A DNA stretch of 64,000 nt, taken from positions 1-64,000 of the forward strand of contig CAJXUY010000001.1 in NCBI GenBank assembly GCA_913060665.1. The letters run 5' to 3'. The notes beneath the pieces are model-generated. The model was not told where the DNA came from. It ran no database searches and worked only from the letters and a program-made list of their open reading frames with translations. This DNA is from an uncultured Oleiphilaceae bacterium. GTDB taxonomy: Bacteria > Pseudomonadota > Gammaproteobacteria > Pseudomonadales > Oleiphilaceae. Below are positions 1 to 64,000 of the stretch, piece by piece (position 1 is the stretch's first letter; every line of letters begins with the position of its first letter). Made by a program: the position numbers and the translations under genes.

Positions 1-197
1 GAGGGAGGATATGCTGGCTGGCCAGACATGTTTTTATTTTCTTCAGTGTGTTGATAGCCCAGAGCCCTTAAATCTAAAGACTCTATATAGGCATCAATCA
101 CCCTAACAGGATGATTTTCACTAACGAAATCGTCCATGTGACTTGGAAAAAGGTCACCTTGCTCTCGGGAAAGAGACTGTTTGTATTGTCGGCTCAT
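1..197 (-). CDS. IS1182-family-like transposase, N-terminal part
   Basis: Reading leftwards from an ATG at 197, the frame stays open to the window edge and gives about 65 residues starting MSRQYKQSLSREQGDLFPSH. It continues with an NHPVRVIDAYIESLDL-like segment and a GQPAYPP motif. This combination (DLFP near the start, then HPVR.ID..V..LDL, then GRPAYHP-like) is the usual N-terminus of IS1182/IS5-group DDE transposases, so I infer an insertion sequence whose body lies to the left. The catalytic DDE residues are outside the window, and the terminal inverted repeat could not be identified, so intactness is unknown. Confidence 0.75.
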   Translation of the reverse strand, partial: MSRQYKQSLSREQGDLFPSHMDDFVSENHPVRVIDAYIESLDLRALGYQHTEENKNMSGQPAYPP

Positions 198-265
198 TTT
201 TATATTTTAGTCACTAATGGTGCCTTTATTGTAATACAGGTAATACTAGAATACTTTCACAGCCT

Positions 266-323
266 CTTCGCTGCATCACGGCTACAAGGTCAAAGCCTGT
301 TTGCGGTTATTGTAGCCGTGATG
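266..323. repeat. Dispersed repeat copy with inverted partner
   Basis: The 266-288 stretch (CTTCGCTGCATCA then CGGCTACAAG) matches 15131-15153 at 22 of 23 positions. Its 14-base core CATCACGGCTACAA (274-287) is followed, after 22 bases, by its perfect reverse complement at 310-323, so the copy can form a hairpin. This resembles a short extragenic repeat family. It lies between the transposase start and the TetR gene and could mark the outer edge of the insertion sequence or act as a transcription stop. Confidence 0.5.
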
Positions 324-408
324 AAAGGAGGCACGACTGCAATCAAGGGAATAACTCAAGATTCTGATTAGCTTTACCAGGGTACGAGTTTTTAACTATG
401 GAGTAGAG

Positions 409-1023
409 TTAAAGATAGGCTTCACCCATCTCTCTTAATGCGGCAAGCGCTTCCCCCCTCAAGTAAGGTAAAACAAGCGTCATTACCTGATACACGCCTT
501 GGTTTAACGTATCGTCGCTTTGCTCGCCATCTATAACAGTAGAAAAACTAATCCAATAAGTCGCGGTTAATACGATACTTTTGCAAAGAGCGTCTATTTC
601 TTGGGGTGATGCCTTTAATATTCTCCGTTGGGCAAGATTTTGGCAGACTTGTCGTGACGCATTCGTTTTTTTCATGATGATTTTTTTGAACTTATTGGCA
701 AGCCTTTCATGCCTAGACATGACATTTACCAAATCCTGATATAAAAAACGGTATCGGGCGATCACTTCAAAGATTAAGTGTAAGAATAGCCACTGGTCCT
801 CGACATCAAGGCTTGTTTCTGGGACGTCTAAGATTTCACCAATTTCTTTTTCATACCACTCAAACAACTCACTTAATATTTCAGTTTTGTTTTTGAAGTG
901 GTAATAGAGGTTGCCTGGACTAATATCCATTTCGTCCGCTATTTGAAGGGTGGTAACATTGGGCTCACCACACTCGTTGAATAATTCAAGTGTAGTATGT
1001 AATATCCGATCACGGGTTTTCAT
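409..1023 (-). CDS. TetR/AcrR-family transcriptional regulator
   Basis: A 204-residue protein with a typical TetR N-terminal helix-turn-helix at about residues 24-44 (TLQIADEMDISPGNLYYHF) followed by an all-helical ligand domain that I cannot assign to a ligand. The frame can be extended seven codons to a TTG at 1044, but the ATG at 1023 puts MKTRDRIL directly before the first helix, as in most TetR proteins, so I use it. It stands alone, convergent with nothing obvious; xthA is further downstream on the same strand. The regulated genes cannot be told from this sequence. Confidence 0.85.
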   Translation of the reverse strand: MKTRDRILHTTLELFNECGEPNVTTLQIADEMDISPGNLYYHFKNKTEILSELFEWYEKEIGEILDVPETSLDVEDQWLFLHLIFEVIARYRFLYQDLVNVMSRHERLANKFKKIIMKKTNASRQVCQNLAQRRILKASPQEIDALCKSIVLTATYWISFSTVIDGEQSDDTLNQGVYQVMTLVLPYLRGEALAALREMGEAYL

Positions 1024-1156
1024 TATGTTTAATACGTCCTGCAACTATGGATGCATAATAACCTGTTTGAATCAACGAATACAAAGGGCTTAGACAAAGT
1101 CTCTCCAAATAGGATAACTACTTCACATCGTAAGCCCATTCTTTAGACATGGAGGC

Positions 1157-1969
1157 CTACAGATTGAAGTCGGACCAGATCGGACAGTGGTCAGATGGCT
1201 TATCCATTGCTCTTATATCGTAATAAATTCCTGAAGACTCTAGTCTTTCAATTAATGAGGGGGTTGCCCAAATCTGATCGATACGAAGCCCTCGTTTTGG
1301 TTCTCTATGAAATGCCTTACTACGATAATCAAACCAACTATAAAGGTCACTTTCTGTGGGATAAAGCACCCGATAGCTATCTTTGAGGCCCCAAGATTTA
1401 AGCCTTGCTAGCCATTCTCTCTCTTCTGGTAAGAAACTACATTTACCAGTTCTTAACCATCGCTTAGCATTATCTGGCCCTATGCCTATGTCAATATCTT
1501 CAGGAGAAATGTTCAGGTCACCCATTACAATAAGGTGTTGATTATTCGAGTATTGATCGACTAAGAGGTGTTGAAGGTCTTGGTAGAACTTTTGTTTGGC
1601 CGGAAACTTAATAGGGTGGTCTCGGCTTTCTCCTTGTGGAAAATAACCGTTCATGACAACGAGCTCTTGGCCATCAACATCAAAATGACCAATAATCATA
1701 CGTTTTTGAGACTCATCATCATCCAACGGAAATCCCTTCATTACCTTGGTCGGCTTAAGCTTTGATAGCATTGCAACGCCGTAGTGTCCCTTTTGACCAA
1801 AAAACTCGACGTGATAACCGAGTTGTTCTACCTGTTCTAGCGGAAACTCAGGGTCGTGTACCTTGGTCTCTTGTAAACCAATAATATCGGGAGAGTAGGT
1901 TGTTACGAGTGTTTCTAATTGGTGTAGCCTTGAGCGAAGACCGTTGACGTTAAATGATACTATTTTCAT
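1157..1969 (-). CDS. xthA: Exodeoxyribonuclease III
   Basis: A 270-residue AP endonuclease / 3'-5' exonuclease of the ExoIII family, which cuts DNA at abasic sites in base excision repair. All family residues are present: N7 in SFNVNGLR, E34 in LQETKVHD, Y109 in NGYFPQGE, D151 and N153 in GDLNI, D231 in LRIDQIW, and the D260-H261 pair in PSDHCPIW. Length is that of E. coli XthA (268 residues), and the N-terminal region (HQLE, DIIGLQETKVHD, GQKGHYGVA) is very close to it. Single gene on the minus strand; no operon partner. Confidence 0.97.
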   Translation of the reverse strand: MKIVSFNVNGLRSRLHQLETLVTTYSPDIIGLQETKVHDPEFPLEQVEQLGYHVEFFGQKGHYGVAMLSKLKPTKVMKGFPLDDDESQKRMIIGHFDVDGQELVVMNGYFPQGESRDHPIKFPAKQKFYQDLQHLLVDQYSNNQHLIVMGDLNISPEDIDIGIGPDNAKRWLRTGKCSFLPEEREWLARLKSWGLKDSYRVLYPTESDLYSWFDYRSKAFHREPKRGLRIDQIWATPSLIERLESSGIYYDIRAMDKPSDHCPIWSDFNL

Positions 1970-2054
1970 AAAAGGTTATTCTTAATTCTAGGGAAAGTTA
2001 ATGTATAGGGTGCTACTGTGGTCTATTTTATTACCTTGTAACGTTATTGTTACG

Positions 2055-3524
2055 TTACATCTGTGTCAGGCGGTTAGGTCTAACGTAAAAATGTGTGATC
2101 GTACCATCTGTAAATTTATTGAAGAACGTACTAACCTCTGAGATTAGTTTAAGCTTATGTTGATGTGTAACGGCATCTTTTACCAGTACTTTCATTTGAT
2201 CAAAATCCTCTCTTATTTTAGAGAACTTAGCATTCATTGAGCAGGATACCACTGCAGCATGGTCTAGGTTAAGTTGATCGGCGAGTTCTTGTCTACGGTT
2301 TTCAATTTGTGTAGTGGATAAGTCAAACTGAGTATCGATGTGTTTTAGTTTTACACGGTTAATAATGCAGTAGGAATAGCTAGCGGGGTTATTTCTAGCG
2401 TGATGCCTAAAACATTCCCAGAAATAATTATCAGTTAAATGTCGGAATTCATTCAGGTCCGTTAGGCACAACCCAACATACTCTGCAATGGATTCATCTT
2501 TTAACACTTCGTTAATAGCTTCCCGTAGCAGCCAGTCAAACCCAAGAGCTGTTTTGTGCGCGTATACGTGCCGATACATTTGATTTCGGCTGTAGACAAA
2601 GTCTTCCAGTGCACTCAACCCTTTTGATGTTATGGCTAGTCCAAGCCAGGGTGTTTTGGGTTCCCACCCAAATCTTAGGTTGCTTAGTAGGTGGTCAAGG
2701 TTGAAGCCGCCAATGGTCACTGATGAGTGAAACCCATCCCTTAACATGTAATCGGCACGATCTGCATCAACTTCACCAGAGATGATAGACGACAATAGTT
2801 GACTAACAAGATCAGGCGCTGACGTGGTTGTTTTCCAACCTGTTACCTGAGTATGACTACCGGCTATAAATTGCCAGAAGTGCTCTGCGTGTGAGTTGAA
2901 TTCATCGCTGGTCGAAGCGGATGTGGTTTCCATAATCGCTAGTACGTCTACTAGGTTAATACCGGATTCATGGATTTTAGTGTCGAGTAGTAGTTGATGG
3001 GCGCAACGAATAGAGTAGTGTTCATGTTCAATAACCGAAGGGAGTGCATCGTACAAATGTTCGGTATTAATACCTTGCCATAACGTTTCAAATAAGCCGG
3101 GTGATTCCATCATCTCTTTAATCTTCGATGTTCGGGTAAATTGATGAGAAAAGCTTGAATGACCACAGTCATGCAATAGGCAAGCGAGCCTGATGATCTT
3201 ATTGAAGTAATCTATTGCGAAAAACTGCTCTTTACTTGTACTGATTTTGGCCTTATAGCGCCTTGATTCGAGATAGCTTTTAACCATGGATAAAAAGATT
3301 CTTTCACCGACGTGCATAACACCGATGCTATGAAGAAAGCGAGAGTGGGTAGCCCCTGGAAAGACAAGGGAAAGAATATCGTTTTGACAGATGTTTCGTA
3401 ACCGTTGAAACAATGGATGGTCAATAATGGCCACTTCATGGGGGAATAAGGGTATCCCTCCATGAACCGGATCCATAATAAGCTTGCTATGTGCACCTAG
3501 CAGGTCTTCGGGAAAGTAATCCAT
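2055..3524 (-). CDS. HD-domain phosphohydrolase, COG1078/SAMHD1-like
   Basis: A 489-residue HD-superfamily protein. The N-terminal block (DPVHGGIPLFPHE at 18-30, HPLFQRLRNI at 36-45, ATHSRFLHSIGVMH at 58-71) and the HD motif H118-D119 in LLHDCGHSSFSHQF are the signature of COG1078 proteins, the group that includes SAMHD1 and related dNTP triphosphohydrolases. A further metal/phosphate segment is DADRADYMLRDG. By family it probably hydrolyses nucleotide triphosphates in the cytoplasm, but the substrate is not shown. It is monocistronic, with a 400-base spacer to the next gene, which is divergent. Confidence 0.85.
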   Translation of the reverse strand: MDYFPEDLLGAHSKLIMDPVHGGIPLFPHEVAIIDHPLFQRLRNICQNDILSLVFPGATHSRFLHSIGVMHVGERIFLSMVKSYLESRRYKAKISTSKEQFFAIDYFNKIIRLACLLHDCGHSSFSHQFTRTSKIKEMMESPGLFETLWQGINTEHLYDALPSVIEHEHYSIRCAHQLLLDTKIHESGINLVDVLAIMETTSASTSDEFNSHAEHFWQFIAGSHTQVTGWKTTTSAPDLVSQLLSSIISGEVDADRADYMLRDGFHSSVTIGGFNLDHLLSNLRFGWEPKTPWLGLAITSKGLSALEDFVYSRNQMYRHVYAHKTALGFDWLLREAINEVLKDESIAEYVGLCLTDLNEFRHLTDNYFWECFRHHARNNPASYSYCIINRVKLKHIDTQFDLSTTQIENRRQELADQLNLDHAAVVSCSMNAKFSKIREDFDQMKVLVKDAVTHQHKLKLISEVSTFFNKFTDGTITHFYVRPNRLTQM

Positions 3525-3923
3525 GTTTAGTCGCGTTACCTATTAGAAAATGATAAATATAACTTAATATCTACGCCTAAGGCCGAAGAGATAAATTAGT
3601 ATGCATGCTCTAAAATATGAGCATAACCTTTGGATAATAAGGTTTTATTATTTATTTATAGACATTAAAACGAATAACGTAATACAAATTAACAATAATA
3701 ATGTATCGATAACGACATGAATTTTACAACACAGTCAGTTTCAATGAAAAATTTTGTTAACTCGTGTGATGTTCGAGTGAGTTGTGACCTTTTTCACGGT
3801 ATTCGCCACTATGAACGTTAACCTGTGTAAACAATTTAATAAAGTTAGACTTGTTATGGGTCATGCCTATAATGAAACGTATATAAACTCGATACTTAAC
3901 TGCACGTTTGTGGTTGTCTAGAT
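3525..3923. other. AT-rich divergent intergenic region
   Basis: This 399-base spacer separates the divergent HD-phosphohydrolase and response-regulator genes. It is markedly AT-rich and holds no convincing ORF. The best promoter-like element facing right is a TATAAT at 3868-3873, 17 bases after a weak TTAGAC hexamer. No hairpin or repeat of note was seen. Confidence 0.4.
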
Positions 3924-5105
3924 ATGTCAAGTCATGCTGAGCGGATGTTAGTCATCGATAGCGACGAAAAATGTCGACAATACTTGTCGGACGGACTTCT
4001 TGCTATCGGTTATTACGTTGTATCTGTAGGTAGTATTAAAGAAGCGCTAGTCAGTATCGCCAATGGTCGACCTGATCTTATATTTGGCGATTTATCGACT
4101 GACGAGATTAGTTTGTTGTCTAAGCTCACAGATCCTGAGTTTCCCCCATCCCCCGTGGTTGCCTTCTCGCATACTGAAAACGCCTCTGATGTGGTGACTG
4201 CGCTAAGAGCCGGGGCTTCTGACTTCATCATTAAGCCGAGTAATGATTTCTCGCTTGTTGAAGAGGTTATCAAGCGCATTTTTGAGCAAATCCGATTAGT
4301 TAGACTTAATCAGCGTTATCGTTTAGAACTTGAAGATACCAATCGTGAATTAAAGGCAGGCATTGCAGAGCTTAAAGCTGACCACAAGGCGGGTTTGAAA
4401 GTACAGATGAAAATGCTGCCTGAGCGCGAGAAGAAGCTTAAGGGAATCAAGTGCGATTATCTGATAAAGCCGTCCCTTTATTTAAGTGGTGACTTTTTAG
4501 ACTATTTTAAGATAGACAGTCAGCGGGCAATTTTTTATATTGCTGACGTCTCTGGTCATGGTGCTTCATCTGCCTTCGTGACAGTACTATTGAAAAATCT
4601 ATCCAATCGATTGCTTAGAAATTTCAAAAGAGGCTCCACAGACGAAATACTGTACCCCGAACGTATCCTTCACCGAATTAATCGTGAGTTACTTGAGACA
4701 GATTTTGGTAAGCACCTAACCATGTTTGTTGGAATACTTGAAAACGACACTAACAAACTAACGTACTCTGTCGGCGCACACTTCCCCATGCCTGTTTTAG
4801 TGACTGAAGGTAGCGCAGAATACCTAGAAGGAAGTGGTATGCCTATTGGGCTATTCGAAGATCCCACGTTTCGGGTTTATGATCGAATATTACCTGAAAA
4901 ATTCGATTTGTGGTTGTTTTCAGATGGAATATTAGAAGTTATTAATGCTAATAGTTTAGCGGAAAAAGAACAGCAGTTACTTAGATTAGTTGAAGATAGT
5001 GACAATAGTATTGAGGTTCTGTCAGAAACGTTGCAGCTCAATAATATGAATGAATTACCTGATGATATCGCGATTTTGACTGTTTCCGGGGTGAGTAAAG
5101 AATGA
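3924..5105 (+). CDS. Response regulator with PP2C/SpoIIE phosphatase output (HsbR/CrsR-like)
   Basis: A 393-residue two-domain signalling protein. Residues 1-120 form a receiver (LVIDSDE with D12/D14, phospho-acceptor D56 in IFGDLS, K in FIIKPSND). Residues 120-155 are charged and probably coiled coil. Residues 165-393 are a PP2C/SpoIIE serine phosphatase with metal-binding aspartates in SGDFLDYF, ADVSGHG, FSDGILEV and PDDIAIL. Its stop overlaps the start of the STAS gene that follows (ATGA), so the two are translationally coupled. By analogy with Pseudomonas HsbR-HsbA and Shewanella CrsR-CrsA it should dephosphorylate the STAS partner to control a sigma factor or anti-sigma factor. The receiver's kinase is not in the window. 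Confidence 0.9.
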   Translation: MSSHAERMLVIDSDEKCRQYLSDGLLAIGYYVVSVGSIKEALVSIANGRPDLIFGDLSTDEISLLSKLTDPEFPPSPVVAFSHTENASDVVTALRAGASDFIIKPSNDFSLVEEVIKRIFEQIRLVRLNQRYRLELEDTNRELKAGIAELKADHKAGLKVQMKMLPEREKKLKGIKCDYLIKPSLYLSGDFLDYFKIDSQRAIFYIADVSGHGASSAFVTVLLKNLSNRLLRNFKRGSTDEILYPERILHRINRELLETDFGKHLTMFVGILENDTNKLTYSVGAHFPMPVLVTEGSAEYLEGSGMPIGLFEDPTFRVYDRILPEKFDLWLFSDGILEVINANSLAEKEQQLLRLVEDSDNSIEVLSETLQLNNMNELPDDIAILTVSGVSKE

Positions 5106-5617
5106 TGTCTAGCTATAAGATTTTACAAGCTGAGCAGCAGGGTATCTACGTTTTAAAATTCATCGGAGAAATACGCCTGTATCTATGCTCTACGCTGGAT
5201 ATTATTATAGACTCTATGGCGTCTAACCCAGAGTTTAAAACGGTGGTGGTAGATCTCACAGAAACCACTGTTATTGATAGCACTACACTGGGTTTGCTCG
5301 CAAAAGTGGCGGTTTTGGCCCGTAAAAAAAGTTCGTTCCTTCCCACGATTATAACCACTAACCCTGATGTTACTCGTATCATACAAACAATGGGCTTTGG
5401 TGAGATATTTATTATCATGAAAGAGCCTGCGGTCGAGTTGTCTGAACTCGAAGAAATCCCAATCCTAAAGGCCACAGAACAAGAGGTTAGAGAAAAGGTG
5501 TTAGATGCACACCTTACCCTAATGAACCTTAATGACTCGAATCGCGAAGAGTTTAAAGACCTTGTTCAAGCACTTGAATGTGAAAATAAATCAGAACAAG
5601 CAGCGCTAACTCATTGA
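5102..5617 (+). CDS. STAS-domain anti-sigma factor antagonist (HsbA/CrsA-like)
   Basis: A 171-residue protein whose first 105 residues form a STAS domain. The phosphorylatable serine sits in the conserved loop TVIDSTTLGLLAKV. A 4-base ATGA overlap joins it to the phosphatase gene upstream, so the pair is almost certainly a phosphatase-substrate switch. About 65 acidic, helical residues extend beyond the usual single-domain STAS protein (100-110 residues); their role is unknown and could be a second partner-binding segment. A second in-frame ATG at 5105 is an equally possible start. Confidence 0.88.
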   Translation: MMSSYKILQAEQQGIYVLKFIGEIRLYLCSTLDIIIDSMASNPEFKTVVVDLTETTVIDSTTLGLLAKVAVLARKKSSFLPTIITTNPDVTRIIQTMGFGEIFIIMKEPAVELSELEEIPILKATEQEVREKVLDAHLTLMNLNDSNREEFKDLVQALECENKSEQAALTH

Positions 5618-5750
5618 AATCGTCACAACACTTCTAGATACTGTTGATTAAGGGTGCGGTGAGCTTTCGCCAGCCTTTATGTATCTCATGCTAGTCATGA
5701 ATAATTTATTATAATGTCTATTATATTATAACTTTGACTCTGGTTTTTAT

Positions 5751-6779
5751 ATGTCAGTTACTAGAACAATTACAGTTCTTGGTGGTGGTAGCTTTGGCAC
5801 CGCAATAGCCAATATTGCAGCTACGAATGGACATCGTTCGTTTTTATGGATGAGAGACACCGAGAGGGCGATTAAAGTACAAGAAACCCGTGAAAACGAG
5901 CGTTATATGCCGGGTTATGTTTTACATGAGAATCTTACCGCGATTACGGACATTGAGGACGCGGTAAGTCAGAGCGATATCATCTTTGTATCAATCCCGA
6001 GTAAATCGGTTCGCTCTGTGGTAGAAAACGCTCGCAAGTATATTAAACCCCATCAGATTGTGGTGAGCACCACTAAGGGTATAGAAAGCGGTACGTTCTT
6101 GCTTATGAGTCAGATTCTTAAGGAGCTTCTCCCTAATAATCCTATTGGCGTATTAAGTGGACCCAATTTGGCTAAAGAGATTGCGCAGAAAACATTAACG
6201 GCCACAGTTATTGCAAGTGAATCATCTGAAGTCCGCAACAGTATTCAGGATTTACTTGGCTGTAGTTATTTTCGAGTTTATGCAAACCTCGACACCTACG
6301 GAGTTGAGCTTGGCGGAGCGTTAAAAAATATTTACGCGATAATGTCCGGGCTTGCAGAAGCGTATGGCATGGGCGAAAACACTAAGTCAATGTTAATCAC
6401 CAGAAGCCTTGCAGAAATGAGTCGATTTGCCGTTTGTTTGGGGGCGAACCCTATGACGTTTTTGGGCTTGGCCGGTGTTGGCGACTTGATGGTGACCTGT
6501 AATTCTTCGCTAAGTCGTAACTATCGAGTCGGATTCTCTGTTGGTAAAGGAAAAAAGCTTGAAGACGCGATTGAAGAGTTAGGAGAGGTCGCTGAGGGTA
6601 TTAATACGCTTCGATCGGTCAAAACGAAGGCGGATGAACTAGAGGTTTATATGCCACTTGTACAAGGGCTTTATGCCATCCTGATCGAGCAGAAGGAGAT
6701 AAAGAGTATTATTAGTGGCATGATGTTAGCCCAGCAAAGTACTGATGTTGAGTTTATATTACCACGACACGAAGTTTGA
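5751..6779 (+). CDS. gpsA: NAD(P)-dependent glycerol-3-phosphate dehydrogenase
   Basis: A 342-residue enzyme that reduces dihydroxyacetone phosphate to sn-glycerol 3-phosphate for phospholipid synthesis. The nucleotide-binding motif [11 protein letters not shown] is at the N-terminus, followed by SGPNLAKEI, the catalytic-lysine region [10 protein letters not shown] and the C-terminal [20 protein letters not shown] signature. Length is normal for GpsA. It is followed after 36 bases by the DUF4389 gene and then sixA, an order I believe is common in Pseudomonas relatives and which suggests one transcript. Confidence 0.97.
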
Positions 6780-6815
6780 TTATTTAACTCCGATCATTTA
6801 TTAAAAGAGAATAGT

Positions 6816-7085
6816 ATGTCTGATAATAGTGGATACGATAAAGACGCTCACTGGCTAAGAATTTTATATATGGTGGGGTTTTATGTTGTTTATAAAATTA
6901 CTGACTTGGTGATTATAGTTATGTTGATACTACAAGCCGTTGTCACTACATTTGGAAATGGACCCAATGAACGGTTGAAGACGTTCGGGACAGCATTGGC
7001 AACCTACGTATCTCAGATTATTAGATTTTTGAGTTATGCAGACGAAAAAAAGCCTTACCCGTTTTCTGAATGGCCAAAAAAGTAA
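6816..7085 (+). CDS. DUF4389 family membrane protein
   Basis: A short 89-residue protein with a hydrophobic stretch from about residue 17 to 45 (ILYMVGFYVVYKITDLVIIVMLILQAV), a central NERLKTFG segment and a C-terminal FLSYADEKKPYPFSEWP motif typical of DUF4389 proteins. It should sit in the inner membrane. The function of the family is not known. It lies between gpsA and sixA on the same strand with short gaps. Confidence 0.8.
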   Translation: MSDNSGYDKDAHWLRILYMVGFYVVYKITDLVIIVMLILQAVVTTFGNGPNERLKTFGTALATYVSQIIRFLSYADEKKPYPFSEWPKK

Positions 7086-7126
7086 GTTGCTAATCGTTCT
7101 TAATATTTAGAGGTTAGGAGGGTAGG

Positions 7127-7582
7127 TTGGACGTTTATTTAATGCGTCACGGCGAAGCATCATTTGATGCAGATAGTGATATTAATCGAGAACTCACTGA
7201 CCGTGGCCGAGAAGAGGTGCTCCGCTCTGTAAAAGGGCTGATTGCTAAATCTTGTGTTATCGATTCAATTTGGTCAAGCCCTTATCGGCGCGCCAAGCAA
7301 ACAGCAGAGATCGCCGTAAATGAGCTAGCAATAGCGCTCAATATACAGCCTCGTTTAACGCCAGACTATAACCCTTCAAAAGTAACCGATTGGTTGTATC
7401 AACTTGATGAATCAGTAAACTCGGTGCTTATCACCTCTCATATGCCCCTTGTTGGAAAACTCGTCAGTTTAATGGTCGATGGAGACCTGCTTCATCAAAC
7501 TTCGTTTTCTACCGGTATGGTGGTACATCTTCATGCAGACAACCCATTTGATGGGTGTTTTACACTGAAGCAAGTTATTTGA
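7127..7582 (+). CDS. sixA: Phosphohistidine phosphatase SixA
   Basis: A 151-residue histidine phosphatase with the RHG catalytic motif at residues 7-9 (LMRHGEA), Arg in SSPYRRAKQTAE, and the second histidine in TSHMPLVG. SixA removes phosphate from histidines such as those on phosphorelay or phosphotransferase proteins. The start is a TTG at 7127: a strong AGGAGGG ribosome site lies about six bases before it, and the MDVYLMRHG beginning matches the family, while the next ATG would begin inside the motif. A GC-rich inverted repeat follows the stop. Confidence 0.93.
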   Translation: MDVYLMRHGEASFDADSDINRELTDRGREEVLRSVKGLIAKSCVIDSIWSSPYRRAKQTAEIAVNELAIALNIQPRLTPDYNPSKVTDWLYQLDESVNSVLITSHMPLVGKLVSLMVDGDLLHQTSFSTGMVVHLHADNPFDGCFTLKQVI

Positions 7583-7607
7583 GCGGCTGTTTTGCTAAGC
7601 GCCGCTC
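7581..7607. terminator. Hairpin between convergent genes
   Basis: GAGCGGC (7581-7587) pairs with GCCGCTC (7601-7607) across a 13-base loop. It lies between sixA and the convergent aminotransferase gene. There is no clear T-run, so it may be a weak bidirectional terminator. Confidence 0.4.
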
Positions 7608-7639
7608 TTGGGATATATATTTATTTCCGCTTTAAGTCA

Positions 7640-8761
7640 TCAGGACGTAATGTCTTTTACCTTTTCAATAGCTTTATCAATTACACCTTTATCAGTATAG
7701 AAATGAGGTGAAAACCTAACACCACCACCTCTGCAGGCGCAAATGACCTTTGCCTTCATTAGCTTTGAATAAAGCTCTTCCGAGGTTATCCCATCGACCT
7801 TAAATGTCACAATGCCTGCTAATTTGCTTTCCTCAACCGATGAAAGAATGCTCGCTTTGGGGATCGTTTTTAGTCCTTCTAAAAGATAGTTGATGTTGAC
7901 TGATAATGCAGCGGATATTTGCTTAATTCCAACGTCTTCAATCAGTGATAGGCTCGCATTGAGTGCATGAATACCCAGCATATTAGGGCTGCCACATTCG
8001 AAGCGGGTAGCATCAGGTGCAATTTCCCATGTATCTCTCGTATAATCTCCCCTATGTTTAACCATATGCCAGCCATATTGGCTGATCTTCAAGTTGTCCC
8101 TTACTTGTGGTTTTACATAGAGTAGCGCCAGACCTTCAGGTCCCATCATCCATTTATGTCCATCAGCGACGACGAAGTCAGCGTGATTTTCACTGATGTT
8201 AAAAGGGATGGCGCCCAAGCTCTGTATCGCATCGATGCAGTATAGAATGTTACGATCATTACAGATTTTTCCAAGTTTATCGATATCAACTTTAAGGCCT
8301 GACGCGTACTGCACTGAACTGATGGACACTAGCTTTGTTTTACAAGTGAACTCCGCGGTGATGGCTTCGACAGGGTCGCCGTTACTGATATCTGCAATCT
8401 TTAGTTGTACGCCCTGAGTCGCTAGAGACTCCCATACAATTCTGTTAGAGGGGAATTCTTGATTGCTGATGACAATCTCATCTCCTTCATTCCATTCAAG
8501 ACCGTAAGCAATAATAGATAGTGCTTCAGAAGTGCTTTTTGACAGTGCAATCTCAGAAGAACAGGGTGAACCTATTAAGTTTGCAAGCCGTTTCCTTAGG
8601 GATTCCTCTGTTTTAAGCCATTCGAGGTAATGTGTGGCGCCATACACGGTGTTTTCTTCTGCAAACTTTGCCACCGCTTGTTGTGTACGTTTTGGCCATG
8701 GTGAGACGGCAGCATGATTCAAGTAACAAATATGCTCATGAAGAGGGAATTCTTGGTTCAT
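7640..8761 (-). CDS. Class V PLP-dependent aminotransferase (cysteine-desulfurase fold)
   Basis: A 373-residue fold-type I PLP enzyme. The PLP lysine is in VVADGHKWMMGPEG, the cofactor aspartate in YCIDAIQSLG, and the N-terminal HEHICYLNHAAVSPWP is typical of class V enzymes such as isopenicillin-N epimerase, kynureninase and Csd-like proteins. It lacks the obvious cysteine loop of a housekeeping desulfurase (there is a CACRGGGVRFSPHFY segment near the C-terminus), so I leave the reaction open. It is 204 bases downstream of the SDR on the same strand and may or may not share its transcript. Confidence 0.8.
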   Translation of the reverse strand: MNQEFPLHEHICYLNHAAVSPWPKRTQQAVAKFAEENTVYGATHYLEWLKTEESLRKRLANLIGSPCSSEIALSKSTSEALSIIAYGLEWNEGDEIVISNQEFPSNRIVWESLATQGVQLKIADISNGDPVEAITAEFTCKTKLVSISSVQYASGLKVDIDKLGKICNDRNILYCIDAIQSLGAIPFNISENHADFVVADGHKWMMGPEGLALLYVKPQVRDNLKISQYGWHMVKHRGDYTRDTWEIAPDATRFECGSPNMLGIHALNASLSLIEDVGIKQISAALSVNINYLLEGLKTIPKASILSSVEESKLAGIVTFKVDGITSEELYSKLMKAKVICACRGGGVRFSPHFYTDKGVIDKAIEKVKDITS

Positions 8762-8965
8762 GGTTACACTATCCTATGTTGTAAGGCTGTATGGTAGAGC
8801 AGTTTATCGGTTGCAATGCACTCTGTACAAGCGTTATAAACCGTCGCCTTTAGGGATAGTTTTGTTTTGATAAGCTAATTTAGATCGCCTAAATGGTTCA
8901 ACTCCGAATAGGGCGGAGAACGGGTTTTAAGCAATCCTTGGTTTCGGGTGGGGTTATCGAATACC

Positions 8966-9781
8966 TTATAGGATCTTCTTTACGCCGGAGAGAGTATTGA
9001 ATACACGGTAGTAGTTTCTAGGCAATAAACGCGTTAGCAGATCGATAAACTTAGCATCGGGGCCGATCAATACGCGAAACTTATTCTTACGCATGCCATT
9101 CTCGATAATACTTGCCGCTTTCTCAGGTGTAGTAAGTGCTGATTTTTCAAATTGGGCGGCAAACTTTTTCTTCCGGCTTTCACCCGTTTCAGCACCGTTT
9201 GCAATGTTTGTCTTAATGCCTCCTGGCATTACGCAAATCACATCGATGTTTTTATTTTGAAACTTAAAGTCTTGACTCAAAGCTTCTGTGAAACCTCTCA
9301 CTGCAAATTTTGAGGCATGGTATGGTGTCATTGCGGGCATGGTAATTAACCCAAAAACAGACGCAATATTCACAATCATTCCGCGTTCTGATTTCTCAAG
9401 TAATGGAATCATTTCTCGGCAGCCGTGTACGACGCCGTTCAGGTTGATATCCATGACCTTGTCAAAAATATCTTGCGACATCTCGTCAAAGTAATCAAAG
9501 GGAGAGATGCCTGCATTATTAATTAGGCCGTCTAAGTGTCCGACACTTTTCTCTATCTCTTTAGCCAGTGATCTCCAGTCATCTACAGAACTAACATCAG
9601 CACACTTGGCCAGTACAACTTGTGATTCTATTGCCTTAATGGTTTCAGCTAGCCCTTCCTCAACAATGTCGGTTAACACAAGCTTCGCATGTTTTGATGC
9701 AAATAAATTGGCGAGGGCGCGACCGATGCCGGAGCCCGCGCCTGTGATTAAGATGATTTTGTTCTGCCATTTGGTGCTCAT
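8966..9781 (-). CDS. Short-chain dehydrogenase/reductase
   Basis: A 271-residue classical SDR. The cofactor motif is TGAGSGIG at residues 13-20, NNAG follows in the middle, the catalytic serine is in VNIASVFG and the Tyr-Lys pair is in YHASKFA. It is 24 bases downstream of the alpha/beta-hydrolase gene and probably co-transcribed with it. With the FMO upstream, it fits a pathway interconverting alcohols and ketones before or after oxygen insertion. The C-terminal tail ends LLPRNYYRVFNTLSGVKKIL, similar to SDRs encoded next to AlmA/MymA-like monooxygenases. Confidence 0.88.
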   Translation of the reverse strand: MSTKWQNKIILITGAGSGIGRALANLFASKHAKLVLTDIVEEGLAETIKAIESQVVLAKCADVSSVDDWRSLAKEIEKSVGHLDGLINNAGISPFDYFDEMSQDIFDKVMDINLNGVVHGCREMIPLLEKSERGMIVNIASVFGLITMPAMTPYHASKFAVRGFTEALSQDFKFQNKNIDVICVMPGGIKTNIANGAETGESRKKKFAAQFEKSALTTPEKAASIIENGMRKNKFRVLIGPDAKFIDLLTRLLPRNYYRVFNTLSGVKKIL

Positions 9782-9805
9782 AAATACGCTCTTTTGTTGA
9801 TTATT

Positions 9806-10597
9806 TTATGCTGATTTGGCGACTTCAAACTCGCCAAGCCAGTTAAATATTTTGCTCGTGATTTGTGGGAAGTATTTTCCACCAATCGTCCAGTGGCAGC
9901 AGCCATCAATGGTGTATAGGGAAGCTAATCCCCCAAAGCACTTTACGATTTTCTTTTGGATAAATATAGGGGTGACTTTGTCTTGATTGCCACCAATAAC
10001 CAAAACGGGGCAAGTGATATTACCGTAATTCACCCGTGTCGGGGGGCGCCTAAATAGAAACCACATACCTATTTGAGTAGCCGCCATCCCAGACTCATAA
10101 GTAGCACTTGTTATAATGTCTTTTTGCACCGCAGGCGTTTGTGAATTAGCAATTCCGTAGCTTACTTTGCTAAGCGTTAAATTGGTTGTTTGTTTCCAGA
10201 GCGGAAACTTAAACAAGTTATGGCCGAACGTACGAATCACTGACCAGGACCAGCTGTTATAACCTGCCGCGCCTGCAGAGGATAGTAATATCAGCCGATT
10301 ACAGGGGTATTTTGCGGCGACAAGTTGTGCCAACAACCCGCCCATTGAGTGGCCCACGAGTATCGGTTGTTGATCTAAGCTTTCAATCAAGCGGCAGAGG
10401 GATTCGAGATATTCTTGAATTGTTGCCCCCCCTAAACGAGCTTGCTCTATTGCAGAAAGCTCATGACGAGGATGGTGGTAAGGCAAGCGTGGAACGTGAG
10501 TGGTGTACCCGTTAGATTCAAATGCTTCTTTTACATCCGCAAGTGTTTCAGGGGTACTCCACATTCCGTGAATTAATACGACAGGTGGTCTGGACAT
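9806..10597 (-). CDS. Alpha/beta hydrolase
   Basis: A 263-residue alpha/beta-hydrolase with the oxyanion-hole segment IHGMWSTPE near the start, the nucleophile elbow GHSMGG in the middle, an Asp in IGGNQDKVTP and the catalytic His in GCCHWTIGG. It could hydrolyse the ester or lactone that the adjacent Baeyer-Villiger-type monooxygenase would make, as in the mycobacterial mymA-lipR arrangement; that is inference. It lies 83 bases after the FMO gene, with a hairpin between them, and 24 bases before the SDR. Confidence 0.88.
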   Translation of the reverse strand: MSRPPVVLIHGMWSTPETLADVKEAFESNGYTTHVPRLPYHHPRHELSAIEQARLGGATIQEYLESLCRLIESLDQQPILVGHSMGGLLAQLVAAKYPCNRLILLSSAGAAGYNSWSWSVIRTFGHNLFKFPLWKQTTNLTLSKVSYGIANSQTPAVQKDIITSATYESGMAATQIGMWFLFRRPPTRVNYGNITCPVLVIGGNQDKVTPIFIQKKIVKCFGGLASLYTIDGCCHWTIGGKYFPQITSKIFNWLGEFEVAKSA

Positions 10598-10623
10598 AAG
10601 GTCTCCTAAGAATTCAATATTGA

Positions 10624-10652
10624 AAAGCCTTAGCGGATATAGCTAAGGCTTT
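10624..10652 (-). terminator. Hairpin between FMO and hydrolase genes
   Basis: AAAGCCTTAGC (10624-10634) and its perfect reverse complement (10642-10652) enclose a 7-base loop. On the minus strand the stem is followed by only a short T-rich tail, so it could be a partial terminator that lowers hydrolase and SDR expression relative to the FMO. Confidence 0.55.
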
Positions 10653-10680
10653 GGGCTTGGTCATCTAACGTTAATTAGCC

Positions 10681-12228
10681 CTATGCGGCCTTTGATTTCT
10701 TAGAAATAGGTTCTACTTTGGTTTGTTTGGTCTCATGGAAGCCTTTTAGTACTGAACAATCATTAAAACGCATTGTACCGTCGGCTATTTTAGCCGTTTT
10801 AACCGCTATCCAGTCGGCCATGTAAAGGTCATTGTTGCGCCATGGGAAGCTATCACCAGACTTCGGTAAGAAGTGCAGCGAGCGCAAGATATAACCAGAC
10901 TGGAGTGCAACCGGACTACCTGCTTCATCTGCATTATCATCAAGGTGCGGGTAAGCACTCTCGTAACCGTTTTCTTCCATGTGGTTAAGCAGGCGAATCA
11001 TATATTCATAGGTGACTTCTGCTTTTAGAGTCCACGAGGAGTTTGTGTAACCAAATACCCATAAAAAGTTGGGTACTTGGCTGAACATGGTTCCTTTGTA
11101 GATGGTTAGGTTATCACCTCTTACCGGGTTGCCATCAACGGTTAGATCCATTTTGCCCCATAGCTGTAGTTTCAAGCCTGTCGCCGGAACAATGATGTCG
11201 GCCTCTAACTCTTTACCTGATTTAAGTTTAATACCCGTTTTTGTAAATTTTTCTATTTCATCTGTTTCAATCCCGACTTTACCGGCACGCGCCAATTTAA
11301 ATAGGTCTGAATCCGGTACCAATGCCATGCGCTGATCCCATGGATTGTATTTTGGCTTAAAGTGAACATCGACATCGACTGCACCTTTAAGCTCTTGTTG
11401 GTTCATACGACGTACCAATTTACGAACAAGTGCCGGGTATTTCTTAGAAACTAAAAATGTCACTTGTTGCATGGTGGTATACTTCAAACGCATTATGCGG
11501 TTAGTTAATCCTTTGGGTAAGAACTTGCTTAGTGCCAGAAATAGCTTGTCGCGAGAAGGGCGTGCGACAACATAAGCCGGTGAGCGTTGAACCATGGTTA
11601 CTTTTTCGGCCTTCATAGCCATGGTAGGTACAACGGTTACGGCCGTTGCGCCACTGCCAATAACAACGACTTTTTTGCCAGCATAATCCAGATCTTTAGG
11701 CCAAAACTGTGGATGAGCGATAGTACCTTTGTAGTCATTGTAGCCTTGCCATTCAGGTAGGTGGCCTTCTTCGTAGTCGTAATAGCCACTGCAACAACTT
11801 AAAAAATTGGTTTTGATATGGTATTCAGTTCCGTTGCCGCGTGTGATGGTAACGAACCAACGCTTGGCGGTAGAGTCCCAGTTGGCTTTGGTGACTCGTT
11901 GGCTAAACCGAATGTAGTGATGCAATAATTCTTCTGCGGTTAACTCTTCCAGATAATTCATGATACGGTCGCCAGTTGCAACGTACTCACGGTCTGTCCA
12001 AGGTTTAAATGAATATGAGAACGAGTACATATCCGAATCTGAGCGAATACCAGGATACTTAAACAGATCCCAGGTACCACCAATGTTGTCTCGTGCTTCG
12101 ATAACAGCAAACGAATCATAAGGTCGCTCTTTTTTCATTTTGTAGGCCATGCCTAAACCAGATATACCTGCGCCAATGATTAGAACGTCTAGCTCTTCAT
12201 AATTCGAGTTTGCTTGGTTATCAGTCAT
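10681..12228 (-). CDS. Flavin-containing monooxygenase, AlmA/Baeyer-Villiger type
   Basis: A 515-residue FAD/NADPH monooxygenase. The FAD motif GAGISGLGMAYKM is at the N-terminus, followed by GGTWDLFKYPGIRSDSDMYS; the Baeyer-Villiger/FMO fingerprint appears as YKGTIAHPQFWP with Tyr in place of Phe, and the NADPH motif is VIGSGATAVT. The overall pattern is very like Acinetobacter AlmA (long-chain alkane monooxygenase) and mycobacterial MymA/EthA. It should insert oxygen into a long-chain alkane, aldehyde or ketone; which one cannot be told. It heads a group with hydrolase and SDR and is divergent from an AraC regulator. Confidence 0.88.
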   Translation of the reverse strand: MTDNQANSNYEELDVLIIGAGISGLGMAYKMKKERPYDSFAVIEARDNIGGTWDLFKYPGIRSDSDMYSFSYSFKPWTDREYVATGDRIMNYLEELTAEELLHHYIRFSQRVTKANWDSTAKRWFVTITRGNGTEYHIKTNFLSCCSGYYDYEEGHLPEWQGYNDYKGTIAHPQFWPKDLDYAGKKVVVIGSGATAVTVVPTMAMKAEKVTMVQRSPAYVVARPSRDKLFLALSKFLPKGLTNRIMRLKYTTMQQVTFLVSKKYPALVRKLVRRMNQQELKGAVDVDVHFKPKYNPWDQRMALVPDSDLFKLARAGKVGIETDEIEKFTKTGIKLKSGKELEADIIVPATGLKLQLWGKMDLTVDGNPVRGDNLTIYKGTMFSQVPNFLWVFGYTNSSWTLKAEVTYEYMIRLLNHMEENGYESAYPHLDDNADEAGSPVALQSGYILRSLHFLPKSGDSFPWRNNDLYMADWIAVKTAKIADGTMRFNDCSVLKGFHETKQTKVEPISKKSKAA

Positions 12229-12383
12229 ATTCCTCTCCTTTTTATTGTTTGGGTAGAATGGCTGTCACTTATTGGTATGATAAATGTTATTGAATGGACT
12301 TAATGAAAAATAGGACTCAAACTGTCAATAATTAGCATATTAGGCCATAATAGTTTTTTGGGTTGTGTTTATGGGGGGCACCT

Positions 12384-13403
12384 TTGAGGGCCTATAAAAA
12401 GAAGCATTCTATCTTGGTGTTGCTTCCCTTGTTTAAAGCGTTGGAAGCACAGGGGCTTGACCCTGAGCACTTACTCTCCAATCAAGGGTGGTCTATTGAT
12501 GGCATGACAGGTGCTGCAACAATTGATCAAGATTTCGAACTACAAATTGTCGCTGACGCACTTAAAATGACCGATGACCCTCTATTGGGGCTTAAAGTGG
12601 GTGCTGAAGCCTCATTTACAACCTATGGCATTTACGCCATGTTGTTGATGACGGCGCCGACACTGTTGGATGCAGCGCGTGCAAGTGTTCAATTTCAAGC
12701 TTTGTCACTTTTACTTAGTCAGATGACGATGAAAATGGATAAAGACTGGGTCGAAGTTTTTTATTTTGCACCAGAGTCAGAACCACGGTTAAAAGCATTC
12801 ATAATCGACAGGGATATGATGGGGGTTTATGTATTCTTGCGTGAACTACTGAGCCCTACGGAGCTATTTGATACTAAAATTCGTTCTAGTAGAGCTATAC
12901 CTTTGCCTAAGGAACAAGCGGCCTTTGAACGATATTTTGAGCACGAAATAGAGTTTGGTTCGGCGTATTCGAGCTTTCGTATACCTAGGAGCATCTTGTC
13001 TCGTGCACAAAAGCATGGAAACGAACTGGCTCATAAACTTTATAGAGTTCAGGCATTCGAGATATTAAGTCAGTTGTATACCGAGATGGACGATATCGCC
13101 GCTCGCGTTAGGCAGATGCTGAACGGATATGAGTCTCGCTATCCGTCCTTGACTGAAATGGCTAGCATGTTCAGGTGCAGTGATCGTACGTTACGTAGAA
13201 AGTTAGACGAGTCGAATACCTGCTATCGAGACCTGCTTGAGGAGCAAAAGAAATCTCGTGTATTCGATATGCTTGCAGATCGTAGTATTAGCGTCAATGA
13301 AATGAGTGACACGCTAGGTTATACCGAGCCCGCAAGCTTTCTACGTGCATTCAAGCGGTGGACTGGCACCACGCCTAAGCTTTATGTGAAAAGTCAGCAA
13401 TGA
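12384..13403 (+). CDS. AraC-family regulator (VirS/OruR type)
   Basis: About 339 residues: an N-terminal arabinose-binding-like domain (GLDPEHLL, FELQIVADALKMTDDPLLGLKVG, YGIYAMLLMTAPTLLDAARASVQF) and a C-terminal HTH_18 domain (YPSLTEMASMFRCSDRTLRRKL, then ISVNEMSDTLGYTEPASFLRAFKRWTGTTP). The start is uncertain: no ATG is available, and I chose the TTG at 12384, about six bases after a G-rich ribosome site; a TTG at 12363 is the alternative. It is divergent from the FMO gene, as VirS is from mymA, and probably activates that operon. Confidence 0.87.
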   Translation: MRAYKKKHSILVLLPLFKALEAQGLDPEHLLSNQGWSIDGMTGAATIDQDFELQIVADALKMTDDPLLGLKVGAEASFTTYGIYAMLLMTAPTLLDAARASVQFQALSLLLSQMTMKMDKDWVEVFYFAPESEPRLKAFIIDRDMMGVYVFLRELLSPTELFDTKIRSSRAIPLPKEQAAFERYFEHEIEFGSAYSSFRIPRSILSRAQKHGNELAHKLYRVQAFEILSQLYTEMDDIAARVRQMLNGYESRYPSLTEMASMFRCSDRTLRRKLDESNTCYRDLLEEQKKSRVFDMLADRSISVNEMSDTLGYTEPASFLRAFKRWTGTTPKLYVKSQQ

Positions 13404-13587
13404 AATATATAGTCTGAATGCAGATCGCCTCCAAATTCATTTGTGTTTCAAATGTCTGGTTATGGGGTGTGACGATAAGCGCTTTAAGACAGCTAATTGG
13501 TTGTTATTTTTAAGCAGCAGTAGGTGTAAAATAAACATCCGTTTGTTAAAGGACGCTGACAACCAAATGATAAGTTGGATAATTTGA

Positions 13588-14484
13588 ATGAATTACTTAC
13601 CAATAGAATATATTGAGCCTGTTTTCAGGCCGCCTTCAGAAGCTAAGTCCCTTATTCTTCAGGTCGCTAATGGCTGTTCTTATAATGATTGCACTTTTTG
13701 CGATATGTATACTGCTCCGCAGAAGAAGTTTAAGCCAAAAGCGATTGCAGATATTGAAAAAGAAGTTAAAGCGGTTGCCGCTAAAATGGCTGGGGTCAGC
13801 CGAATTTTCCTAGCAGATGGCGATGCGATGACGCTATCATTCAGGCGGCTTAAAGAAATACTCGAGTGTATTAATCAATACCTGCCAAGTGTTGAGCGTG
13901 TAACGGCCTACTGCCTACCAAGAAATATCAAAAATAAAACGGTAGAAGAGTTGGCTGAATTAAAACGAATGGGCCTTGCAATGGTGTATGTAGGCTGTGA
14001 GTCTGGCGATGATAAGGTACTTGAGTGTGTGCAGAAGGGTGAAACGTTTGAAACATCAAAGGCTGCGCTGGTTAAACTAAAAGCTGCTGGTATTAAGTCA
14101 TCTGTGATGATACTCAATGGTCTAGGCGGTCGAACGTTCTCTGAGCAGCATGCGGTCAATACTGCGCGTTTGATGAATGAAACTCAGCCCGAATTTGTTT
14201 CAACATTGGTAGTGTCGTTTCCGATGGGGAAAGAGCGGTTTAGAGCAGGTTTTAATGGCGAGTATGAGCCTCTTCAGCAGAGCGACTTATTCCAAGAAAT
14301 CCGAACATTTATTGCTAATCTAGAATTAACGAATACGGTTTTTCGGTCAGATCATGCCTCAAACTATCTTGTACTTAAAGGTAATTTAGGTGAAGACAAA
14401 CAAGCCATGTTGGATAAAATCGATTTGGCGTTAAATAAGCCGGGAGCGATCCCTTTGCGTCAAGAATGGCAGCGAGGACTTTAG
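13588..14484 (+). CDS. Radical SAM protein
   Basis: A 298-residue radical SAM enzyme. The cluster-binding motif is in NGCSYNDCTFCDMY, spaced CX4CX2C rather than the usual CX3CX2C, a spacing I recall in a COG1032-like group of small uncharacterised enzymes. The barrel continues with FLADGDAMTL, AYCLPRNI and YVGCESGDD. No auxiliary cluster cysteines are evident at the C-terminus. The reaction is unknown. The DUF1285 gene follows 31 bases later on the same strand. Confidence 0.85.
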   Translation: MNYLPIEYIEPVFRPPSEAKSLILQVANGCSYNDCTFCDMYTAPQKKFKPKAIADIEKEVKAVAAKMAGVSRIFLADGDAMTLSFRRLKEILECINQYLPSVERVTAYCLPRNIKNKTVEELAELKRMGLAMVYVGCESGDDKVLECVQKGETFETSKAALVKLKAAGIKSSVMILNGLGGRTFSEQHAVNTARLMNETQPEFVSTLVVSFPMGKERFRAGFNGEYEPLQQSDLFQEIRTFIANLELTNTVFRSDHASNYLVLKGNLGEDKQAMLDKIDLALNKPGAIPLRQEWQRGL

Positions 14485-14515
14485 CGCCTGCGATACAAAT
14501 AATTGAGGTGTAATC

Positions 14516-15106
14516 ATGACAGCTAAGACATCCAGTCAGCATAAAGAGGCTGAGCAGCTTGAAAAAACGATGCAGGTTTTAGCTGATATTGAAGATAGTA
14601 AAGAGGGTAATCACTACCCGCCTGTCGAGCAATGGAACCCCAGTGTTGTCGGTGAAATTGATATACGAATAGACCGAGAGGGAGTCTGGTATTATCAAGG
14701 CGATAAAATGGAACGAAAAGAGATGGTGAAACTATTCTCTTCAATTTTACGTTTAGATGATGATGGCTATTGCCTAGTAACGCCTGTTGAAAAAATGAAG
14801 ATTAACGTGGATGTGGCGCCATTCTCTATTGTCGATTTTAGTGTTGATGAAGTAGATGGTCAGCCAGCGTTAGTGTTTAAAGATAGTATTGGCGAAGACA
14901 TCCTGCTTAATAGTCAAGACCAATTTTCTGTTTGTGACTCCGAATCAGGGGAACCAACCCCGTTACTCACTGTTAGAAGAAATCTAAAAGGTCTGATCAA
15001 CCGAAACGTGTTTTATCGCCTAGTAGATACAGCAGAGAACCACATAGTCGACGGTAAAGAGTTGATTGGGGTGTGGAGTAATGGTTTATTTTTCGCTCTC
15101 CAGTAA
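14516..15106 (+). CDS. DUF1285 domain protein
   Basis: A 196-residue cytoplasmic protein with the DUF1285 pattern: PPVEQWNPSVVGEIDIRIDREG.WYYQG, then KEMVKLFSSILRLDDDGYCLVTPVEK and VDVAPFSIVDF. No signal peptide or membrane segment. The function of this family is not established. It follows the radical SAM gene with a short gap and ends before a bidirectional terminator shared with the ETF-QO gene. Confidence 0.88.
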   Translation: MTAKTSSQHKEAEQLEKTMQVLADIEDSKEGNHYPPVEQWNPSVVGEIDIRIDREGVWYYQGDKMERKEMVKLFSSILRLDDDGYCLVTPVEKMKINVDVAPFSIVDFSVDEVDGQPALVFKDSIGEDILLNSQDQFSVCDSESGEPTPLLTVRRNLKGLINRNVFYRLVDTAENHIVDGKELIGVWSNGLFFALQ

Positions 15107-15130
15107 AGTATCTTATAAACCCTGATTCCG

Positions 15131-15153
15131 CTTCGCTGCATCAAGGCTACAAG
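15131..15153. repeat. Second copy of dispersed extragenic repeat
   Basis: This stretch matches 266-288 with one difference (CATCAAGG instead of CATCACGG). It lies in the short spacer downstream of the DUF1285 gene. Here the inverted partner seen in the first copy is absent. Confidence 0.45.
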
Positions 15154-15173
15154 GGCGGTTACGTTAGGCGAAA

Positions 15174-15207
15174 AAAAAGGGCTTCATAATAATATGAAGC
15201 CCTTTTT
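15174..15207. terminator. Bidirectional Rho-independent terminator
   Basis: A 15-base stem of AAAAAGGGCTTCATA (15174-15188) with its complement at 15193-15207 and a 4-base loop. A-run and T-run flank it on opposite sides, so it can stop both the rightward DUF1285 transcript and the leftward ETF-QO transcript. Confidence 0.9.
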
Positions 15208-15223
15208 GCTATACAGCTTTCGC

Positions 15224-16879
15224 TTACATATTCGGATAATTTGGACCACCGCCACCTTCTGGTGTTACCCAGGTGATGTTTTGTGCAGGGTCTTTAATAT
15301 CACATGTCTTACAGTGTACGCAGTTTTGAGAGTTAATTTGGAATTTCTTAGATCCGTCATCGTTCTCTACGACTTCATATACACCAGCAGGACAGTACCG
15401 CTGAGCAGGTTCGTCAAACTTGGGCAAGTTATCACGAATCGGAAGCTCAGGATCTTTAAGCTTAAGGTGGCACGCCTGATTTTCTTCATGATTAGTATTT
15501 GAGATAAATACAGATGTTAGACGATCAAATGTAAGTACATTATCAGGTTTGGCGTAAGTGATCTTCTTACACTCTGCTGCAGGCTTCATCTGGGCATGAT
15601 CTAAGTGAGTATCATGCAGTGTAAATGGCAGGCTGCCACGCAGGATATTTTGCTCGAAGAACGCGACAGCGCCACCAATCATGCTACCAAATTTGTGCAT
15701 GGCAGGGCCGAAGTTGCGCGAGTCGTAAAGTTCTTTATAAACAGATGATGCCTTGAACTTATCTGCGTAAGCAACAAGGTCGTCACCACCTGTTGACCCT
15801 GCCTTGATCGCTTCAAAGACAGTTTCAGCTCCCATCATGCCGGTTTTCATTGCAGTATGAGAACCCTTAATCTTAGAAAAGTTAAGCGCACCTGCATCAC
15901 AACCCAGAATTAGGCCGCCTGGGAATGTCATTTTAGGCAGAGCGTTAAAACCGCCTTTGGTAATCGCTCGCGCACCGTATGATACACGTTTACCGCCTTT
16001 CAAATACTTCTTCACTTCTTTGTTGGTCTTGAGACGTTGAAATTCTTCGAAAGGGCTTAGGTGGGGGTTAGAGTAATTAAGGTCAGTGATTAGGCCAACA
16101 TATACTTGGTTATTTTCCAGGTGATAAAGGAACGAACCACCATTTGCACCGTTTTCGCTTAGTGGCCAGCCTGCAGTATGAACAACGAGACCTGGCTCGT
16201 GTTTAGCAGGGTCGATATCCCATAACTCTTTGATGCCGATGCCATAATGCTGAGGGTCAGAGTCTTTATCGAGTTCGTACTTCTCAATTAACTGCTTGCC
16301 GAGATGGCCACGACAGCCCTCGCTGAATAATGTGTATTTCGCAAGGAGTTCCATGCCAGGCATGTAAGAATCTTTAGGGTTGCCTTCTTCATCAACCCCC
16401 ATATCGCCAGTTAGGATACCGCGAACACTACCGTCTTCGTTATAGAGTACTTCTGCAGCAGCAAAACCAGGATACACTTCTGCACCCATGCCTTCGGCTT
16501 GTTCTGCTAACCAGCGACAGATATTACCTAAGCTAACAATATAGTTACCATCGTTATGCATGTTTTTTGGTACGAAAGCATTCGGAACTTTAACTGCTTT
16601 CTCTTCGCTCTTTAGAACAAATATATCGTCTCTTGTAACAGGGGTATTTAATGGTGCGCCAAGTTCTTTCCAGTTTGGAAATAGTTCGTTTAGTGCGCTT
16701 GGCTCGAAAACGGTTCCCGCCAGGATGTGGGCACCTACTTCTGATCCCTTCTCCACAACACAGACGGTTAATTCGTCACCAGATTCCTGTGCAAGTTGTA
16801 GTATTCGACAGGCAGCAGATAGACCTGCTGGGCCGGCGCCTACGATTAGGACGTCAAATTCCATTGATTCGCGTTCCAT
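15224..16879 (-). CDS. etfD: Electron transfer flavoprotein-ubiquinone oxidoreductase
   Basis: A 551-residue membrane-associated FAD/4Fe-4S enzyme that passes electrons from ETF to the quinone pool during fatty-acid and amino-acid oxidation. The FAD motif is VGAGPAGLSAACRI near the start; the C-terminal domain holds the cluster cysteines in RYCPAGVYE and NCVHCKTCDIKDP, ending GGGGPNYPNM as in all ETF-QO. The ATG at 16879 has a good GAGGAG ribosome site. It is divergent from etfBA, and a PsrA-like palindrome lies between them. Confidence 0.97.
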   Translation of the reverse strand: MERESMEFDVLIVGAGPAGLSAACRILQLAQESGDELTVCVVEKGSEVGAHILAGTVFEPSALNELFPNWKELGAPLNTPVTRDDIFVLKSEEKAVKVPNAFVPKNMHNDGNYIVSLGNICRWLAEQAEGMGAEVYPGFAAAEVLYNEDGSVRGILTGDMGVDEEGNPKDSYMPGMELLAKYTLFSEGCRGHLGKQLIEKYELDKDSDPQHYGIGIKELWDIDPAKHEPGLVVHTAGWPLSENGANGGSFLYHLENNQVYVGLITDLNYSNPHLSPFEEFQRLKTNKEVKKYLKGGKRVSYGARAITKGGFNALPKMTFPGGLILGCDAGALNFSKIKGSHTAMKTGMMGAETVFEAIKAGSTGGDDLVAYADKFKASSVYKELYDSRNFGPAMHKFGSMIGGAVAFFEQNILRGSLPFTLHDTHLDHAQMKPAAECKKITYAKPDNVLTFDRLTSVFISNTNHEENQACHLKLKDPELPIRDNLPKFDEPAQRYCPAGVYEVVENDDGSKKFQINSQNCVHCKTCDIKDPAQNITWVTPEGGGGPNYPNM

Positions 16880-17061
16880 AATAGGTCTCCTCGGTCATCT
16901 CTCTCTAGTTTAAGTTATATAAGTAGAATTTTGGATAAATAGCCTACTCATGATTTTTGATAAAATCGCATTAACTATTATTAGGGCCGTTTAGAATAGA
17001 AACCCAATTTATGGACGCGGATTATAACGTCCTGCTCACTAAAAGGATATACTAAAACCTG

Positions 17062-17085
17062 TTTCAAACAAACGTTTGTTTGAAA
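17062..17085. promoter_or_regulatory. PsrA-type operator palindrome between etfD and etfB
   Basis: A perfect 24-base palindrome with half-site TTTCAAACAAAC. It contains two overlapping matches to CAAAC-N4-GTTTG, the form of site bound by the fatty-acid-responsive TetR repressor PsrA in Pseudomonas, where the etf genes belong to its regulon. It lies about 180 bases upstream of etfD and 315 upstream of etfB. Regulation by PsrA is inferred; no psrA gene is in the window. Confidence 0.7.
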
Positions 17086-17399
17086 TCAGACTTAGTTTAC
17101 ATCAATATTTATTGAAATAATTCCAACATCAATAACTTAGCACCAATATTGGGCACATGCTTGTATAGCTAAAATGAACACCTGTTACGCTTTTTTTGCT
17201 CTAAAATGCCTGTTTTTTACTCTGAATTGATTGTTTGGTATTGACCAAAACGAATTTTATAGTCAGTATTAGGGCGCTTTGCGTAGGGTGGAGAGTTTCT
17301 GAATATATCCTTTTGCATCTCGTGCTAAGGGTATTTTGCTTTTTTCCTCCTCATTCGTAAGAGCCAACAATCAATCAATCGCTAATAAACGAGGAATCT

Positions 17400-18149
17400 A
17401 TGAAGGTTCTGGTCGCTGTTAAACGTGTAATCGACTACAACGTCAAGGTTCGAGTAAAACCTGATAATACAGGTGTTGATCTGACAAATGTCAAGATGGC
17501 AATGAACCCCTTTTGTGAAATCGCAGTTGAAGAAGCGGTTCGCTTAAAAGAGAAGGGTGTAGTCAGTGAGATCGTAGTTGTCTCAATCGGTCCTAAAGTA
17601 GCTCAAGAGCAAGTTCGTACTTCACTGGCATTGGGTGCAGACCGCGGTATTCTTATCGAAACTGACGAAGAAGTTCAGGCATTAGATGTTGCTAAGCTTC
17701 TTAAAGCTGTTGTTGAAAAAGAACAACCAAACCTAGTTATTCTTGGTAAGCAATCTATTGATTCTGATAACAATCAGACCGGTCAGATGCTTGCTGCATT
17801 AACAGGAATGCCTCAGGGAACTTTTGCTTCTGAAGTTGCTGTAGATGGCGACAAAGTAAATGTTACTCGTGAGATCGACGGTGGTTTGGTAACTGTAGCA
17901 TTAAACATGCCTGCAGTTGTTACTACCGACCTTCGTTTGAACGAACCACGTTATGCATCTTTGCCAAACATTATGAAAGCGAAGAAGAAGCCATTAGAAA
18001 TGACTTCTCCTGCTGATTTGAGTGTTGAGCTTAAGCCAAGTCTTACTACGCTGAAGGTTGAAGAACCTGCTACGCGTCAGGCAGGCATTAAAGTGGCTGA
18101 CGTTGCTGAACTAATAGACAAATTGAAAAACGAAGCGAAGGTGATCTAA
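17400..18149 (+). CDS. etfB: Electron transfer flavoprotein beta subunit
   Basis: A 249-residue beta subunit of the soluble ETF heterodimer, which collects electrons from acyl-CoA dehydrogenases. It begins [20 protein letters not shown], has the AMP-binding segment [15 protein letters not shown], and ends with [20 protein letters not shown]-like residues typical of EtfB. A GAGGAA ribosome site precedes the ATG. etfA begins immediately after the stop, so they are co-transcribed. The partner dehydrogenase ETF-QO is divergent upstream. Confidence 0.97.
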
Positions 18150-19079
18150 ATGAGCATTCTTGTTATTGCTGATCATGAAAATGGTAGCTTAAAAGCTGCT
18201 ACTTTAAACGTCGTTTCTGCAGCTAAAGCTATTGGTGGTGACGTAGAGGTTCTTGTTGTTGGCGAAAACTGTGGCTCTGCCGCAGAAGCTGCAGCGAAAG
18301 TCGAAGGTGTGAGTAAGGTTTTAGTTGCTGATAATGCAGCATACGGTCATCAGTTGGCCGAGAACCTATCACTATTAGTTGCTGACCTTGGTAAAGGTTA
18401 TAGCCATATCGTTGCTTCTGCAGGTACAACTGGTAAAGACTTTTTACCACGCGTAGCGGCTCTTTTAGATGTAGCTCAGATTTCAGACATCGTTGCTGTA
18501 GAATCTGCTGATACATTTAAGCGTCCAATCTATGCGGGTAACGCAATTGCAACTGTGCAGTCTTCAGACAGCATCAAGGTTATTACTGTGCGTACTACAG
18601 CATTTGACCCAGTAGCAGCCGAAGGTGGTTCTGCCGCGGTCGAAACTGTGGACTCTGCTCAAGATGCGGGTAATTCTGCATTTGTAAGTGCTGAAATTGC
18701 TAAATCTGACCGCCCTGAATTGACTAGTGCAACTATTGTTGTATCTGGTGGTCGCGGTATGCAGAATGGCGAAAACTTCAAGATGCTTGAAGGTATCGCT
18801 GATAAGTTAGGTGCAGCAATGGGTGCTTCACGTGCCGCTGTAGATGCTGGTTTTGTTCCAAACGACATGCAGGTTGGTCAAACAGGCAAGATCGTAGCAC
18901 CTAACCTTTACATTGCCGTTGGTATCTCTGGTGCGATTCAGCACTTAGCAGGTATGTCCGGTAGTAAAGTTATTGTTGCTATCAACAAAGACGAAGAAGC
19001 ACCTATTTTTCAGGTAGCAGACTACGGCTTAGTTGCAGACTTGTTTGAAGCAGTACCGGAGCTTGATGCAGCGCTGTAA
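18150..19079 (+). CDS. etfA: Electron transfer flavoprotein alpha subunit
   Basis: A 309-residue alpha subunit carrying the FAD. The C-terminal domain shows the FAD-binding pattern [53 protein letters not shown] and [18 protein letters not shown]. Length is normal. It starts directly at the etfB stop and is followed by a strong terminator 50 bases later. Confidence 0.97.
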
Positions 19080-19132
19080 GTAACGTTAGATTAGTATAAG
19101 GAATTACATTAGTATTACCTTTTAACTAATTG

Positions 19133-19160
19133 AAAAAGCCCGACTTGTTCGGGCTTTTTT
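19133..19160 (+). terminator. Rho-independent terminator after etfA
   Basis: AAAAAGCCCGA and TCGGGCTTTTTT form a GC-rich stem with a short loop and a six-T tail, ending the etfBA transcript. The A-run on the other side would allow use in the opposite direction too. The remaining 310 bases up to 19472 hold no ORF or repeat that I can support. Confidence 0.9.
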
Positions 19161-19472
19161 GTGTCTAGCTACCTATCAAGTTCCTGTAAACCTTTAAACA
19201 AATGGGTTTGCTAATGCACCTTTATTTTTAACCTCGATAAAGAGTCGCTTAACGTTACTTCTGATTTTAACCTTACAAATAAGACAACCTAATCACCGTA
19301 ATCCCAACAGTTATCAAATAACTCAAAATAGGCATGGTTGTATTTGGGCCCACTTGAATTATTCCAGTAACCTGTGGGCATATAGGGAAAGAGGCATTGC
19401 AGGCAAGCTCTCCACGATAGACCGGGAGGTTGTGGTGGGTTAAAGTTTTGAGTACCTGTGAGCAACAGGTAG

Positions 19473-20144
19473 CTATTTCAACCCGTCGAGTAATCGAGTG
19501 TTCAGGTCAACCCAGCGAGAGAGCTTACCTGATTCCCCAATCCTTTTACCCTGGCCCCGTTGTTTCGAAAGCCACAAACCATCACCGTTAAAGCTATATA
19601 CCGGCACTAGGTCAGTTCGTTTTGATGCGGGCTTAATATCAGAAATCAGGTTGTCAAGTATCAAAGGCTCTGCGCCTGGAGTTTCATAGTAGGCCAATAC
19701 CATATGAGCCTGATTAAGCCGAATGGCTTTGACGTAGGTAATTCGTAGTTTATCGACCGGTACACCCATTGTTTTAAGGGTAAAGTATTTGGCGATTGAA
19801 TAGTCTTCGCAATCACCACCATTGGTGGCAAGGAGTTCTACAGGGGTTGCCCAGTAATCTTCTTGGCCCCAGTGCTGTATGTCTGATTTAAAATTAGTCG
19901 TGTTAAAAAAACGGTTAACTTGGCTAAGCTTATCCTGAGTTGAAAGTTGAGACGGGGTTGTTGCAAGGCGCTCCCATAGCTCAAGGCGATTTCTGGCTGA
20001 TTGGCCGTATTTGTCTTCAATAAAATTGAGTAATTTATCACTCAGCTCAAACGCATACAGAACAGAAACACTTAGCGAAAAAACCAGTATTATTGTATTG
20101 CGTAAGTGGTGGTTGGTGCTCTGTGATAAATGCATCATGCCCAT
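19473..20144 (-). CDS. Transglutaminase-like cysteine protease, LapG-like (BTLCP family)
   Basis: A 223-residue periplasmic-type protein. An N-terminal hydrophobic segment (TIILVFSLSVSVLYAFE) acts as signal or anchor. The papain-like triad is visible: Cys in GGDCEDYSIAKY, His in QAHMVLAYYE and Asp in LILDNL, which are the catalytic residues of LapG, the protease that cleaves large surface adhesins under c-di-GMP control. No lapD neighbour is present. It lies 39 bases downstream of gspC on the same strand, where gspD would be expected, so it is probably co-transcribed with a secretion gene. Confidence 0.85.
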   Translation of the reverse strand: MGMMHLSQSTNHHLRNTIILVFSLSVSVLYAFELSDKLLNFIEDKYGQSARNRLELWERLATTPSQLSTQDKLSQVNRFFNTTNFKSDIQHWGQEDYWATPVELLATNGGDCEDYSIAKYFTLKTMGVPVDKLRITYVKAIRLNQAHMVLAYYETPGAEPLILDNLISDIKPASKRTDLVPVYSFNGDGLWLSKQRGQGKRIGESGKLSRWVDLNTRLLDGLK

Positions 20145-20183
20145 CGGGTTAGTTGTTTTTATATGGACTAATTTTAGTTGTTA

Positions 20184-20864
20184 TTAAGGAGTCTGCTTCA
20201 TCTTTTCTCTAAGTCGCTCCAGCCTTTGTTTTATCTCTTTCTTTCGTTCCTCGCTAAGCGTATCGAGATTGGCAGCAGGCCTAGTGTAGTTTTCCGGTAC
20301 TTGAGGTACCTGTAACGACTGGGGTGAAGTGGTTTGAGGTTGGCGTTGCGAGGTATCGATGTTTGAGTCGTTACGAACAATCCCAATACTAACATCATCT
20401 GGGAAATATAAATTTTCGAGGCGACCATTACGCTCTATAACGATCCGCTTTTCATGGACGCTTTTAAGTGTAGCGTTGCCAGGTAGAGAATCATTAATTG
20501 AGTATTTCAGCGTCTCTTTAGCAGGGCCTTCTATCAGTGCGCTTGCGCGCTCGATTTTAGTGGACGCAGATACACCACGTAAAATTAGCCTTAAATTTGT
20601 TTTTGGTAAATCTTCTGTCTTAACCGCTACTGCTTGCTGGTTTGGGTTTATGGGGGTACCAAAAAGTTTGTATTGATTGATCTCTCTTTCAGGTCGGGGT
20701 TGCTGAATAGGCGTGCTTTCAGTGTTTGTTGCTTGGACCTTAGTTTCGCTGTAGTCAGGCATAAAAAATTCGTATGCCTGCATTGCCAAAGTGAGAAGCA
20801 TTGCTGCAATCAATAAAACTAATATGATGACAGGTGCTTTTTGTTGTATTGCTAATTTGTTCAC
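20184..20864 (-). CDS. gspC: Type II secretion protein C (XcpP-like)
   Basis: A 226-residue bitopic inner-membrane protein: cytoplasmic N-terminus, a membrane helix at about 14-30 (VIILVLLIAAMLLTLAMQ), a proline-rich linker, then the HR domain (YKLFGTPIN, TNLRLILRGVSAS, ASALIEGPAKE, YSINDSLPGNATLKSV, VIERNGRLENLYF). The C-terminus is a short charged coiled coil (LSEERKKEIKQRLERLREKM) rather than a PDZ domain, as in Pseudomonas XcpP. GspC links the inner-membrane platform to the GspD secretin. It is divergent from gspE-M, like xcpP from xcpR-Z. Confidence 0.87.
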   Translation of the reverse strand: MNKLAIQQKAPVIILVLLIAAMLLTLAMQAYEFFMPDYSETKVQATNTESTPIQQPRPEREINQYKLFGTPINPNQQAVAVKTEDLPKTNLRLILRGVSASTKIERASALIEGPAKETLKYSINDSLPGNATLKSVHEKRIVIERNGRLENLYFPDDVSIGIVRNDSNIDTSQRQPQTTSPQSLQVPQVPENYTRPAANLDTLSEERKKEIKQRLERLREKMKQTP

Positions 20865-21142
20865 AGCAGGGGCTAACCTTTGTTCTTATTGAGTGATTTT
20901 TTATAATAGAGCGCTAACGAAGATAATTATAGTCTTGATTGCGAAGACGAGCGTTCTTAATTAACGCATTGTTAATAAAATAAATTTTGCGTTAGCGTTA
21001 ATTAACATTCAAAATGTGCTGAATACCTTAACAATTTTGATTTATTTTAAGGATAATTCGCTATGACTCTGAAAGAGATGACTATAATAAAAAATGCACA
21101 CTGATAATCAACCACTAACACCCGTCATTCAAGGAGCTCGCG

Positions 21143-22660
21143 TTGAACTTCGAAACTAGCTCAGACGCTGTTCTTGCAGAACCAGAGACCAATCACAGCC
21201 GATTACCCTTTGGTTTTGCTAAAAAGCACTCTGTGGTCATCGCCAAAGATCCCAACGGTGAACTTTGCATTCTTCACTCCGAAGCACTCAATAATCGCGT
21301 ATTCTGTGAGTTAAACCGTATTACACAAGGTGACTTGCGGTTCGAACAGGTGACTAAAGATCTTTTCGAAGAGTCTCTTTCGTTCGCTTATCAAAATGAC
21401 TCGGCTGAAGCCATGCAAATGGTTGAAGGGCTAGGAGACGATATGGATCTTGCTAGTTTGGCAGATTCCGTACCTGAAACAGAGGATCTATTGGAGCAGG
21501 AGGATGATGCACCTATTATTCGTCTGATCAACGCTATCTTGACCGAAGCAGTCAAAACCAGCGCATCAGATATTCACATCGAGACCTTTGAAAAACAGCT
21601 AGTCGTTCGTTTTAGGGTGGACGGTGTGTTGCGGGAAATCGTGCAGCCAAAACGTGCATTGGCGCCGCTTCTTATTAGTCGTATCAAGGTCATGTCCAAG
21701 CTCGATATAGCCGAGAAAAGAATCCCACAAGATGGGCGGATATCATTAAGAGTAGGTGGACGAGAGGTTGATATTCGTGTGTCGACCATGCCTTCTGCCA
21801 ACGGCGAGCGAATCGTTTTGCGATTATTAGATAAGCAAGCCGGTCGATTAAAACTTGACTCTTTGGGTATGTCCGTAAGGGACTTAAAAACATTAAAAGG
21901 CCTCGTTAGTCGACCGCACGGTATTATTTTGGTGACTGGACCAACCGGCTCAGGTAAAACCACTACGCTTTATGCAGGCCTTTCTGAGATCAATGACAAA
22001 AGCCGAAATATTCTTACGGTAGAAGACCCGATTGAATATAACTTGCCGGGTATCGGGCAGACTCAAGTCAACACAAAAGTTGATATGACCTTCTCTAGGG
22101 GGCTTAGGGCGATACTTCGCCAAGACCCGGATGTCGTAATGATTGGTGAGATTCGAGATCTTGAAACCTCTGAGATCGCCGTTCAAGCAAGTTTGACGGG
22201 GCACTTGGTATTATCCACCCTACACACCAATAGTGCTGTTGGGTCAATTACTCGATTAATAGATATGGGGGTAGAGCCGTTTTTAATTTCGTCAAGCATG
22301 GTCGGCATTATTGCTCAGCGTCTTGTAAGAGTTCTCTGCTCAAGCTGCAGGGAACCCTACCAGCCAGATAAGGATGCTTGCGACTTTTTACAGCAAGACC
22401 CTGCTACTCCGCCTACTATTTACCGAGCAAAAGGCTGTACCGAATGTAATCATTTAGGTTATAGAGGCAGGATGGGAATCTATGAAGTTATTGATATAGA
22501 TGATCAGATGCGCAACCTCATTCATAGCAAGGCCGGTGAACTTGAGCTGGAAGCCTACGCCCGAAAATGTGGCCCAAGCATTCATGCTGATGGTGTAGCG
22601 AAAATATTGGCCGGTGTTACGTCAGTCGAAGAAGTACTGCGCGTCACTCATAGGGAGTAA
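21143..22660 (+). CDS. gspE: Type II secretion ATPase GspE
   Basis: A 505-residue cytoplasmic ATPase that drives pseudopilus assembly. Walker A is GPTGSGKTTT at about residues 266-275, the Asp box and Walker B follow (RQDPDVVMIGEIRDLETSEIA), the His box is LSTLHTNSA, and a zinc-binding module has two CxxC pairs (CSSC, CTEC). The start is the TTG at 21143, about six bases after an AAGGAG ribosome site; no ATG fits. It begins the gspEFGHIJKLM run, with stop and start of the next gene nearly touching. Confidence 0.95.
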   Translation: MNFETSSDAVLAEPETNHSRLPFGFAKKHSVVIAKDPNGELCILHSEALNNRVFCELNRITQGDLRFEQVTKDLFEESLSFAYQNDSAEAMQMVEGLGDDMDLASLADSVPETEDLLEQEDDAPIIRLINAILTEAVKTSASDIHIETFEKQLVVRFRVDGVLREIVQPKRALAPLLISRIKVMSKLDIAEKRIPQDGRISLRVGGREVDIRVSTMPSANGERIVLRLLDKQAGRLKLDSLGMSVRDLKTLKGLVSRPHGIILVTGPTGSGKTTTLYAGLSEINDKSRNILTVEDPIEYNLPGIGQTQVNTKVDMTFSRGLRAILRQDPDVVMIGEIRDLETSEIAVQASLTGHLVLSTLHTNSAVGSITRLIDMGVEPFLISSSMVGIIAQRLVRVLCSSCREPYQPDKDACDFLQQDPATPPTIYRAKGCTECNHLGYRGRMGIYEVIDIDDQMRNLIHSKAGELELEAYARKCGPSIHADGVAKILAGVTSVEEVLRVTHRE

Positions 22661-22663
22661 TTG

Positions 22664-23878
22664 ATGGCTGCGTATGATTACAAAGCGCTAGATCAAAAAG
22701 GACGCCAAAAGAAAGGTGTTATCGAAGCAGATAGTTCGCGTCAAGTTCGCCAGCAGTTAAGGGACAAAGGCCTTACACCGCTATCGGTTGAAACTACGGT
22801 AGAAAAAGAAGGGCGAACTAAGTCGTTTTCGTCCCAGGGAAAAAGCTTAAGTGTTAAGGATTTGGCATTAATCACTCGCCAGATTGCGACGTTAATTCAA
22901 GCGGGAATTCCAATTGAGGAAGCCCTTAGCGCGGTATCTGATCAAAATGATAAGCCTCGTATTCGTAGCATTATGCTGGCCATTAGAGCCAAGGTACTCG
23001 AAGGATATACACTTGCGGATAGTATGGCTGAATTTCCAAATGCTTTCCCCAAACTCTATCGATCTACCGTTGCTGCAGGCGAGCATGCTGGACATATGGA
23101 CTTAGTATTGAATCGGTTGGCCGATTACACCGAGTCTCGTCAGCAAGCCAGACAAAAAATTCAACTTGCTGCTATCTATCCGGTCATTCTGTCTGTCGTC
23201 GCAATCTCTATTGTTGTATTTCTTCTGACTTACGTTGTGCCTGATATTATCGAAGTATTTATCAATAATGGGCAAGAGTTACCTGCGTTAACTCAATCAC
23301 TTTTAGTGGTCAGTGACTTTCTGAGTAACTGGGGGATGTATATCCTCATTGTATTGATCATTGGCTTCGCCGTGTTTCAATTTTTTTTGAAAAAAGATGC
23401 GTTTCGATTTGCTGTACACAAGAAAATTTTATCCACTCCGTTTATTTCGAAGTTGTCAAAGGGGATGAATACGGCCCGGTTTGCCAGTACATTGAGTATA
23501 TTGAATAGTAGTGGTGTGCCATTAGTTGAGGCCATTCGTATTTCAGGAGAAGTGCTGTCGAATGACTGTCTCAAGTCTTCTATTATGGATGCGGCAGTGA
23601 TGGTCAGTGAAGGTTCAAGCCTAACTAAATCCCTTGAAAATACCGGTTATTTTCCGCCTATGATGCTTCATATGGTCGCCAGTGGAGAGTCAAGCGGTGA
23701 GTTAGATCAAATGCTCGAAAGAACGGCAAAGAATCAGGAGAACGACCTTGAGGGGCTTATTACCGCTATCGTTGGGTTGTTTGAACCATTAATGCTATTG
23801 GTCATGGGGGTGGTCGTTCTTATTATCGTTTTGGCGATTATGCTACCGATTTTAAGCATGAGTAACTTGGTCGGTTAG
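22664..23878 (+). CDS. gspF: Type II secretion inner-membrane protein GspF
   Basis: A 404-residue polytopic platform protein with two T2SF domains. The N-terminus MAAYDYKALDQKGRQKKGVIEADS is characteristic; ARQIATLIQAGIPIEEAL and STLSILNSSGVPLVEAL-like segments mark the two repeats; membrane helices lie at about residues 170-190, 222-240 and 374-398. The true start is the ATG at 22664, just after the gspE stop and preceded by AGGGAG; a TTG codon directly before it is less likely. Confidence 0.94.
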   Translation: MAAYDYKALDQKGRQKKGVIEADSSRQVRQQLRDKGLTPLSVETTVEKEGRTKSFSSQGKSLSVKDLALITRQIATLIQAGIPIEEALSAVSDQNDKPRIRSIMLAIRAKVLEGYTLADSMAEFPNAFPKLYRSTVAAGEHAGHMDLVLNRLADYTESRQQARQKIQLAAIYPVILSVVAISIVVFLLTYVVPDIIEVFINNGQELPALTQSLLVVSDFLSNWGMYILIVLIIGFAVFQFFLKKDAFRFAVHKKILSTPFISKLSKGMNTARFASTLSILNSSGVPLVEAIRISGEVLSNDCLKSSIMDAAVMVSEGSSLTKSLENTGYFPPMMLHMVASGESSGELDQMLERTAKNQENDLEGLITAIVGLFEPLMLLVMGVVVLIIVLAIMLPILSMSNLVG

Positions 23879-23946
23879 TGGTTGATTGATAATAAGTGAC
23901 CATTAATAAGTACTATATTGAACTAACAATTTAGAGAATAAACATA

Positions 23947-24384
23947 ATGAATACTATCAAGGAACAACGTGGTTTTACCCTAATCGAAATCATGGTCGTA
24001 ATGGTTATTTTGGGTCTTTTAGTGGCGGTGGTCGCACCTAATATTCTTGGCCGAGGTGAGCAAGCTCGCGTAACAGTTGCTGAGACTCAAATCAGGGAAG
24101 TGTCTAACGCACTTGACCTATATAAGCTAGATAATTTTAGCTATCCTAGCACCGAGCAGGGCCTTGAAGCGCTAGTGGCGAAGCCTAGTGGGTTTCCGGA
24201 GCCTAAAAACTGGAACAAAGATGGTTATATGAAAACAGTACCGGTGGACCCATGGGGAACGCCATACCAGTACATTAGCCCAGGTGTAAATGGGCCGTTT
24301 GACCTCTATTCACTAGGTTCAGATGGCAAGGAAGGCGGTGAAGAAGAGGGGGCTGACATCGGTAACTGGGATGTGAAAGAGTAA
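23947..24384 (+). CDS. gspG: Major pseudopilin GspG
   Basis: A 145-residue type IV pilin-like protein. The prepilin peptidase site is between G9 and F10 in EQRGFTLIEIMVVMVILGLL with Glu at +5, followed by the hydrophobic helix. The C-terminal domain (DNFSYPSTEQGLEALV, DPWGTPYQYISPG, DLYSLGSDGKEGGE, DIGNW) is the calcium-binding fold typical of GspG. It is the fourth gene of the secretion cluster counting gspC. Confidence 0.96.
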   Translation: MNTIKEQRGFTLIEIMVVMVILGLLVAVVAPNILGRGEQARVTVAETQIREVSNALDLYKLDNFSYPSTEQGLEALVAKPSGFPEPKNWNKDGYMKTVPVDPWGTPYQYISPGVNGPFDLYSLGSDGKEGGEEEGADIGNWDVKE

Positions 24385-24395
24385 TATTTCTCATC

Positions 24396-24941
24396 ATGAT
24401 TAATGCTAACCCAACATTAGCCTCAAAACAGGCGGGCTTCACTTTAATCGAAATCCTGGTCGTTATGGTACTGCTGGGGCTTTTGAGTGGAGTCGCTGTG
24501 TTCACGCTTGGAAGCGGAAAGCAGCAGCGTGAGTTAGCGAATGAATCCCAGCGGTTGCATGCCTTGCTTAGAGTGGCTTCTGAAGAGGCCATTTTGTCTA
24601 ATTCCGAAATTGGATTTAGTATTGATGAAGATGGCTATGAGTTTTTGGAATATGATGATGAGAAGTTCACATGGTCACCTTCAACAATCGAATTACTTAA
24701 GGGTCGGCAGTTTCCTGAGTGGGTTGTTATTGAGTTTCGCCGTAACGCTGAAGACCTTAAGATATTGGGTAAAGAGCAAGACGAATTAAAGAAACCCGAT
24801 ATGATGTTACTATCTAGCGGGGAAGTAACACCCTTTACAGTAACTCTACAGGTTAACCAAAACCCAGATAGTCAGTTCGTAATCACATCTGATGGGCTTG
24901 AAGAAATCAAACTCGTTGTACCAGGTAAAGAGGACGAATAG
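24396..24941 (+). CDS. gspH: Minor pseudopilin GspH
   Basis: A 181-residue minor pseudopilin with the cleavage motif KQAGFTLIEILVVMVLLGLL (Glu at +5). The rest is a beta-rich GspH domain (RLHALLRVASEEAILSNSEIGF, YEFLEYDDEKFTW). It begins 11 bases after the gspG stop and ends 4 bases before the gspI start, in line with one operon. Confidence 0.9.
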   Translation: MINANPTLASKQAGFTLIEILVVMVLLGLLSGVAVFTLGSGKQQRELANESQRLHALLRVASEEAILSNSEIGFSIDEDGYEFLEYDDEKFTWSPSTIELLKGRQFPEWVVIEFRRNAEDLKILGKEQDELKKPDMMLLSSGEVTPFTVTLQVNQNPDSQFVITSDGLEEIKLVVPGKEDE

Positions 24942-24945
24942 CCAT

Positions 24946-25359
24946 ATGCGTCATCGTTCTTTTTATTCATTTTCACACCGCAATAGAAATAATGGTTTTA
25001 CCCTTCTTGAGGTGGTGATCGCGCTTATGGTGTTTGCGCTTATCGGTACTTCTATTCAGAAAGTGACATCTCAAACCATCAGCCAATATGAACGGATACG
25101 TCTTAAGACCATGGCGAATTGGATTGCAGAAAATAAAATGGTAGAGGTACGATTAAGTGGAGATCTACCGCAAACGAGAGAAACTAAAGAAGACATAGCG
25201 TTTGGTAAAGATCATTGGAAGATTGTATCTAAGGTATCAAAGACTACTGATGCAAACTTTAATCGTGTGGACTTAGTCATTTTCCACAAAGCATCAGATG
25301 ATCAGTTTGAAGAGGGGAACCAAATCCTTAGTTATTCCGGTTTTGCAGGTCGCCACTGA
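24946..25359 (+). CDS. gspI: Minor pseudopilin GspI
   Basis: A 137-residue minor pseudopilin with leader RHRSFYSFSHRNRNN and cleavage site NGFTLLEVVIALMVFALIG. The body contains WIAENKMVEVRL, a GspI signature that positions the protein at the pseudopilus tip with GspJ and GspK. I chose the ATG at 24946, because the longer frame from 24892 would overlap gspH by 50 bases and give an unusually long leader. Its stop overlaps the gspJ start. Confidence 0.9.
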   Translation: MRHRSFYSFSHRNRNNGFTLLEVVIALMVFALIGTSIQKVTSQTISQYERIRLKTMANWIAENKMVEVRLSGDLPQTRETKEDIAFGKDHWKIVSKVSKTTDANFNRVDLVIFHKASDDQFEEGNQILSYSGFAGRH

Positions 25360-26090
25360 TGGCCATTGGCATTAAGATAGCTCGTCAAAATGGGTTCACG
25401 TTGCTTGAGGTTTTAATAGCGATAGGTATTACGGCTTTAATAGGCCTCGGTACGTGGCAGCTCCTAGGGGGCACAATTAGAGCTCAACAAATCACACAGA
25501 ACAACAGCGAACGATTTGAACAGCTTCAAAAGATGATGCTGATTTTATCTCGAGATGTTCAACAGGTAAGCCACCGTGCTATTCGTGATGAATATGGTGA
25601 CTTCCAGCCCGCAGTTTCGAATCGTAATACGTTGTATGTAATGGAGCTGACCCGTTCTGGGTGGCGCAACCCGATGGGAGACACCCGTAGTGATCTTCAA
25701 CGCGTATCTTACGAATTACTTGATGGAGAGTTGCTTCGACATTATTGGACAATGCTTGATAGGCCTCAAGATAGCGAAAGTGTTATTCAAACTCTCTTAA
25801 CGGACATTGATGCAATTGTCTTGCGGTTTATGGATGATGAAAATCAGTGGGTAGAATCTTGGCCCCCTGAGCAGACGGATACTGACAATAGCCGAATTGG
25901 CAAATACCTGTTACCGAAGGCTCTTGAAATAACAATAGAACATAATTATTTTGGATCACTCAAACGGTTGTACGATCTTCCGCAATTTCTGCAAATTGAA
26001 ACAGTGGCCAACGATGACGACTCTGATAAGGGAGAAGAAGGAACTAACCAACAACAAGAAAACGAAAGTATTGATAGTGAAAACCAGTAA
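25359..26090 (+). CDS. gspJ: Minor pseudopilin GspJ
   Basis: A 243-residue minor pseudopilin: cleavage motif QNGFTLLEVLIAIGITALIG, then LSRDVQQVSHRAIRDEYG and LQRVSYELLDGELLRHYW, as in GspJ. The C-terminal 30 residues are acidic and Gln-rich (DDDSDKGEEGTNQQQENES), beyond the usual domain. Start overlaps the gspI stop (TGATG). Confidence 0.9.
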   Translation: MAIGIKIARQNGFTLLEVLIAIGITALIGLGTWQLLGGTIRAQQITQNNSERFEQLQKMMLILSRDVQQVSHRAIRDEYGDFQPAVSNRNTLYVMELTRSGWRNPMGDTRSDLQRVSYELLDGELLRHYWTMLDRPQDSESVIQTLLTDIDAIVLRFMDDENQWVESWPPEQTDTDNSRIGKYLLPKALEITIEHNYFGSLKRLYDLPQFLQIETVANDDDSDKGEEGTNQQQENESIDSENQ

Positions 26091-26120
26091 CTTTGGAACA
26101 CATACTCATGGATAACCAGC

Positions 26121-27137
26121 TTGCTAGTTAAATTCTCACCTAACAGCGTTACGTTACCTCATAAACAAAAGGGCGTTGCCCTTATGATGGTGTTGTTTGT
26201 TTTTGCATTAGTGACCATTTTGGCTAGCGGGATGATTTCTCGCCAAAGTCTATTTATCAAAAAAGCATCTAACACTCTAATTCAAAGCCAAGCTTATGAG
26301 TATGCAATAGGGGCAGAGCAGGTAGCGCGTCAAATACTATTTGTTGACTGGGAGAACGATAAGAAGGAAACAGAATTTATGGACGACCCTTCTGAGGCTT
26401 GGGGCGCTGGAGCGGTTGGATTTCCAGTAGATTTTGGTGTTATTGAGGCTCAAGTTGATGACCTTCAGGGTAAGCTAAATATTAATAGCCTTATTAATTC
26501 AAATGGGTCAAAAGATCAGGTGGTGATTGATCGGTTCACCAACCTCTTTTTAATTCTTGAAATCGAACAGTTACGACTTGAAAAAATCATAGATTGGATT
26601 GATGAAAATGATGAAGTTGACGGATCGGAAGGTGCTGAAGACGGTGACTATTTAATTAAGGATAAACCTTATAGAACAGGTAGTCAGCCTTTTGCGTCGA
26701 TTTCAGAACTTATGTTAATTGATGGTGTCACGCCTGATATTTACGCTAAGTTGTTGCCCCATGTTTCGGCTTTACCTGTTGGTGTAAAAGCAATTAATAT
26801 AAATACATGCACAAAAGAGATATACAGGTCACTGTCAAAGGGAAAAACCCTATCAGATGCCGAAGGTCAGTCTATAATCGACTATAGAAAGGATAAACCT
26901 TTTAAAAAGCTAGAAGACTTTAAAGCATTACCTGAGTATGCTGGCTTAGTATTAGAAGGAAGTTTTTCGATAAATAGCGAGTTTTTCACAGTATCCTCCA
27001 AGGTAACACTTGGAGGCCGGGTCAGCCGGTTAGTGTCAGTTCTTTATCGAGATGCTAATGATGGCACATTAACGTTATTATCACGGGATCAAGGTCAAAA
27101 GTATATCATCACTAAAGAGCTGATTCTGGCACAATAA
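26121..27137 (+). CDS. gspK: Minor pseudopilin GspK
   Basis: A 338-residue pseudopilin that caps the pseudopilus. The leader ends QKGVALMMVLFVFALVTILA; as usual for GspK the residue at +5 is not Glu. Conserved blocks are DLQGKLNINSLI, DWIDENDEVDGSEGAEDGDY and ININTCTKEIYRSL, which bind calcium and contact GspI/J. The only usable start is a TTG at 26121, since no ATG or GTG lies before the leader, and its ribosome site is weak. Confidence 0.9.
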   Translation: MLVKFSPNSVTLPHKQKGVALMMVLFVFALVTILASGMISRQSLFIKKASNTLIQSQAYEYAIGAEQVARQILFVDWENDKKETEFMDDPSEAWGAGAVGFPVDFGVIEAQVDDLQGKLNINSLINSNGSKDQVVIDRFTNLFLILEIEQLRLEKIIDWIDENDEVDGSEGAEDGDYLIKDKPYRTGSQPFASISELMLIDGVTPDIYAKLLPHVSALPVGVKAININTCTKEIYRSLSKGKTLSDAEGQSIIDYRKDKPFKKLEDFKALPEYAGLVLEGSFSINSEFFTVSSKVTLGGRVSRLVSVLYRDANDGTLTLLSRDQGQKYIITKELILAQ

Positions 27138-27183
27138 GCTATAACCAAAGCCGAAGAATTTAAGGGACATAAAGAGAACAATA

Positions 27184-28485
27184 ATGCCAAACAAGTTGTT
27201 TATTCGAGCGCTATCGTTGCCCGAAGACGAAAATGAAGGGCTGTCCAATTTTGAGTGGGCATTGTATGCCCGAGCAGGCCAAAAATTAGCGGGAGGCATT
27301 GCTGAGCAATTTGAAAATGTTCAGCAGTTACTCGATCAAAACTCGATCGATGAAGTGCAAATTATTGGGTTGATTCCTGCTAATTTAATTAACTCCACAC
27401 AGGTCACCATACCCGGTAAGCAAACGCGATTTGTTCAACAAGCCTTGCCTTTTGCAGTCGAAGAGCAGCTTTCAGAAGATATTGATAGTGTGCATATCGC
27501 TCTTGGTGAAAGGCTTAGCAATGGCAATTACGCTGTTGAAGTGATTAATTACACCTTATTCAAAGCATACTTCGATGCACTGAGTAATACAGGTATAACG
27601 GTTGATGCGATCTATAGTGATGCCTCATTGTTACCGATACAGGGTGTCGATGCGGTGATCGGGTTTGAAGATGACTGGGCGTTAGTGGATATTAAACCGG
27701 GTACCGTCACTCGAGTAAAACTTTTTAATCTGGTTAGTTACTTTGATTCTGTCTTAATCACTGATGACGAGGCTGAATCAATAGATAAAAAACAGGTCAG
27801 CTGTTTTATGCCACCCTCTCAAGCTGATGACCTTAAAATAGTATTGGCAGAGCTGCAGCAGTCTGAAGGTTTTGAGTGGACAAATCGCGACCTGAATGTA
27901 CCCATGCTTGAATTATTATGTGAATCTTGGTTTCAACAGGGAACAAAAGGAATCAACCTGTGCCAGGGTGATTTTAAAATTGCAAATGCTGCTTCACCAT
28001 CGCTGAAGAAATGGAAATCGGTCGCTGCTGTTGCGGGTATTTGGTTCGTATTGCAGGTTGGAGTGGATATCGGAAAGGGCTATTATTATCAACAAGAAGC
28101 AGATAACTACTCCCAGCAGGCATTACAAGTGTATAAAAAACTGTTTCCCGCTGAGAGGCGAGTTTCGGTCAATAACTTGCGGCGCACGCTGCAAGGCAAG
28201 CTCAAGTTGGCAAGTACTTCGCAAGGAAATACAGATTTTCTAGGTTTGTTAAGCGAGGCGGGTTACCAGTATTCTAAGCTACCGAACAACCAAAACGTCG
28301 AATTTAAGAGTGTTAATTACAGTGACCAGAGGCAAGAGCTAACGATTGAGTTGAGAGCAGGGTCATTTCAGCAACTAGATCAACTTAAGAATGGACTTAC
28401 GTCTGCAGGGCTGGGCGCAAAAATAAGCTCTGCGATTAACGAGCAAAATAGTGTAAGAGGACGTTTAAGCGTCACGGGCAGTTAA
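27184..28485 (+). CDS. gspL: Type II secretion protein GspL
   Basis: A 433-residue bitopic protein: cytoplasmic actin-like domain (FEWALYARAGQKLAGG, IPANLINSTQVTIPGKQTRFVQQALPFAVEEQLSEDI), a membrane helix at about residues 277-293 (WKSVAAVAGIWFVLQVGVDIG) and a periplasmic ferredoxin-like domain. GspL ties the ATPase GspE to the membrane platform with GspM. Its stop overlaps the gspM start by one base. Confidence 0.92.
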   Translation: MPNKLFIRALSLPEDENEGLSNFEWALYARAGQKLAGGIAEQFENVQQLLDQNSIDEVQIIGLIPANLINSTQVTIPGKQTRFVQQALPFAVEEQLSEDIDSVHIALGERLSNGNYAVEVINYTLFKAYFDALSNTGITVDAIYSDASLLPIQGVDAVIGFEDDWALVDIKPGTVTRVKLFNLVSYFDSVLITDDEAESIDKKQVSCFMPPSQADDLKIVLAELQQSEGFEWTNRDLNVPMLELLCESWFQQGTKGINLCQGDFKIANAASPSLKKWKSVAAVAGIWFVLQVGVDIGKGYYYQQEADNYSQQALQVYKKLFPAERRVSVNNLRRTLQGKLKLASTSQGNTDFLGLLSEAGYQYSKLPNNQNVEFKSVNYSDQRQELTIELRAGSFQQLDQLKNGLTSAGLGAKISSAINEQNSVRGRLSVTGS

Positions 28486-29015
28486 TGATGTCAATAATAA
28501 CTAATATTAAAAACGCACCTTCAGTTGTCTCAGCACTTCGTCAATTCGGAGCAATGCCAAAGCGAGATCAACAAGCATTAATGGCGTTGTCGATTGCGCT
28601 AATGCTAGCGATACTTTATTTTTTGATCTGGTCCCCTGCTCATGACTTCTCAAAAACACAAGAAACTAATTTGAAAAATAGCCAAGCTCTTTTGAGTTGG
28701 GTACAAGCAAATGAAGGGATTGCAAAATCACTTGCTTCGAATACCGGAAATAATAACGCGTCGAAGATTCTAGACAGCCAATCGTTGGTGTCTACGGTTA
28801 GCGCAAACGCTCAAAAACATAAGATAAAGCTAAAAAGATTCGAGCCATCTGGAGACCGAAAGGTTAGAGTTTGGTTAGAAAAAGTACCTTTCAATACAAT
28901 TATAGTTTGGCTAAGAGATCTAAATGCTACGTATAATATCGAAGTATCCCAGGTTTCTATAGACAAGGATGAGAAAGGTGGATTGGTTAATGTTCGTTTA
29001 ACCCTAAAGGGTTAA
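28485..29015 (+). CDS. gspM: Type II secretion protein GspM
   Basis: A 176-residue bitopic inner-membrane protein with a short cytoplasmic N-terminus (MPKRDQQALMALSIALMLAILYFLIWSPAHD holds the helix at about residues 33-52) and a periplasmic circular ferredoxin-like domain ending VSQVSIDKDEKGGLVNVRLTL. It is the last gene of the run; there is no gspN, as in the Xcp system. A second ATG three bases later is equally possible. Confidence 0.9.
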   Translation: MMSIITNIKNAPSVVSALRQFGAMPKRDQQALMALSIALMLAILYFLIWSPAHDFSKTQETNLKNSQALLSWVQANEGIAKSLASNTGNNNASKILDSQSLVSTVSANAQKHKIKLKRFEPSGDRKVRVWLEKVPFNTIIVWLRDLNATYNIEVSQVSIDKDEKGGLVNVRLTLKG

Positions 29016-29050
29016 CCTATTACGCCGAAAGCCAAAGCCGGAGAAAAATA

Positions 29051-29689
29051 ATGACAGATACTGCGGAATGCGTAAAAACAAAAATTGTGAGGCTTGACCC
29101 CGGAGCCACCACTGAAGCAAAGGTTATTTTGTATCATGCTTATCGTGATGAACCAACATTTAAATATTTGTTTGACTCATCCCGCGCGGGTTACGATCAA
29201 CGAGTGCGTGCAACTATCAGAGAGCTAATAGACTTACATTTTGCTCACGGACAAGACGTTATAGGTCTTAGCGTAGATAACCGACTGGTCGGCATCGCAT
29301 TAGTAGGAAGCCCTACCGTAAGACTTAATCTTGCTGAGCAATTTAATTGGCGCATTAGAATGATGTTAACGGCGGGTTTAAGCTCTACTAGGCGCTATAT
29401 TGATTACCATAAGCAAGTGAATGCTATTCTTCCGGGCGGTGAGCATCACGAGCTTCCACTGATGGGGGTTGATGCATCTCACCAAAAGCATGGATACGGA
29501 CGTTTACTGCTTAACGCGGTCGAAAAACTGTGTAGCGAAAATCCGCGCTCTAGTGGGATCGGGCTCGATACGGGTAATGCAGGGTATCTTAATTTTTACC
29601 AATCGTTGGGCTACGAAAAAGTGGGTGAAGTCAAATTAGGCGACTTTACTGAAACCGTATTATTTAAGCCTCGTCACTGCCCCGACTAA
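29051..29689 (+). CDS. GNAT-family N-acetyltransferase
   Basis: A 212-residue acetyltransferase with the CoA-binding pattern GVDASHQKHGYGRLLLNAVEK (Q/R-x-x-G-x-G/A) and the C-terminal GIGLDTGNAGYLNFYQSLGYEKVGEVK. Its substrate is unknown. It lies 35 bases after gspM on the same strand but is not a secretion component; it may ride on the same transcript. Confidence 0.85.
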   Translation: MTDTAECVKTKIVRLDPGATTEAKVILYHAYRDEPTFKYLFDSSRAGYDQRVRATIRELIDLHFAHGQDVIGLSVDNRLVGIALVGSPTVRLNLAEQFNWRIRMMLTAGLSSTRRYIDYHKQVNAILPGGEHHELPLMGVDASHQKHGYGRLLLNAVEKLCSENPRSSGIGLDTGNAGYLNFYQSLGYEKVGEVKLGDFTETVLFKPRHCPD

Positions 29690-29840
29690 CTAGTTATTTT
29701 AAACTCTTTATTGTGTGTACCAAATATTGTGAACGAGGACGTACACTGAAGTATATACATCTGGCCTTTGCCTTTGCTCTGGCGAAGGTAGGAACCCAAC
29801 TGTTATAAATTACTCCATTCAATTTAGGAACCCCCATCTT

Positions 29841-31193
29841 ATGTCAGAATACGATTATGATTTGTTTGTCATTGGTGCAGGCTCTGGAGGTGTTCGCCTT
29901 TCTAGAATCGCATCGGGTCTTGGTGCTAAGGTGGCGGTTGCAGAAGATCGCTACATGGGCGGAACCTGCGTCAACGTTGGGTGTGTACCAAAAAAACTAT
30001 TCGTTTATTCCTCCCATATAGAAGAAGACTTAGAGGATGGCGCCGGTTTTGGTTGGACCAATAGCGGAACGCTGAATTTCGACTGGAACAAGTTGAGGGA
30101 CAATAAAACCCATGAAATCAGTAGATTAAATGGAATATATAATAATCTACTTGAAGGAGCTGGTGTTACGGTTCATAGTGGCCGGGCCCGTTTTGTTGAT
30201 CATCATACAGTCTCTGTTGGCGATACAACTTATACCGCTAAGTATATTGCCGTGGCAACGGGTAGTTGGCCGTTTATCCCTCAATTTGAAGGTTCTGAAC
30301 ATGCGGTCACATCGAATGAGTTCTTCTTTTTACCCCGCCTTCCCAAGTCTGCGATTGTGTTAGGGGGCGGCTATATTGCCGTTGAGTTAGCGGGCATTCT
30401 AAACGGCTTAGGTGTTGATACCACATTGATTTACAGAGGCGACCTTTTCTTGCGTGGTTTTGACGAAGATGTTCGTGCCTTCGCTAAAAATGAAATTGAA
30501 AAAAAGGGCGTTAAGCTCGTTTTCAACAATAACATTCGCTCGGTGACTAAAGTCTCGGATGGCTTTAACGTGTCGCTAGAAGACGACAGCTCAGTTAATA
30601 CCGGGTTGGTGTTGGCAGCGACAGGCCGCAAAGCGCATACTCAGGATATTGGTATTGAAAATACAGACATAGCCCTAAATAAAGCGGGCAATATTGAAGT
30701 GGATAGTAATTTTGCGACCTCTGTAAAAAATATTTTTGCGGTAGGTGATGTGAAAGGGGATTATCAGCTAACGCCTGTCGCGTTGGCTGAAGGAATGGCG
30801 CTTGCCCGTAACCTGTTCAATGACCAACCGATCAATATGGACTATGACAACATTCCCACTGCAGTATTTTGCCAGCCTACGATTGGTACGGTTGGGTTAA
30901 CTGAAACACAAGCCCGAGAGCGGTTTGGTGATATTGATGTTTATAAGTCAGACTTTAAACCAATGAAACATACCTTGTCGGGACGAGACGAACGGACATT
31001 TATGAAGCTGATAGTGGATGTCAATACTGACCGGGTGGTGGGCGCTCATATGGTTGGACCAGAAGCCGGCGAAATTATGCAAGGGGTTGCTATCGCAATC
31101 AAGGCTGGAGCCACCAAGGCTCACTTTGATGAAACGATTGGTATTCACCCCACCGCTGCAGAAGAGTTTGTTACCATGAGAGAGCCAATTTAG
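29841..31193 (+). CDS. gor: Glutathione-disulfide reductase
   Basis: A 450-residue FAD-dependent disulfide oxidoreductase that keeps glutathione reduced using NADPH. The redox pair C43/C48 is in GGTCVNVGCVPKK, the FAD motif GAGSGGVRLSR is at the start, the NADPH motif is GGGYIAVELAGIL, and the C-terminal catalytic His-Glu is in GIHPTAAEEFVTMRE. The tyrosine and GCVPKK form distinguish Gor from lipoamide dehydrogenase. bioA follows after a hairpin. Confidence 0.95.
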   Translation: MSEYDYDLFVIGAGSGGVRLSRIASGLGAKVAVAEDRYMGGTCVNVGCVPKKLFVYSSHIEEDLEDGAGFGWTNSGTLNFDWNKLRDNKTHEISRLNGIYNNLLEGAGVTVHSGRARFVDHHTVSVGDTTYTAKYIAVATGSWPFIPQFEGSEHAVTSNEFFFLPRLPKSAIVLGGGYIAVELAGILNGLGVDTTLIYRGDLFLRGFDEDVRAFAKNEIEKKGVKLVFNNNIRSVTKVSDGFNVSLEDDSSVNTGLVLAATGRKAHTQDIGIENTDIALNKAGNIEVDSNFATSVKNIFAVGDVKGDYQLTPVALAEGMALARNLFNDQPINMDYDNIPTAVFCQPTIGTVGLTETQARERFGDIDVYKSDFKPMKHTLSGRDERTFMKLIVDVNTDRVVGAHMVGPEAGEIMQGVAIAIKAGATKAHFDETIGIHPTAAEEFVTMREPI

Positions 31194-31216
31194 GGTTTCG
31201 GTATATTGTGATAAAA

Positions 31217-31251
31217 ATATAGAGTTACAGGTATCTTCTGTCACTCTATAT
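31217..31251. other. Hairpin between gor and bioA
   Basis: ATATAGAGT (31217-31225) pairs with ACTCTATAT (31243-31251), with an inner ACAG/CTGT pairing around a 7-base loop. No T-run follows in either direction, so it is more likely a processing or attenuation structure than a terminator. It ends 18 bases before the bioA ATG. Confidence 0.45.
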
Positions 31252-31269
31252 TCGTCAATTGGATATAAA

Positions 31270-32565
31270 ATGACTAAAGCTCCCACCGACAACCTGCTTG
31301 ATTATGATAGAAACCATATTTGGCATCCATACAGTTCAATAGGCGCAAACCATCCAATATGGCGCGTAAGCTCCGCTGATGGAGTGAGACTCAAACTTGC
31401 CGATGGAACGACGCTTATTGACGGTATGTCATCGTGGTGGTGTGCGATACATGGCTATAATAATCCCGCAATGAATCGCGCGCTTAACGAACAGTTAGGT
31501 CAGATGTCCCACGTCATGTTTGGTGGTTTAACTCATGACCCTGCGATCAAGCTAGCCAAAATACTCGTTGATATTAGCCCTAAAACAATCCAGACAGTAT
31601 TCTTCTCTGACTCAGGCTCTGTAGCCGTAGAAGTGTCGATGAAAATGGCGATTCAGTATTGGCATGATAAACAGCACCCGAAGAAACAGCACTTTTTAAC
31701 GGTTAAAAACGGTTATCACGGCGATACCTTTGGTGCAATGTCGGTTTGTGACCCTATTACAGGTATGCATTCACTCTTTTCAGATACCATCACGCCCCAG
31801 TATTTTGTCGAAGCACCTCGCTGTAAATATGATCAACCCTGCACAGATCATGATATTGAACCAATGAAAGAGGCGCTAGCCGCCCATCACAATTCAATTG
31901 CAGCCGTGATCATTGAGCCTGTGGTACAAGGGGCAGGAGGCATGCGTTTCTATTCGCCAGACTACTTAAGGCGTGTCAGGTCTCTGTGCGATGAATATGG
32001 CGTATTATTGATTCTAGATGAAATTGCTACGGGGTTTGGACGAACCGGTAAGATGTTTGCGTCTGAACATGCCGGTATTGAGCCTGACATCATGTGTGTA
32101 GGTAAAGCCCTGACAGGAGGTTATTTGACCCTCGCAGCTACGATGACAACCAAAGAAATCAGCGAGACTATCAGTAATGGAAACCCAGGGTTATTTATGC
32201 ATGGCCCAACGTTTATGGCAAACCCATTAGCTTGTTCAGCGGGTGTTGCCAGTCTAGAGCTACTTCTAAATTCCGACTGGAAGGAAATTGTGCAAAATAT
32301 TGAGGCTCGCTTAACAATCGGGTTAAAACGATGCCGCGAGTTAGACTGTATAGAAGATGTAAGAGTATTAGGTGCAATCGGGGTAATAGAGCTAAAAGAA
32401 CCAGTAGAGTTATCTCAGATCCAGCCTAAATTTGTGGAGCAGGGCGTTTGGGTAAGGCCGTTTGGTAAACTCGTCTATTTGATGCCGCCATTTATTATAT
32501 CTGACAATGATTTAGACTATCTGACAGAGGTTTTATACAACGTACTTAGGCAGCACTGTACTTAA
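31270..32565 (+). CDS. bioA: Adenosylmethionine-8-amino-7-oxononanoate aminotransferase
   Basis: A 431-residue class III PLP aminotransferase that makes 7,8-diaminopelargonic acid in biotin synthesis, using S-adenosylmethionine as amino donor. The BioA signatures [27 protein letters not shown] (with the WW pair), [24 protein letters not shown] and the PLP lysine in [15 protein letters not shown] are all present. No other bio genes are adjacent. The last codons overlap a set of degenerate tandem repeats. Confidence 0.96.
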
Positions 32566-32615
32566 ACAACATTTGTACTTAGACAACATTTGTAGCTAGA
32601 CAACGTCGTATTTAG
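32542..32615. repeat. Degenerate 16-17 bp tandem repeat at bioA 3' end
   Basis: Units start GTACTTAGGCAGCACT (32542), GTACTTAAACAACATTT (32558), GTACTTAGACAACATTT (32575), GTAGCTAGACAACGTC (32592) and a partial GTATTTAG (32608). The first unit codes the last BioA residues and the stop lies in the second, so the array looks like duplication from the end of the gene into the spacer. Confidence 0.65.
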
Positions 32616-32624
32616 CGAATCTAG

Positions 32625-33884
32625 TTATTCGTCTTCGGATTCACTCAGCCGTAACCCTTTCTTGAGGTAGGGTTTTATGTCAATGCCGAATGCTCCGTTG
32701 GGATGAACCGTTTTTAGTCGAATGACGTTGCCCTTTGCGTCAACAGGGTCAGTAGTAAGGTCAATAATCGTCTCTTTTGATCGCCGGTTTTGGCAGTCGA
32801 TAATCCTGAGAATTTTTGGTTTTAATCGGTGCTCATTATTTGACTTAATAATAATTCCGACCTCTCCTGAGGTTAGTTCTGCAATATGCCCGGTAGGGTA
32901 AACACCGATGAGTTTGATAAATAGCTCCGCTAGTTCGGGGTCAAAATGTATGCCTTTTTCTTCGAAGATAATGCGAAGTGACTCTAACGATGACATCGCT
33001 GTTTTATAAACCCTTACCGACGTCATCGCATCGTAGGCATCAACGATGCAAACAATCCGAGCGAAGTTACTTATCTTATGGCCAGACAGCTTTCTTGGAT
33101 AGCCACCGCCATCAATTCGTTCATGATGCGTATACGCAACATCAACGGCTATCGGGGGCAGGCCACTTTGAGATATGAGGATGTTTTTTCCGTGAGTAGA
33201 GTGGCTTTTCATTACCTCATATTCTTCAGCGGTAAAGCGCCCCGGCTTATTAAGCACTTCGTCAGGAACGCGCGTTTTACCAACATCATGAAGAAAACCG
33301 CTTATTCCAAGGTCTATTAGCTCGCTCTCTAACATGCCAAGCTCACGTCCGAGCGATACAGAAAATATGCAGACTCTTAAGCAATGTTCCGCGGTATATT
33401 CGTCTTTGTTTTTGATTAGGGCAAGCCATTGCAGAGCGTTTGGGTTTCTAAGAATGCTACCAACAATATCGGTCACCACAGACTTAACCTCAGCTACATT
33501 AAACGATTTACCCAGTTTGACGGTTGTAAAAATATTAGATATTAGCTGTTTGGCTTCATTGTAGGTCGCACCTGCTTTCTCAAGCTCACGATACGCGGGT
33601 ACCTTGTTGATATAGGTGACTTTTTCTTGTGTTACGGTACGAACGCGTTCTTTGCCTGTGGATAGCGTGATTTTTTGCTTCTCGTCCCAAACCTCTTTCT
33701 CTGCTTGTACAAAAACAGTTTTACAGAGTGATTGTAGTTCCTGTATATCCTGGTTATCGTAGAGGAAAAAACCTTGATAGATGAACGACGTATCCTCCCA
33801 AGGACAATCGAGCTTTGATACGTACATGCCAATTTCCAGGTCAGATACCGGAATTTCAACCAAAACTTTATTAGATACTTTCAT
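32625..33884 (-). CDS. HD-GYP domain c-di-GMP phosphodiesterase with DUF3391
   Basis: A 419-residue protein: an N-terminal DUF3391 domain (VEIPVSDLEIGMYVSKLDCPWEDTSF) and an HD-GYP domain with HCLRVCIFSVSLG, FLHDVGKTRVPDEVLNKPGRFTAEE, HSTHGKNIL and HHERIDGGGYP. The family hydrolyses cyclic di-GMP. The HD and GYP (GGGYP) residues are intact, so activity is likely. It is convergent with bioA and monocistronic. Confidence 0.93.
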   Translation of the reverse strand: MKVSNKVLVEIPVSDLEIGMYVSKLDCPWEDTSFIYQGFFLYDNQDIQELQSLCKTVFVQAEKEVWDEKQKITLSTGKERVRTVTQEKVTYINKVPAYRELEKAGATYNEAKQLISNIFTTVKLGKSFNVAEVKSVVTDIVGSILRNPNALQWLALIKNKDEYTAEHCLRVCIFSVSLGRELGMLESELIDLGISGFLHDVGKTRVPDEVLNKPGRFTAEEYEVMKSHSTHGKNILISQSGLPPIAVDVAYTHHERIDGGGYPRKLSGHKISNFARIVCIVDAYDAMTSVRVYKTAMSSLESLRIIFEEKGIHFDPELAELFIKLIGVYPTGHIAELTSGEVGIIIKSNNEHRLKPKILRIIDCQNRRSKETIIDLTTDPVDAKGNVIRLKTVHPNGAFGIDIKPYLKKGLRLSESEDE

Positions 33885-34137
33885 ATTTGGGACTACGGAA
33901 TACCATCAATACAGTTATTGTTATGAACCTATATTAGTTATAACCTATTTTTTTACTTTAACATCTTTTGATGGTGGTAAAGAGGCTATTATGTCTAATA
34001 ATAGTACCATGAGTATTTAATGCAGAAGAACGCCAATTTATAGGCAACTGCGATAGATTTTATATGAATACATACGCACTAACATTAGATACTATATTGT
34101 TTTATATCATTCAGTTATAACAATAACTTAAAGTTAG

Positions 34138-34302
34138 TTATGGTTGTTGATTGCCTTGTTCTTGTTCTTTAGCTTGTTCTGCTTCTAGTGCGGCTCTATC
34201 AGCTTTTGAGATATAACGCTCTTTGTTTTTAGGTTGTTTTTTTGCGTTTTCTTTCTTCAGTAGCTTTTTAAAGGTTTGCTTTATCTTCTTTTTACGGTTC
34301 AT
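34138..34302 (-). CDS. DUF2986 small basic protein
   Basis: A 54-residue, very lysine-rich protein beginning MNRKKKIKQTFKKLLKKENA, with the PKNKERYISKADRA motif that marks the DUF2986 family of gammaproteobacterial small proteins. The C-terminus is acidic and Gln-rich. No function is known. It is easy to miss because of its length; a weak GGAAAA ribosome site precedes the ATG. It sits alone between the HD-GYP and the fusion oxidoreductase genes; the flanking spacers hold nothing else I can support. Confidence 0.8.
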   Translation of the reverse strand: MNRKKKIKQTFKKLLKKENAKKQPKNKERYISKADRAALEAEQAKEQEQGNQQP

Positions 34303-34471
34303 TTATTTTCCAATATTGTCTATATTTATCAGTAGTACATGCAGATTGGTACAAGGGCGTGCTATGTATTTTAAACGATAAAGGGGTAGAAATCTCCAAT
34401 GCTATCAACCGCGCCCTAAAGGTTTAAATAAATCTAAAGGGCACTGTCCTGAAAATATAAACACTATATAT

Positions 34472-36667
34472 TTATTCTGATGATGGGCTTTTCGTCGTTT
34501 CAAACCGACTAGGTTTAGGTTCACTGGTTTTATCTCCGCGCTGCCAGCGGTGAAATTTTTCAACCCAATTCAATAGTTTCTCTGGTTTATGAGCTCGCTT
34601 CCATTCACCTGCAGCATACTTGTTCATTTCAGCCAGTGTGGGGTAAATATGTATTGTACCGAGTATTTTATTAAGCCCTAGGTTGTGCTTCATCGCCATT
34701 ACGTATTCAGCGATCAAGTCTCCAGCCTGCTCACCCACAATAGTCACACCCAGTATTTTATCTTTACCAGGAACCGTGAGGACTTTTACAAATCCGTGAG
34801 CTTCTTCATCTGCAATGGCTCTATCTAACTCTGCCACATCAAACTTTGTCACTTCATAAGGTATCGATTTGTCGATGGCTTCCTGCTCATTTAAACCCAC
34901 GCGCGCAACCTCTGGCTCAGTAAAGGTAGCCCAGGGAATAACGCGATAATCAACCTTAAATTTCTTAAATTTCCCAAACAGGGCATTAACGGCCGCATAC
35001 CATGCTTGGTGTGCTGCGGTATGAGTGAACTGGAATGGACCTGCTACGTCACCTACGGCGTAAATGTTTGGAAACCGAGTCTCTAAGTATTCATTAACCT
35101 CGACTGTTCTCACACGAGTGGTCGGTATATCCAGATCCTCCAAGCCAAAACCTGAAACGTTTGCAACACGCCCCACGGCTACTAATACTTTATCAAACGG
35201 TACCTTAACGTTGCTATCGTTGTGCTTGCATATCAATATCTGCTCGCCATTTTCGATGACAAACTCGACTGCCTGATGACCCGTTAATACGGTTACGCCT
35301 TCGTTCTCAAAGCGATTACGGACTTGAGCAGACACATCTGGATCTTCTCTCACCATAATACGTTCATTCATTTCTATTTGTGTTACCTGACTACCGAGCC
35401 TTGAGAATGCTTGCGTTAACTCACAACCAATGGGCCCGCCACCTAACACAATTAAGCGCTTAGGCTGATCACGTAAGTCCCAGACATTATCTGAGGTTAA
35501 ATAATCAATTTGTTCAATACCTTTAATAGGGGGTACAAAAGGGCGGGCACCTGTTGCAATGACAATATTTCGAGTCGTTAAGGTTTTACCATTAACGTCA
35601 ACTGTATAGGGCGATGTAATCTTCGCTTCGCCTTCTATTACGTTAACACCGAGATTGGTGTATCGTTCAATTGAATCATGTGGCTCTATGGTTTTCACAA
35701 CACGCTGCACACGCTCCATTACGTCTGAGAAATTAAAACTAACAGAGGCAGACTCGAAACCAAGATCTTGCGATCGCTTAGCGTCGGCCATAAACTTACC
35801 TGATCGAATGAGTGCTTTTGAGGGAACACAGCCCGTATTGAGACAGTCTCCCCCCATATTATGTCGTTCGATTAACGTTACATTGGCTTTCACTGCAGCT
35901 GCTATATAAGACGTAACCAGCCCTGCAGACCCGGCACCAATGACAACGATATCTTCATCGAATTGGTCTGGTTTTGGATAGGCCTTTAGTACTTTTTTAC
36001 GTTTAATCGCCTCTAACACACGCTTTGTAATTAACGGAAATAAGCCAAGTAGCACGAATGAAAATATGATGCCGGGTGAGAGGATTCCACCTAGTGAGTC
36101 GATTCCAGCAAGTTGGGTGCCTGCATTTACATATACCGCCGTGCCTGCAAGCATACCAACCTGACTAACCCAGAAGAACGTTCTAACTGGAATACTTGTG
36201 AGCCCCATAACTAGATTGATAACGAAGAATGGCACAACAGGAACCAGCCTTAAGGTGAACAGATAAAATGCGCCTTCCTTTTGTATCCCGTCATTGATGG
36301 ACTGTAATTGAGTAGAAAATTTTTGCTGAATTGAATCTCGAAGTAAAAATCGAGAGGTTAACAATGCAAGCGTAGCGCCTAGTGTTGATGCAAACGACAC
36401 AATAATCAGTCCATTAATAAGACCAAATATTGCCCCCGCAATCAACGTCATTACCGCAGCGCCAGGTAAAGAAAGTGCGGTTACAGCCACATATACTAAA
36501 AAGAAAGCCATTACACTATTGGTATAGTTAGATGCTACATATTGCTCAACCTCCGCTTGTTGTGACTTAAAGTAGTCCAACGTCATATATTGGCTAATAT
36601 CAAAGACCATAAAGGATCCGAATGCTACCGCAATAATCAAAGCCAAAATCAGCTTGCTTTTACTCAT
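34472..36667 (-). CDS. TVP38/TMEM64 membrane domain fused to pyridine nucleotide-disulfide oxidoreductase
   Basis: A 731-residue fusion. Residues 1-225 are a TVP38/DedA-like membrane domain (helices near 6-24, 50-110 and 145-215, with the GAIFG and RLVPVVPFFVINLVMGL motifs). Residues 236-710 are a dihydrolipoamide/mercuric-reductase-like enzyme: FAD motif VIGAGSAGLV, redox pair C275/C280 in GGDCLNTGCVPSK, NAD motif LGGGPIGCELTQAF and YAVGDVAG. The usual C-terminal HPTxxE is changed to HIYPTLAEM. Such fusions recur in marine gammaproteobacteria; electron acceptor and role are unknown. Confidence 0.9.
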   Translation of the reverse strand: MSKSKLILALIIAVAFGSFMVFDISQYMTLDYFKSQQAEVEQYVASNYTNSVMAFFLVYVAVTALSLPGAAVMTLIAGAIFGLINGLIIVSFASTLGATLALLTSRFLLRDSIQQKFSTQLQSINDGIQKEGAFYLFTLRLVPVVPFFVINLVMGLTSIPVRTFFWVSQVGMLAGTAVYVNAGTQLAGIDSLGGILSPGIIFSFVLLGLFPLITKRVLEAIKRKKVLKAYPKPDQFDEDIVVIGAGSAGLVTSYIAAAVKANVTLIERHNMGGDCLNTGCVPSKALIRSGKFMADAKRSQDLGFESASVSFNFSDVMERVQRVVKTIEPHDSIERYTNLGVNVIEGEAKITSPYTVDVNGKTLTTRNIVIATGARPFVPPIKGIEQIDYLTSDNVWDLRDQPKRLIVLGGGPIGCELTQAFSRLGSQVTQIEMNERIMVREDPDVSAQVRNRFENEGVTVLTGHQAVEFVIENGEQILICKHNDSNVKVPFDKVLVAVGRVANVSGFGLEDLDIPTTRVRTVEVNEYLETRFPNIYAVGDVAGPFQFTHTAAHQAWYAAVNALFGKFKKFKVDYRVIPWATFTEPEVARVGLNEQEAIDKSIPYEVTKFDVAELDRAIADEEAHGFVKVLTVPGKDKILGVTIVGEQAGDLIAEYVMAMKHNLGLNKILGTIHIYPTLAEMNKYAAGEWKRAHKPEKLLNWVEKFHRWQRGDKTSEPKPSRFETTKSPSSE

Positions 36668-36775
36668 ATTTAAAACCTTTATTGCTTCGTCAAGAGCGTT
36701 TGTTTGTGGTTAGACGCGTGAACTGAAGAAATGTTGCAAAAATAATTAATTTTTAACAGGGCCAAGGTCCCAACA

Positions 36776-37168
36776 TTACTTTATTGATTGATGTTTGCTT
36801 AACCATAGCACAGCGTCAGATAAAGACTTTGCATTGCCTTGTTGGATCAATGCTTGCAATACCTTATGGGCATTCGGTTTAAGAGTGATGGTGACATCGG
36901 TGTTGGATTGGCGATAGCGCTCTTTCCGAACCGTGACTTTCAAACGATCCCACTGCTGGGTTGTTAGATACTTTTCACACCAGCGGTTGAGTATCTCTGC
37001 TTCATGCTCTAGATCATCATCAAAATCAATACGATTAAGATACTGGCGAAACTGATAGGCGACGGAATTCCCTCGAGTGATGTAATGACTATCCTCTAAA
37101 GCGCGAAGTAAATAGGCATGCACGAATAGAAGGTCTGACGCGGATATTTTATATTTAGGTCGAGCCAT
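36776..37168 (-). CDS. MatP-like protein (candidate ribbon-helix-helix DNA-binding)
   Basis: A 130-residue basic protein with no strong family label. The N-terminal half is helical (ASDLLFVHAYLLRALE). The segment LNRWCEKYLTTQQWDRLKVTVRKERYR followed by VTITLKPNAHKVLQALIQQGNAKSLSDAVLWL has the same order and spacing as the basic region and ribbon-helix-helix of MatP, the Ter macrodomain protein of enterobacteria and vibrios. This is my own visual comparison, so the assignment is tentative. It lies upstream of the fusion oxidoreductase on the same strand. Confidence 0.5.
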   Translation of the reverse strand: MARPKYKISASDLLFVHAYLLRALEDSHYITRGNSVAYQFRQYLNRIDFDDDLEHEAEILNRWCEKYLTTQQWDRLKVTVRKERYRQSNTDVTITLKPNAHKVLQALIQQGNAKSLSDAVLWLSKHQSIK

Positions 37169-37412
37169 TACTTAACAATACCTTGTAACGTTTTTTGTAT
37201 CATAACAAACCCAGAGCATATAGGAAGACGTTACTGTATTACTTTACTTGTAGTAATTGAAGGTAATGAGGGCTTAGTAGATGGGCATAGTAGAAAGAAA
37301 AACGTGGTGTAGCGGGGTTAAATGTTGGTTGGTCAATTTCTAAATTAGCCCGATATTGTTTAGGTATTGATCAAGATCACTTGTATTAAAGGCATTAATC
37401 AACACTGAATAT

Positions 37413-37450
37413 TTATGCGCTAATTTCGGGACTATTTTTTCTTTATGAAC
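37413..37450 (+). promoter_or_regulatory. Upstream element of SBP promoter (enhancer-binding-protein site candidate)
   Basis: TTATGCGCTAATTTCGGGA at 37413-37431 and TATGAAC at 37444 recur, with the same 31-base offset, upstream of the permease gene at 39490. It lies about 160 bases before the -24 element, the usual position for a sigma-54 activator site. The remaining spacer from 37169 is AT-rich without an ORF. Confidence 0.6.
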
Positions 37451-37573
37451 TAGTAAAGCGCACGGAAGTGTAACTGATATTTTGACATACATAATATTAC
37501 TTAGCTACATAGTGGTAAAAAATACCTTTCGAAATAGACACTTAAAAAAATCATTATTTAACATTTAAAATTA

Positions 37574-37588
37574 TGGCACAGCCTGTGC
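37574..37588 (+). promoter_or_regulatory. Sigma-54 promoter of the SBP gene
   Basis: TGGCACAGCCTGTGC has GG and GC separated by exactly ten bases (-24/-12), close to the consensus TGGCAC-N5-TTGC. It lies 145 bases before the SBP start codon and is copied almost exactly upstream of the permease. Transcription would start near 37600. Confidence 0.75.
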
Positions 37589-37605
37589 GCTATTTAATTA
37601 TGTGA

Positions 37606-37631
37606 ATATAACATGTTAGTACAAGTTTATA
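37606..37631 (+). promoter_or_regulatory. Conserved leader with TAACATGTTA palindrome
   Basis: ATATAACATGTTAGTACAAG (37606-37625) is identical to 39681-39700 and lies just after the predicted start of transcription. It contains the perfect palindrome TAACATGTTA; the following TACAAGTTTATA is a degraded form of the palindrome TACAAGCTTGTA in the second copy. A repressor such as the GntR protein encoded nearby could bind here. Confidence 0.5.
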
Positions 37632-37732
37632 TTCCATAAGAGCCAGTAATCCAATCGTTATGTTATCAATCAACCTTCTTTATTTAAACAAGATGGGTTT
37701 AGTAAATTAAATCATAGCTGGAGATACAACGT

Positions 37733-39076
37733 ATGTTTAAAAAGCCTAATAAATTAGTTCTAGCAGTGCCGCTTGCATTTATTTTGAGCGGCCAGTTGCA
37801 GGCGGAAACAATATCTATCGGAATAGGGCACCAGAGCACCGTAACTAATACGGTGCCTGGAGGAATTATTCTCGAGAAGTTAGCTCTGCTAGAAAAGCAT
37901 TTACCGAGCGATGGAAAATATGAAGGAGTTGAATATGACATTGTCTACAAGGACTATACTTCCGGACCGCCAATAACCAATCAAATGCTAGCAGGAAAGC
38001 TTGCATTTGGCGTTATGGGAGATTATCCGCTCATTGTCAACGGGGCAAAGTTTGAACAAGGAGGACGATCGGAAAGTCGATTTATCGCTGTAACGGGATA
38101 CAATTTAAAAGGGACAGGCAATGGGATTGTCGTTCCAGTTGGCTCTGATATCTATTCAATGTCTGAACTAGATGGCAAAGATATATCAACACCATTCGGT
38201 AGTGCTGCATGGGGGATGACACTTAAAGTGCTGCGGGATAATAACCTAGTCGAAAAAGTGAAGTTGAAAAATCAAAGTCCGCCCGTGGGAGTCAATAATA
38301 TAGCGATCGGAAAAATTGATGCTCATGCAGACTTTACTCCTTGGTCAGAGGTGATGGAGTTTCGTGGTACTGGGCGTAAAATTTTTGATGGTAGTGAGGC
38401 CGGCATCCCCACTTTTCATGGGACAGTAGTGGGTACAGATTTTGCCGATAAGTATCCCGAGATCGTTCAATCCTACGTTAATGCAACTCTTGAGGCCCAA
38501 GACTGGATAGACAACGACCCAGTATATGCGGCTACGAAAGTGTCTGAATGGACGGGTATCGAAAAAGAAGTGTTGTATCTATATTTCTCTAAAGGAGGCA
38601 TTACGACATTTGAAGCTTCAATTAAACCTCAATGGCTAGAGGCTTTAAAATATGATCATGCTTTATTAGTTAAAGAGAAAGACATACCACCTTTGAGCTT
38701 CGACAAATGGCTGGATAATACTTACGTTAAAACTGCATACAAAGCACGGGGTCAAGACTACGACTCACTCGTGAATAGTGTAGAGTCGCCTATTATTGAT
38801 AACCCATTACTCGCACCGGCGGAAATGTGGATTGAAGATGTTGGTATTGTTAGTTTCGATAGTGTTGAAGCAATGACGACCATGTATGCTTTAGTGACTA
38901 AAGCGGGCAAAAAGGTCAATGCTACATACGTTTATGATCAATCGACTGGGTTGAAACTATTTGGTCATGTTGCTTTTTTTGTTGAAGACAGCGCCGGTAA
39001 GCTTACTACTTTTATGAAAAAAGGCGATGCGGTTAATGCTAAAGGAAAACAACTGGCCTGGTCAGACGTGATTTAA
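37733..39076 (+). CDS. ABC transporter substrate-binding protein, SsuA/NrtA/TauA class
   Basis: A 447-residue periplasmic binding protein. The signal peptide runs to about residue 24 (LSGQLQA, then ETISIG). The mature part has the family pattern (TNQMLAGKLAFGVMGDYPLIVNG, ELDGKDISTPFGSAAW, DAHADFTPWSEVMEF). It is about 110 residues longer than a standard SsuA/TauA; the tail (AEMWIEDVGIVSFDSVEAM, NATYVYDQSTGLKLFGHVAFFVED) looks like an added beta-rich domain. It is preceded by a sigma-54 promoter and followed by the permease. The ligand is unknown; sulfonate-, nitrate- or cyanate-like anions are the usual ones. Confidence 0.87.
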   Translation: MFKKPNKLVLAVPLAFILSGQLQAETISIGIGHQSTVTNTVPGGIILEKLALLEKHLPSDGKYEGVEYDIVYKDYTSGPPITNQMLAGKLAFGVMGDYPLIVNGAKFEQGGRSESRFIAVTGYNLKGTGNGIVVPVGSDIYSMSELDGKDISTPFGSAAWGMTLKVLRDNNLVEKVKLKNQSPPVGVNNIAIGKIDAHADFTPWSEVMEFRGTGRKIFDGSEAGIPTFHGTVVGTDFADKYPEIVQSYVNATLEAQDWIDNDPVYAATKVSEWTGIEKEVLYLYFSKGGITTFEASIKPQWLEALKYDHALLVKEKDIPPLSFDKWLDNTYVKTAYKARGQDYDSLVNSVESPIIDNPLLAPAEMWIEDVGIVSFDSVEAMTTMYALVTKAGKKVNATYVYDQSTGLKLFGHVAFFVEDSAGKLTTFMKKGDAVNAKGKQLAWSDVI

Positions 39077-39111
39077 CTCATCAAGATAGGTCTATATTGC
39101 TTTATTACTCA

Positions 39112-39138
39112 ATAGTCGGCTAGCTTTTAAGCCGGCTA
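39112..39138 (+). terminator. Weak hairpin after SBP gene
   Basis: TAGTCGGCT and AGCCGGCTA pair with one G-T, enclosing a 7-base loop. The tail is only moderately T-rich. It may separate the SBP transcript from the permease, which has its own promoter. Confidence 0.4.
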
Positions 39139-39191
39139 ATTTGAATGTATATGCATTACTTGCAGCCTGTTATAAGGTACGTTAATAAAGT

Positions 39192-39329
39192 TTATGTATA
39201 TATCTGTATCAATGAGTCTTTTTTTGTCCTTGATAGCCTCTTTATGGCATCAATAACGCCTTCTTTGGGGGTATTTCGAACAACCCCAATCAGACACACG
39301 TTACCATCCTCTATATATTCTATATTCAT
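39192..39329 (-). CDS. Possible 45-residue small ORF
   Basis: An antisense-strand ORF beginning MNIEYIEDGNVCLIGVVRNT and ending DSLIQIYT. Composition looks protein-like (it resembles the start of a STAS or PAS-type beta strand pair), but the ribosome site is weak and no family is recognised. It lies in the spacer between the SBP gene and the permease's promoter region. It may be a remnant. Confidence 0.25.
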   Translation of the reverse strand: MNIEYIEDGNVCLIGVVRNTPKEGVIDAIKRLSRTKKDSLIQIYT

Positions 39330-39489
39330 AATCCGTTTACTTATGCTTCTGTATCAATTGCCTTAAACACGCCAATCGCAATTAACCAAGTCCTCTGAAT
39401 AAACGATGTAAGTTTAGAGTCGATACATCTCAAACTTCAAAATCAATCACTCCTAACTTGTATTAAGTTTTAAAAAACATAATAAAATG

Positions 39490-39527
39490 TTATGCGCCAA
39501 TTTCGGGATTTTTTAAGAAATATGAAC
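39490..39527 (+). promoter_or_regulatory. Upstream element of permease promoter
   Basis: TTATGCGCCAATTTCGGGA (39490-39508) and TATGAAC at 39521 repeat the element upstream of the SBP gene with one change and identical spacing. It lies 161 bases before the -24 element. Confidence 0.6.
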
Positions 39528-39648
39528 TAACAAGAAGCATGCCCCACAAAAAAATTAAAATGTTATTTTAAATAAATAAAACTCACCCTATCAATAAAAC
39601 GTTATAAAACAGTTAGATAAAATTTATTATTTTGGTTAAATCAACATA

Positions 39649-39663
39649 TGGCACGGCTTGTGC
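39649..39663 (+). promoter_or_regulatory. Sigma-54 promoter of the permease gene
   Basis: TGGCACGGCTTGTGC with GG-N10-GC spacing is a better match to consensus than the SBP copy (TGGCACG). It is about 197 bases before the permease start codon. The region from TATGGCAC to the leader palindrome is the same length in both copies. Confidence 0.75.
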
Positions 39664-39680
39664 GCTAATTAAGCATGTAG

Positions 39681-39706
39681 ATATAACATGTTAGTACAAG
39701 CTTGTA
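39681..39706 (+). promoter_or_regulatory. Second copy of conserved leader with two palindromes
   Basis: The 20-base leader repeat is followed by the perfect 12-base palindrome TACAAGCTTGTA (39695-39706), a form often bound by HutC-type GntR regulators. Together with TAACATGTTA it gives two overlapping operator candidates just after the transcription start. Confidence 0.5.
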
Positions 39707-39859
39707 TCGATTGATCCAAGTTAATACAAGGTGAAATTTAACACAAACTGCACGGCCAACATTTTAGCCTGAGTTTTTGTCATCATCGCTAAAGGTAGGC
39801 TACAAAATGACGTTGAGCATTCGCTCTCGTCACTTTCAACTATGAAAGGGCTGAACTCT

Positions 39860-40849
39860 ATGAACGTGAGAGCTTTAGAAAAGTGTACCGACGATAGGCC
39901 TGATGAAGTCGAGAATATACTGTTGCCTGAAGAGCAGAACTTTACAGTCGAAAATCATGATTCTACGAAATCCTCTACTGAGGATACATTAGAGCTAAAA
40001 AGTGACGGTGTGGATCACTCGGTTGGCAGCACGAAAAAAACCCTTAAACCTCCAGTATTGGAAAAAGTGTTCGCTCTATATAAGAAAACAGACTCTCTCT
40101 TCATAGGTGTACTTTCTATTTCGGTTGGTCTAGTGCTATGGCACCTAGCGACGATATATAGTTTTAATTTTTATATTAATTTTCAGAATATACCAACTCC
40201 TCTTTCTGTAGGTAGTGCCTTTATTACACAGTTAGCTGATACAGAGTTCTATATTCATATCCTTGTTAGTTTAAAGAGAATTTTGGTGGCCTATTCAATA
40301 GCGGTATTTTTGGGTGTTGGTACAGGTCTTGTAATTGGACGTTCACGAATGATGAGAGCAGCTGTTTTACCGTATATTGAAATCATTCGTCCAATACCAG
40401 CCGTTGCCTGGATACCCTTAGCAATCCTAATGTGGCCTACAGAAGAATCTTCAATTGTTTATATAACTTTTTTAGGTGCCCTGTTTCCGATTATCTTAAG
40501 TACCGTACATGGCGTAGAACAAACACCTGAAGTTCTTGTAAGAGCAGCGCTGTCTCTTGGAGCTAAGCGTTCAAAAGTATTTCTACATGTAGTGCTTCCA
40601 GCTGCTTTACCAAGTATTGCTTCGGGCTTAGCCATTGGCATGGGAGTTAGTTGGTTTTCGTTGCTCGCTGGAGAAGTAATCTCTGGACAGTATGGGATCG
40701 GCTACTTCACCTGGAATGCTTATTCACTCATCAATTACCCAGATATAGTCGTAGGGATGCTGGTAATAGGGGCCCTAGGCTCTCTATCTACGTTTTTAGT
40801 TAGGTTAATTATGCGGCCTTCGTTACGGTGGACGTTGCCCCGCAACTAA
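39860..40849 (+). CDS. ABC transporter permease, SsuC/NrtB/TauC class
   Basis: A 329-residue inner-membrane permease. The EAA loop that contacts the ATPase is RAALSLGAKRSKVFLHVVLPAALP; six to seven membrane helices run from about residue 80 to the end. About 70 acidic, hydrophilic residues precede the first helix (DDRPDEVENILLPEEQ), longer than in most SsuC proteins. I use the ATG at 39860, which has AAAGGG upstream, rather than 39842, which has no ribosome site. The ATPase follows 122 bases later. Confidence 0.9.
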   Translation: MNVRALEKCTDDRPDEVENILLPEEQNFTVENHDSTKSSTEDTLELKSDGVDHSVGSTKKTLKPPVLEKVFALYKKTDSLFIGVLSISVGLVLWHLATIYSFNFYINFQNIPTPLSVGSAFITQLADTEFYIHILVSLKRILVAYSIAVFLGVGTGLVIGRSRMMRAAVLPYIEIIRPIPAVAWIPLAILMWPTEESSIVYITFLGALFPIILSTVHGVEQTPEVLVRAALSLGAKRSKVFLHVVLPAALPSIASGLAIGMGVSWFSLLAGEVISGQYGIGYFTWNAYSLINYPDIVVGMLVIGALGSLSTFLVRLIMRPSLRWTLPRN

Positions 40850-40971
40850 CGGCGTAGGTGTAGAAAGGTTTGTTGGTTGTTAATAATTTATCAGTGTGCA
40901 GTTCTAGTCTGAGTCATTAGATGCATGCGGTACCGAAAATATGACGTCAATTACTCAATTGGGAATCAATT

Positions 40972-41820
40972 ATGAAAGCTGAAAAGGGGTTGACAAAAGA
41001 AAGGGTTATTCATCAAAAAAAATCAATATCTCGTGGAAGAGTTAATATTAATGATGTCACTATTTCATTTGGGTCAGGCGCCAATAAAAACATCGCTGTA
41101 GAGACAACAACTTTAGATATTCCACCAGGTGAGTTTGTTTGTATTTTGGGGCCATCAGGCTGCGGAAAGTCAACCTTACTGAATAGTGTTGCTGGCTATA
41201 TAAAGCCAGCAAGTGGCCAAGTTCTTCTGGACGAAAAAGAAGTAACTCAACCAGGGCCAGATCGTGGAATGGTGTTTCAACAGCATTCTTTATTTCCATG
41301 GAAAACAGTACATGAAAATATAGCGTTTGGCCCGAAAATAGCCGGACATAGCCAAAAAGAGTGTGATTCTATTGCAAATACCTTTTTATCGATGATCGGC
41401 CTCCAAGGCATGGCCGGAAAACTACCCGGAGAGCTATCTGGCGGGATGCAGCAGAGAGTGGGTATAGCGCGTGCACTTGCTAACTATCCAAGTGTTCTAT
41501 TAATGGATGAGCCTTTTGGAGCATTGGACGCACAGACTAGGTTGATTATGCAAGAAAGCCTCCTAAATATCTGGTCTGAATTTGGAACAACTGTTTTGTT
41601 TATTACACATGACGTAGATGAGGCGATATTTCTAGCAGATCGTATTCTGATTATGAGTGCAGGTCCGGGCTCCATTATTGCGGATTTAAATGTTGAGTTA
41701 CCTAGGCCTAGGCACTCTGACATCGCTACATCAGAAGAATTTGTCGACCTAAAACGAAAGTGTTTGTCCCATATACGTAAAGAAAGTTTAAAAGCATTTG
41801 AATGTTCAACCAACCATTAG
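40972..41820 (+). CDS. ABC transporter ATP-binding protein, SsuB/NrtD/TauB class
   Basis: A 282-residue ATPase with Walker A GPSGCGKST, Q-loop FQQHSLFPWKTV, signature LSGGMQQRVGIARAL, Walker B LLMDEPFGALD and switch His in FITHDVDEA. The ELPRPRHSDIATSEEF tail is common in nitrate/taurine/sulfonate importers. It completes a three-gene importer; each component is a single copy, so the importer would be SBP plus a permease dimer plus this ATPase dimer. Confidence 0.95.
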   Translation: MKAEKGLTKERVIHQKKSISRGRVNINDVTISFGSGANKNIAVETTTLDIPPGEFVCILGPSGCGKSTLLNSVAGYIKPASGQVLLDEKEVTQPGPDRGMVFQQHSLFPWKTVHENIAFGPKIAGHSQKECDSIANTFLSMIGLQGMAGKLPGELSGGMQQRVGIARALANYPSVLLMDEPFGALDAQTRLIMQESLLNIWSEFGTTVLFITHDVDEAIFLADRILIMSAGPGSIIADLNVELPRPRHSDIATSEEFVDLKRKCLSHIRKESLKAFECSTNH

Positions 41821-41947
41821 CCGTGTTTCAATAGCGATTTTGCGATAACGATTTGTTTTTAAGCTCAATTGATACCCTCGTTACAACTTGTCATAACAGG
41901 TAATAACAGGAAGGAAAGGCCATGGTTTTTATTATTGGAGTTACTAA

Positions 41948-42682
41948 ATGAATACTTCAGAGGCTAATGCAGGGTCACACCAGCCCTTGTATATACAAAT
42001 TAAAACAGTATTAAAAAAGCAGATACTTTCAGGTGAATACGCACCATATGAACGGATTCCCTCGGAAAGCGTGTTGATGAAAACTTTTGGTGTTAGTCGA
42101 ATCACTGTTCGCCAGGCATTGAAAGACTTGAACAGCGAGGGGTTAGTATTTACCTCACAAGGTAAGGGAACGTTCGCCAACAAGCCTAAAGCAACACAAG
42201 ACATGCAGCAGTTGCAAGGCTTTGACGAAGCCATGAGACCTAAAGGTTACAAGACCTCAGCTCGCGTGGTTAGCATTCGAGAGCGTGTAGCTGATAACAA
42301 TGTGCAGGAAAAACTACAGCTAGGCGATAAAGAAAAAGTAATAGAAGTACTTCGGGTTCGTTACCTCAATAAAGAGCCCGTATCTCTAGATCGTTCGTTT
42401 TTTCCGGTAAATATCGGAGAAAAGTTATTTGGGCACGACTTAACAGGCGATATTTTTCCGATGTTAGAAGAACTACTCAACCTTAGGTTGGGTGAAGCTG
42501 AAGTGAGCCTAGAAGCTAGGCCAGCTGATGATGAAGTTCTCCAGCAATTAGAGTTAGAGAAAGGAAGCCCTGTTATGTGGGTAGAACGCCTGACTCGTGA
42601 TCAAAATAAACGACCCATTGATTATGAGTATCTTGCAATTCGCGGTGATTCTTATAAGTACTGTTTCAAAATTGAACGTTAA
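41948..42682 (+). CDS. GntR-family regulator, HutC subfamily
   Basis: A 244-residue repressor-type protein: a winged helix at about residues 10-77 (PLYIQIKTVLKKQILSGEY, SESVLMKTFGVSRITVRQALKDLN, GKGTFA) and a UTRA ligand-binding domain (VIEVLRVRYLNKEPVSLDRSFF, MWVERLTRDQNKRPIDYEYL). The ligand is probably the transported compound or a product of the flavoprotein. It stands between the importer and the redox genes, 33 bases before the flavoprotein, so it is likely in the same transcript. The operators proposed in the leaders fit this subfamily. Confidence 0.9.
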   Translation: MNTSEANAGSHQPLYIQIKTVLKKQILSGEYAPYERIPSESVLMKTFGVSRITVRQALKDLNSEGLVFTSQGKGTFANKPKATQDMQQLQGFDEAMRPKGYKTSARVVSIRERVADNNVQEKLQLGDKEKVIEVLRVRYLNKEPVSLDRSFFPVNIGEKLFGHDLTGDIFPMLEELLNLRLGEAEVSLEARPADDEVLQQLELEKGSPVMWVERLTRDQNKRPIDYEYLAIRGDSYKYCFKIER

Positions 42683-42715
42683 AAAATCTAGTCCAAACAT
42701 AAAGAGGATTAAAAG

Positions 42716-44446
42716 ATGACACTTCCAGATGATATTACAGTTACAGATATTGATGTGCTTGTGATTGGCGGTGGAACGGCAGGACCTATGGCCGCCATTA
42801 CAGCAAAGGAGCAGAACCCTAACGCGAGTGTTATGTTGTTAGAAAAGGCAAACGTGAAACGCTCAGGTGCAATTAGTATGGGGATGGATGGTCTTAACAA
42901 CGCTGTAGTGCCAGGTCATTCTGAACCTGAAGATTACGTGAAAGAAATCACTATTGCTAATGACGGTATCGTATTACAAAAAGGCGTTATGGCTTATGCC
43001 CAAGGCTCCTTTGATATGATTCAAAAGCTTGATCAATGGGGCGTGTACTTCCAAAAAGATGAAACCGGTGAGTACGACATGAAAAAGGTGCATCACTTAG
43101 GCACCTATGTACTGCCAATGCCAGAAGGCCATAATATTAAAAAGATCCTTTATCGCAGATTACGCCGTCATCGCGTAACTATCGAAAATCGTTATCAAGC
43201 CATTCGTTTATTGAAAGACAAAGACGGTTCGGTTTCTGGTTGTATCGCTTTAGGTACTCGCGATGCTGATATTATCGTGATTCGAGCCAAAGCTGTTGTT
43301 ATGTGTACTGGAGCCGCTGGACGAATTGGACTACCTGCTTCGGGTTATTTGTTTGGAACCTATGAGAACCCGTCTAACTGTGGCGATGGTCATTCTATGG
43401 CATACCATGCTGGTGCTGAATTAACGGGTCTTGAATGCTATCAAATAAACCCACTTTTGAAAGACTATAATGGCCCCGCATGTGCCTATGTAACGGGGCC
43501 TCTTGGTGGATATACCGCTAATTCACAGGGCGACCGTTTCATCGAGTGTGACTATTGGAGTGGTCAAATGATGATGGAGTTCTACAACGAACTTCAAGGG
43601 GGAAAAGGCCCAGTATTCCTTAAACTAGATCACCTTGCAGAAGAAACAATACAAGAAATAGAACATGTGCTTCATACCAATGAACGACCAAGTCGGGGTC
43701 GCTTTCACGATGGGCGTGGTACTGACTACCGTACCTCAATGGTTGAAATGCATATTTCTGAAATTGGTTTCTGTGCAGGTCATTCTGCTTCAGGTGTATG
43801 GGTGAATGAAAAAGGAGAAACTACCATACCTGGTTTATACGGAGCAGGGGATATGGCCTCTATCCCTCATAGTTACATGTTAGGAGCATTTGTTTATGGT
43901 CAGATATGCGGAGAAAATGCGACTCAATATGCACTTGAACGAGAGATTCCCGAATTAGATGAAGCATTTATTCTCGCTGAACGAGATCGGATTCTCGCTC
44001 CATTAAAACGAGCCGATGGTATTCCCCCTAGCCAGTTTGAATACAAAGTTCGACGTTTGGTCAATGACTATTTACAGCCACCTAAAGTCACTAAAAAAAT
44101 GGATATCGGTCTCGCACGTTTAAAGGCAATGGTAGACGATATTCAACATCTTTACGCCCGTGATGCTCATGAACTATTAAGAGCAAATGAAGCTCAACAC
44201 GTATTCGACTGTGCTCAGATGGCAGCGGTTGCGTCTATGTATCGAACTGAAAGTCGTTGGGGCCTGTATCACAACTATGTCGACTACCCATTAACAGACA
44301 ATGAAAAGTGGTTTTGCCATGTTCAGTTGTTTAAAGATGAACATGACGAAATGTCATGCAAAACAAAACCTATAGACCCTTATGTAGTTGAACTGGATGA
44401 ACACGAAAAAAACGCGTATCAACAAATGCGCGTACAAGCAGTTTAA
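42716..44446 (+). CDS. AprA-like FAD flavoprotein (fumarate reductase/APS reductase superfamily)
   Basis: A 576-residue flavoprotein with the FAD motif VIGGGTAGPMAAITA (17-31), the RSGAISMGMDGLNN loop (49-62) and the C-terminal FAD contact YGAGDMASIPHSYMLGAFVYG. Gene order with an 8-Cys ferredoxin is that of AprA-AprB. The Asn of the RSG.M..LN loop and His at 385 are kept, but the segment QINPLLKD (243-250) lacks the arginine that AprA has in its PARFKD-like segment, so it may use another substrate. Reactants are unknown; a two-electron oxidation or reduction coupled to the ferredoxin is likely. Confidence 0.85.
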   Translation: MTLPDDITVTDIDVLVIGGGTAGPMAAITAKEQNPNASVMLLEKANVKRSGAISMGMDGLNNAVVPGHSEPEDYVKEITIANDGIVLQKGVMAYAQGSFDMIQKLDQWGVYFQKDETGEYDMKKVHHLGTYVLPMPEGHNIKKILYRRLRRHRVTIENRYQAIRLLKDKDGSVSGCIALGTRDADIIVIRAKAVVMCTGAAGRIGLPASGYLFGTYENPSNCGDGHSMAYHAGAELTGLECYQINPLLKDYNGPACAYVTGPLGGYTANSQGDRFIECDYWSGQMMMEFYNELQGGKGPVFLKLDHLAEETIQEIEHVLHTNERPSRGRFHDGRGTDYRTSMVEMHISEIGFCAGHSASGVWVNEKGETTIPGLYGAGDMASIPHSYMLGAFVYGQICGENATQYALEREIPELDEAFILAERDRILAPLKRADGIPPSQFEYKVRRLVNDYLQPPKVTKKMDIGLARLKAMVDDIQHLYARDAHELLRANEAQHVFDCAQMAAVASMYRTESRWGLYHNYVDYPLTDNEKWFCHVQLFKDEHDEMSCKTKPIDPYVVELDEHEKNAYQQMRVQAV

Positions 44447-44469
44447 TTCAAATTTTAGGAGCAGATAAA

Positions 44470-44703
44470 ATGCCTATAGCATCCCAAATTTCAATGGTTC
44501 CAGTTGTTGTTGATGATGAAAAGTGTATTGCTGACAAGGGCTGTCGAACATGCATAGATGTTTGCCCTCTTGATGTCTTATGGATTAATGAGGACACAGG
44601 AAAAGCCCACATGAAGTATGACGAATGTTGGTATTGCATGCCTTGCGAAGCCGATTGTCCTACTGATGCCGTGACTGTAAACATCCCATACCTATTACGC
44701 TGA
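44470..44703 (+). CDS. AprB-like 2[4Fe-4S] ferredoxin
   Basis: A 77-residue ferredoxin with eight cysteines in two groups: C19, C25, C28, C32 and C53, C56, C59, C63. The first group begins CIADKGCRTCIDVCP, i.e. CX5CX2CX3C, with a longer first gap as in the AprB subunit of APS reductase. It starts 23 bases after the flavoprotein and should be its electron-transfer subunit. The protein lacks the C-terminal tail of classical AprB. Confidence 0.88.
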   Translation: MPIASQISMVPVVVDDEKCIADKGCRTCIDVCPLDVLWINEDTGKAHMKYDECWYCMPCEADCPTDAVTVNIPYLLR

Positions 44704-44710
44704 GGTTATT

Positions 44711-45685
44711 ATGTCAAAATTTTCAGACCCGTTATTAGCGTCTATCGCCGACCGATTAGACAGCCCAGACTCAGGTATTCGCCGTGTTGCGGTTCTTGAC
44801 CTAGTCGATAGCCCAGAAGCAGAAGCCGTAGAATTATTGATTCAAGCTTTGAGCGACGCTGATGAATCTGTTCGGATGGAAGCCGCAAAAGTAATTGATG
44901 AGTTTGATCCCAAAGATATGATGGATTCACTGGTCGAAGCCCTAACGTCCAGTGACCAAAATGTCAAAAATGCTGCTGCTAATGCACTTGCTGACCTTAA
45001 AGATAGCAGCGCAGCTCCAGCGTTAATAGAAGCGCTTCAGCAAGATGATCCGTTTGTATTGTCTTCAATTCTACGGTCGTTAAAACAATTTCGAATTAGG
45101 GATGCGCGTCCGCATGCATTAATGTTATTGAAACATGATGACGCAAGTGTCAGGCGCGAAGCAGTTAGTGTATTAGGGTATTTACAAGACTCTGAAAACT
45201 TGCCCCAACTCATGTCAACAGCTGCTAGTGATAGTGATACTGAAGTTCGTCGTACAGCCATAGGCGCATTGGTATATGCCGATGGAGTTCAGGTAGCAAG
45301 CGCTTTAATAGGGGGGTTAAACGATGAACATTGGCAGGTTCGTGTTGAAGCCGCAAAAGGGTTAGGGCGCTTACACGTAGTAGATTCCATTGAGAGCCTT
45401 TCGAGCGCAACAAATGACGCCATGTGGCAAGTACAAGAAAAAGCAGCGGAAGCGTTAGGGAAAATCGGATCTCCTCTCGCTATACCTGCGTTAGCAGCCT
45501 GTGTAGAAAACCCTATTAGCAACCTAAGAAAGGCTGTTGTTGCCGCAGTTGGTGAAATAGCACATATTGATGGTATGCCGGTTGTCGATACAGCGCTCGA
45601 TGACAATGATCCTGATGTCCGAAAACTTGCTCGTTGGGCGAAAGATCAAATTACTGCAAATATCAGCTCTACAGAAGGAGAGTAA
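44711..45685 (+). CDS. HEAT-repeat protein
   Basis: A 324-residue solenoid of roughly nine to ten 31-residue helical repeats (LIQALSDADESVRMEAAKVI, LVEALTSSDQNVKNAAANAL, LIEALQQDDPFVLSSILRSL, LIGGLNDEHWQVRVEAAKGL and so on). No catalytic motif. It lies 7 bases after one ferredoxin gene and 3 bases before the next, so it is made with them. HEAT proteins of this PBS-lyase class usually act as scaffolds or as chromophore/cofactor-insertion factors; here a role in holding the flavoprotein and ferredoxins together is inference. Confidence 0.9.
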   Translation: MSKFSDPLLASIADRLDSPDSGIRRVAVLDLVDSPEAEAVELLIQALSDADESVRMEAAKVIDEFDPKDMMDSLVEALTSSDQNVKNAAANALADLKDSSAAPALIEALQQDDPFVLSSILRSLKQFRIRDARPHALMLLKHDDASVRREAVSVLGYLQDSENLPQLMSTAASDSDTEVRRTAIGALVYADGVQVASALIGGLNDEHWQVRVEAAKGLGRLHVVDSIESLSSATNDAMWQVQEKAAEALGKIGSPLAIPALAACVENPISNLRKAVVAAVGEIAHIDGMPVVDTALDDNDPDVRKLARWAKDQITANISSTEGE

Positions 45686-45688
45686 ACC

Positions 45689-46024
45689 ATGACTTTCGTG
45701 GTGACTGAACAGTGTATTCAATGTAAATTTACCGACTGCGTGGATGTCTGCCCTGTTGATTGTTTCCACGAAGGGCCAAATTTTCTTGTAATAGACCCTG
45801 AGGTATGTATTGACTGTGCGTTATGTGTACCTGAGTGCCCTGTTGATGCTATTTATGAAGAGAGCGACCTGCCAGAAGATATGATTGAATATATCGAAAT
45901 TAACGCCGAACTTTCTAAAACCTGGCCTGAAATATTCGAAGCCAAGGAGCCACTGCCTGATGCAGAAAAGTGGGCCGACGCCCCTAATAAAAGAGGTGCT
46001 TTAGTTTATCCAGAGGCTGACTAA
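45689..46024 (+). CDS. fdxA: 7Fe ferredoxin (3Fe-4S/4Fe-4S), FdxA type
   Basis: A 111-residue ferredoxin whose nine cysteines (9, 12, 17, 21, 25, 40, 43, 46, 50) have exactly the spacing of Azotobacter ferredoxin I (8, 11, 16, 20, 24, 39, 42, 45, 49). It therefore should bind one 3Fe-4S and one 4Fe-4S cluster. The C-terminal 50 residues ([27 protein letters not shown]) are the usual FdxA tail. It likely carries electrons between the flavoprotein-ferredoxin pair and cell metabolism. It directly follows the HEAT gene. Confidence 0.9.
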
Positions 46025-46108
46025 CATACATCCAAGACTGATATAGAAAATCTAGAATAAACTGCCGGGTGAAGTTTCTTCTGGCTGCTTATTGCAGGAG
46101 TATTTTTG

Positions 46109-46429
46109 ATGAATGACTCAGTGGTTCCACCACAAAAGGTGGCGTTTAATAAAGACGAATTAGCCTTAGATATAATGTGGAAAAATGGTGAACAGAGTAC
46201 GATTTCAGGTATGGATTTACGTCGCTATTGTGCATGTTCTCAATGCCGTGCTAAGAAAGTAGTGGGTATTAATATTATCAATCAGTCATCAACATTAGTA
46301 TCGGTTGAGTTAATAGGAGGGCAAGGTTTACAAGCTACGTTTAGTGATGGACATGATAAGGGAATTTTTCCCTGGTCATACCTTTATGCAATTGCAACTG
46401 GCAGTGCATTGGAGTACTTCAGTGAGTAA
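46109..46429 (+). CDS. DUF971 protein
   Basis: A 106-residue protein with the DUF971 pattern LDIMWKNGEQSTISGMDLRRYCACSQCRA, then IIGGQGL-like and FSDGHDKGIFPWSYLYAI. The same domain forms the C-terminus of the plant Fe-S carrier HCF101 and the N-terminus of gamma-butyrobetaine hydroxylase. The CACSQC cysteines could bind metal. I use the ATG at 46109 (GCAGGAG ribosome site), three bases after a TTG that extends the frame. An Mrp-type ATPase follows, giving the HCF101 domain set in two proteins. Confidence 0.88.
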   Translation: MNDSVVPPQKVAFNKDELALDIMWKNGEQSTISGMDLRRYCACSQCRAKKVVGINIINQSSTLVSVELIGGQGLQATFSDGHDKGIFPWSYLYAIATGSALEYFSE

Positions 46430-46514
46430 TACTCAGATAACTCCCCAGCAGCGTCTAGAATCGAGAGTAGAACTCCTTAAACGATACTATTTAAGCGCTT
46501 ACCAGAAATTTTAG
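46422..46514 (+). CDS. Possible 30-residue ORF overlapping DUF971 end
   Basis: A GTG-started frame overlapping the DUF971 stop codon, reading SNTQITPQQRLESRVELLKR and then YYLSAYQKF. Overlap with the preceding stop suggests translational coupling, but length and lack of a family keep this uncertain. Confidence 0.3.
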   Translation: MSNTQITPQQRLESRVELLKRYYLSAYQKF

Positions 46515-46641
46515 GTATGACGTTCACTAGTATATTTTCCATATCCAGAATCCCCCCCTGGCTCAGAGTTTTGTGGAAAAAATGTTTTACGTTTTGGCGT
46601 CAAATTATTACTGGTGTGGTAAAAACAAAAGAGAGGTATTT

Positions 46642-47730
46642 ATGAAGTCAATGATAAAAACGAAGGTGAGTACAGCTTTAGAATCGGTGAACTACCCTTT
46701 ATTAGGAGAGGACCTTTCTAAGATATCATCGATAGAAAGCATATCTATTAATGATCATGGTGTTGATATTGATTTAAACCTCGACATAAAAGCGCATTCT
46801 CATGAAAACCTACTGCTTATGGAAATTGAGAATAAACTAATTGAACATGGTTTACCCAATGCCACAGTGCATCTACATAGTCGAGTGTTTCCGTCACCCA
46901 GAGTTGAAACACAGGGGCACCTCAAAGGGGTAAAAAATATCATAATGGTAGCATCAGGAAAAGGAGGAGTAGGGAAGTCGACTACGGCCATCAACCTTGC
47001 GTTATCCTTACGTCAAGAAGGTGCAAAGGTTGGTATTTTAGACGCTGATATATACGGACCCAGCATGAGTACAATGTTGGGTATTCCCCCAGAAACAAAA
47101 CCAATACTTGTTGATGATAAATATGTTGAGCCCATAAAAAAATACGGCCTAAAGTCAATGTCTGTAGCCTATATGTCAAAAGAAAAATCTCCTATGATTT
47201 GGCGTGGCCCAATGGCGGTCAAGGCGCTACAACAATTGTTAGAACTTACACTCTGGGGGGAGCTTGATTATCTGATTATTGATATGCCCCCTGGGACCGG
47301 TGATATTCATATATCTCTTGCACAAAAAATTAACGTGTCAGCGGCAGTCGTTGTCACAACTCCCCAGGAGATGGCACTGGTTGATGCTCGAAAAGGAATA
47401 GAAATGTTTAACAAAGTTAATATTCCTGTACTTGGAATAGTTGAAAATATGGCGACTCATGTGTGTTCAAATTGTGGATTTGAAGAGAATATATTTGGTC
47501 TCGGTGGCGCACAGAAACTTGCAACTGAGCAAAGAGTTAGCGTTCTAGGAAGCTTACCGTTAAATTCGAGTGTTCGAGAGCATGTTGATTTGGGAGAGCC
47601 AACAGTAGTAAAAGACCCCCTTTCTAGTATTAGTCGTGCTTATATCCAATTAGCCAATAATGTTTCTGTCGCCTTATGGAGATGCAACAAACAAGCTTCT
47701 CCTACCCCAGTATTACAAATAATAGGGTGA
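46642..47730 (+). CDS. Mrp/ApbC-type Fe-S carrier ATPase with DUF59 domain
   Basis: A 362-residue protein: N-terminal MIP18/DUF59 domain (residues 1-80), deviant Walker A GKGGVGKS at about 106-113, GILDADIYGPSMSTMLGI, IDMPPGTGDIHISL, and the cluster-binding C275xxC278 in HVCSNCGFEENIFG. Such proteins bind and hand over a 4Fe-4S cluster at a dimer interface. I chose the ATG at 46642 (GAGAGG upstream) over 46573, which would add 23 residues of poor character. A second, housekeeping ApbC is probably elsewhere, so this copy may serve the two ferredoxins of the cluster. Confidence 0.9.
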   Translation: MKSMIKTKVSTALESVNYPLLGEDLSKISSIESISINDHGVDIDLNLDIKAHSHENLLLMEIENKLIEHGLPNATVHLHSRVFPSPRVETQGHLKGVKNIIMVASGKGGVGKSTTAINLALSLRQEGAKVGILDADIYGPSMSTMLGIPPETKPILVDDKYVEPIKKYGLKSMSVAYMSKEKSPMIWRGPMAVKALQQLLELTLWGELDYLIIDMPPGTGDIHISLAQKINVSAAVVVTTPQEMALVDARKGIEMFNKVNIPVLGIVENMATHVCSNCGFEENIFGLGGAQKLATEQRVSVLGSLPLNSSVREHVDLGEPTVVKDPLSSISRAYIQLANNVSVALWRCNKQASPTPVLQIIG

Positions 47731-47927
47731 TTTCTACGCAGGTTAACTTTTGCCTAATACCCAGAATATAGGATAAATCAAATGTGTCTTAATATTTTTT
47801 CAAACATGCGCCAAGCACATATTTTGTGGGAGTTAAGTTTAAAATAGCCCTATACCTCGATCAATATAATTCACACGCTGTCTCCAACTTCATCAAAGCG
47901 TCCTTCATGGTCAACGGGATGGTGTCA

Positions 47928-49046
47928 TCAGAGATGACTAGTACTGCTGCTTTGAATGGAGTGAATGGCAGTAAAATATTCCGATATCATCCGATTAGCC
48001 CAAGGTTTTGCTGTTATTCCTTCAAAATACGCGCAATGACTACCCCGGTCTGTCAGAGTTAAAATCACATTATCCATTGCTTCTACACGCCTTTGGTTCT
48101 CATACACGTTGTCGATGTGGCAGACAGGGTCATCTTTCGCATTTAGGATTAAAATAGGAATTTCTATATCATCGAACACCGTCGATGGGTTAGATTTATT
48201 CATGTACTCTTCAGTACTTTTATTTCCGGCTACTTCATATAAATGCTGATGAAATTCGTGTAGGTCAGCAGCCTTATTTAAAGCTTCAAACGAATCGAGA
48301 TGTTCAAATTTGTCTTTATTTGGTGTTATAAATAACCTATTTAGTTTTTTAGCCATCATCTTGCTGTAAAACGGCTTGGCTCGCGTAAATGCATGGCGCA
48401 TATCATAAGCAGGGCAGTAGGCTACAGCAGCTTTAATAGGAGTTTGCTTTCCTACCTTGCCCAAATACTGAGCAAGAACACCAGAACCAGCTGAAATACC
48501 TGTTGCATAGAGTTCTGATTTCGGAAACTTTGACTGTATGTGCGCTATTTGGGCTGTAAAGTCATCAGTATTGCCCATCGTATTAAAATTGGCGGTGTTT
48601 AACGTCATATCGCCATGACCACGACGTACACAAAGAGCAACACGCCACCCTAACAGCTCTCTTGTATAGCGAACAAAACCACGCATACTTTGGGGGTTTC
48701 CTGAAATAGTATGTAGAACTAACATAGTAGGAGTGTTATCAGGTAAATCTAAACCTAGCCAATCAACACTCACTTTCCCACCATCTTCCATGATCAACAC
48801 GTCTTGCTGGTCATAGTTTAACGTTTTCGCAAAGCCCTTGATAAAGCCAAAGGCGATAAGCTGAAAGTGAGTGTTGAATAACCACGGAGTCGGGAAGTAT
48901 CTCTTAGTTAAAGTTGGGGTACGTTTAATGATCGCTTTATTGAAAGGCGTCCCTTTAAATAAGAGTGTGGGCTTTTTTACTACTTTAAAAAAATAGTAAG
49001 CGACAGCCATCAGCAGTAGGGTCGTAAAAATGAAGAGTGATGTCAT
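47928..49046 (-). CDS. YheT-like alpha/beta hydrolase
   Basis: A 372-residue protein of the COG0429 hydrolases. An N-terminal helix (SLFIFTTLLLMAVAYYFF) anchors it to the membrane; NTHFQLIAFG, VLHTISGNPQSMRGFVRY, the nucleophile motif ATGISAGSGVLAQYLG, ILNAKDDPVC (Asp) and DRGSHCAYFEG (His) are as in YheT/ABHD1-3 lipases. The start at 49046 is preferred to the extended frame from 49163, whose first 39 residues look non-coding. It is convergent with the mrp gene; the spacer between them has no feature. Confidence 0.87.
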   Translation of the reverse strand: MTSLFIFTTLLLMAVAYYFFKVVKKPTLLFKGTPFNKAIIKRTPTLTKRYFPTPWLFNTHFQLIAFGFIKGFAKTLNYDQQDVLIMEDGGKVSVDWLGLDLPDNTPTMLVLHTISGNPQSMRGFVRYTRELLGWRVALCVRRGHGDMTLNTANFNTMGNTDDFTAQIAHIQSKFPKSELYATGISAGSGVLAQYLGKVGKQTPIKAAVAYCPAYDMRHAFTRAKPFYSKMMAKKLNRLFITPNKDKFEHLDSFEALNKAADLHEFHQHLYEVAGNKSTEEYMNKSNPSTVFDDIEIPILILNAKDDPVCHIDNVYENQRRVEAMDNVILTLTDRGSHCAYFEGITAKPWANRMISEYFTAIHSIQSSSTSHL

Positions 49047-49218
49047 AAAGTAAGTCTCTAGCACATTAAATAGATTCGAATAATCTCGCCTAAACCATAC
49101 AGCGTATAGATAAGACCTGTAAAGTCTATCAAAACTGCACGGGAGACTATCGAAAATACTCAAATACTAACCGTTGCTATTTGAAATATACTGATTTTCA
49201 TACAGAGTTAAGGGCACC

Positions 49219-49238
49219 AACCTCCAGATCTAGAGGTT
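49219..49238. other. Near-perfect palindrome
   Basis: AACCTCCAGATCTAGAGGTT has 6-base arms and an AGATCT centre. It lies between the divergent hydrolase and diguanylate cyclase genes, so it may be an operator. Confidence 0.3.
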
Positions 49239-49429
49239 AGTCTAAATAGAGAGGCGTCGTTCATATCCCATAAAATAACCTAGTTTCACTTGCGAGGCGC
49301 ATTGTTTGTACTACTATTAGACAACAAGGATTCGGTGGAGAATATTGCTTACTCTTCATTTGTCGTTCTGCTAATTTTCTCTTAGCTAAAACGTTGAATC
49401 TAACTTTTAATCTTATTTGTAGTGGACAT

Positions 49430-51136
49430 ATGAAGCTAGTTTTTTTACCTGCGATATTGCTGATGGACCGCATCAGTTACTCTACAAAATTTATCCTTGT
49501 AATAGCTCTATTTGCAGTCCCAATGAGCGTTACCTCTATCCAAAATATAGTTAGTGACCAAGCGATTATCGATGCCGATAAATCAAGGTTGGTTGGAATT
49601 GAATTACTCAGAAAAGTAGATATTCTTACACCTTCTCTAGAGAATGTTCGTGACCTAAGCTTGGTCAGGCGAGGTCACATCGATAAGGAAGTACGAGATG
49701 CCTACCAAAAGGCAAAAGATAAGGCGTTAGGTAAACTAGCTCTGTTAGATAGAGATGTTCGTTTAACTGAAAATAAACTTTATAGCCTGGCTTTGAACGG
49801 GATAGAAAATAGGCTCGTTCACTCTCGAGCGAGTACTGGCTCAGAAGGAGATATGCTTAATACTATCTTTGAAAGCAGTATGATGCTTGTTAATGATGCG
49901 TATGAATTGAATGGGATTATAGCAAATTCATTTGGCGTATCCAGTGAAACGGACCCGATGATTCAGATGTTGCTTAACCTGCTAACGGTTGAACTACGGG
50001 CAGTTACAGAGGAAGTAGGCCGCTCTCGGGCTTACGGCGCTTACTATCTCCAAAGTAAGTTTATGAATTCATCTGATATTGAGTTTATAGAGAAAAATTA
50101 TCATAGCTTAGGTGTACTAGAGAACCGACTAAGAGAAAAATTAAAACTATTATTTATTACTAACGCGAAAACTCAGTATCAGGATGTTATTGATTTACGA
50201 AGTTTAGCGGGTATTTCCTCTGTAAGACATTCAGTCGAGGATAGCTTGGTACTTGACGTAGACTTTACGACTCAGTGGCAAGATTATTACGCAGATTTAA
50301 GTTCACATATTGAAACTACTTCGTCCTTAAAAGCAGACTTATTTAGATTCATCACGACTCTTTATGAAAAAAGGATTGTTGAAAAGGAAAGGTTACTAAA
50401 ATATAGAGGAATCGGATTCGGAGCCCTGGTATTGATTTCAGCATATTTATTTGTTGGCTTTTATCTCTCTTCAAAAAGGTCTATTGGTTCATTGGTTAGT
50501 GCTGCTCATAGCGTCGCGGAAGGAAATTTAGATGCGCCTGTTGAAGTGTCGACAAAAGATGAAATGTTAGAGCTAGCAGATATGATGGATAGCATGCGAA
50601 TTCAGCTAAAGGAGCGCCAACAGGAATTAGTTTTGATGACAATCACAGATGGGTTAACTCAAATAAGAAACCGAAAATACTTTAACGAAGAGTTAAGCAG
50701 ATGCATGAACAATCAACGGCGTTCAGCGTCTCCTGTTAGCCTATTACTGATTGATGTCGATCACTTTAAAAAGTTAAATGATAACTTCGGTCATCAGGCT
50801 GGTGATGTGTGCTTACAAAGACTGGCAAAAACTATCGAATCTCAGTTACTTCGAAAGGAAGATAGTGTCTCGCGCTATGGTGGCGAAGAGTTTGCTGTAC
50901 TCCTACCCTCAACAAGAGAACAGGGGGCTAGTGAAGCCGCCTCTAGGATTTCAGATGCTATTAAAAAATTATCTATTGATGACGGAAACGGTAATAGACT
51001 GAGTTTTACTGTTAGTATTGGGATCGCTTCATCAACAAACATTGATACAGGTGATAAGTTAATTCGAGCAGCGGACGAGGCACTCTATGAAGCAAAGAGT
51101 AGGGGCCGGGATCGCTGGGCCGTATCGGAGGTTTAA
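49430..51136 (+). CDS. Membrane-bound diguanylate cyclase (GGDEF)
   Basis: About 568 residues: N-terminal membrane helix, a roughly 300-residue periplasmic helical sensor region, a second helix (FGALVLISAYLFVGFYL), a HAMP domain (SVAEGNLDAPVEVSTKDEMLELADMM) and a C-terminal GGDEF domain. The active site is intact as RYGGEEF, and an RKED inhibitory I-site lies five residues before it. It should make cyclic di-GMP from two GTP. The ATG at 49430 was chosen over 49394; the first methionines are ambiguous. DUF1329 follows at once. Confidence 0.92.
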   Translation: MKLVFLPAILLMDRISYSTKFILVIALFAVPMSVTSIQNIVSDQAIIDADKSRLVGIELLRKVDILTPSLENVRDLSLVRRGHIDKEVRDAYQKAKDKALGKLALLDRDVRLTENKLYSLALNGIENRLVHSRASTGSEGDMLNTIFESSMMLVNDAYELNGIIANSFGVSSETDPMIQMLLNLLTVELRAVTEEVGRSRAYGAYYLQSKFMNSSDIEFIEKNYHSLGVLENRLREKLKLLFITNAKTQYQDVIDLRSLAGISSVRHSVEDSLVLDVDFTTQWQDYYADLSSHIETTSSLKADLFRFITTLYEKRIVEKERLLKYRGIGFGALVLISAYLFVGFYLSSKRSIGSLVSAAHSVAEGNLDAPVEVSTKDEMLELADMMDSMRIQLKERQQELVLMTITDGLTQIRNRKYFNEELSRCMNNQRRSASPVSLLLIDVDHFKKLNDNFGHQAGDVCLQRLAKTIESQLLRKEDSVSRYGGEEFAVLLPSTREQGASEAASRISDAIKKLSIDDGNGNRLSFTVSIGIASSTNIDTGDKLIRAADEALYEAKSRGRDRWAVSEV

Positions 51137-52438
51137 GTGATTGGGCGAGTTGTATTTCTATTTTGTTTGCAGCTGCTTCCAGTCTGCGGCTGGTCGTCTC
51201 AGACGCCTTTAGGTGCTGAACAAAATGGCAGCGTCGACGGTGCTGTGCCTGCTTGGATTGGTGACTCTGAAACAGTAGCTTCGACTGTTAACATTATAAC
51301 GAACGAAACACCAAATTTCTTCATTAATAGTGACAATTATCTCCGTTATAAGGCGTTTCTGACTCCTGGTCAAATAGCGCTACTGAATAAGTACCCCGAA
51401 TCCTTCAATCTACCAATTTATAAAACTTATAGAACACATATTGCGCCAGAATGGATTTATGAGGCAACAAAGAAGAATGCCAAGGATGTCAGGCTAGTGG
51501 AAAACGGTAATGGTATTACCAATGTCTGGCCTGGAACTCCTTTTCCGAACCCGCGCAGCGGAATAGAGGTAATCTGGAACCATCTTTTGCACTGGCGAGG
51601 GGTTTCGTTAAATTTTAACCTGTTTGAAGCAACAGTTCATTCTGCTGGGACTCATTCAATTGTACAAAGCGAAATATTTCTCGCAATGCCTTTTTATCAA
51701 AAAGGAAGGGATGCCATTAGAGATAATGGCAAAATGATTTATTATATGAACTTTGTTAATCAACCAGCTAGTCTAGCTGGCGGCGGTTTACTTGTTCACG
51801 AAAACTTGAATTCGAAAGCAGTGCCTCGCAGAGCTTGGGTTTATTTGGCTGATCAAAATCGGGTTAGAAGACTGCCAAAATTTGAGCATGACACGGCACT
51901 GTTTAATTCTGAAAATTTGCGCGTAGTTGATGAAGTCGATTTGTTCAGTGGTAGCCCCAGCTTATATAACTGGAAAATCATTGAAAAGAAAGAAGTGTTT
52001 GTTCCATACAATAGCACTAAGCTTGAAATCTCAGTTATTGCTGACAGAAACGCCTTATTAACACGCAATCATCTAGCGCCTAATGTAACTCGTTTTGAGC
52101 GGCATAGGGTTTGGGTTGTAGAGGGCAACCTTAAAAAGGGTAGCCTGCATATTTACCCTAAACGGACTATATATATAGATGAGGACTCTTGGATTGCAGT
52201 AATGGCAGATATGTATGATAGAAATGGGGAGCTGTGGCGAACAAGCATGTCACATACGAGATTTAGGTCGAATATGAAAGGTATTTGGAAGGTGGCAGAC
52301 GTGCATCATGATCTCAAGTCCTCCAAGTATTATATTCAGTCTTTGGCAGAACCTATTCCAAATAGTCATGACTTTTATACAATGCCGCCGTTATCAGACT
52401 TTAGCCCTTCATCACTCAGGCGGGCTTCCAAGCGATAA
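51137..52438 (+). CDS. DUF1329 secreted protein
   Basis: A 433-residue periplasmic protein with an N-terminal signal peptide (VFLFCLQLLPVCGWS) and the DUF1329 pattern AEQNGSVDGAVPAWIG, FFINSDNYLRYKAFLTPGQ, GTPFPNPRSGIEVIWNHL, LAGGGLLVHENLNS, WVYLADQNRVRRLP. The family is an outer-membrane-associated lipoprotein-like fold, usually next to DUF1302 and RND genes. Here it starts with GTG directly at the GGDEF stop, with GGAGG upstream, so they are coupled, which suggests a surface or envelope function under c-di-GMP control. Confidence 0.9.
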   Translation: MIGRVVFLFCLQLLPVCGWSSQTPLGAEQNGSVDGAVPAWIGDSETVASTVNIITNETPNFFINSDNYLRYKAFLTPGQIALLNKYPESFNLPIYKTYRTHIAPEWIYEATKKNAKDVRLVENGNGITNVWPGTPFPNPRSGIEVIWNHLLHWRGVSLNFNLFEATVHSAGTHSIVQSEIFLAMPFYQKGRDAIRDNGKMIYYMNFVNQPASLAGGGLLVHENLNSKAVPRRAWVYLADQNRVRRLPKFEHDTALFNSENLRVVDEVDLFSGSPSLYNWKIIEKKEVFVPYNSTKLEISVIADRNALLTRNHLAPNVTRFERHRVWVVEGNLKKGSLHIYPKRTIYIDEDSWIAVMADMYDRNGELWRTSMSHTRFRSNMKGIWKVADVHHDLKSSKYYIQSLAEPIPNSHDFYTMPPLSDFSPSSLRRASKR

Positions 52439-52589
52439 TAAGTCAAAGAGTTCTTATTTCGTTGTCACCTAACGTTACCGCTTCCAGGTTTAGTGATTGC
52501 AGAAAGACGCTGAGTTTTAAAATACTCGACCATTTATTTGGCCAATGCTTTGGTGAAACGCCTGTCTCTTTTTTAAAAGCATTAGAGCT

Positions 52590-52817
52590 TAGCCAAAGTA
52601 GTAAGGCTTGAACTTAAATTAAAGGATATTGATGTGTCCGTAATTTGTCCTGGCGAAATCCCCCTTATTAGATTATGAAAGAGAGCCCACTAAAAAATTA
52701 AACGCCGTTTTCGTTGCCCTTTCAATAGAGGATACGTGTAAAGGGATGTTATATGGCATAGCCAAACCTCAGTTTATGATAACTCCCGGCTACAAAGCGT
52801 TATTCACTCGTGAATAG
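52590..52817 (+). pseudogene. SDR-family relic
   Basis: Broken reading frames keep the C-terminal half of a short-chain dehydrogenase: VRLELKLKDIDVSVICPGEI ends at a stop, and a second stretch, ALSIEDTCKGMLYGIAKPQF and MITPGYKALFTRE, follows in another frame, matching the PGEI/DTCKG/PGYKA pattern of bacterial 3-ketosphinganine-reductase-like SDRs. The gene is frameshifted and truncated upstream. The rest of the 600-base spacer to 53044 has no gene that I can support. Confidence 0.7.
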
Positions 52818-53044
52818 GCCAAAAAGACAGGTAAGTTATTTAGAACGGTTTCCGATTTTAAACTCAAAAATGAGCTAAAAAATAGATGCAGATTTACTAT
52901 AAATCTATGAGTTCCTCCTACCCTTTAGTTGCTATTAACAAATGATATTGACTGACAATTGTTTTATAGAGACTATATCATTAGGTTAACCTCAACGACC
53001 TAAAGCAGGGGAGAGCCACTATTTAACAAACAGGAATTAAATTA

Positions 53045-54013
53045 ATGAAAACCCGATTAACAGAATTACTTGGCATTGAAAAACCTATTATCTGCGGCGG
53101 TATGATGCGGGTGGGGACAGCGGAACTTGCGGCAGCAGTTTCAAACACTGGTGCATTAGGCACCATGACTGCATTGACGCTACCGACACCGGCATTACTT
53201 AAAGCAGAAATCGAAAAATGCCAATCGCTGACTGATAAGCCATTTGCTGTAAACCTTACAGTGGGCGTGGTTGCGTCAGAAATTAATTATGACGACTATG
53301 TAGATGTGATTTGTGAAAGCGGCGTGAAAATTGTTGAAACCGCCGGTCGTAGCCCAGAGCCATTCATGGAGAAATTTAATGCGCATGGTATTAAGGTCAT
53401 CCACAAGTGTGTAGCAGTTCGTCATGCACTAAAAGCTGAGCGTTTAGGTGTTGCAGCCGTCAGTATCGACGGTTTTGAATGTGCAGGGCACCCGGGTGAA
53501 GAAGATGTACCAGGTTTAGTACTCATACCTGCTGCTGCAAAACAGCTATCAATACCTATTGTAGCCTCAGGCGGTATCGCTGATGGACGCGGTTTAGTTG
53601 CTGCTTTAGCGTTAGGTGCAGAAGGCATTAATATGGGGACTCGTTTCTTGGCTACACAAGAAGCACCTGTACATAAGAATGTTAAGAAATCCATAGTCGA
53701 TATGAATGAAACCCAGACCTCACTAATCTTCCGAAGCTACAAAAACACCGCACGGGTTTATAAAAACAGTGTTGCTTTGAAGGTTATTGAAATTGAAAAA
53801 GCAGGCGGTGCCTTCTCTGAAGTCCATGGTATGGTATCTGGAAAAATGCAGGACATAGCCTGGACAACCGGTGACGTTGATGCGGGAATGGTAACGTTTG
53901 GAATGTGTGGAGGTTTGATCGATGATATTCCTACCTGCGAAGGTTTAGTAGACAACATCATGTCAGAAGCGAATCAAATAATTAGCGAAAGACTTGAATA
54001 TATGGTGTCTTAA
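53045..54013 (+). CDS. Nitronate monooxygenase family protein
   Basis: A 322-residue FMN enzyme of the NMO/2-nitropropane dioxygenase family (IICGGMMRVGTAELAAAVSNTGALGT, DKPFAVNLTVG, KIVETAGRSPEPF). The catalytic His is in FECAGHPGEED and the phosphate loop in VASGGIADGRGLVAALALGAEGI. It oxidises propionate-3-nitronate or a related nitronate; several NMO paralogues act instead on acyl-CoA or have unknown roles. With a crotonase downstream it might belong to a degradation route. Confidence 0.85.
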   Translation: MKTRLTELLGIEKPIICGGMMRVGTAELAAAVSNTGALGTMTALTLPTPALLKAEIEKCQSLTDKPFAVNLTVGVVASEINYDDYVDVICESGVKIVETAGRSPEPFMEKFNAHGIKVIHKCVAVRHALKAERLGVAAVSIDGFECAGHPGEEDVPGLVLIPAAAKQLSIPIVASGGIADGRGLVAALALGAEGINMGTRFLATQEAPVHKNVKKSIVDMNETQTSLIFRSYKNTARVYKNSVALKVIEIEKAGGAFSEVHGMVSGKMQDIAWTTGDVDAGMVTFGMCGGLIDDIPTCEGLVDNIMSEANQIISERLEYMVS

Positions 54014-54083
54014 CTGATTAATTATAGAATGAAAGGCTGCAAGTATTAAATGCGCCTTTATTGGCCGATTTAGAGATAAATAC

Positions 54084-54788
54084 ATGACAGATTTAGTAAA
54101 GTACGAACTAGATGGAAAAATTGCCACTATTACACTTCAAAACGGTAAAGTGAATGCAATGTCTCCCGATCACATCACGGCCATAAATGGCGCACTGGAC
54201 CAAGCCCAGCAAGATCAAGCAGTCGTTATGATTGTCGGTCAGCCAGGTATTTTTTCTGCAGGTTTTGATTTAAAAGTCTTTCAAGCAGACCCTGTTGCTG
54301 GCGTAGAAATGGTTAAAGCAGGTTCGCTATTGTGTCGTCGTTTGTTGGCGTTTCCGTTACCTGTCGTTGGTGTGTGTACTGGTCACGCAATCGCCCAAGG
54401 GTGTTTCACCTTAATGGCCTGTGATTATCGTATTGGGGTTGATGGGCCATTTCAGTTAGGGCTCAGTGAAGTTAAGATTGGCATGACGATGCACCACTTT
54501 GGAATCGAGTTGCCGCGCGCTCGCCTAACACCGGCTTACTTCCAAACAGCCATCAATAACGCCCAAATGTTCTCCCCAGAAGAAGCAGTTGCTGGCGGTT
54601 TTCTCGATAAAGTCGTCGCTGCAGAAGATTTGATGAAAGCAGCACTCGCAGAAGCAAAACGTTTGTCAGAGCTAAATCTAGGCGCTCACAAAGCAACCAA
54701 GTTGAAAATGCGAGCCGGTTTGTTAAAAACCATTGATAAAGCAATAGAAGAAGATTACAAAGACCAGCTGGCGGTTAAAATAATCTAA
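54084..54788 (+). CDS. Enoyl-CoA hydratase/isomerase family (crotonase) protein
   Basis: A 234-residue crotonase-fold protein. The oxyanion holes are at FSAGFDLKVF and HAIAQGCFTLMACD. The first of the two catalytic glutamates of hydratases, at the GG.E.A position, is replaced by Thr (GCFTLMACD), while Glu is kept in GLSEVKIG. The protein is shorter than a full ECH (about 257) because the C-terminus is abbreviated. It is thus likely an isomerase or other crotonase variant rather than a hydratase. Confidence 0.85.
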   Translation: MTDLVKYELDGKIATITLQNGKVNAMSPDHITAINGALDQAQQDQAVVMIVGQPGIFSAGFDLKVFQADPVAGVEMVKAGSLLCRRLLAFPLPVVGVCTGHAIAQGCFTLMACDYRIGVDGPFQLGLSEVKIGMTMHHFGIELPRARLTPAYFQTAINNAQMFSPEEAVAGGFLDKVVAAEDLMKAALAEAKRLSELNLGAHKATKLKMRAGLLKTIDKAIEEDYKDQLAVKII

Positions 54789-54975
54789 GAGTGCACTAAA
54801 CTGCTTTATAGCAGTCTAAAGTTTTAGGGCCAACACCTTCCTCTATGCAGTTTTCGATGACCCAGACCTGTCGTTAGAATGGTTTTATTATCGTAGAATT
54901 GTGTGGGGGAATATAGGGTGAATCTTATTATCCCCTATATTGCCAATAAGCCTATGACCTCAGCGTTTTTGAGCC

Positions 54976-56145
54976 CTAAAACAACCCAACCCCACGATCA
55001 ATATACTCCGTTCGCGTTCGTTCGATACCAAGAAGGGCTTCGTTAAGGTTGACAGTCAAACCATTAGGAATGTTCATAAAGCCACCTTGGGTGGATTGAA
55101 TAAAATCGGTTGCAACCGGTGCTGAGTTTTTAACATCTTTTAACCACAGTAAATCCTGAGACTGAAAAGATAAAAATGTTCCCGTCTCTGAGCCGGTGAG
55201 GTAATTCCTACCATCTCCGCCCTCGGTTACCTGACCAATAGATAAAGTTTGAAATTGCGTTAAGTCAAAACAGGTATTAATCCCGATAACTTGGCAATCC
55301 TGCACTGTCAACGTCACATCGCCACCCGTAAATATATTGCCATCAAGTTCCACTGCACTGGATAGCGTCGGCCCCAGCAGCGCTATTGCTGTAAAGGTCA
55401 AACCGTTAACATCTTTAATGACAAACTCCTCGCCATTAGGAACTCCTACCATAGACGCTCTAATAGGGTCAGGGTCACCATTTGCATCAAGCAAAGCGGC
55501 CTTACTTTGTATTGGATCCCCACTTGTCAGGAAAGGTGCAAGAAGAACTACCAATTGATCAAAAAAATTGCCGCTTGAGCTTGCTTCTGACAGCCCGGCC
55601 CCTCGGTCTAATATGTCAACATTCACATTGCCGGTCAGCGACTGTATCATTCCAGACAATTGACCTTGTGCTTCTCCCAGCCCCAGCCGCACTCCAAGAG
55701 GCTCATCGGTGTTCTTATCCAACGCAAACTCGATAAATGGATCAGTTATTTTAAACGGTACGATCTCACCATCGGTATACATAGTACCATCATCCTTTAA
55801 AGGCATTGCTACACGCGGGTTGTCATCGTAATAGCTTGAGTCATAAATTGTACCCAATGAGAAATCCTCAATGAAGATATCAGAATCCCGTGCTTCTCCT
55901 AGCGGATCTACTCGATCGTATTTACCAAACTCGACCACATCTGCATTAAACTGGGTTTCGATATCCAGACCTAGATTGATACGGACGTACTCTACATTTT
56001 CATCCGCAGCCGCATAAGAATTCTGATCAATAGAGATATAAGCCTGCCCCGAAACGTCTGATAATGCTTTATCTCCCAGAGGCGTTAATTCAGAGTTAGC
56101 CACGATAGAATACGAGACTGAAAAAAGACTAATTATTAGCCTCAT
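54976..56145 (-). CDS. Secreted protein, FilA/DUF6160-like
   Basis: About 389 residues with an N-terminal signal peptide (MRLIISLFSVSYSIVANS, then ELTPLGDKALSDVSGQAYI). The LxPLxDxxLSxVSGQA start is shared by FilA/DUF6160-type surface proteins of Acinetobacter and marine bacteria. The body is acidic, beta-rich and ends IERTRTEYIDRGVGLF; no cysteine pair or enzymatic motif. A GTG at 56214 would add 23 residues ahead of the signal peptide; I prefer the ATG at 56145. It probably sits on or in the outer membrane. Confidence 0.7.
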   Translation of the reverse strand: MRLIISLFSVSYSIVANSELTPLGDKALSDVSGQAYISIDQNSYAAADENVEYVRINLGLDIETQFNADVVEFGKYDRVDPLGEARDSDIFIEDFSLGTIYDSSYYDDNPRVAMPLKDDGTMYTDGEIVPFKITDPFIEFALDKNTDEPLGVRLGLGEAQGQLSGMIQSLTGNVNVDILDRGAGLSEASSSGNFFDQLVVLLAPFLTSGDPIQSKAALLDANGDPDPIRASMVGVPNGEEFVIKDVNGLTFTAIALLGPTLSSAVELDGNIFTGGDVTLTVQDCQVIGINTCFDLTQFQTLSIGQVTEGGDGRNYLTGSETGTFLSFQSQDLLWLKDVKNSAPVATDFIQSTQGGFMNIPNGLTVNLNEALLGIERTRTEYIDRGVGLF

Positions 56146-56435
56146 AGCTGTTTTATTATGCTTATTTGTTGATTGCTGTAGTAAGAACGAGCATAAATTG
56201 GTAATTTTTTTCACTATAGTACAAACGAGCCCTTTGCACCATTGGTAACCGGCCAGTGACGCTATCTGTCCCTGCTTTATTAGTAAAACATGAGCGTGAT
56301 CACACTTTGCTTGATACCAATGAAGGGAGGGGGGGAGCAGTGCTCAAGGATGAAATTCGTTTTACCGGCGCAAAATTGACAAGGCTACTTTGGATATTCA
56401 GAATTTTATGAGTTGTTGGTATAGATATAATGTCC

Positions 56436-56470
56436 TATACTATTTAGTATACGACATAGTATGATGTCGT
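56436..56470. promoter_or_regulatory. Two adjacent palindromes before a short ORF
   Basis: TATACTATTTAGTATA (56436-56451, 7-base arms) is followed by ACGACAT-N6-ATGTCGT (56451-56470). They end 29 bases before the ATG of a 39-residue ORF. Adjacent palindromes just before a start are typical of autoregulated operators. Only one other such site is seen nearby. Confidence 0.45.
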
Positions 56471-56498
56471 GCATTACAACAAGACCAGGTAAATAACT

Positions 56499-56618
56499 AT
56501 GGCAAAGCCCATACCAGTGCCGCTTTTCCCGACATACAACGAATTAAAACATATCAATATTAACGATTACCCTCAGCTTAAAGGGGTACTGGAAAGTTTT
56601 GACCACTTTCTCACGTGA
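56499..56618 (+). CDS. Short ORF, 39 residues, possibly truncated
   Basis: Starts MAKPIPVPLFPTYNELKHIN and ends KGVLESFDHFLT, with an AGG ribosome site 9 bases before the ATG. The composition is like the beginning of a longer protein that was cut by the insertion that brought the recombinase. No family recognised. Confidence 0.4.
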   Translation: MAKPIPVPLFPTYNELKHININDYPQLKGVLESFDHFLT

Positions 56619-56772
56619 AACGTTAGTGTGAAACATTTGTGTCGGGATAAGTAAAAATGCAGCATAATGGGTTCTGGACAATATTCGGTTCATATAGGTC
56701 TTTAAGCACTCCTAACACATTGATTTATTTGTATTCAGTATGTGTTTTTTTGATAAGTAAGGACATCTAAGG

Positions 56773-58035
56773 CTATAAGTTTTTTGATCGTTTATTTTTA
56801 CCAGAGGCATGGCGCTCCCGTAAGTCAGACTCAATGTAGCGATCCGTTGTTTGCATTGATGCATGACCCGCATCATCCCTGACGTGTTCACGCGGTCTTG
56901 TTTTTACATCTTCTGAAATGCCTGTGTGTCTAAGCCAATGTACAGTGGCCACTTTTAGTTCTTGCGCGTCTTCTTCTAAACCATGTTCTTTCATCTTGTT
57001 ATATGCAACGTCGAAACAATCTTGTACAACTGACCTGACAATTCGGGTACTAGTAACCGGACCTTTACCGATTATTTTGGGGAGTATTGGTGCCATGTCA
57101 TCAGTGATGGGCAAGGATGATTGACCAAGGAAACGTCGGTACCGCTTCAGTGATTCCAACATATCCTCGCTCACGGTAACGATACGACTTTTATTTCCTT
57201 TACCTGTAACATGGAGCCACCAATTACCATCAACATCTTTTCTGAAATCACTCATGACCGGAATTGAACGTTCATCTGCTACGAGTTCTGAAATCCTGAG
57301 ATACATGGTAAAAAGACAGTTAATTATGAATAAGGATCTTTCATACTTTTCAGGAGCTTGGTTCGCTAGCTCTTCAATCGTTTCAATAACATATTCCCAC
57401 TGCAAGTTACTGACACGCCGAACCGGAGATTTGTGTTGTTGTTTTTTCATGTATTTACTTTTTTGCCGAATCAAAGCAACAGGATTCATCGTACAGATTT
57501 CTTCTTGTATCAAAAAATTAAAGAATGAAGATAAAATTGAAAACGTTGCCTGAATACCTGCGGGGGAAAAAATATAATCCTTTATAGCCGGTTTGATGCC
57601 TTTCCTAGCTTCATCTTTTTTAACGTGCACAACAAACGGTCGCCAATCTGGATTTTGAAGTCGCTCACCATTCATCAATTTAAAGCGTGCAACATTCTTA
57701 ATACCAATCCAATGCTTTGGAGGGCTAATACAGAACGCTATGTATTGTTCGATATCTTCTCTTTTTAATTCTAACACTGGACATTCATGTATATGCCACG
57801 ACCAAAGTAAGATTCGTTCTATTTCACGGCGATATGAATTAAAGGTCGCAGAACTGCCATTGTAGCTGTACAAAAATTTCCAGGCGTATTCATAATCGAT
57901 TTCAGATTTGGATAGTATTTCCTCTTTGTTTTGAAAAAATACTGACGTATCAAATACCTTCTTATTGAAAGGATTATCTAGGTGTTCTAAATTGTCGAAG
58001 ACTACTTTTGGTATAATTTGTGAGGCAGTGGACAT
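56773..58035 (-). CDS. Tyrosine-type site-specific recombinase/integrase
   Basis: A 420-residue integrase. The catalytic residues are Arg in TMYLRISELVAD, Lys in GKGNKSRIV, His-Arg in VHWLRHTGI, a second His in DDAGHASMQTT and Tyr in DRYIESDL. A SAM-like core-binding domain occupies about residues 45-200. The protein is intact by eye. It sits at the edge of an accessory region with an inverted repeat just upstream of its start, so it may have mobilised the region. Confidence 0.88.
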   Translation of the reverse strand: MSTASQIIPKVVFDNLEHLDNPFNKKVFDTSVFFQNKEEILSKSEIDYEYAWKFLYSYNGSSATFNSYRREIERILLWSWHIHECPVLELKREDIEQYIAFCISPPKHWIGIKNVARFKLMNGERLQNPDWRPFVVHVKKDEARKGIKPAIKDYIFSPAGIQATFSILSSFFNFLIQEEICTMNPVALIRQKSKYMKKQQHKSPVRRVSNLQWEYVIETIEELANQAPEKYERSLFIINCLFTMYLRISELVADERSIPVMSDFRKDVDGNWWLHVTGKGNKSRIVTVSEDMLESLKRYRRFLGQSSLPITDDMAPILPKIIGKGPVTSTRIVRSVVQDCFDVAYNKMKEHGLEEDAQELKVATVHWLRHTGISEDVKTRPREHVRDDAGHASMQTTDRYIESDLRERHASGKNKRSKNL

Positions 58036-58094
58036 GTCATTAGTAATTATTTGAAGAAGTTAACGCTAATAATAGAGGTAATTTCTAGTATGTC

Positions 58095-58126
58095 AATATT
58101 CCGATAATAAAGATTATCGGAATATT
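58095..58126. repeat. Perfect inverted repeat 60 bp upstream of integrase
   Basis: Arms of 14 bases (AATATTCCGATAAT and its complement) enclose AAAG. There is no T-run, so this is not a terminator. Two inverted arms around a short centre are the layout of a tyrosine-recombinase core site, and the position beside the recombinase gene supports an attachment or regulatory role. The rest of this spacer has no ORF. Confidence 0.55.
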
Positions 58127-58266
58127 TAATATGTATTTTTATGGGTAAATAGATCTATCAATATCTTCATCATATTTATAAATACATGTGACTTATAGTT
58201 GTATTCGATTCGTCATCATTTATGATGTCGCAAAGCGGGCTCACTAGTATTCCTTAAGCATAATTA

Positions 58267-58662
58267 CTACCTGCATCTAGTGTGTCCTCTTACATGTGTT
58301 CCGTCTTTTCGATAATAACTTCTTACTGAATAACAACTACTGCCTGACGATTTGTATATAGAGCCAGAAGTAGAACTTGCCGAGATATGAACAGAACTTG
58401 ATGTAGCACCTGAACTGAAATAAGTAATTCCAGCGCGGCACCGATAATAACCGCTTATATAACGGCCACCACTTACATACCCATTAACCCAATTACAGCT
58501 GGGGGATGTCAATACTTCTTGGGGTATAGAGGAACCTGAACAATTATATTCTTCTTCACTGAGCTTGGAACAACCATAAGTTTGAAGAAGCCCAGCACTT
58601 AAGGTGGAGCAACCAGAAAGAACCAGTAGAATACAAATCAGATATGTCTTCAATATATTCAT
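58267..58662 (-). CDS. Small lipoprotein, Cys-rich
   Basis: A 131-residue protein with a lipoprotein signal peptide (LICILLVLSGC, acylated Cys in LSGCS). The mature part contains six or more cysteines and two related segments, GRYISGYYRCRAG and VRSYYRKDGTHVRGHTRC, the second of which matches a common motif in small secreted proteins. A GGGAGG ribosome site 4-5 bases before the ATG at 58662 decides the start; an in-frame ATG at 58710 lacks one. The function is unknown. Confidence 0.72.
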   Translation of the reverse strand: MNILKTYLICILLVLSGCSTLSAGLLQTYGCSKLSEEEYNCSGSSIPQEVLTSPSCNWVNGYVSGGRYISGYYRCRAGITYFSSGATSSSVHISASSTSGSIYKSSGSSCYSVRSYYRKDGTHVRGHTRCR

Positions 58663-59417
58663 CACGCCTCCCTCTATGACATTAGCCATAGTACCAACTT
58701 GGTAGAACACTGTAATAATATTCTTTGTAGTGATCTATTACCAACACCTAGTAAGACTACAGGAGCTAGTTTGAATTGTAATAGTAAAGTCAATACAGCA
58801 CATTAATCTTCTAATATAAACAACAATATATGAAATAAAGATCCTGGATTAATGCAAAGCTGACAAACTGATCGACTTAAGGTTTTTATTTGCGTTTGGT
58901 CTCTATGATGATGGTCGTGCCTTGGCTTTGTCGGACTTAGAACTCCGTCAATATTCTCCCCCTACCCCTTATTCCATGTCGCTTTTGATCCAATTTACGT
59001 AGGTTTTATTATGGGAAAAATACACGATGTATAATGTCTCTTGCTCATCTTGCTCATCTTGCTCATCTTGCTCATCTTGCTCGCCGTGATTTCAAATTGT
59101 TGTTGAACACACTCAATATGAGGCAAAGAATTTTGTCCTCAAAAGGGATTGCTTTGTGAGGCTTATACTTGGCTATTTCTGATATTTAAAAATGCACGTT
59201 TCTGCTCTGTACCTGTTGAGATTGCTGCTGACTTTAAGTTGTGAACCTTTTGATGCTCATGTTTTCTGACGTATTTTATAAAGGAGGCATAGACGATTTT
59301 GTCGTGAACAGATGAAAGAACTCGTAATTGATTCATTGCTAAACATTAAGCTTGAATAAATCTACTTTATTAATTATCTTTCACATTCATCCAACAGAGC
59401 GTTTAGAGCTTTTAATT
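58663..59417. other. Intergenic region with tandem repeat
   Basis: This 755-base stretch holds no convincing gene. Its main feature is the 9-base tandem repeat near 59041. Short frames with poor ribosome sites are present (for example a 14-codon frame around 59312) and are not annotated. Confidence 0.4.
59041..59085. repeat. Tandem 9-bp repeat (TTGCTCATC)
   Basis: Four perfect copies of TTGCTCATC (59041-59076) and a fifth ending TTGCTCGCC. Because 9 is a multiple of 3, length change would not shift a frame, but there is no ORF through it on either strand. It may be slippage-generated. Confidence 0.85.
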
Positions 59418-59957
59418 ATGATCACAAAATTTGATACAGCATTAGTGATTGATAAACTCGAAGAAATCACCAAAGATGACCAAATCAGAAAGTTAAAAAC
59501 ACTACTTTCAACAGCTGAAAAAAAAATAGATAAAGTTATTCGTGAGTGTAGTGAATCAAATAAGCTACTTGGACGCTCTAAAAGCCAGTTAGCCGCACAA
59601 CGGGAAAAAACAAAATCGAGTCAATCTGCCTACAACCAACTTAAACAAACACAGGGACAAATTAAGAAAAAGCTAGATGCCACTATAAAGAATGCAGAGA
59701 AGCTAGACCGTGCTCTGTTTACACTTTCCAAGGTTGATTCACTCAACGAAGATGTAAACAAGTGGAATGACCAAGAATGGGCAATCTTAAAGAGCAAGGA
59801 GCCAAATGCTTTTAGAATTGTAGATCTCCAGAATGACTGTTCATTTAAAGTAGCAGTAGTAGATGGAAAACTCGATATCACTACCCCTATAGCCCCCCCA
59901 AAACATATTATTCAAAAGATTCTAGAATTAGCTATGGTAGGCGTCACTGAAGGTTAG
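59418..59957 (+). CDS. Hypothetical coiled-coil protein
   Basis: A 180-residue protein with no recognised family. From about residue 15 to 115 it is strongly charged and helical, with heptad-like spacing (IRKLKTLLSTAEKKIDKVIR, QLKQTQGQIKKKLDATIKNA), so it probably forms a coiled coil. The C-terminal part is globular (FRIVDLQNDCSFKVAVVDGK, LDITTPIAPPKHIIQKILEL). I use the ATG at 59418 rather than a TTG at 59352. It lies in the integrase-linked accessory region. Confidence 0.6.
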   Translation: MITKFDTALVIDKLEEITKDDQIRKLKTLLSTAEKKIDKVIRECSESNKLLGRSKSQLAAQREKTKSSQSAYNQLKQTQGQIKKKLDATIKNAEKLDRALFTLSKVDSLNEDVNKWNDQEWAILKSKEPNAFRIVDLQNDCSFKVAVVDGKLDITTPIAPPKHIIQKILELAMVGVTEG

Positions 59958-60470
59958 ACATAGATGCCCACTTTAATGGATTCTATCCACAGCCTTATAT
60001 AAACAGCTTGTCGCTATGAGTTAATTGATCGATGTAACACATTGGTTAGAGTTGGCGTAGACCACAACACCTTTAATCTCTTCTGCTGGCCGTTCTCTGT
60101 CAAACCTTATACCTGAGGGTAAGACTATAAAGTGTCATAACCCGTCAATGGGTTTTATTAAAGTTGCCAGGTTATAACGTAGCCCCCCCCTCTGCCCTTT
60201 ATTCCCGTATTGTTAAATGCCAATTTTGTAGGCATATATAGACGTTAGACTACTGGGCATATCTAAGGGGGAGAAATAATGACTCTGCTGCGGAGGCCTA
60301 ACATTGATTTTTTACATCTCTAATCATGTAATCCACGAATATTAAACTATGCCCACACTGGAAAATGATCCGATACTTTTTTATCTAACCTGACTGAAGT
60401 GGCATTCAATACTTTTAGAGAGTCGCCCCATTGTTCATCAAGATTAATCTTGGGAGGTTAGAAATACCTC
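59958..60470. other. Decayed accessory sequence
   Basis: No intact gene is seen in these 513 bases. On the minus strand a stretch at 60021-60134 reads RFDRERPAEEIKGVVVYANS and NQCVTSIN without a start codon, like a fragment of a lost protein. A 14-residue frame (MTLLRRPNIDFLHL, start 60279) with a strong AAGGGGGAG site could be a leader peptide or chance. A string of seven or more C at 60187 is notable for replication slippage. Confidence 0.35.
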
Positions 60471-60644
60471 TTAACCTTTTGCTCCAAAATACCGAACCGA
60501 TTTTTTTTGCGTTATTTTTTTAGCAATGAGAAGATCATTGCAGTATATATTAATCACCTGCTTGTTCCCACAGGTATCAATATCATATTCATGATTATCA
60601 TTTAGTCGTAGATTATCGAACTCACTTTGCATAATTAGCTTCAC
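60471..60644 (-). CDS. Small protein of 57 residues
   Basis: Starts with GTG at 60644, six bases after a strong GAGGAG ribosome site, and reads MKLIMQSEFDNLRLNDNHEY then DIDTCGNKQV and ends SVRYFGAKG. The strong ribosome site and even composition support it as a real gene despite its length. No family recognised; it lies in the accessory region. Confidence 0.5.
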   Translation of the reverse strand: MKLIMQSEFDNLRLNDNHEYDIDTCGNKQVINIYCNDLLIAKKITQKKSVRYFGAKG

Positions 60645-60781
60645 AAATCACTCCTCATTGCAGGGCGATGATTAATAGATGTCTCGCAGGCAAAAGAGAG
60701 GCCATACCAGCCACTCAGTAGATCATTACTGGAACGGTATAAGTAGTAACCTCGTGACGGCCACTATTATCGGACAGGCTC

Positions 60782-60892
60782 CTAGGCATGTTTTAGTATT
60801 GCTTCTATATTCTGTTGTAATTGTTCAGCATTAAAATATTGATTACTCATTGAATCAAAGACAAACCCATTGCAACTCGACAAATACAGCAC
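60782..60892 (-). CDS. Possible 36-residue ORF or gene remnant
   Basis: Reads MLYLSSCNGFVFDSMSNQYF then NAEQLQQNIEAILKHA from a GTG with a GAGG site nine bases upstream. The frame stays open about nine codons further back without another start, and the sequence looks like the end of a larger protein. Kept with low confidence. Confidence 0.25.
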   Translation of the reverse strand: MLYLSSCNGFVFDSMSNQYFNAEQLQQNIEAILKHA

Positions 60893-60957
60893 AATAACCG
60901 CCTCATTGGAATTTCCACCCTATCGAAATAGTATTACCAAAGTATCCTACGTCCTGA

Positions 60958-61528
60958 TCAGAAGCGCCATAATCCAGCTGCAATCAATAAGACAGCCACA
61001 ACAACTACATTAAGAGCGAGAGACTGTTCCATCGCAGCCTCACCAAAATGTGCAAGAAGAAAACTGGCAGGAAGAATGCCTGCGGCTGTTGCGCCTTTAG
61101 CTCAATGCCGTAACCCCCGCAGCGTTACTCACAAGGTCAAACGAAATGAATGGTATTAGCCGAGACCACATGATCAGCCACATCAGCCGTCGCTGATCCC
61201 CAAATTTCAAGTCGGGAAAGCTCTTCTCCAACAAGGAAATAGCAGCCTTAAAACCCAATACTCTCGCGACTCCAAATGCGGTGGACACCCCTAATAGCGA
61301 GCCTACTAAGACATAAAGAGTACCTTCAAAGTGGCCGTAGATAGCACCTGCTGCCATGGTAATTGGGGCGTTAGGCAAAGGGCTGAATACAATTCCCGCT
61401 GCCATGGCTGCAATGATGATCAGGGACCCTACCATTCCAGAACCCTTAGCTAACTCGACAACCCCTTGAGGATCCGCCAAGTAAAGAAAAAGTGGAGCGT
61501 TGTAATGATCCAGCCAAGTATTAAGGGA
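60958..61528 (-). pseudogene. TVP38/TMEM64-family membrane protein, frameshifted
   Basis: The frame from a TTG at 61480 gives 127 residues typical of TVP38 proteins (FSPLPNAPITMAAGAIYGHFEG, RLMWLIMWSRLIPFISFDLV, SNAAGVTALS) and then stops. The missing C-terminus is found directly after in another frame (TAAGILPASFLLAHFGEAAM, then EQSLALNVVVVAVLLIAAGL WRF, stop at 60958), so a small deletion near 61110 broke the gene. The N-terminus has no ATG. A complete paralogue domain is fused to the oxidoreductase at 34472-36667. Confidence 0.75.
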
Positions 61529-61534
61529 TATTAA

Positions 61535-61858
61535 ATGAATAAATTATTAGTTTTCTTTTCATCAGGCTGCATTGGTGCGCTAGCAAATAGTATCGCAGTT
61601 TGGTTATTTGGTTACTTCGTCATTTGGAGTATCAATTTCTCCTTCATTAACACCTGCCTGGCTTTATCCTCGTATTGTATGGGGTGGTATTTGGGGCTTG
61701 TGTTTTGTTCTGGCAATATTGTAATCAAAACCGTTATTGAATGGGACAATTCTGAGTTTGTTTCCAACTGCGGTGCAATTATTTATCGTTTTTCATCTAA
61801 AGGCTCACATTGAGTTTTTATCCAAAGATAGCTCGGGGGATCACTATATTGCAATGAA
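61535..61858 (+). pseudogene. Small membrane protein, frameshifted
   Basis: The intact start MNKLLVFFSSGCIGALANSI belongs to a small membrane protein; the frame shifts after FSFINT. In the +1 frame the sequence continues TPAWLYPRIVWGGIWGLCFV and, after one in-frame stop, SLFPTAVQLFIVFHLKAHIE, as in related proteins that read ...WLYPRIVWGGLWG.... Both frameshift and stop are visible, so this is a dead gene. Confidence 0.7.
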
Positions 61859-61876
61859 ATGAACACCCGTGTTCAT
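61859..61876. promoter_or_regulatory. Operator-like inverted repeat
   Basis: ATGAACAC-N2-GTGTTCAT, arms of 8 bases, perfect. TetR- or MerR-type repressors use such sites. It lies about 180 bases before the small ORF at 62059. Confidence 0.45.
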
Positions 61877-61894
61877 AATGGTGCAGATATTATT

Positions 61895-61913
61895 CGTAAT
61901 GCGAATCATTACC
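61895..61913. promoter_or_regulatory. Fur-box-like site
   Basis: CGTAATGCGAATCATTACC matches the 19-base Fur consensus (GATAATGATAATCATTATC) at 14 positions and contains GTAATG-N5-CATTAC. It is upstream of the metal-efflux-like locus, so control by Fur or a related metal regulator is possible. Confidence 0.5.
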
Positions 61914-62058
61914 AATAATATTTGAATTGTATTTTTACATTTGTAAGCTGAGTGAAAGATTACACGTTCATTACATTATCGTAACTTGTTTTAACGTTAT
62001 ATTCTTACAATAATAACGGACATTAAAAACAATAAAACTTTTTACCCTACGAGATACG

Positions 62059-62376
62059 ATGAAATCATTGATCATTAATTTACTAGCCTTCGTCATCCTG
62101 ACGAACTCGTTATCCTGGTTTATGGATGGCGATTTTGAGGCTGTGATTAATAACCATGAAATTCACGAAGTAACACCTGAAAAAGACCACCTTGCAGCTG
62201 CTAACTTAGTTGATGATCATCACTGCCAGATCTCTGCACATTTATTATCTGCAATTTTAAACGAATACACCTCCCCCTTTTCAAAAGCACTGGCTCAGTT
62301 ACCATTTGATTTAGGTGATAATTATCTTTCTGCTTTTCTGCAAAAGTTAAAACGCCCTCCAATATCAATTTCCTGA
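62059..62376 (+). CDS. Small secreted protein upstream of efflux genes
   Basis: A 105-residue protein with an N-terminal signal or anchor (LIINLLAFVILTNSLSWFM) and His-rich, acidic middle (EKDHLAAANLVDDHHCQISAH) that could bind metal ions. Proteins of this kind often precede czcCBA-type efflux operons; I could not name a family with certainty. It is followed by another small secreted protein and the outer-membrane efflux gene. Confidence 0.65.
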   Translation: MKSLIINLLAFVILTNSLSWFMDGDFEAVINNHEIHEVTPEKDHLAAANLVDDHHCQISAHLLSAILNEYTSPFSKALAQLPFDLGDNYLSAFLQKLKRPPISIS

Positions 62377-62591
62377 TTCTCCCGTTTACTCAACGAACAG
62401 TTACAAACATACAAAATCAGAACACTCGATCCCTCCCTATTTTGGGTTGATTTCAATGTGATGGCTGGTCGGTATGTTATGACTGAGACAGGATATTGAT
62501 CACCAGTTCATACAATTCCCTGATGATCAGCCTTAGTTTGTCATAGCCGTCATTCCGGCCAGTAAATAGTTATTATTTACAGGTAAACAAC

Positions 62592-62852
62592 ATGAAAAAA
62601 ACAATAGTTCTAATATTAATTGCACTAAGTGTCACTTCTTTTTCAGCCACAGCAGAGCCTAAGTTCAGAAAAGGCGAACGCTTAGATATTGAAGAGAAAG
62701 CGCCTCCGAAAGCTTATTATAGTGGTAAATACAAGCTACGTTGGGGGGCGAAAATTGCCGTCAACCCTGAACAGAAAGCCGCACCCAAAGCCTACTACAG
62801 CGGTAAATACCGTTTTCGTAACGGAAAGCGTATTTTGCTAAGCCAAGAATAG
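62592..62852 (+). CDS. Small periplasmic protein with two internal repeats
   Basis: An 86-residue protein with a signal peptide (IVLILIALSVTSFSATA) and two copies of a 20-residue unit: KAPPKAYYSGKYKLRWGAKI and KAAPKAYYSGKYRFRNGKRI. The repeats are basic and tyrosine-rich. No family recognised. Its place between two proteins of an efflux-like locus suggests a part in metal handling or the envelope, but this is inference. Confidence 0.65.
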   Translation: MKKTIVLILIALSVTSFSATAEPKFRKGERLDIEEKAPPKAYYSGKYKLRWGAKIAVNPEQKAAPKAYYSGKYRFRNGKRILLSQE

Positions 62853-62911
62853 CTTTCGACATAGCACAACAATGCAAAACTAAGTAACTGTTCAATGAGT
62901 TGATGGAGAAC

Positions 62912-62976
62912 GATGGAGTGATTAATACCCACTCCATCAACCTCCTTAATTTGGGCATCGTTATATTGTGCCCAAA
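62912..62976. terminator. Two consecutive hairpins
   Basis: GATGGAGTG (62912-62920) pairs with CACTCCATC (62930-62938); TTTGGGCA (62950-62957) pairs with TGCCCAAA (62969-62976). Neither is followed by a clear T-run. They separate the small secreted protein gene from the efflux gene and may attenuate or stabilise the transcript. Confidence 0.45.
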
Positions 62977-63030
62977 ATTAACGTGAAGCAATTGGCCTCA
63001 CAACGCTAGGCATTATTCTAGGTATAAAAT

Positions 63031-64000
63031 ATGAAACTTTTCCGCATTATTGGTGGCGTATTACTGCTGTCTGGCATTGCCGCCTCAGTAAACGCAAACA
63101 ATACAGAAAACCCACCGATCGAGCGTTTTGTTCAAGACCTGTTGGCATCACACCCACAGATGATAAGCGCTAAAGCAAAATTGGACGCAGCCAAAGCCGA
63201 TGCGATGGCTAAAGAACAACCGTTGTATAACCCTGAGCTGGAAGTAGAGCTAGGGCGAACTACCGAAAACACCGGTATTGTAGGTCTATCACAAACATTT
63301 GATTGGTCCGACAAAGCCGGTGCGTTAGCAACAATCGGACAGAAAACGTTACTAACCGCAAGCGCAGAGCTTAAAGAAGCAGAGCTTCTGCTACAACTAG
63401 ACTTACTCCGCAGCCTTGCGGCTTTCAGCTACGAAAAAAAAAGGAGCAAGTTAGCGAGTGAGTCAAAATTACTCATGGAACGATTTTACGAGATTGCCAT
63501 AGAACGCCAAAAAGTCGGTGAGATTGCACAAGTTGAAGTCGACCTGATTGAGCTAGCACGACTAACTGCCAGCATGCGTACCAACGAATCCAAAGCATCC
63601 CTTTCTTCGAGTGAACAAGCTCTTGAATATTTCACTTCAATGCCAATTACCAATTGGCCCGATATGCCGTCGACACTTCCAGCCATACCAGTAGTCGAAG
63701 ACGTTAATCAACTACTCCTACAGCACCCCTCAGTTAAGAAGCATGAAGCTGCTATTCAGGCTCGTGAGTCAGAGCTAATATTGAGTCAACGTAATCAAAA
63801 AGCAGACCCAACCGTTGGGCTTAGAGCAGGCACAAATGATGGTGATAATTACGTCGGCCTCGACTTCTCCATTCCACTCTACGTACGCAATTCTTACAGT
63901 AGCGAAACACAGGCTTCGAGACGGCGCGTAGTCGAAGCTGAAAGTGCATTTGATGATGCGCTTCGCCAATCAAAATACACGTTAAATTCTGCAGTTATTC
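63031..64000 (+). CDS. TolC/CzcC-family outer-membrane efflux protein (partial)
   Basis: The first 323 residues of an outer-membrane efflux channel; the gene runs off the right edge. A signal peptide (IIGGVLLLSGIAASVNA) precedes the first OEP repeat (NPELEVELGRTTENTGIVGLSQTF, LAAFSYEKKRSKLASESKLL). A second repeat begins at HPSVKKHEAAIQARESELIL. The pattern is nearer CzcC/CusC of metal-exporting RND pumps than TolC itself. It would be joined by the membrane-fusion and RND genes to the right. Confidence 0.85.
   Translation, partial: MKLFRIIGGVLLLSGIAASVNANNTENPPIERFVQDLLASHPQMISAKAKLDAAKADAMAKEQPLYNPELEVELGRTTENTGIVGLSQTFDWSDKAGALATIGQKTLLTASAELKEAELLLQLDLLRSLAAFSYEKKRSKLASESKLLMERFYEIAIERQKVGEIAQVEVDLIELARLTASMRTNESKASLSSSEQALEYFTSMPITNWPDMPSTLPAIPVVEDVNQLLLQHPSVKKHEAAIQARESELILSQRNQKADPTVGLRAGTNDGDNYVGLDFSIPLYVRNSYSSETQASRRRVVEAESAFDDALRQSKYTLNSAVI

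Follow-up and report, generated by a model that had tools for sequence, protein, structure and literature searches.

Gene content and layout of the cluster

The window, by which we mean the whole analyzed stretch of 64,000 nucleotides from an uncultured Oleiphilaceae bacterium (GCA_913060665.1, contig CAJXUY010000001.1), contains ten genes of the same orientation at positions 37733-47730. All of them were found as described in a first-pass annotation of the sequence, in the order SBP, permease, ATPase, GntR, AprA-like flavoprotein, ferredoxin, HEAT, FdxA, DUF971 and Mrp. The reading frame of the DUF971 gene covers 46106-46429 with a likely start at 46109, and for Mrp the start at 46642 is preferred over 46573 because of its ribosome-binding site. 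The segment 39077-39841 holds no frame of 80 or more amino acids in the list of open reading frames, and a second promoter copy sits there. The genes and elements are the following:

37379..37389, + strand: ACTTGTATTAA element, possible upstream half-operator (copy at 39456-39466)
37415..37433, + strand: putative enhancer (UAS) for the promoter of the importer gene, ATGCGCTAATTTCGGGACT
37574..37589, + strand: sigma-54-like -24/-12 element, importer (SBP) promoter (pattern match)
37611..37626, + strand: predicted GntR operator ACATGTTAGTACAAGT (pattern counts)
37733..39076, + strand: substrate-binding protein (SBP) belonging to the SsuA/TauA class and carrying an additional C-terminal domain (NMT1 in Pfam, structure search)
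39492..39510, + strand: putative enhancer (UAS), second copy
39649..39664, + strand: second sigma-54-like -24/-12 element, permease promoter (pattern match)
39686..39701, + strand: second predicted GntR operator, last base deviating from the 16-base consensus
39842..40849, + strand: ABC permease, NtrB/TauC/SsuC class (below equivalog cut-offs among the matches listed)
40972..41820, + strand: ABC ATPase, SaoA/NrtCD/TauB class (below cut-offs for 25 models among the matches listed)
41886..41901, + strand: third predicted GntR operator, ACTTGTCATAACAGGT, upstream of gntR (pattern counts)
41948..42682, + strand: GntR/HutC-type regulator with UTRA ligand-binding domain (profile matches)
42716..44446, + strand: AprA/PAPS-reductase-alpha-like FAD protein, probable catalytic subunit (profile and sequence matches)
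44470..44703, + strand: ferredoxin of 77 amino acids with two [4Fe-4S] motifs and an AprB-like CWxC segment, possible beta subunit
44711..45685, + strand: HEAT-repeat protein, probable complex partner (profile matches; fusion in two actinobacterial loci)
45689..46024, + strand: FdxA ferredoxin, probable electron carrier (over equivalog cut-off)
46109..46429, + strand: DUF971/GBBH-like_N domain protein, possibly an Fe-S helper (PF06155)
46642..47730, + strand: Mrp/ApbC Fe-S carrier ATPase (NF008669; frame open from 46573)

Conservation of the module in other genomes

The flavoprotein family was identified in 21 of the 398 genomes of a phylum-wide draw, and at least 591 matching stretches, confirmed as relatives, were recovered from one species collection, and 80 of them were kept as the sample. 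Among the carriers are Acidithiobacillus and Thiobacillus, which are sulfur-rich autotrophs. The ferredoxin, HEAT and DUF971 genes lie within 12 genes of the flavoprotein gene in all 20 phylum-drawn genomes besides the source, and the importer does so in 18 of them. In the family sample, for which counts still include duplicate loci, importer, GntR, ferredoxin and HEAT genes are near the flavoprotein gene in 17 of 17 loci. DUF971 was found within this distance in 56 of the 80 loci in the relatives sample and in 20 of 20 in the phylum draw.

These tallies cover 12 genes on each side and both strands; the genes of the relatives were called with our own codon-score script and labelled by HMMs that had themselves been built on these loci, using self-set thresholds, and the loci are related to one another rather than independent. 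Five duplicate loci were removed before the 127-locus, operator, sigma-54, dyad and exporter-orientation counts, and others may remain. The window is outside the 127 loci and inside the operator, dyad and sigma-54 counts.

Taken together, the ten genes look like a single module that is conserved and under joint control, and the earlier interpretation of the cluster as a single uptake-and-redox system is supported. The linkage of importer, ferredoxin, HEAT and DUF971 that this interpretation assumed is borne out, whereas Mrp, FdxA and the sigma-54 sites turned out to be lineage-limited members of the set. No description of the cluster or its chemistry was found in the open-access literature searched. 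As far as the available parts of the two papers go, dimethyl sulfide (DMS) assimilation in Acinetobacter baylyi (PMC13352529) and the NifA-dependent sulfonate transporter in Paraburkholderia phymatum (PMC8305402) seem unrelated to the cluster.

Promoters, enhancers and a predicted operator

Sigma-54 promoters and a HutC-type regulator had been proposed for the cluster, and our searches confirmed the regulator type and the sigma-54-like promoters. The pattern TGGCAC-N6-TGCG occurs at 37574 and 39649, two matches against 0.09 expected in the window, with both sites located within duplicated promoter regions, and profile matches identify the regulator as a GntR protein of the HutC/UTRA type. The predicted GntR operator marks three starts, those of the importer, the permease and gntR-flavoprotein, and this shared element supports their joint expression. 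Its 16-base form is confined to the cluster in the 4.39 Mb genome, and the 15-base core recurs at three further places outside the cluster (5 in the reversed control). With at most one mismatch, the operator is present in 92 of 214 stretches versus 0.3 in shuffles, although the operator consensus had been derived from these very stretches, and the enhancer patterns too were counted where they had first been spotted. Elements of the form ACTTGYAYTA, which resemble ACTTGTATTAA, are located upstream of several relatives among the matches listed, a comparison from which the five duplicate loci had been removed.

The putative enhancer ATGCGCTAATTTCGGGACT occurs with 0 mismatches only at 37415 and 39492 in the whole genome, and with 3 mismatches at two more places (4 in the reversed control). 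NtrC-like dyads are found at comparable places in the relatives, to which the UAS of the window is a degenerate match. Sigma-54 sites were identified in 93 of 194 stretches versus 10.4, and 48 of 123 loci had no such site when genes on the strand of the cluster were searched. A dyad of the GCACC-N5-GGTGC type is the NtrC consensus; with up to two mismatches it was recovered from 62 of 74 stretches against 9.4, and a spacer of 7 is likewise above expectation (39/74). The dyad was observed in 58 of 71 near cases versus 9 of 71 far cases, a comparison in which the lineage groups were assigned by hand and are rough. In the genome studied here, matches to the NtrC consensus number 8 versus 6 in the reversed control, and two pairs of dyad and sigma-54-like element precede genes read as glnK-amtB and nirB. 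The combination of sigma-54 promoters and NtrC-like enhancers in many proteobacterial relatives suggests nitrogen control of the module.

Among the cyanobacteria, two plasmids have NtcA-like GTA-N8-TAC motifs upstream of their SBP genes, at -75 and -73, which is only suggestive. The motif also occurs once each at -217 and -160 before two flavoprotein genes, with a chance expectation of about 0.11 per stretch, and the full NtcA promoter form was seen at 0 of 14 cyanobacterial starts.

A flavoprotein related to AprA with an altered active site

The flavoprotein matches the model NF006131/PRK08275 with 1018.7 bits (cut-off 587), and both the NCBIfam name and the record annotation call it a fumarate reductase/succinate dehydrogenase. 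We consider this name almost certainly wrong and rejected it on the score for the SdhA/FrdA model TIGR01812, which is far under the cut-off (146.7 versus 567.3). Furthermore, the ten genes include no membrane anchor or FrdB-type subunit, and two weak homologs of about 79 bits elsewhere in the genome may, judged by their length, be the genuine SdhA and NadB.

The nearest solved protein is instead the PAPS reductase alpha subunit 8a8o (208 bits in phmmer), followed by AprA 2fja (142). The top NCBIfam match besides PRK08275 and PRK13800 is the AprA model PRK06854 (NF005331). From its sequence, we judge the flavoprotein to be related to the flavoproteins of sulfate reduction yet clearly different from them. 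These matches might be taken to mean that it is an APS or PAPS reductase, or an APS-forming sulfite oxidase, misannotated as a fumarate reductase, but this is very unlikely. The cut-offs of the AprA models are missed by a wide margin (288 versus 557 for PRK06854 and 154 versus 642 for TIGR02061), and the residues aligned via PAPSR to Arg265 and Trp234 of AprA (A. fulgidus numbering, derived from a sequence match) are Leu and Tyr throughout the 116 loci. Arg265 is the catalytic residue of AprA; the active-site residues His398 and Asn74, by contrast, are kept in every one of the 116 loci, as His356 and Asn61. The loop Lys120-Arg121-Ser122 of PAPSR is also changed in 116 of 116, at a place where the alignment is less sure because it adjoins an insertion, and the nucleotide-recognition loop is replaced by KVHHxGTYVLP. 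The replacement of the catalytic Arg by Leu throughout therefore argues against an APS/PAPS reductase, as do the dedicated importer and the presence in the genome of three further PAPS_reduct (PF01507) genes, which were taken as putative CysD/CysH-like genes on the basis of their length. With its active site changed and other PF01507 genes at hand, this assignment was rejected.

Since Arg265 and Trp234 are replaced in all 116 loci, the sulfo-cleaving mechanism itself may be lost. At the same time, identity across the 116 loci, cyanobacteria and actinobacteria included, reaches 97% or more at 213 of 576 positions. Such a near-invariant active site, found in cyanobacteria and rhizobia alike, predicts one definite substrate. 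The substrate domain is poorly resolved in the AlphaFold model of the flavoprotein (mean pLDDT 67.5).

The importer

The best NCBIfam model for the SBP is SsuA_fam, at 91.8 and thus below its cut-off of 163.5, and the TauA model is likewise not reached (60.2 versus 304.25). The eight top Foldseek matches of the SBP model (pLDDT 88.7) are all SsuA or TauA, and NMT1 is present in 36 of 36 members. The extra C-terminal domain, at about residues 361-447, matches NosL (PF05573) in 12 of the 36 (E 0.01), and with 30.7 bits versus 24 in the SBP of relative L047; the match is not detectable in the copy of the window. A role of this domain as a copper chaperone was considered and rejected, as it has no invariant or near-invariant Cys, Met or His among the 36 sequences. 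Genes for SCO1, PCuAC and cytochrome c are located beside the cluster in some marine relatives.

SaoA is the top model for the ATPase and SaoP the second for the permease. The models for SaoA, SaoP and SaoX all score below cut-off (253.5 versus 360; 130.9 versus 295; 28.2 versus 300), for which reason a Sao system was rejected. Permease and ATPase are also similar to nitrate transporters.

Ferredoxins, possible helper proteins and probable electron supply

The 77-residue ferredoxin has eight Cys and a conserved CWxC; the polyferredoxin FwdF is the best of its 52 solved matches, which also include 3gyx_B, 8a8o_C and 1jnr_B. FdxA and Mrp exceed the cut-offs of their models (159.8 versus 135 for NF045490; 410.6 versus 348 for NF008669). 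The HEAT protein is probably a complex partner of the flavoprotein, because the two are fused in two actinobacterial loci. PRK13800 (NF010374) represents this fused form, with 1568 versus a cut-off of 1196 in Tsukamurella.

Candidate electron suppliers in the 127 loci are FNR-like proteins (46), a GltD-like fusion (14) and Rnf (4), and no locus contains two of them (p = 0.002 for FNR versus fusion; low numbers preclude a test of the pairs with Rnf). A supplier is present in 57 of 70 loci with fdxA versus 7 of 57 loci without it. That three alternative electron suppliers exclude each other in this manner points to a reduction as the likely reaction.

Putative sulfite exporters and rival substrates

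Genes for YeiH or TauE are located within 12 genes of the flavoprotein gene in 51 of 127 loci and are co-oriented in 48; the other 76 have no exporter within this distance. In the family of the window the count is 15 of 17, and YeiH adjoins TauE in two cyanobacterial plasmids. YeiH and TauE are described as sulfite exporters in the accessible part of PMC12423496, and TauE/TauZ in that of PMC5320631. The 20 phylum-drawn genomes contain 25 PF03601 matches (about 24 genes), six of them in the cluster versus an estimated 0.1 or so expected, with five of the six from one genus. The cluster of the window itself has no exporter, and the source genome has no YeiH and six TauE-family genes, all outside the cluster.

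One alternative is that a sulfur-free anion is reduced, be it an oxyanion of nitrogen or an organic anion, and that the YeiH and TauE relatives export another product. The YeiH and TauE families are both broad, and a shortened piece of the YeiH from relative L019, the one cluster YeiH compared with TIGR00698, reaches 146 against a cut-off of 232.6. With PF03601, the proteins of relatives L019 and L016 score 225 and 203 (cut-off 24.5). The loss of Arg265 and of the nucleotide-recognition loop and the nitrate-transporter-like permease and ATPase also fit such an anion. However, the SBP and the enzyme each indicate sulfo-compounds, and two exporter families whose names refer to sulfite are found repeatedly, so that we consider a sulfur-free substrate unlikely.

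Another alternative is sulfur scavenging, in which the module, driven by ferredoxin and independent of oxygen, would be the counterpart of SsuD/MsuD/TauD and free sulfite from an organosulfonate as a sulfur source, under sigma-54 control of the SfnR type, SfnR being a sigma-54 regulator of sulfone and sulfonate use. It accords with the SsuA/TauA class of the binding protein, with the nearby genes of sulfite-exporter families and with LLM-type monooxygenases within the examined stretch of three plasmids. In Nostoc pNe_5, metX, O-acetylhomoserine sulfhydrylase and YeeE lie beside the cluster, and these sulfur-assimilation neighbors favor sulfur. Yet export of sulfite makes little sense under sulfur shortage, Acidithiobacillus and Thiobacillus live in sulfur, and the enhancer dyads are NtrC-like; scavenging is thus on the unlikely side, if a little less so than a sulfur-free substrate.

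A proposed function

Our best reading of the sequences is that a ferredoxin-driven reductase would strip the sulfo group off an imported anion and free sulfite. The cluster would then be a regulon for the import and reduction of one specific small anion, and we hold this overall proposal, with its sulfo-group component, tentatively and at somewhat less than an even chance. Electrons would pass from NAD(P)H to a ferredoxin reductase, in the relatives FNR-like, Rnf or a GltD-like fusion, and would then reach the FAD of the AprA-like subunit by way of FdxA and the small ferredoxin, while the HEAT protein would be a structural partner and DUF971 and Mrp would serve the Fe-S proteins. This route with its assigned roles, and reduction as the reaction, we regard jointly as likely. 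The flavoprotein would cleave X-SO3(-) reductively, much as APS reductase cleaves AMP-SO3, and the sulfite would leave through YeiH or TauE in many relatives; the chances of such a substrate, with sulfite freed and maybe exported in this way, seem to us evenly balanced.

A substrate-responsive GntR repressor would act on top of NtrC/sigma-54 control. Because the promoters of many relatives look controlled in this manner, the cell may want X for nitrogen, which we place only a shade below even. The sulfur-rich settings of Acidithiobacillus and Thiobacillus also fit nitrogen supply better than sulfur supply. The simplest fit to these features would be sulfamate (H2N-SO3-) or some other N- or amino-sulfonate, which is doubtful as the actual substrate. 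Somewhat less doubtful, and still well short of even, is the idea of an AprAB-derived, oxygen-independent sulfo-group reductase with an importer, a HEAT partner and, in many of the relatives, a sulfite exporter, which would cleave an N-S bond to ammonium and sulfite under nitrogen limitation. Should the bond be C-S instead, the enzyme would be a reductive desulfonase.

If true, bacteria could use oxidized N-S or C-S anions without oxygen. To our knowledge, oxygen-independent desulfonation outside the radical enzymes is a long-standing gap, which would become testable if our reading is right. Probably hundreds of genomes carry the enzyme under the very likely wrong name of fumarate reductase/succinate dehydrogenase, and owing to the near-invariant active site, one biochemical identification would annotate all carriers.

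Comparison with known systems

The closest likeness is to AprAB and the flavin PAPS reductase of Methanothermococcus thermolithotrophicus (2fja, 8a8o), in which an FAD alpha subunit is likewise found beside a small two-cluster CWxC ferredoxin, and with which the flavoprotein shares the aligned Asn and active-site His. The cluster differs from these systems in having Leu for the catalytic Arg, Tyr for Trp and the loop KVHHxGTYVLP, in its short ferredoxin with a polyferredoxin as the nearest solved match, and in the additional HEAT partner and dedicated importer, the ten genes being without ATP sulfurylase. The importer resembles SsuABC/TauABC in the fold and sequence class of the SBP and in the class of permease and ATPase, whereas the SBP is about 100-130 residues longer and misses the SsuA and TauA cut-offs, and the importer is paired with a reductase rather than with an SsuD/TauD oxygenase. 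Similarity to the Sao cluster is limited to SaoA and SaoP below cut-off, with no other Sao model among the matches listed. The flavoprotein is a member of PRK08275 (NF006131), while the rest of the module is outside PRK08275/PRK13800, names behind which we know of no tested function. Finally, the relatives share with the NtrC/sigma-54 regulon the -24/-12 elements and the GCACC-N5-GGTGC dyads, which typically lie some 107 bp upstream, with the own enhancer of the window being degenerate; the cluster differs from that regulon by adding a predicted GntR operator, often just downstream of the -12 element.

Conservation of the Gene Cluster

The ten genes that the first-pass annotation had assembled into a candidate undescribed uptake-and-redox system were all found in the window, in the same orientation and closely packed. 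They encode the substrate-binding protein (SBP), permease and ATPase of an importer, a GntR regulator, an AprA-like flavoprotein, a 77-aa ferredoxin, a HEAT protein, FdxA, a DUF971 protein and Mrp. The genome holding the window (4.39 Mb, 34 contigs) was the only one of five listed genomes of its genus with the flavoprotein. When genome contigs were scanned with the flavoprotein, at least 591 confirmed relatives emerged, and in the best 80 of these, a sample skewed toward close relatives and with many incomplete contigs, the genes located within 12 genes of the flavoprotein coded for HEAT (80/80), the small ferredoxin (79), GntR (77), the ATPase (72), SBP (70), the permease (67), DUF971 (56), FdxA (54) and Mrp (16). 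Because of this bias, 398 genomes were drawn evenly over the phylum, 21 of which, the window's own included, carried a family member over the cut-off. The association of importer and ferredoxin genes with the flavoprotein, as anticipated by the annotation, recurred in these genomes: in the 20 others, ferredoxin, HEAT and DUF971 were each present within 12 genes in all 20, SBP, permease and ATPase in 18, and GntR in 10. Likewise, 18 of 163 genomes of the window's family carried the flavoprotein, with the importer, GntR, ferredoxin and HEAT in all 17 other carriers, FdxA and Mrp in 15, FNR and YeiH in 14, and DUF971 in 11.

Plasmid carriers, as judged from 15 of the 51 plasmid records with the flavoprotein, include rhizobia, Methylocystis, Acidithiobacillus, cyanobacteria and actinobacteria. 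The HEAT protein was a separate neighbor in 13 of these records and fused to the flavoprotein in two (Tsukamurella and Nonomuraea), and the fusions make it a likely physical partner of the flavoprotein. Pairwise distances of the flavoprotein correlated with those of HEAT at r = 0.91 and with those of the SBP at 0.66, as calculated without an unrelated-gene control. The uptake-and-reduction module is widespread but patchy in its distribution, and no description of it was found in the open-access papers searched.

Several side observations concern the surroundings of the cluster. An ISL3-type insertion element splits the SBP region in Acidithiobacillus caldus plasmid pTcM1 (L084:16065-20324). 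In several marine and related loci (L003-L007, L019, L041, L065, L143, L144), a membrane-like protein (about 220 aa), SCO1/SenC, PCuAC and a c-type cytochrome adjoin the importer, either as a full set or in part. Molybdenum-cofactor-synthesis-like genes, which by reading alone we take to be MoaA-, MoeA-, MoaD- and MoaE-like, lie upstream in Halomonas and Thiobacillus relatives (L008, L010, L012; L033, L036, L037). EtfB-like genes occur downstream of the cluster in relatives L005, L008, L009, L010 and L082, and the genes at 15224-19079 of the window are presumably ETF-QO and EtfBA.

Binding Protein and Predicted Control Signals

The SBP belongs to the SsuA/TauA class both by sequence and by predicted fold. 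Its extra C-terminal domain matched NosL in 12 of 36 members (in L047, a relative's locus, at 14572-14889 with 30.7 bits against a cut-off of 24); the domain in the window SBP (38804-39073) gave no NosL match, and no invariant Cys, Met or His was found in the NosL-like domain. Two cyanobacterial plasmids each encode a LysR-type regulator with the SBP domain fused to it; these copies share 30% identity with the window SBP across 325-351 residues:

L091:9364-11400, minus strand, LysR-SBP fusion, SBP copy C-terminal and without the NosL-like part
L092:9637-11637, minus strand, LysR-SBP fusion, SBP copy C-terminal and without the NosL-like part

A simple reading is that the fusions are transcription factors that would sense the ligand of the importer.

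The promoter region is duplicated in the window, with one copy ahead of the SBP gene and one ahead of the permease gene; both contain a 19-mer resembling an enhancer, a -24/-12 element and a ATATAACATGTTAGTACAAG block. The block holds ACATGTTAGTACAAG, a form of ACYTGT-N4-ACARGT. With one mismatch or none, this motif was present in 92 of 214 upstream stretches from the relatives and the window, as compared to 0.3 in shuffles; the consensus was derived from the same 214 stretches. Where a sigma-54 site exists, the motif mostly follows the -12 element by 24, 10 or 3 bases, and this position, along with the co-occurrence with gntR, suggests that it is a GntR operator. Genome-wide, the 16-base pattern ACNTGTNANNACARGT had no matches other than those at 37611 and 41886, and the 20-base block, when up to three mismatches were allowed, was confined to 37606 and 39681. 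The third predicted site, 39686, matches only by the 15-base operator core, which was found at the three cluster sites and three others, as compared to five in a reversed control. The three others (C2:60555, C4:198761 and C11:102933, on contigs of the window's genome) may be chance matches or additional regulon members. The operator-like matches at the three cluster starts predict that the importer, the permease and the gntR-flavoprotein block share a control signal concentrated at the cluster.

Of 123 loci, 75 have sigma-54-like elements ahead of the cluster; counted by upstream stretch, they are present in 93 of 194, where 10.4 would be expected. Upstream of them, GCACC-N5-GGTGC, the core of the NtrC consensus, was identified in 62 of 74 stretches when up to two mismatches were allowed (9.4 expected), and it is position-specific, being present in 58 of 71 stretches at -170 to -80 versus 9 of 71 at -620 to -530. 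A spacer of 7 was also raised (39/74, at most two mismatches), and the remaining spacers reached at most 19 stretches, 2.3 times expectation. In the window's genome, a stricter consensus with one mismatch matched at eight places, versus six in the reversed control; at two of the eight, the match is accompanied by a sigma-54 element, in front of genes which we take to be glnK-amtB and nirB. The window's own enhancer matches the consensus poorly. We consider nitrogen control likely in many gamma- and betaproteobacteria and in Acidithiobacillus, and putative for the window cluster. It would not be general, since no sigma-54 elements were found in most Oxalobacteraceae or in L110-L115 of the window's order among the 123 loci, nor in most alphaproteobacterial, cyanobacterial and actinobacterial loci examined. 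Neighboring genes also point toward nitrogen, with allophanate-hydrolase-like amidases close to 5 of 80 clusters (best 80 of at least 591; the one scored was over its cut-off) and one cluster accompanied by glnK and an ammonium transporter. The Nostoc neighbors, metX, O-acetylhomoserine sulfhydrylase and YeeE, point toward sulfur.

Probable Electron Supply and Possible Product Release

Among 127 non-redundant loci, an FNR-like gene was located near the cluster in 46, a GltD-like/FNR-like fusion of about 1,190 aa in 14 and an Rnf complex in four. No two of these occurred in one locus (FNR versus fusion, p = 0.002; pairs with Rnf are too few for significance), and one of them was present in 57 of 70 loci with fdxA versus 7 of 57 without. 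RnfA-D of locus L064 were over their cut-offs; the L019 FNR-like gene (158.7 versus 390) and the L037 fusion (526 versus the PRK06567 cut-off of 1072) were below theirs. All three are routes to reduced ferredoxin, and this gene content indicates that the flavoprotein most likely acts as a reductase.

A YeiH or TauE gene was found within 12 genes in 51 of the 127 loci, co-oriented with the flavoprotein in 48 (43 YeiH and 11 TauE genes, two of the latter with weak scores), and in Leptolyngbya and Pseudanabaena plasmids the two lie side by side after Mrp. Published work describes YeiH and TauE (PMC12423496) and TauE and TauZ (PMC5320631) as sulfite exporters. A genome-wide search of the window's genome detected no YeiH, and its six TauE-family genes are all away from the cluster. 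A sulfo-compound that is cleaved to sulfite would fit importer, enzyme and exporter jointly. The most economical model is that a nitrogen-containing anion would be imported by the SsuA/TauA-class importer, its sulfo group taken off by a ferredoxin-driven flavoprotein reductase, and sulfite released.

Comparison With APS and PAPS Reductases

The 77-aa ferredoxin carries two cluster motifs together with a DECWYC segment, conserved in 95% or more of the 80 sequences compared. Its solved relatives include AprB and the beta chains of PAPS reductase, and polyferredoxins score higher. The flavoprotein is a PRK08275 member whose nearest solved relatives are the alpha subunit of PAPS reductase (8a8o) and then AprA. 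A study of the 8a8o enzyme reports that it retains the residues proposed as catalytic in APS reductases and puts forward an attack of flavin N5 on sulfur (PMC10322725). The flavoprotein differs from both: in all 116 loci it has Leu in place of Arg265 of AprA and Tyr in place of Trp234 (Trp206 of PAPS reductase). At the positions of Lys120-Arg121-Ser122 of PAPS reductase, where the alignment sits beside an insertion, it has Val (116), His (116) and His (110), Arg (5) or Tyr (1). These substitutions make an APS or PAPS reductase identity very unlikely for the family. Asn61 and His356 are retained in 116 of 116 loci, and identity reaches 97% or more at 213 of 576 positions. The near-invariant active site would speak for a single substrate, and the changed catalytic residues along with the many near-invariant positions argue that the family is a distinct enzyme under strong constraint, rather than an APS or PAPS reductase.
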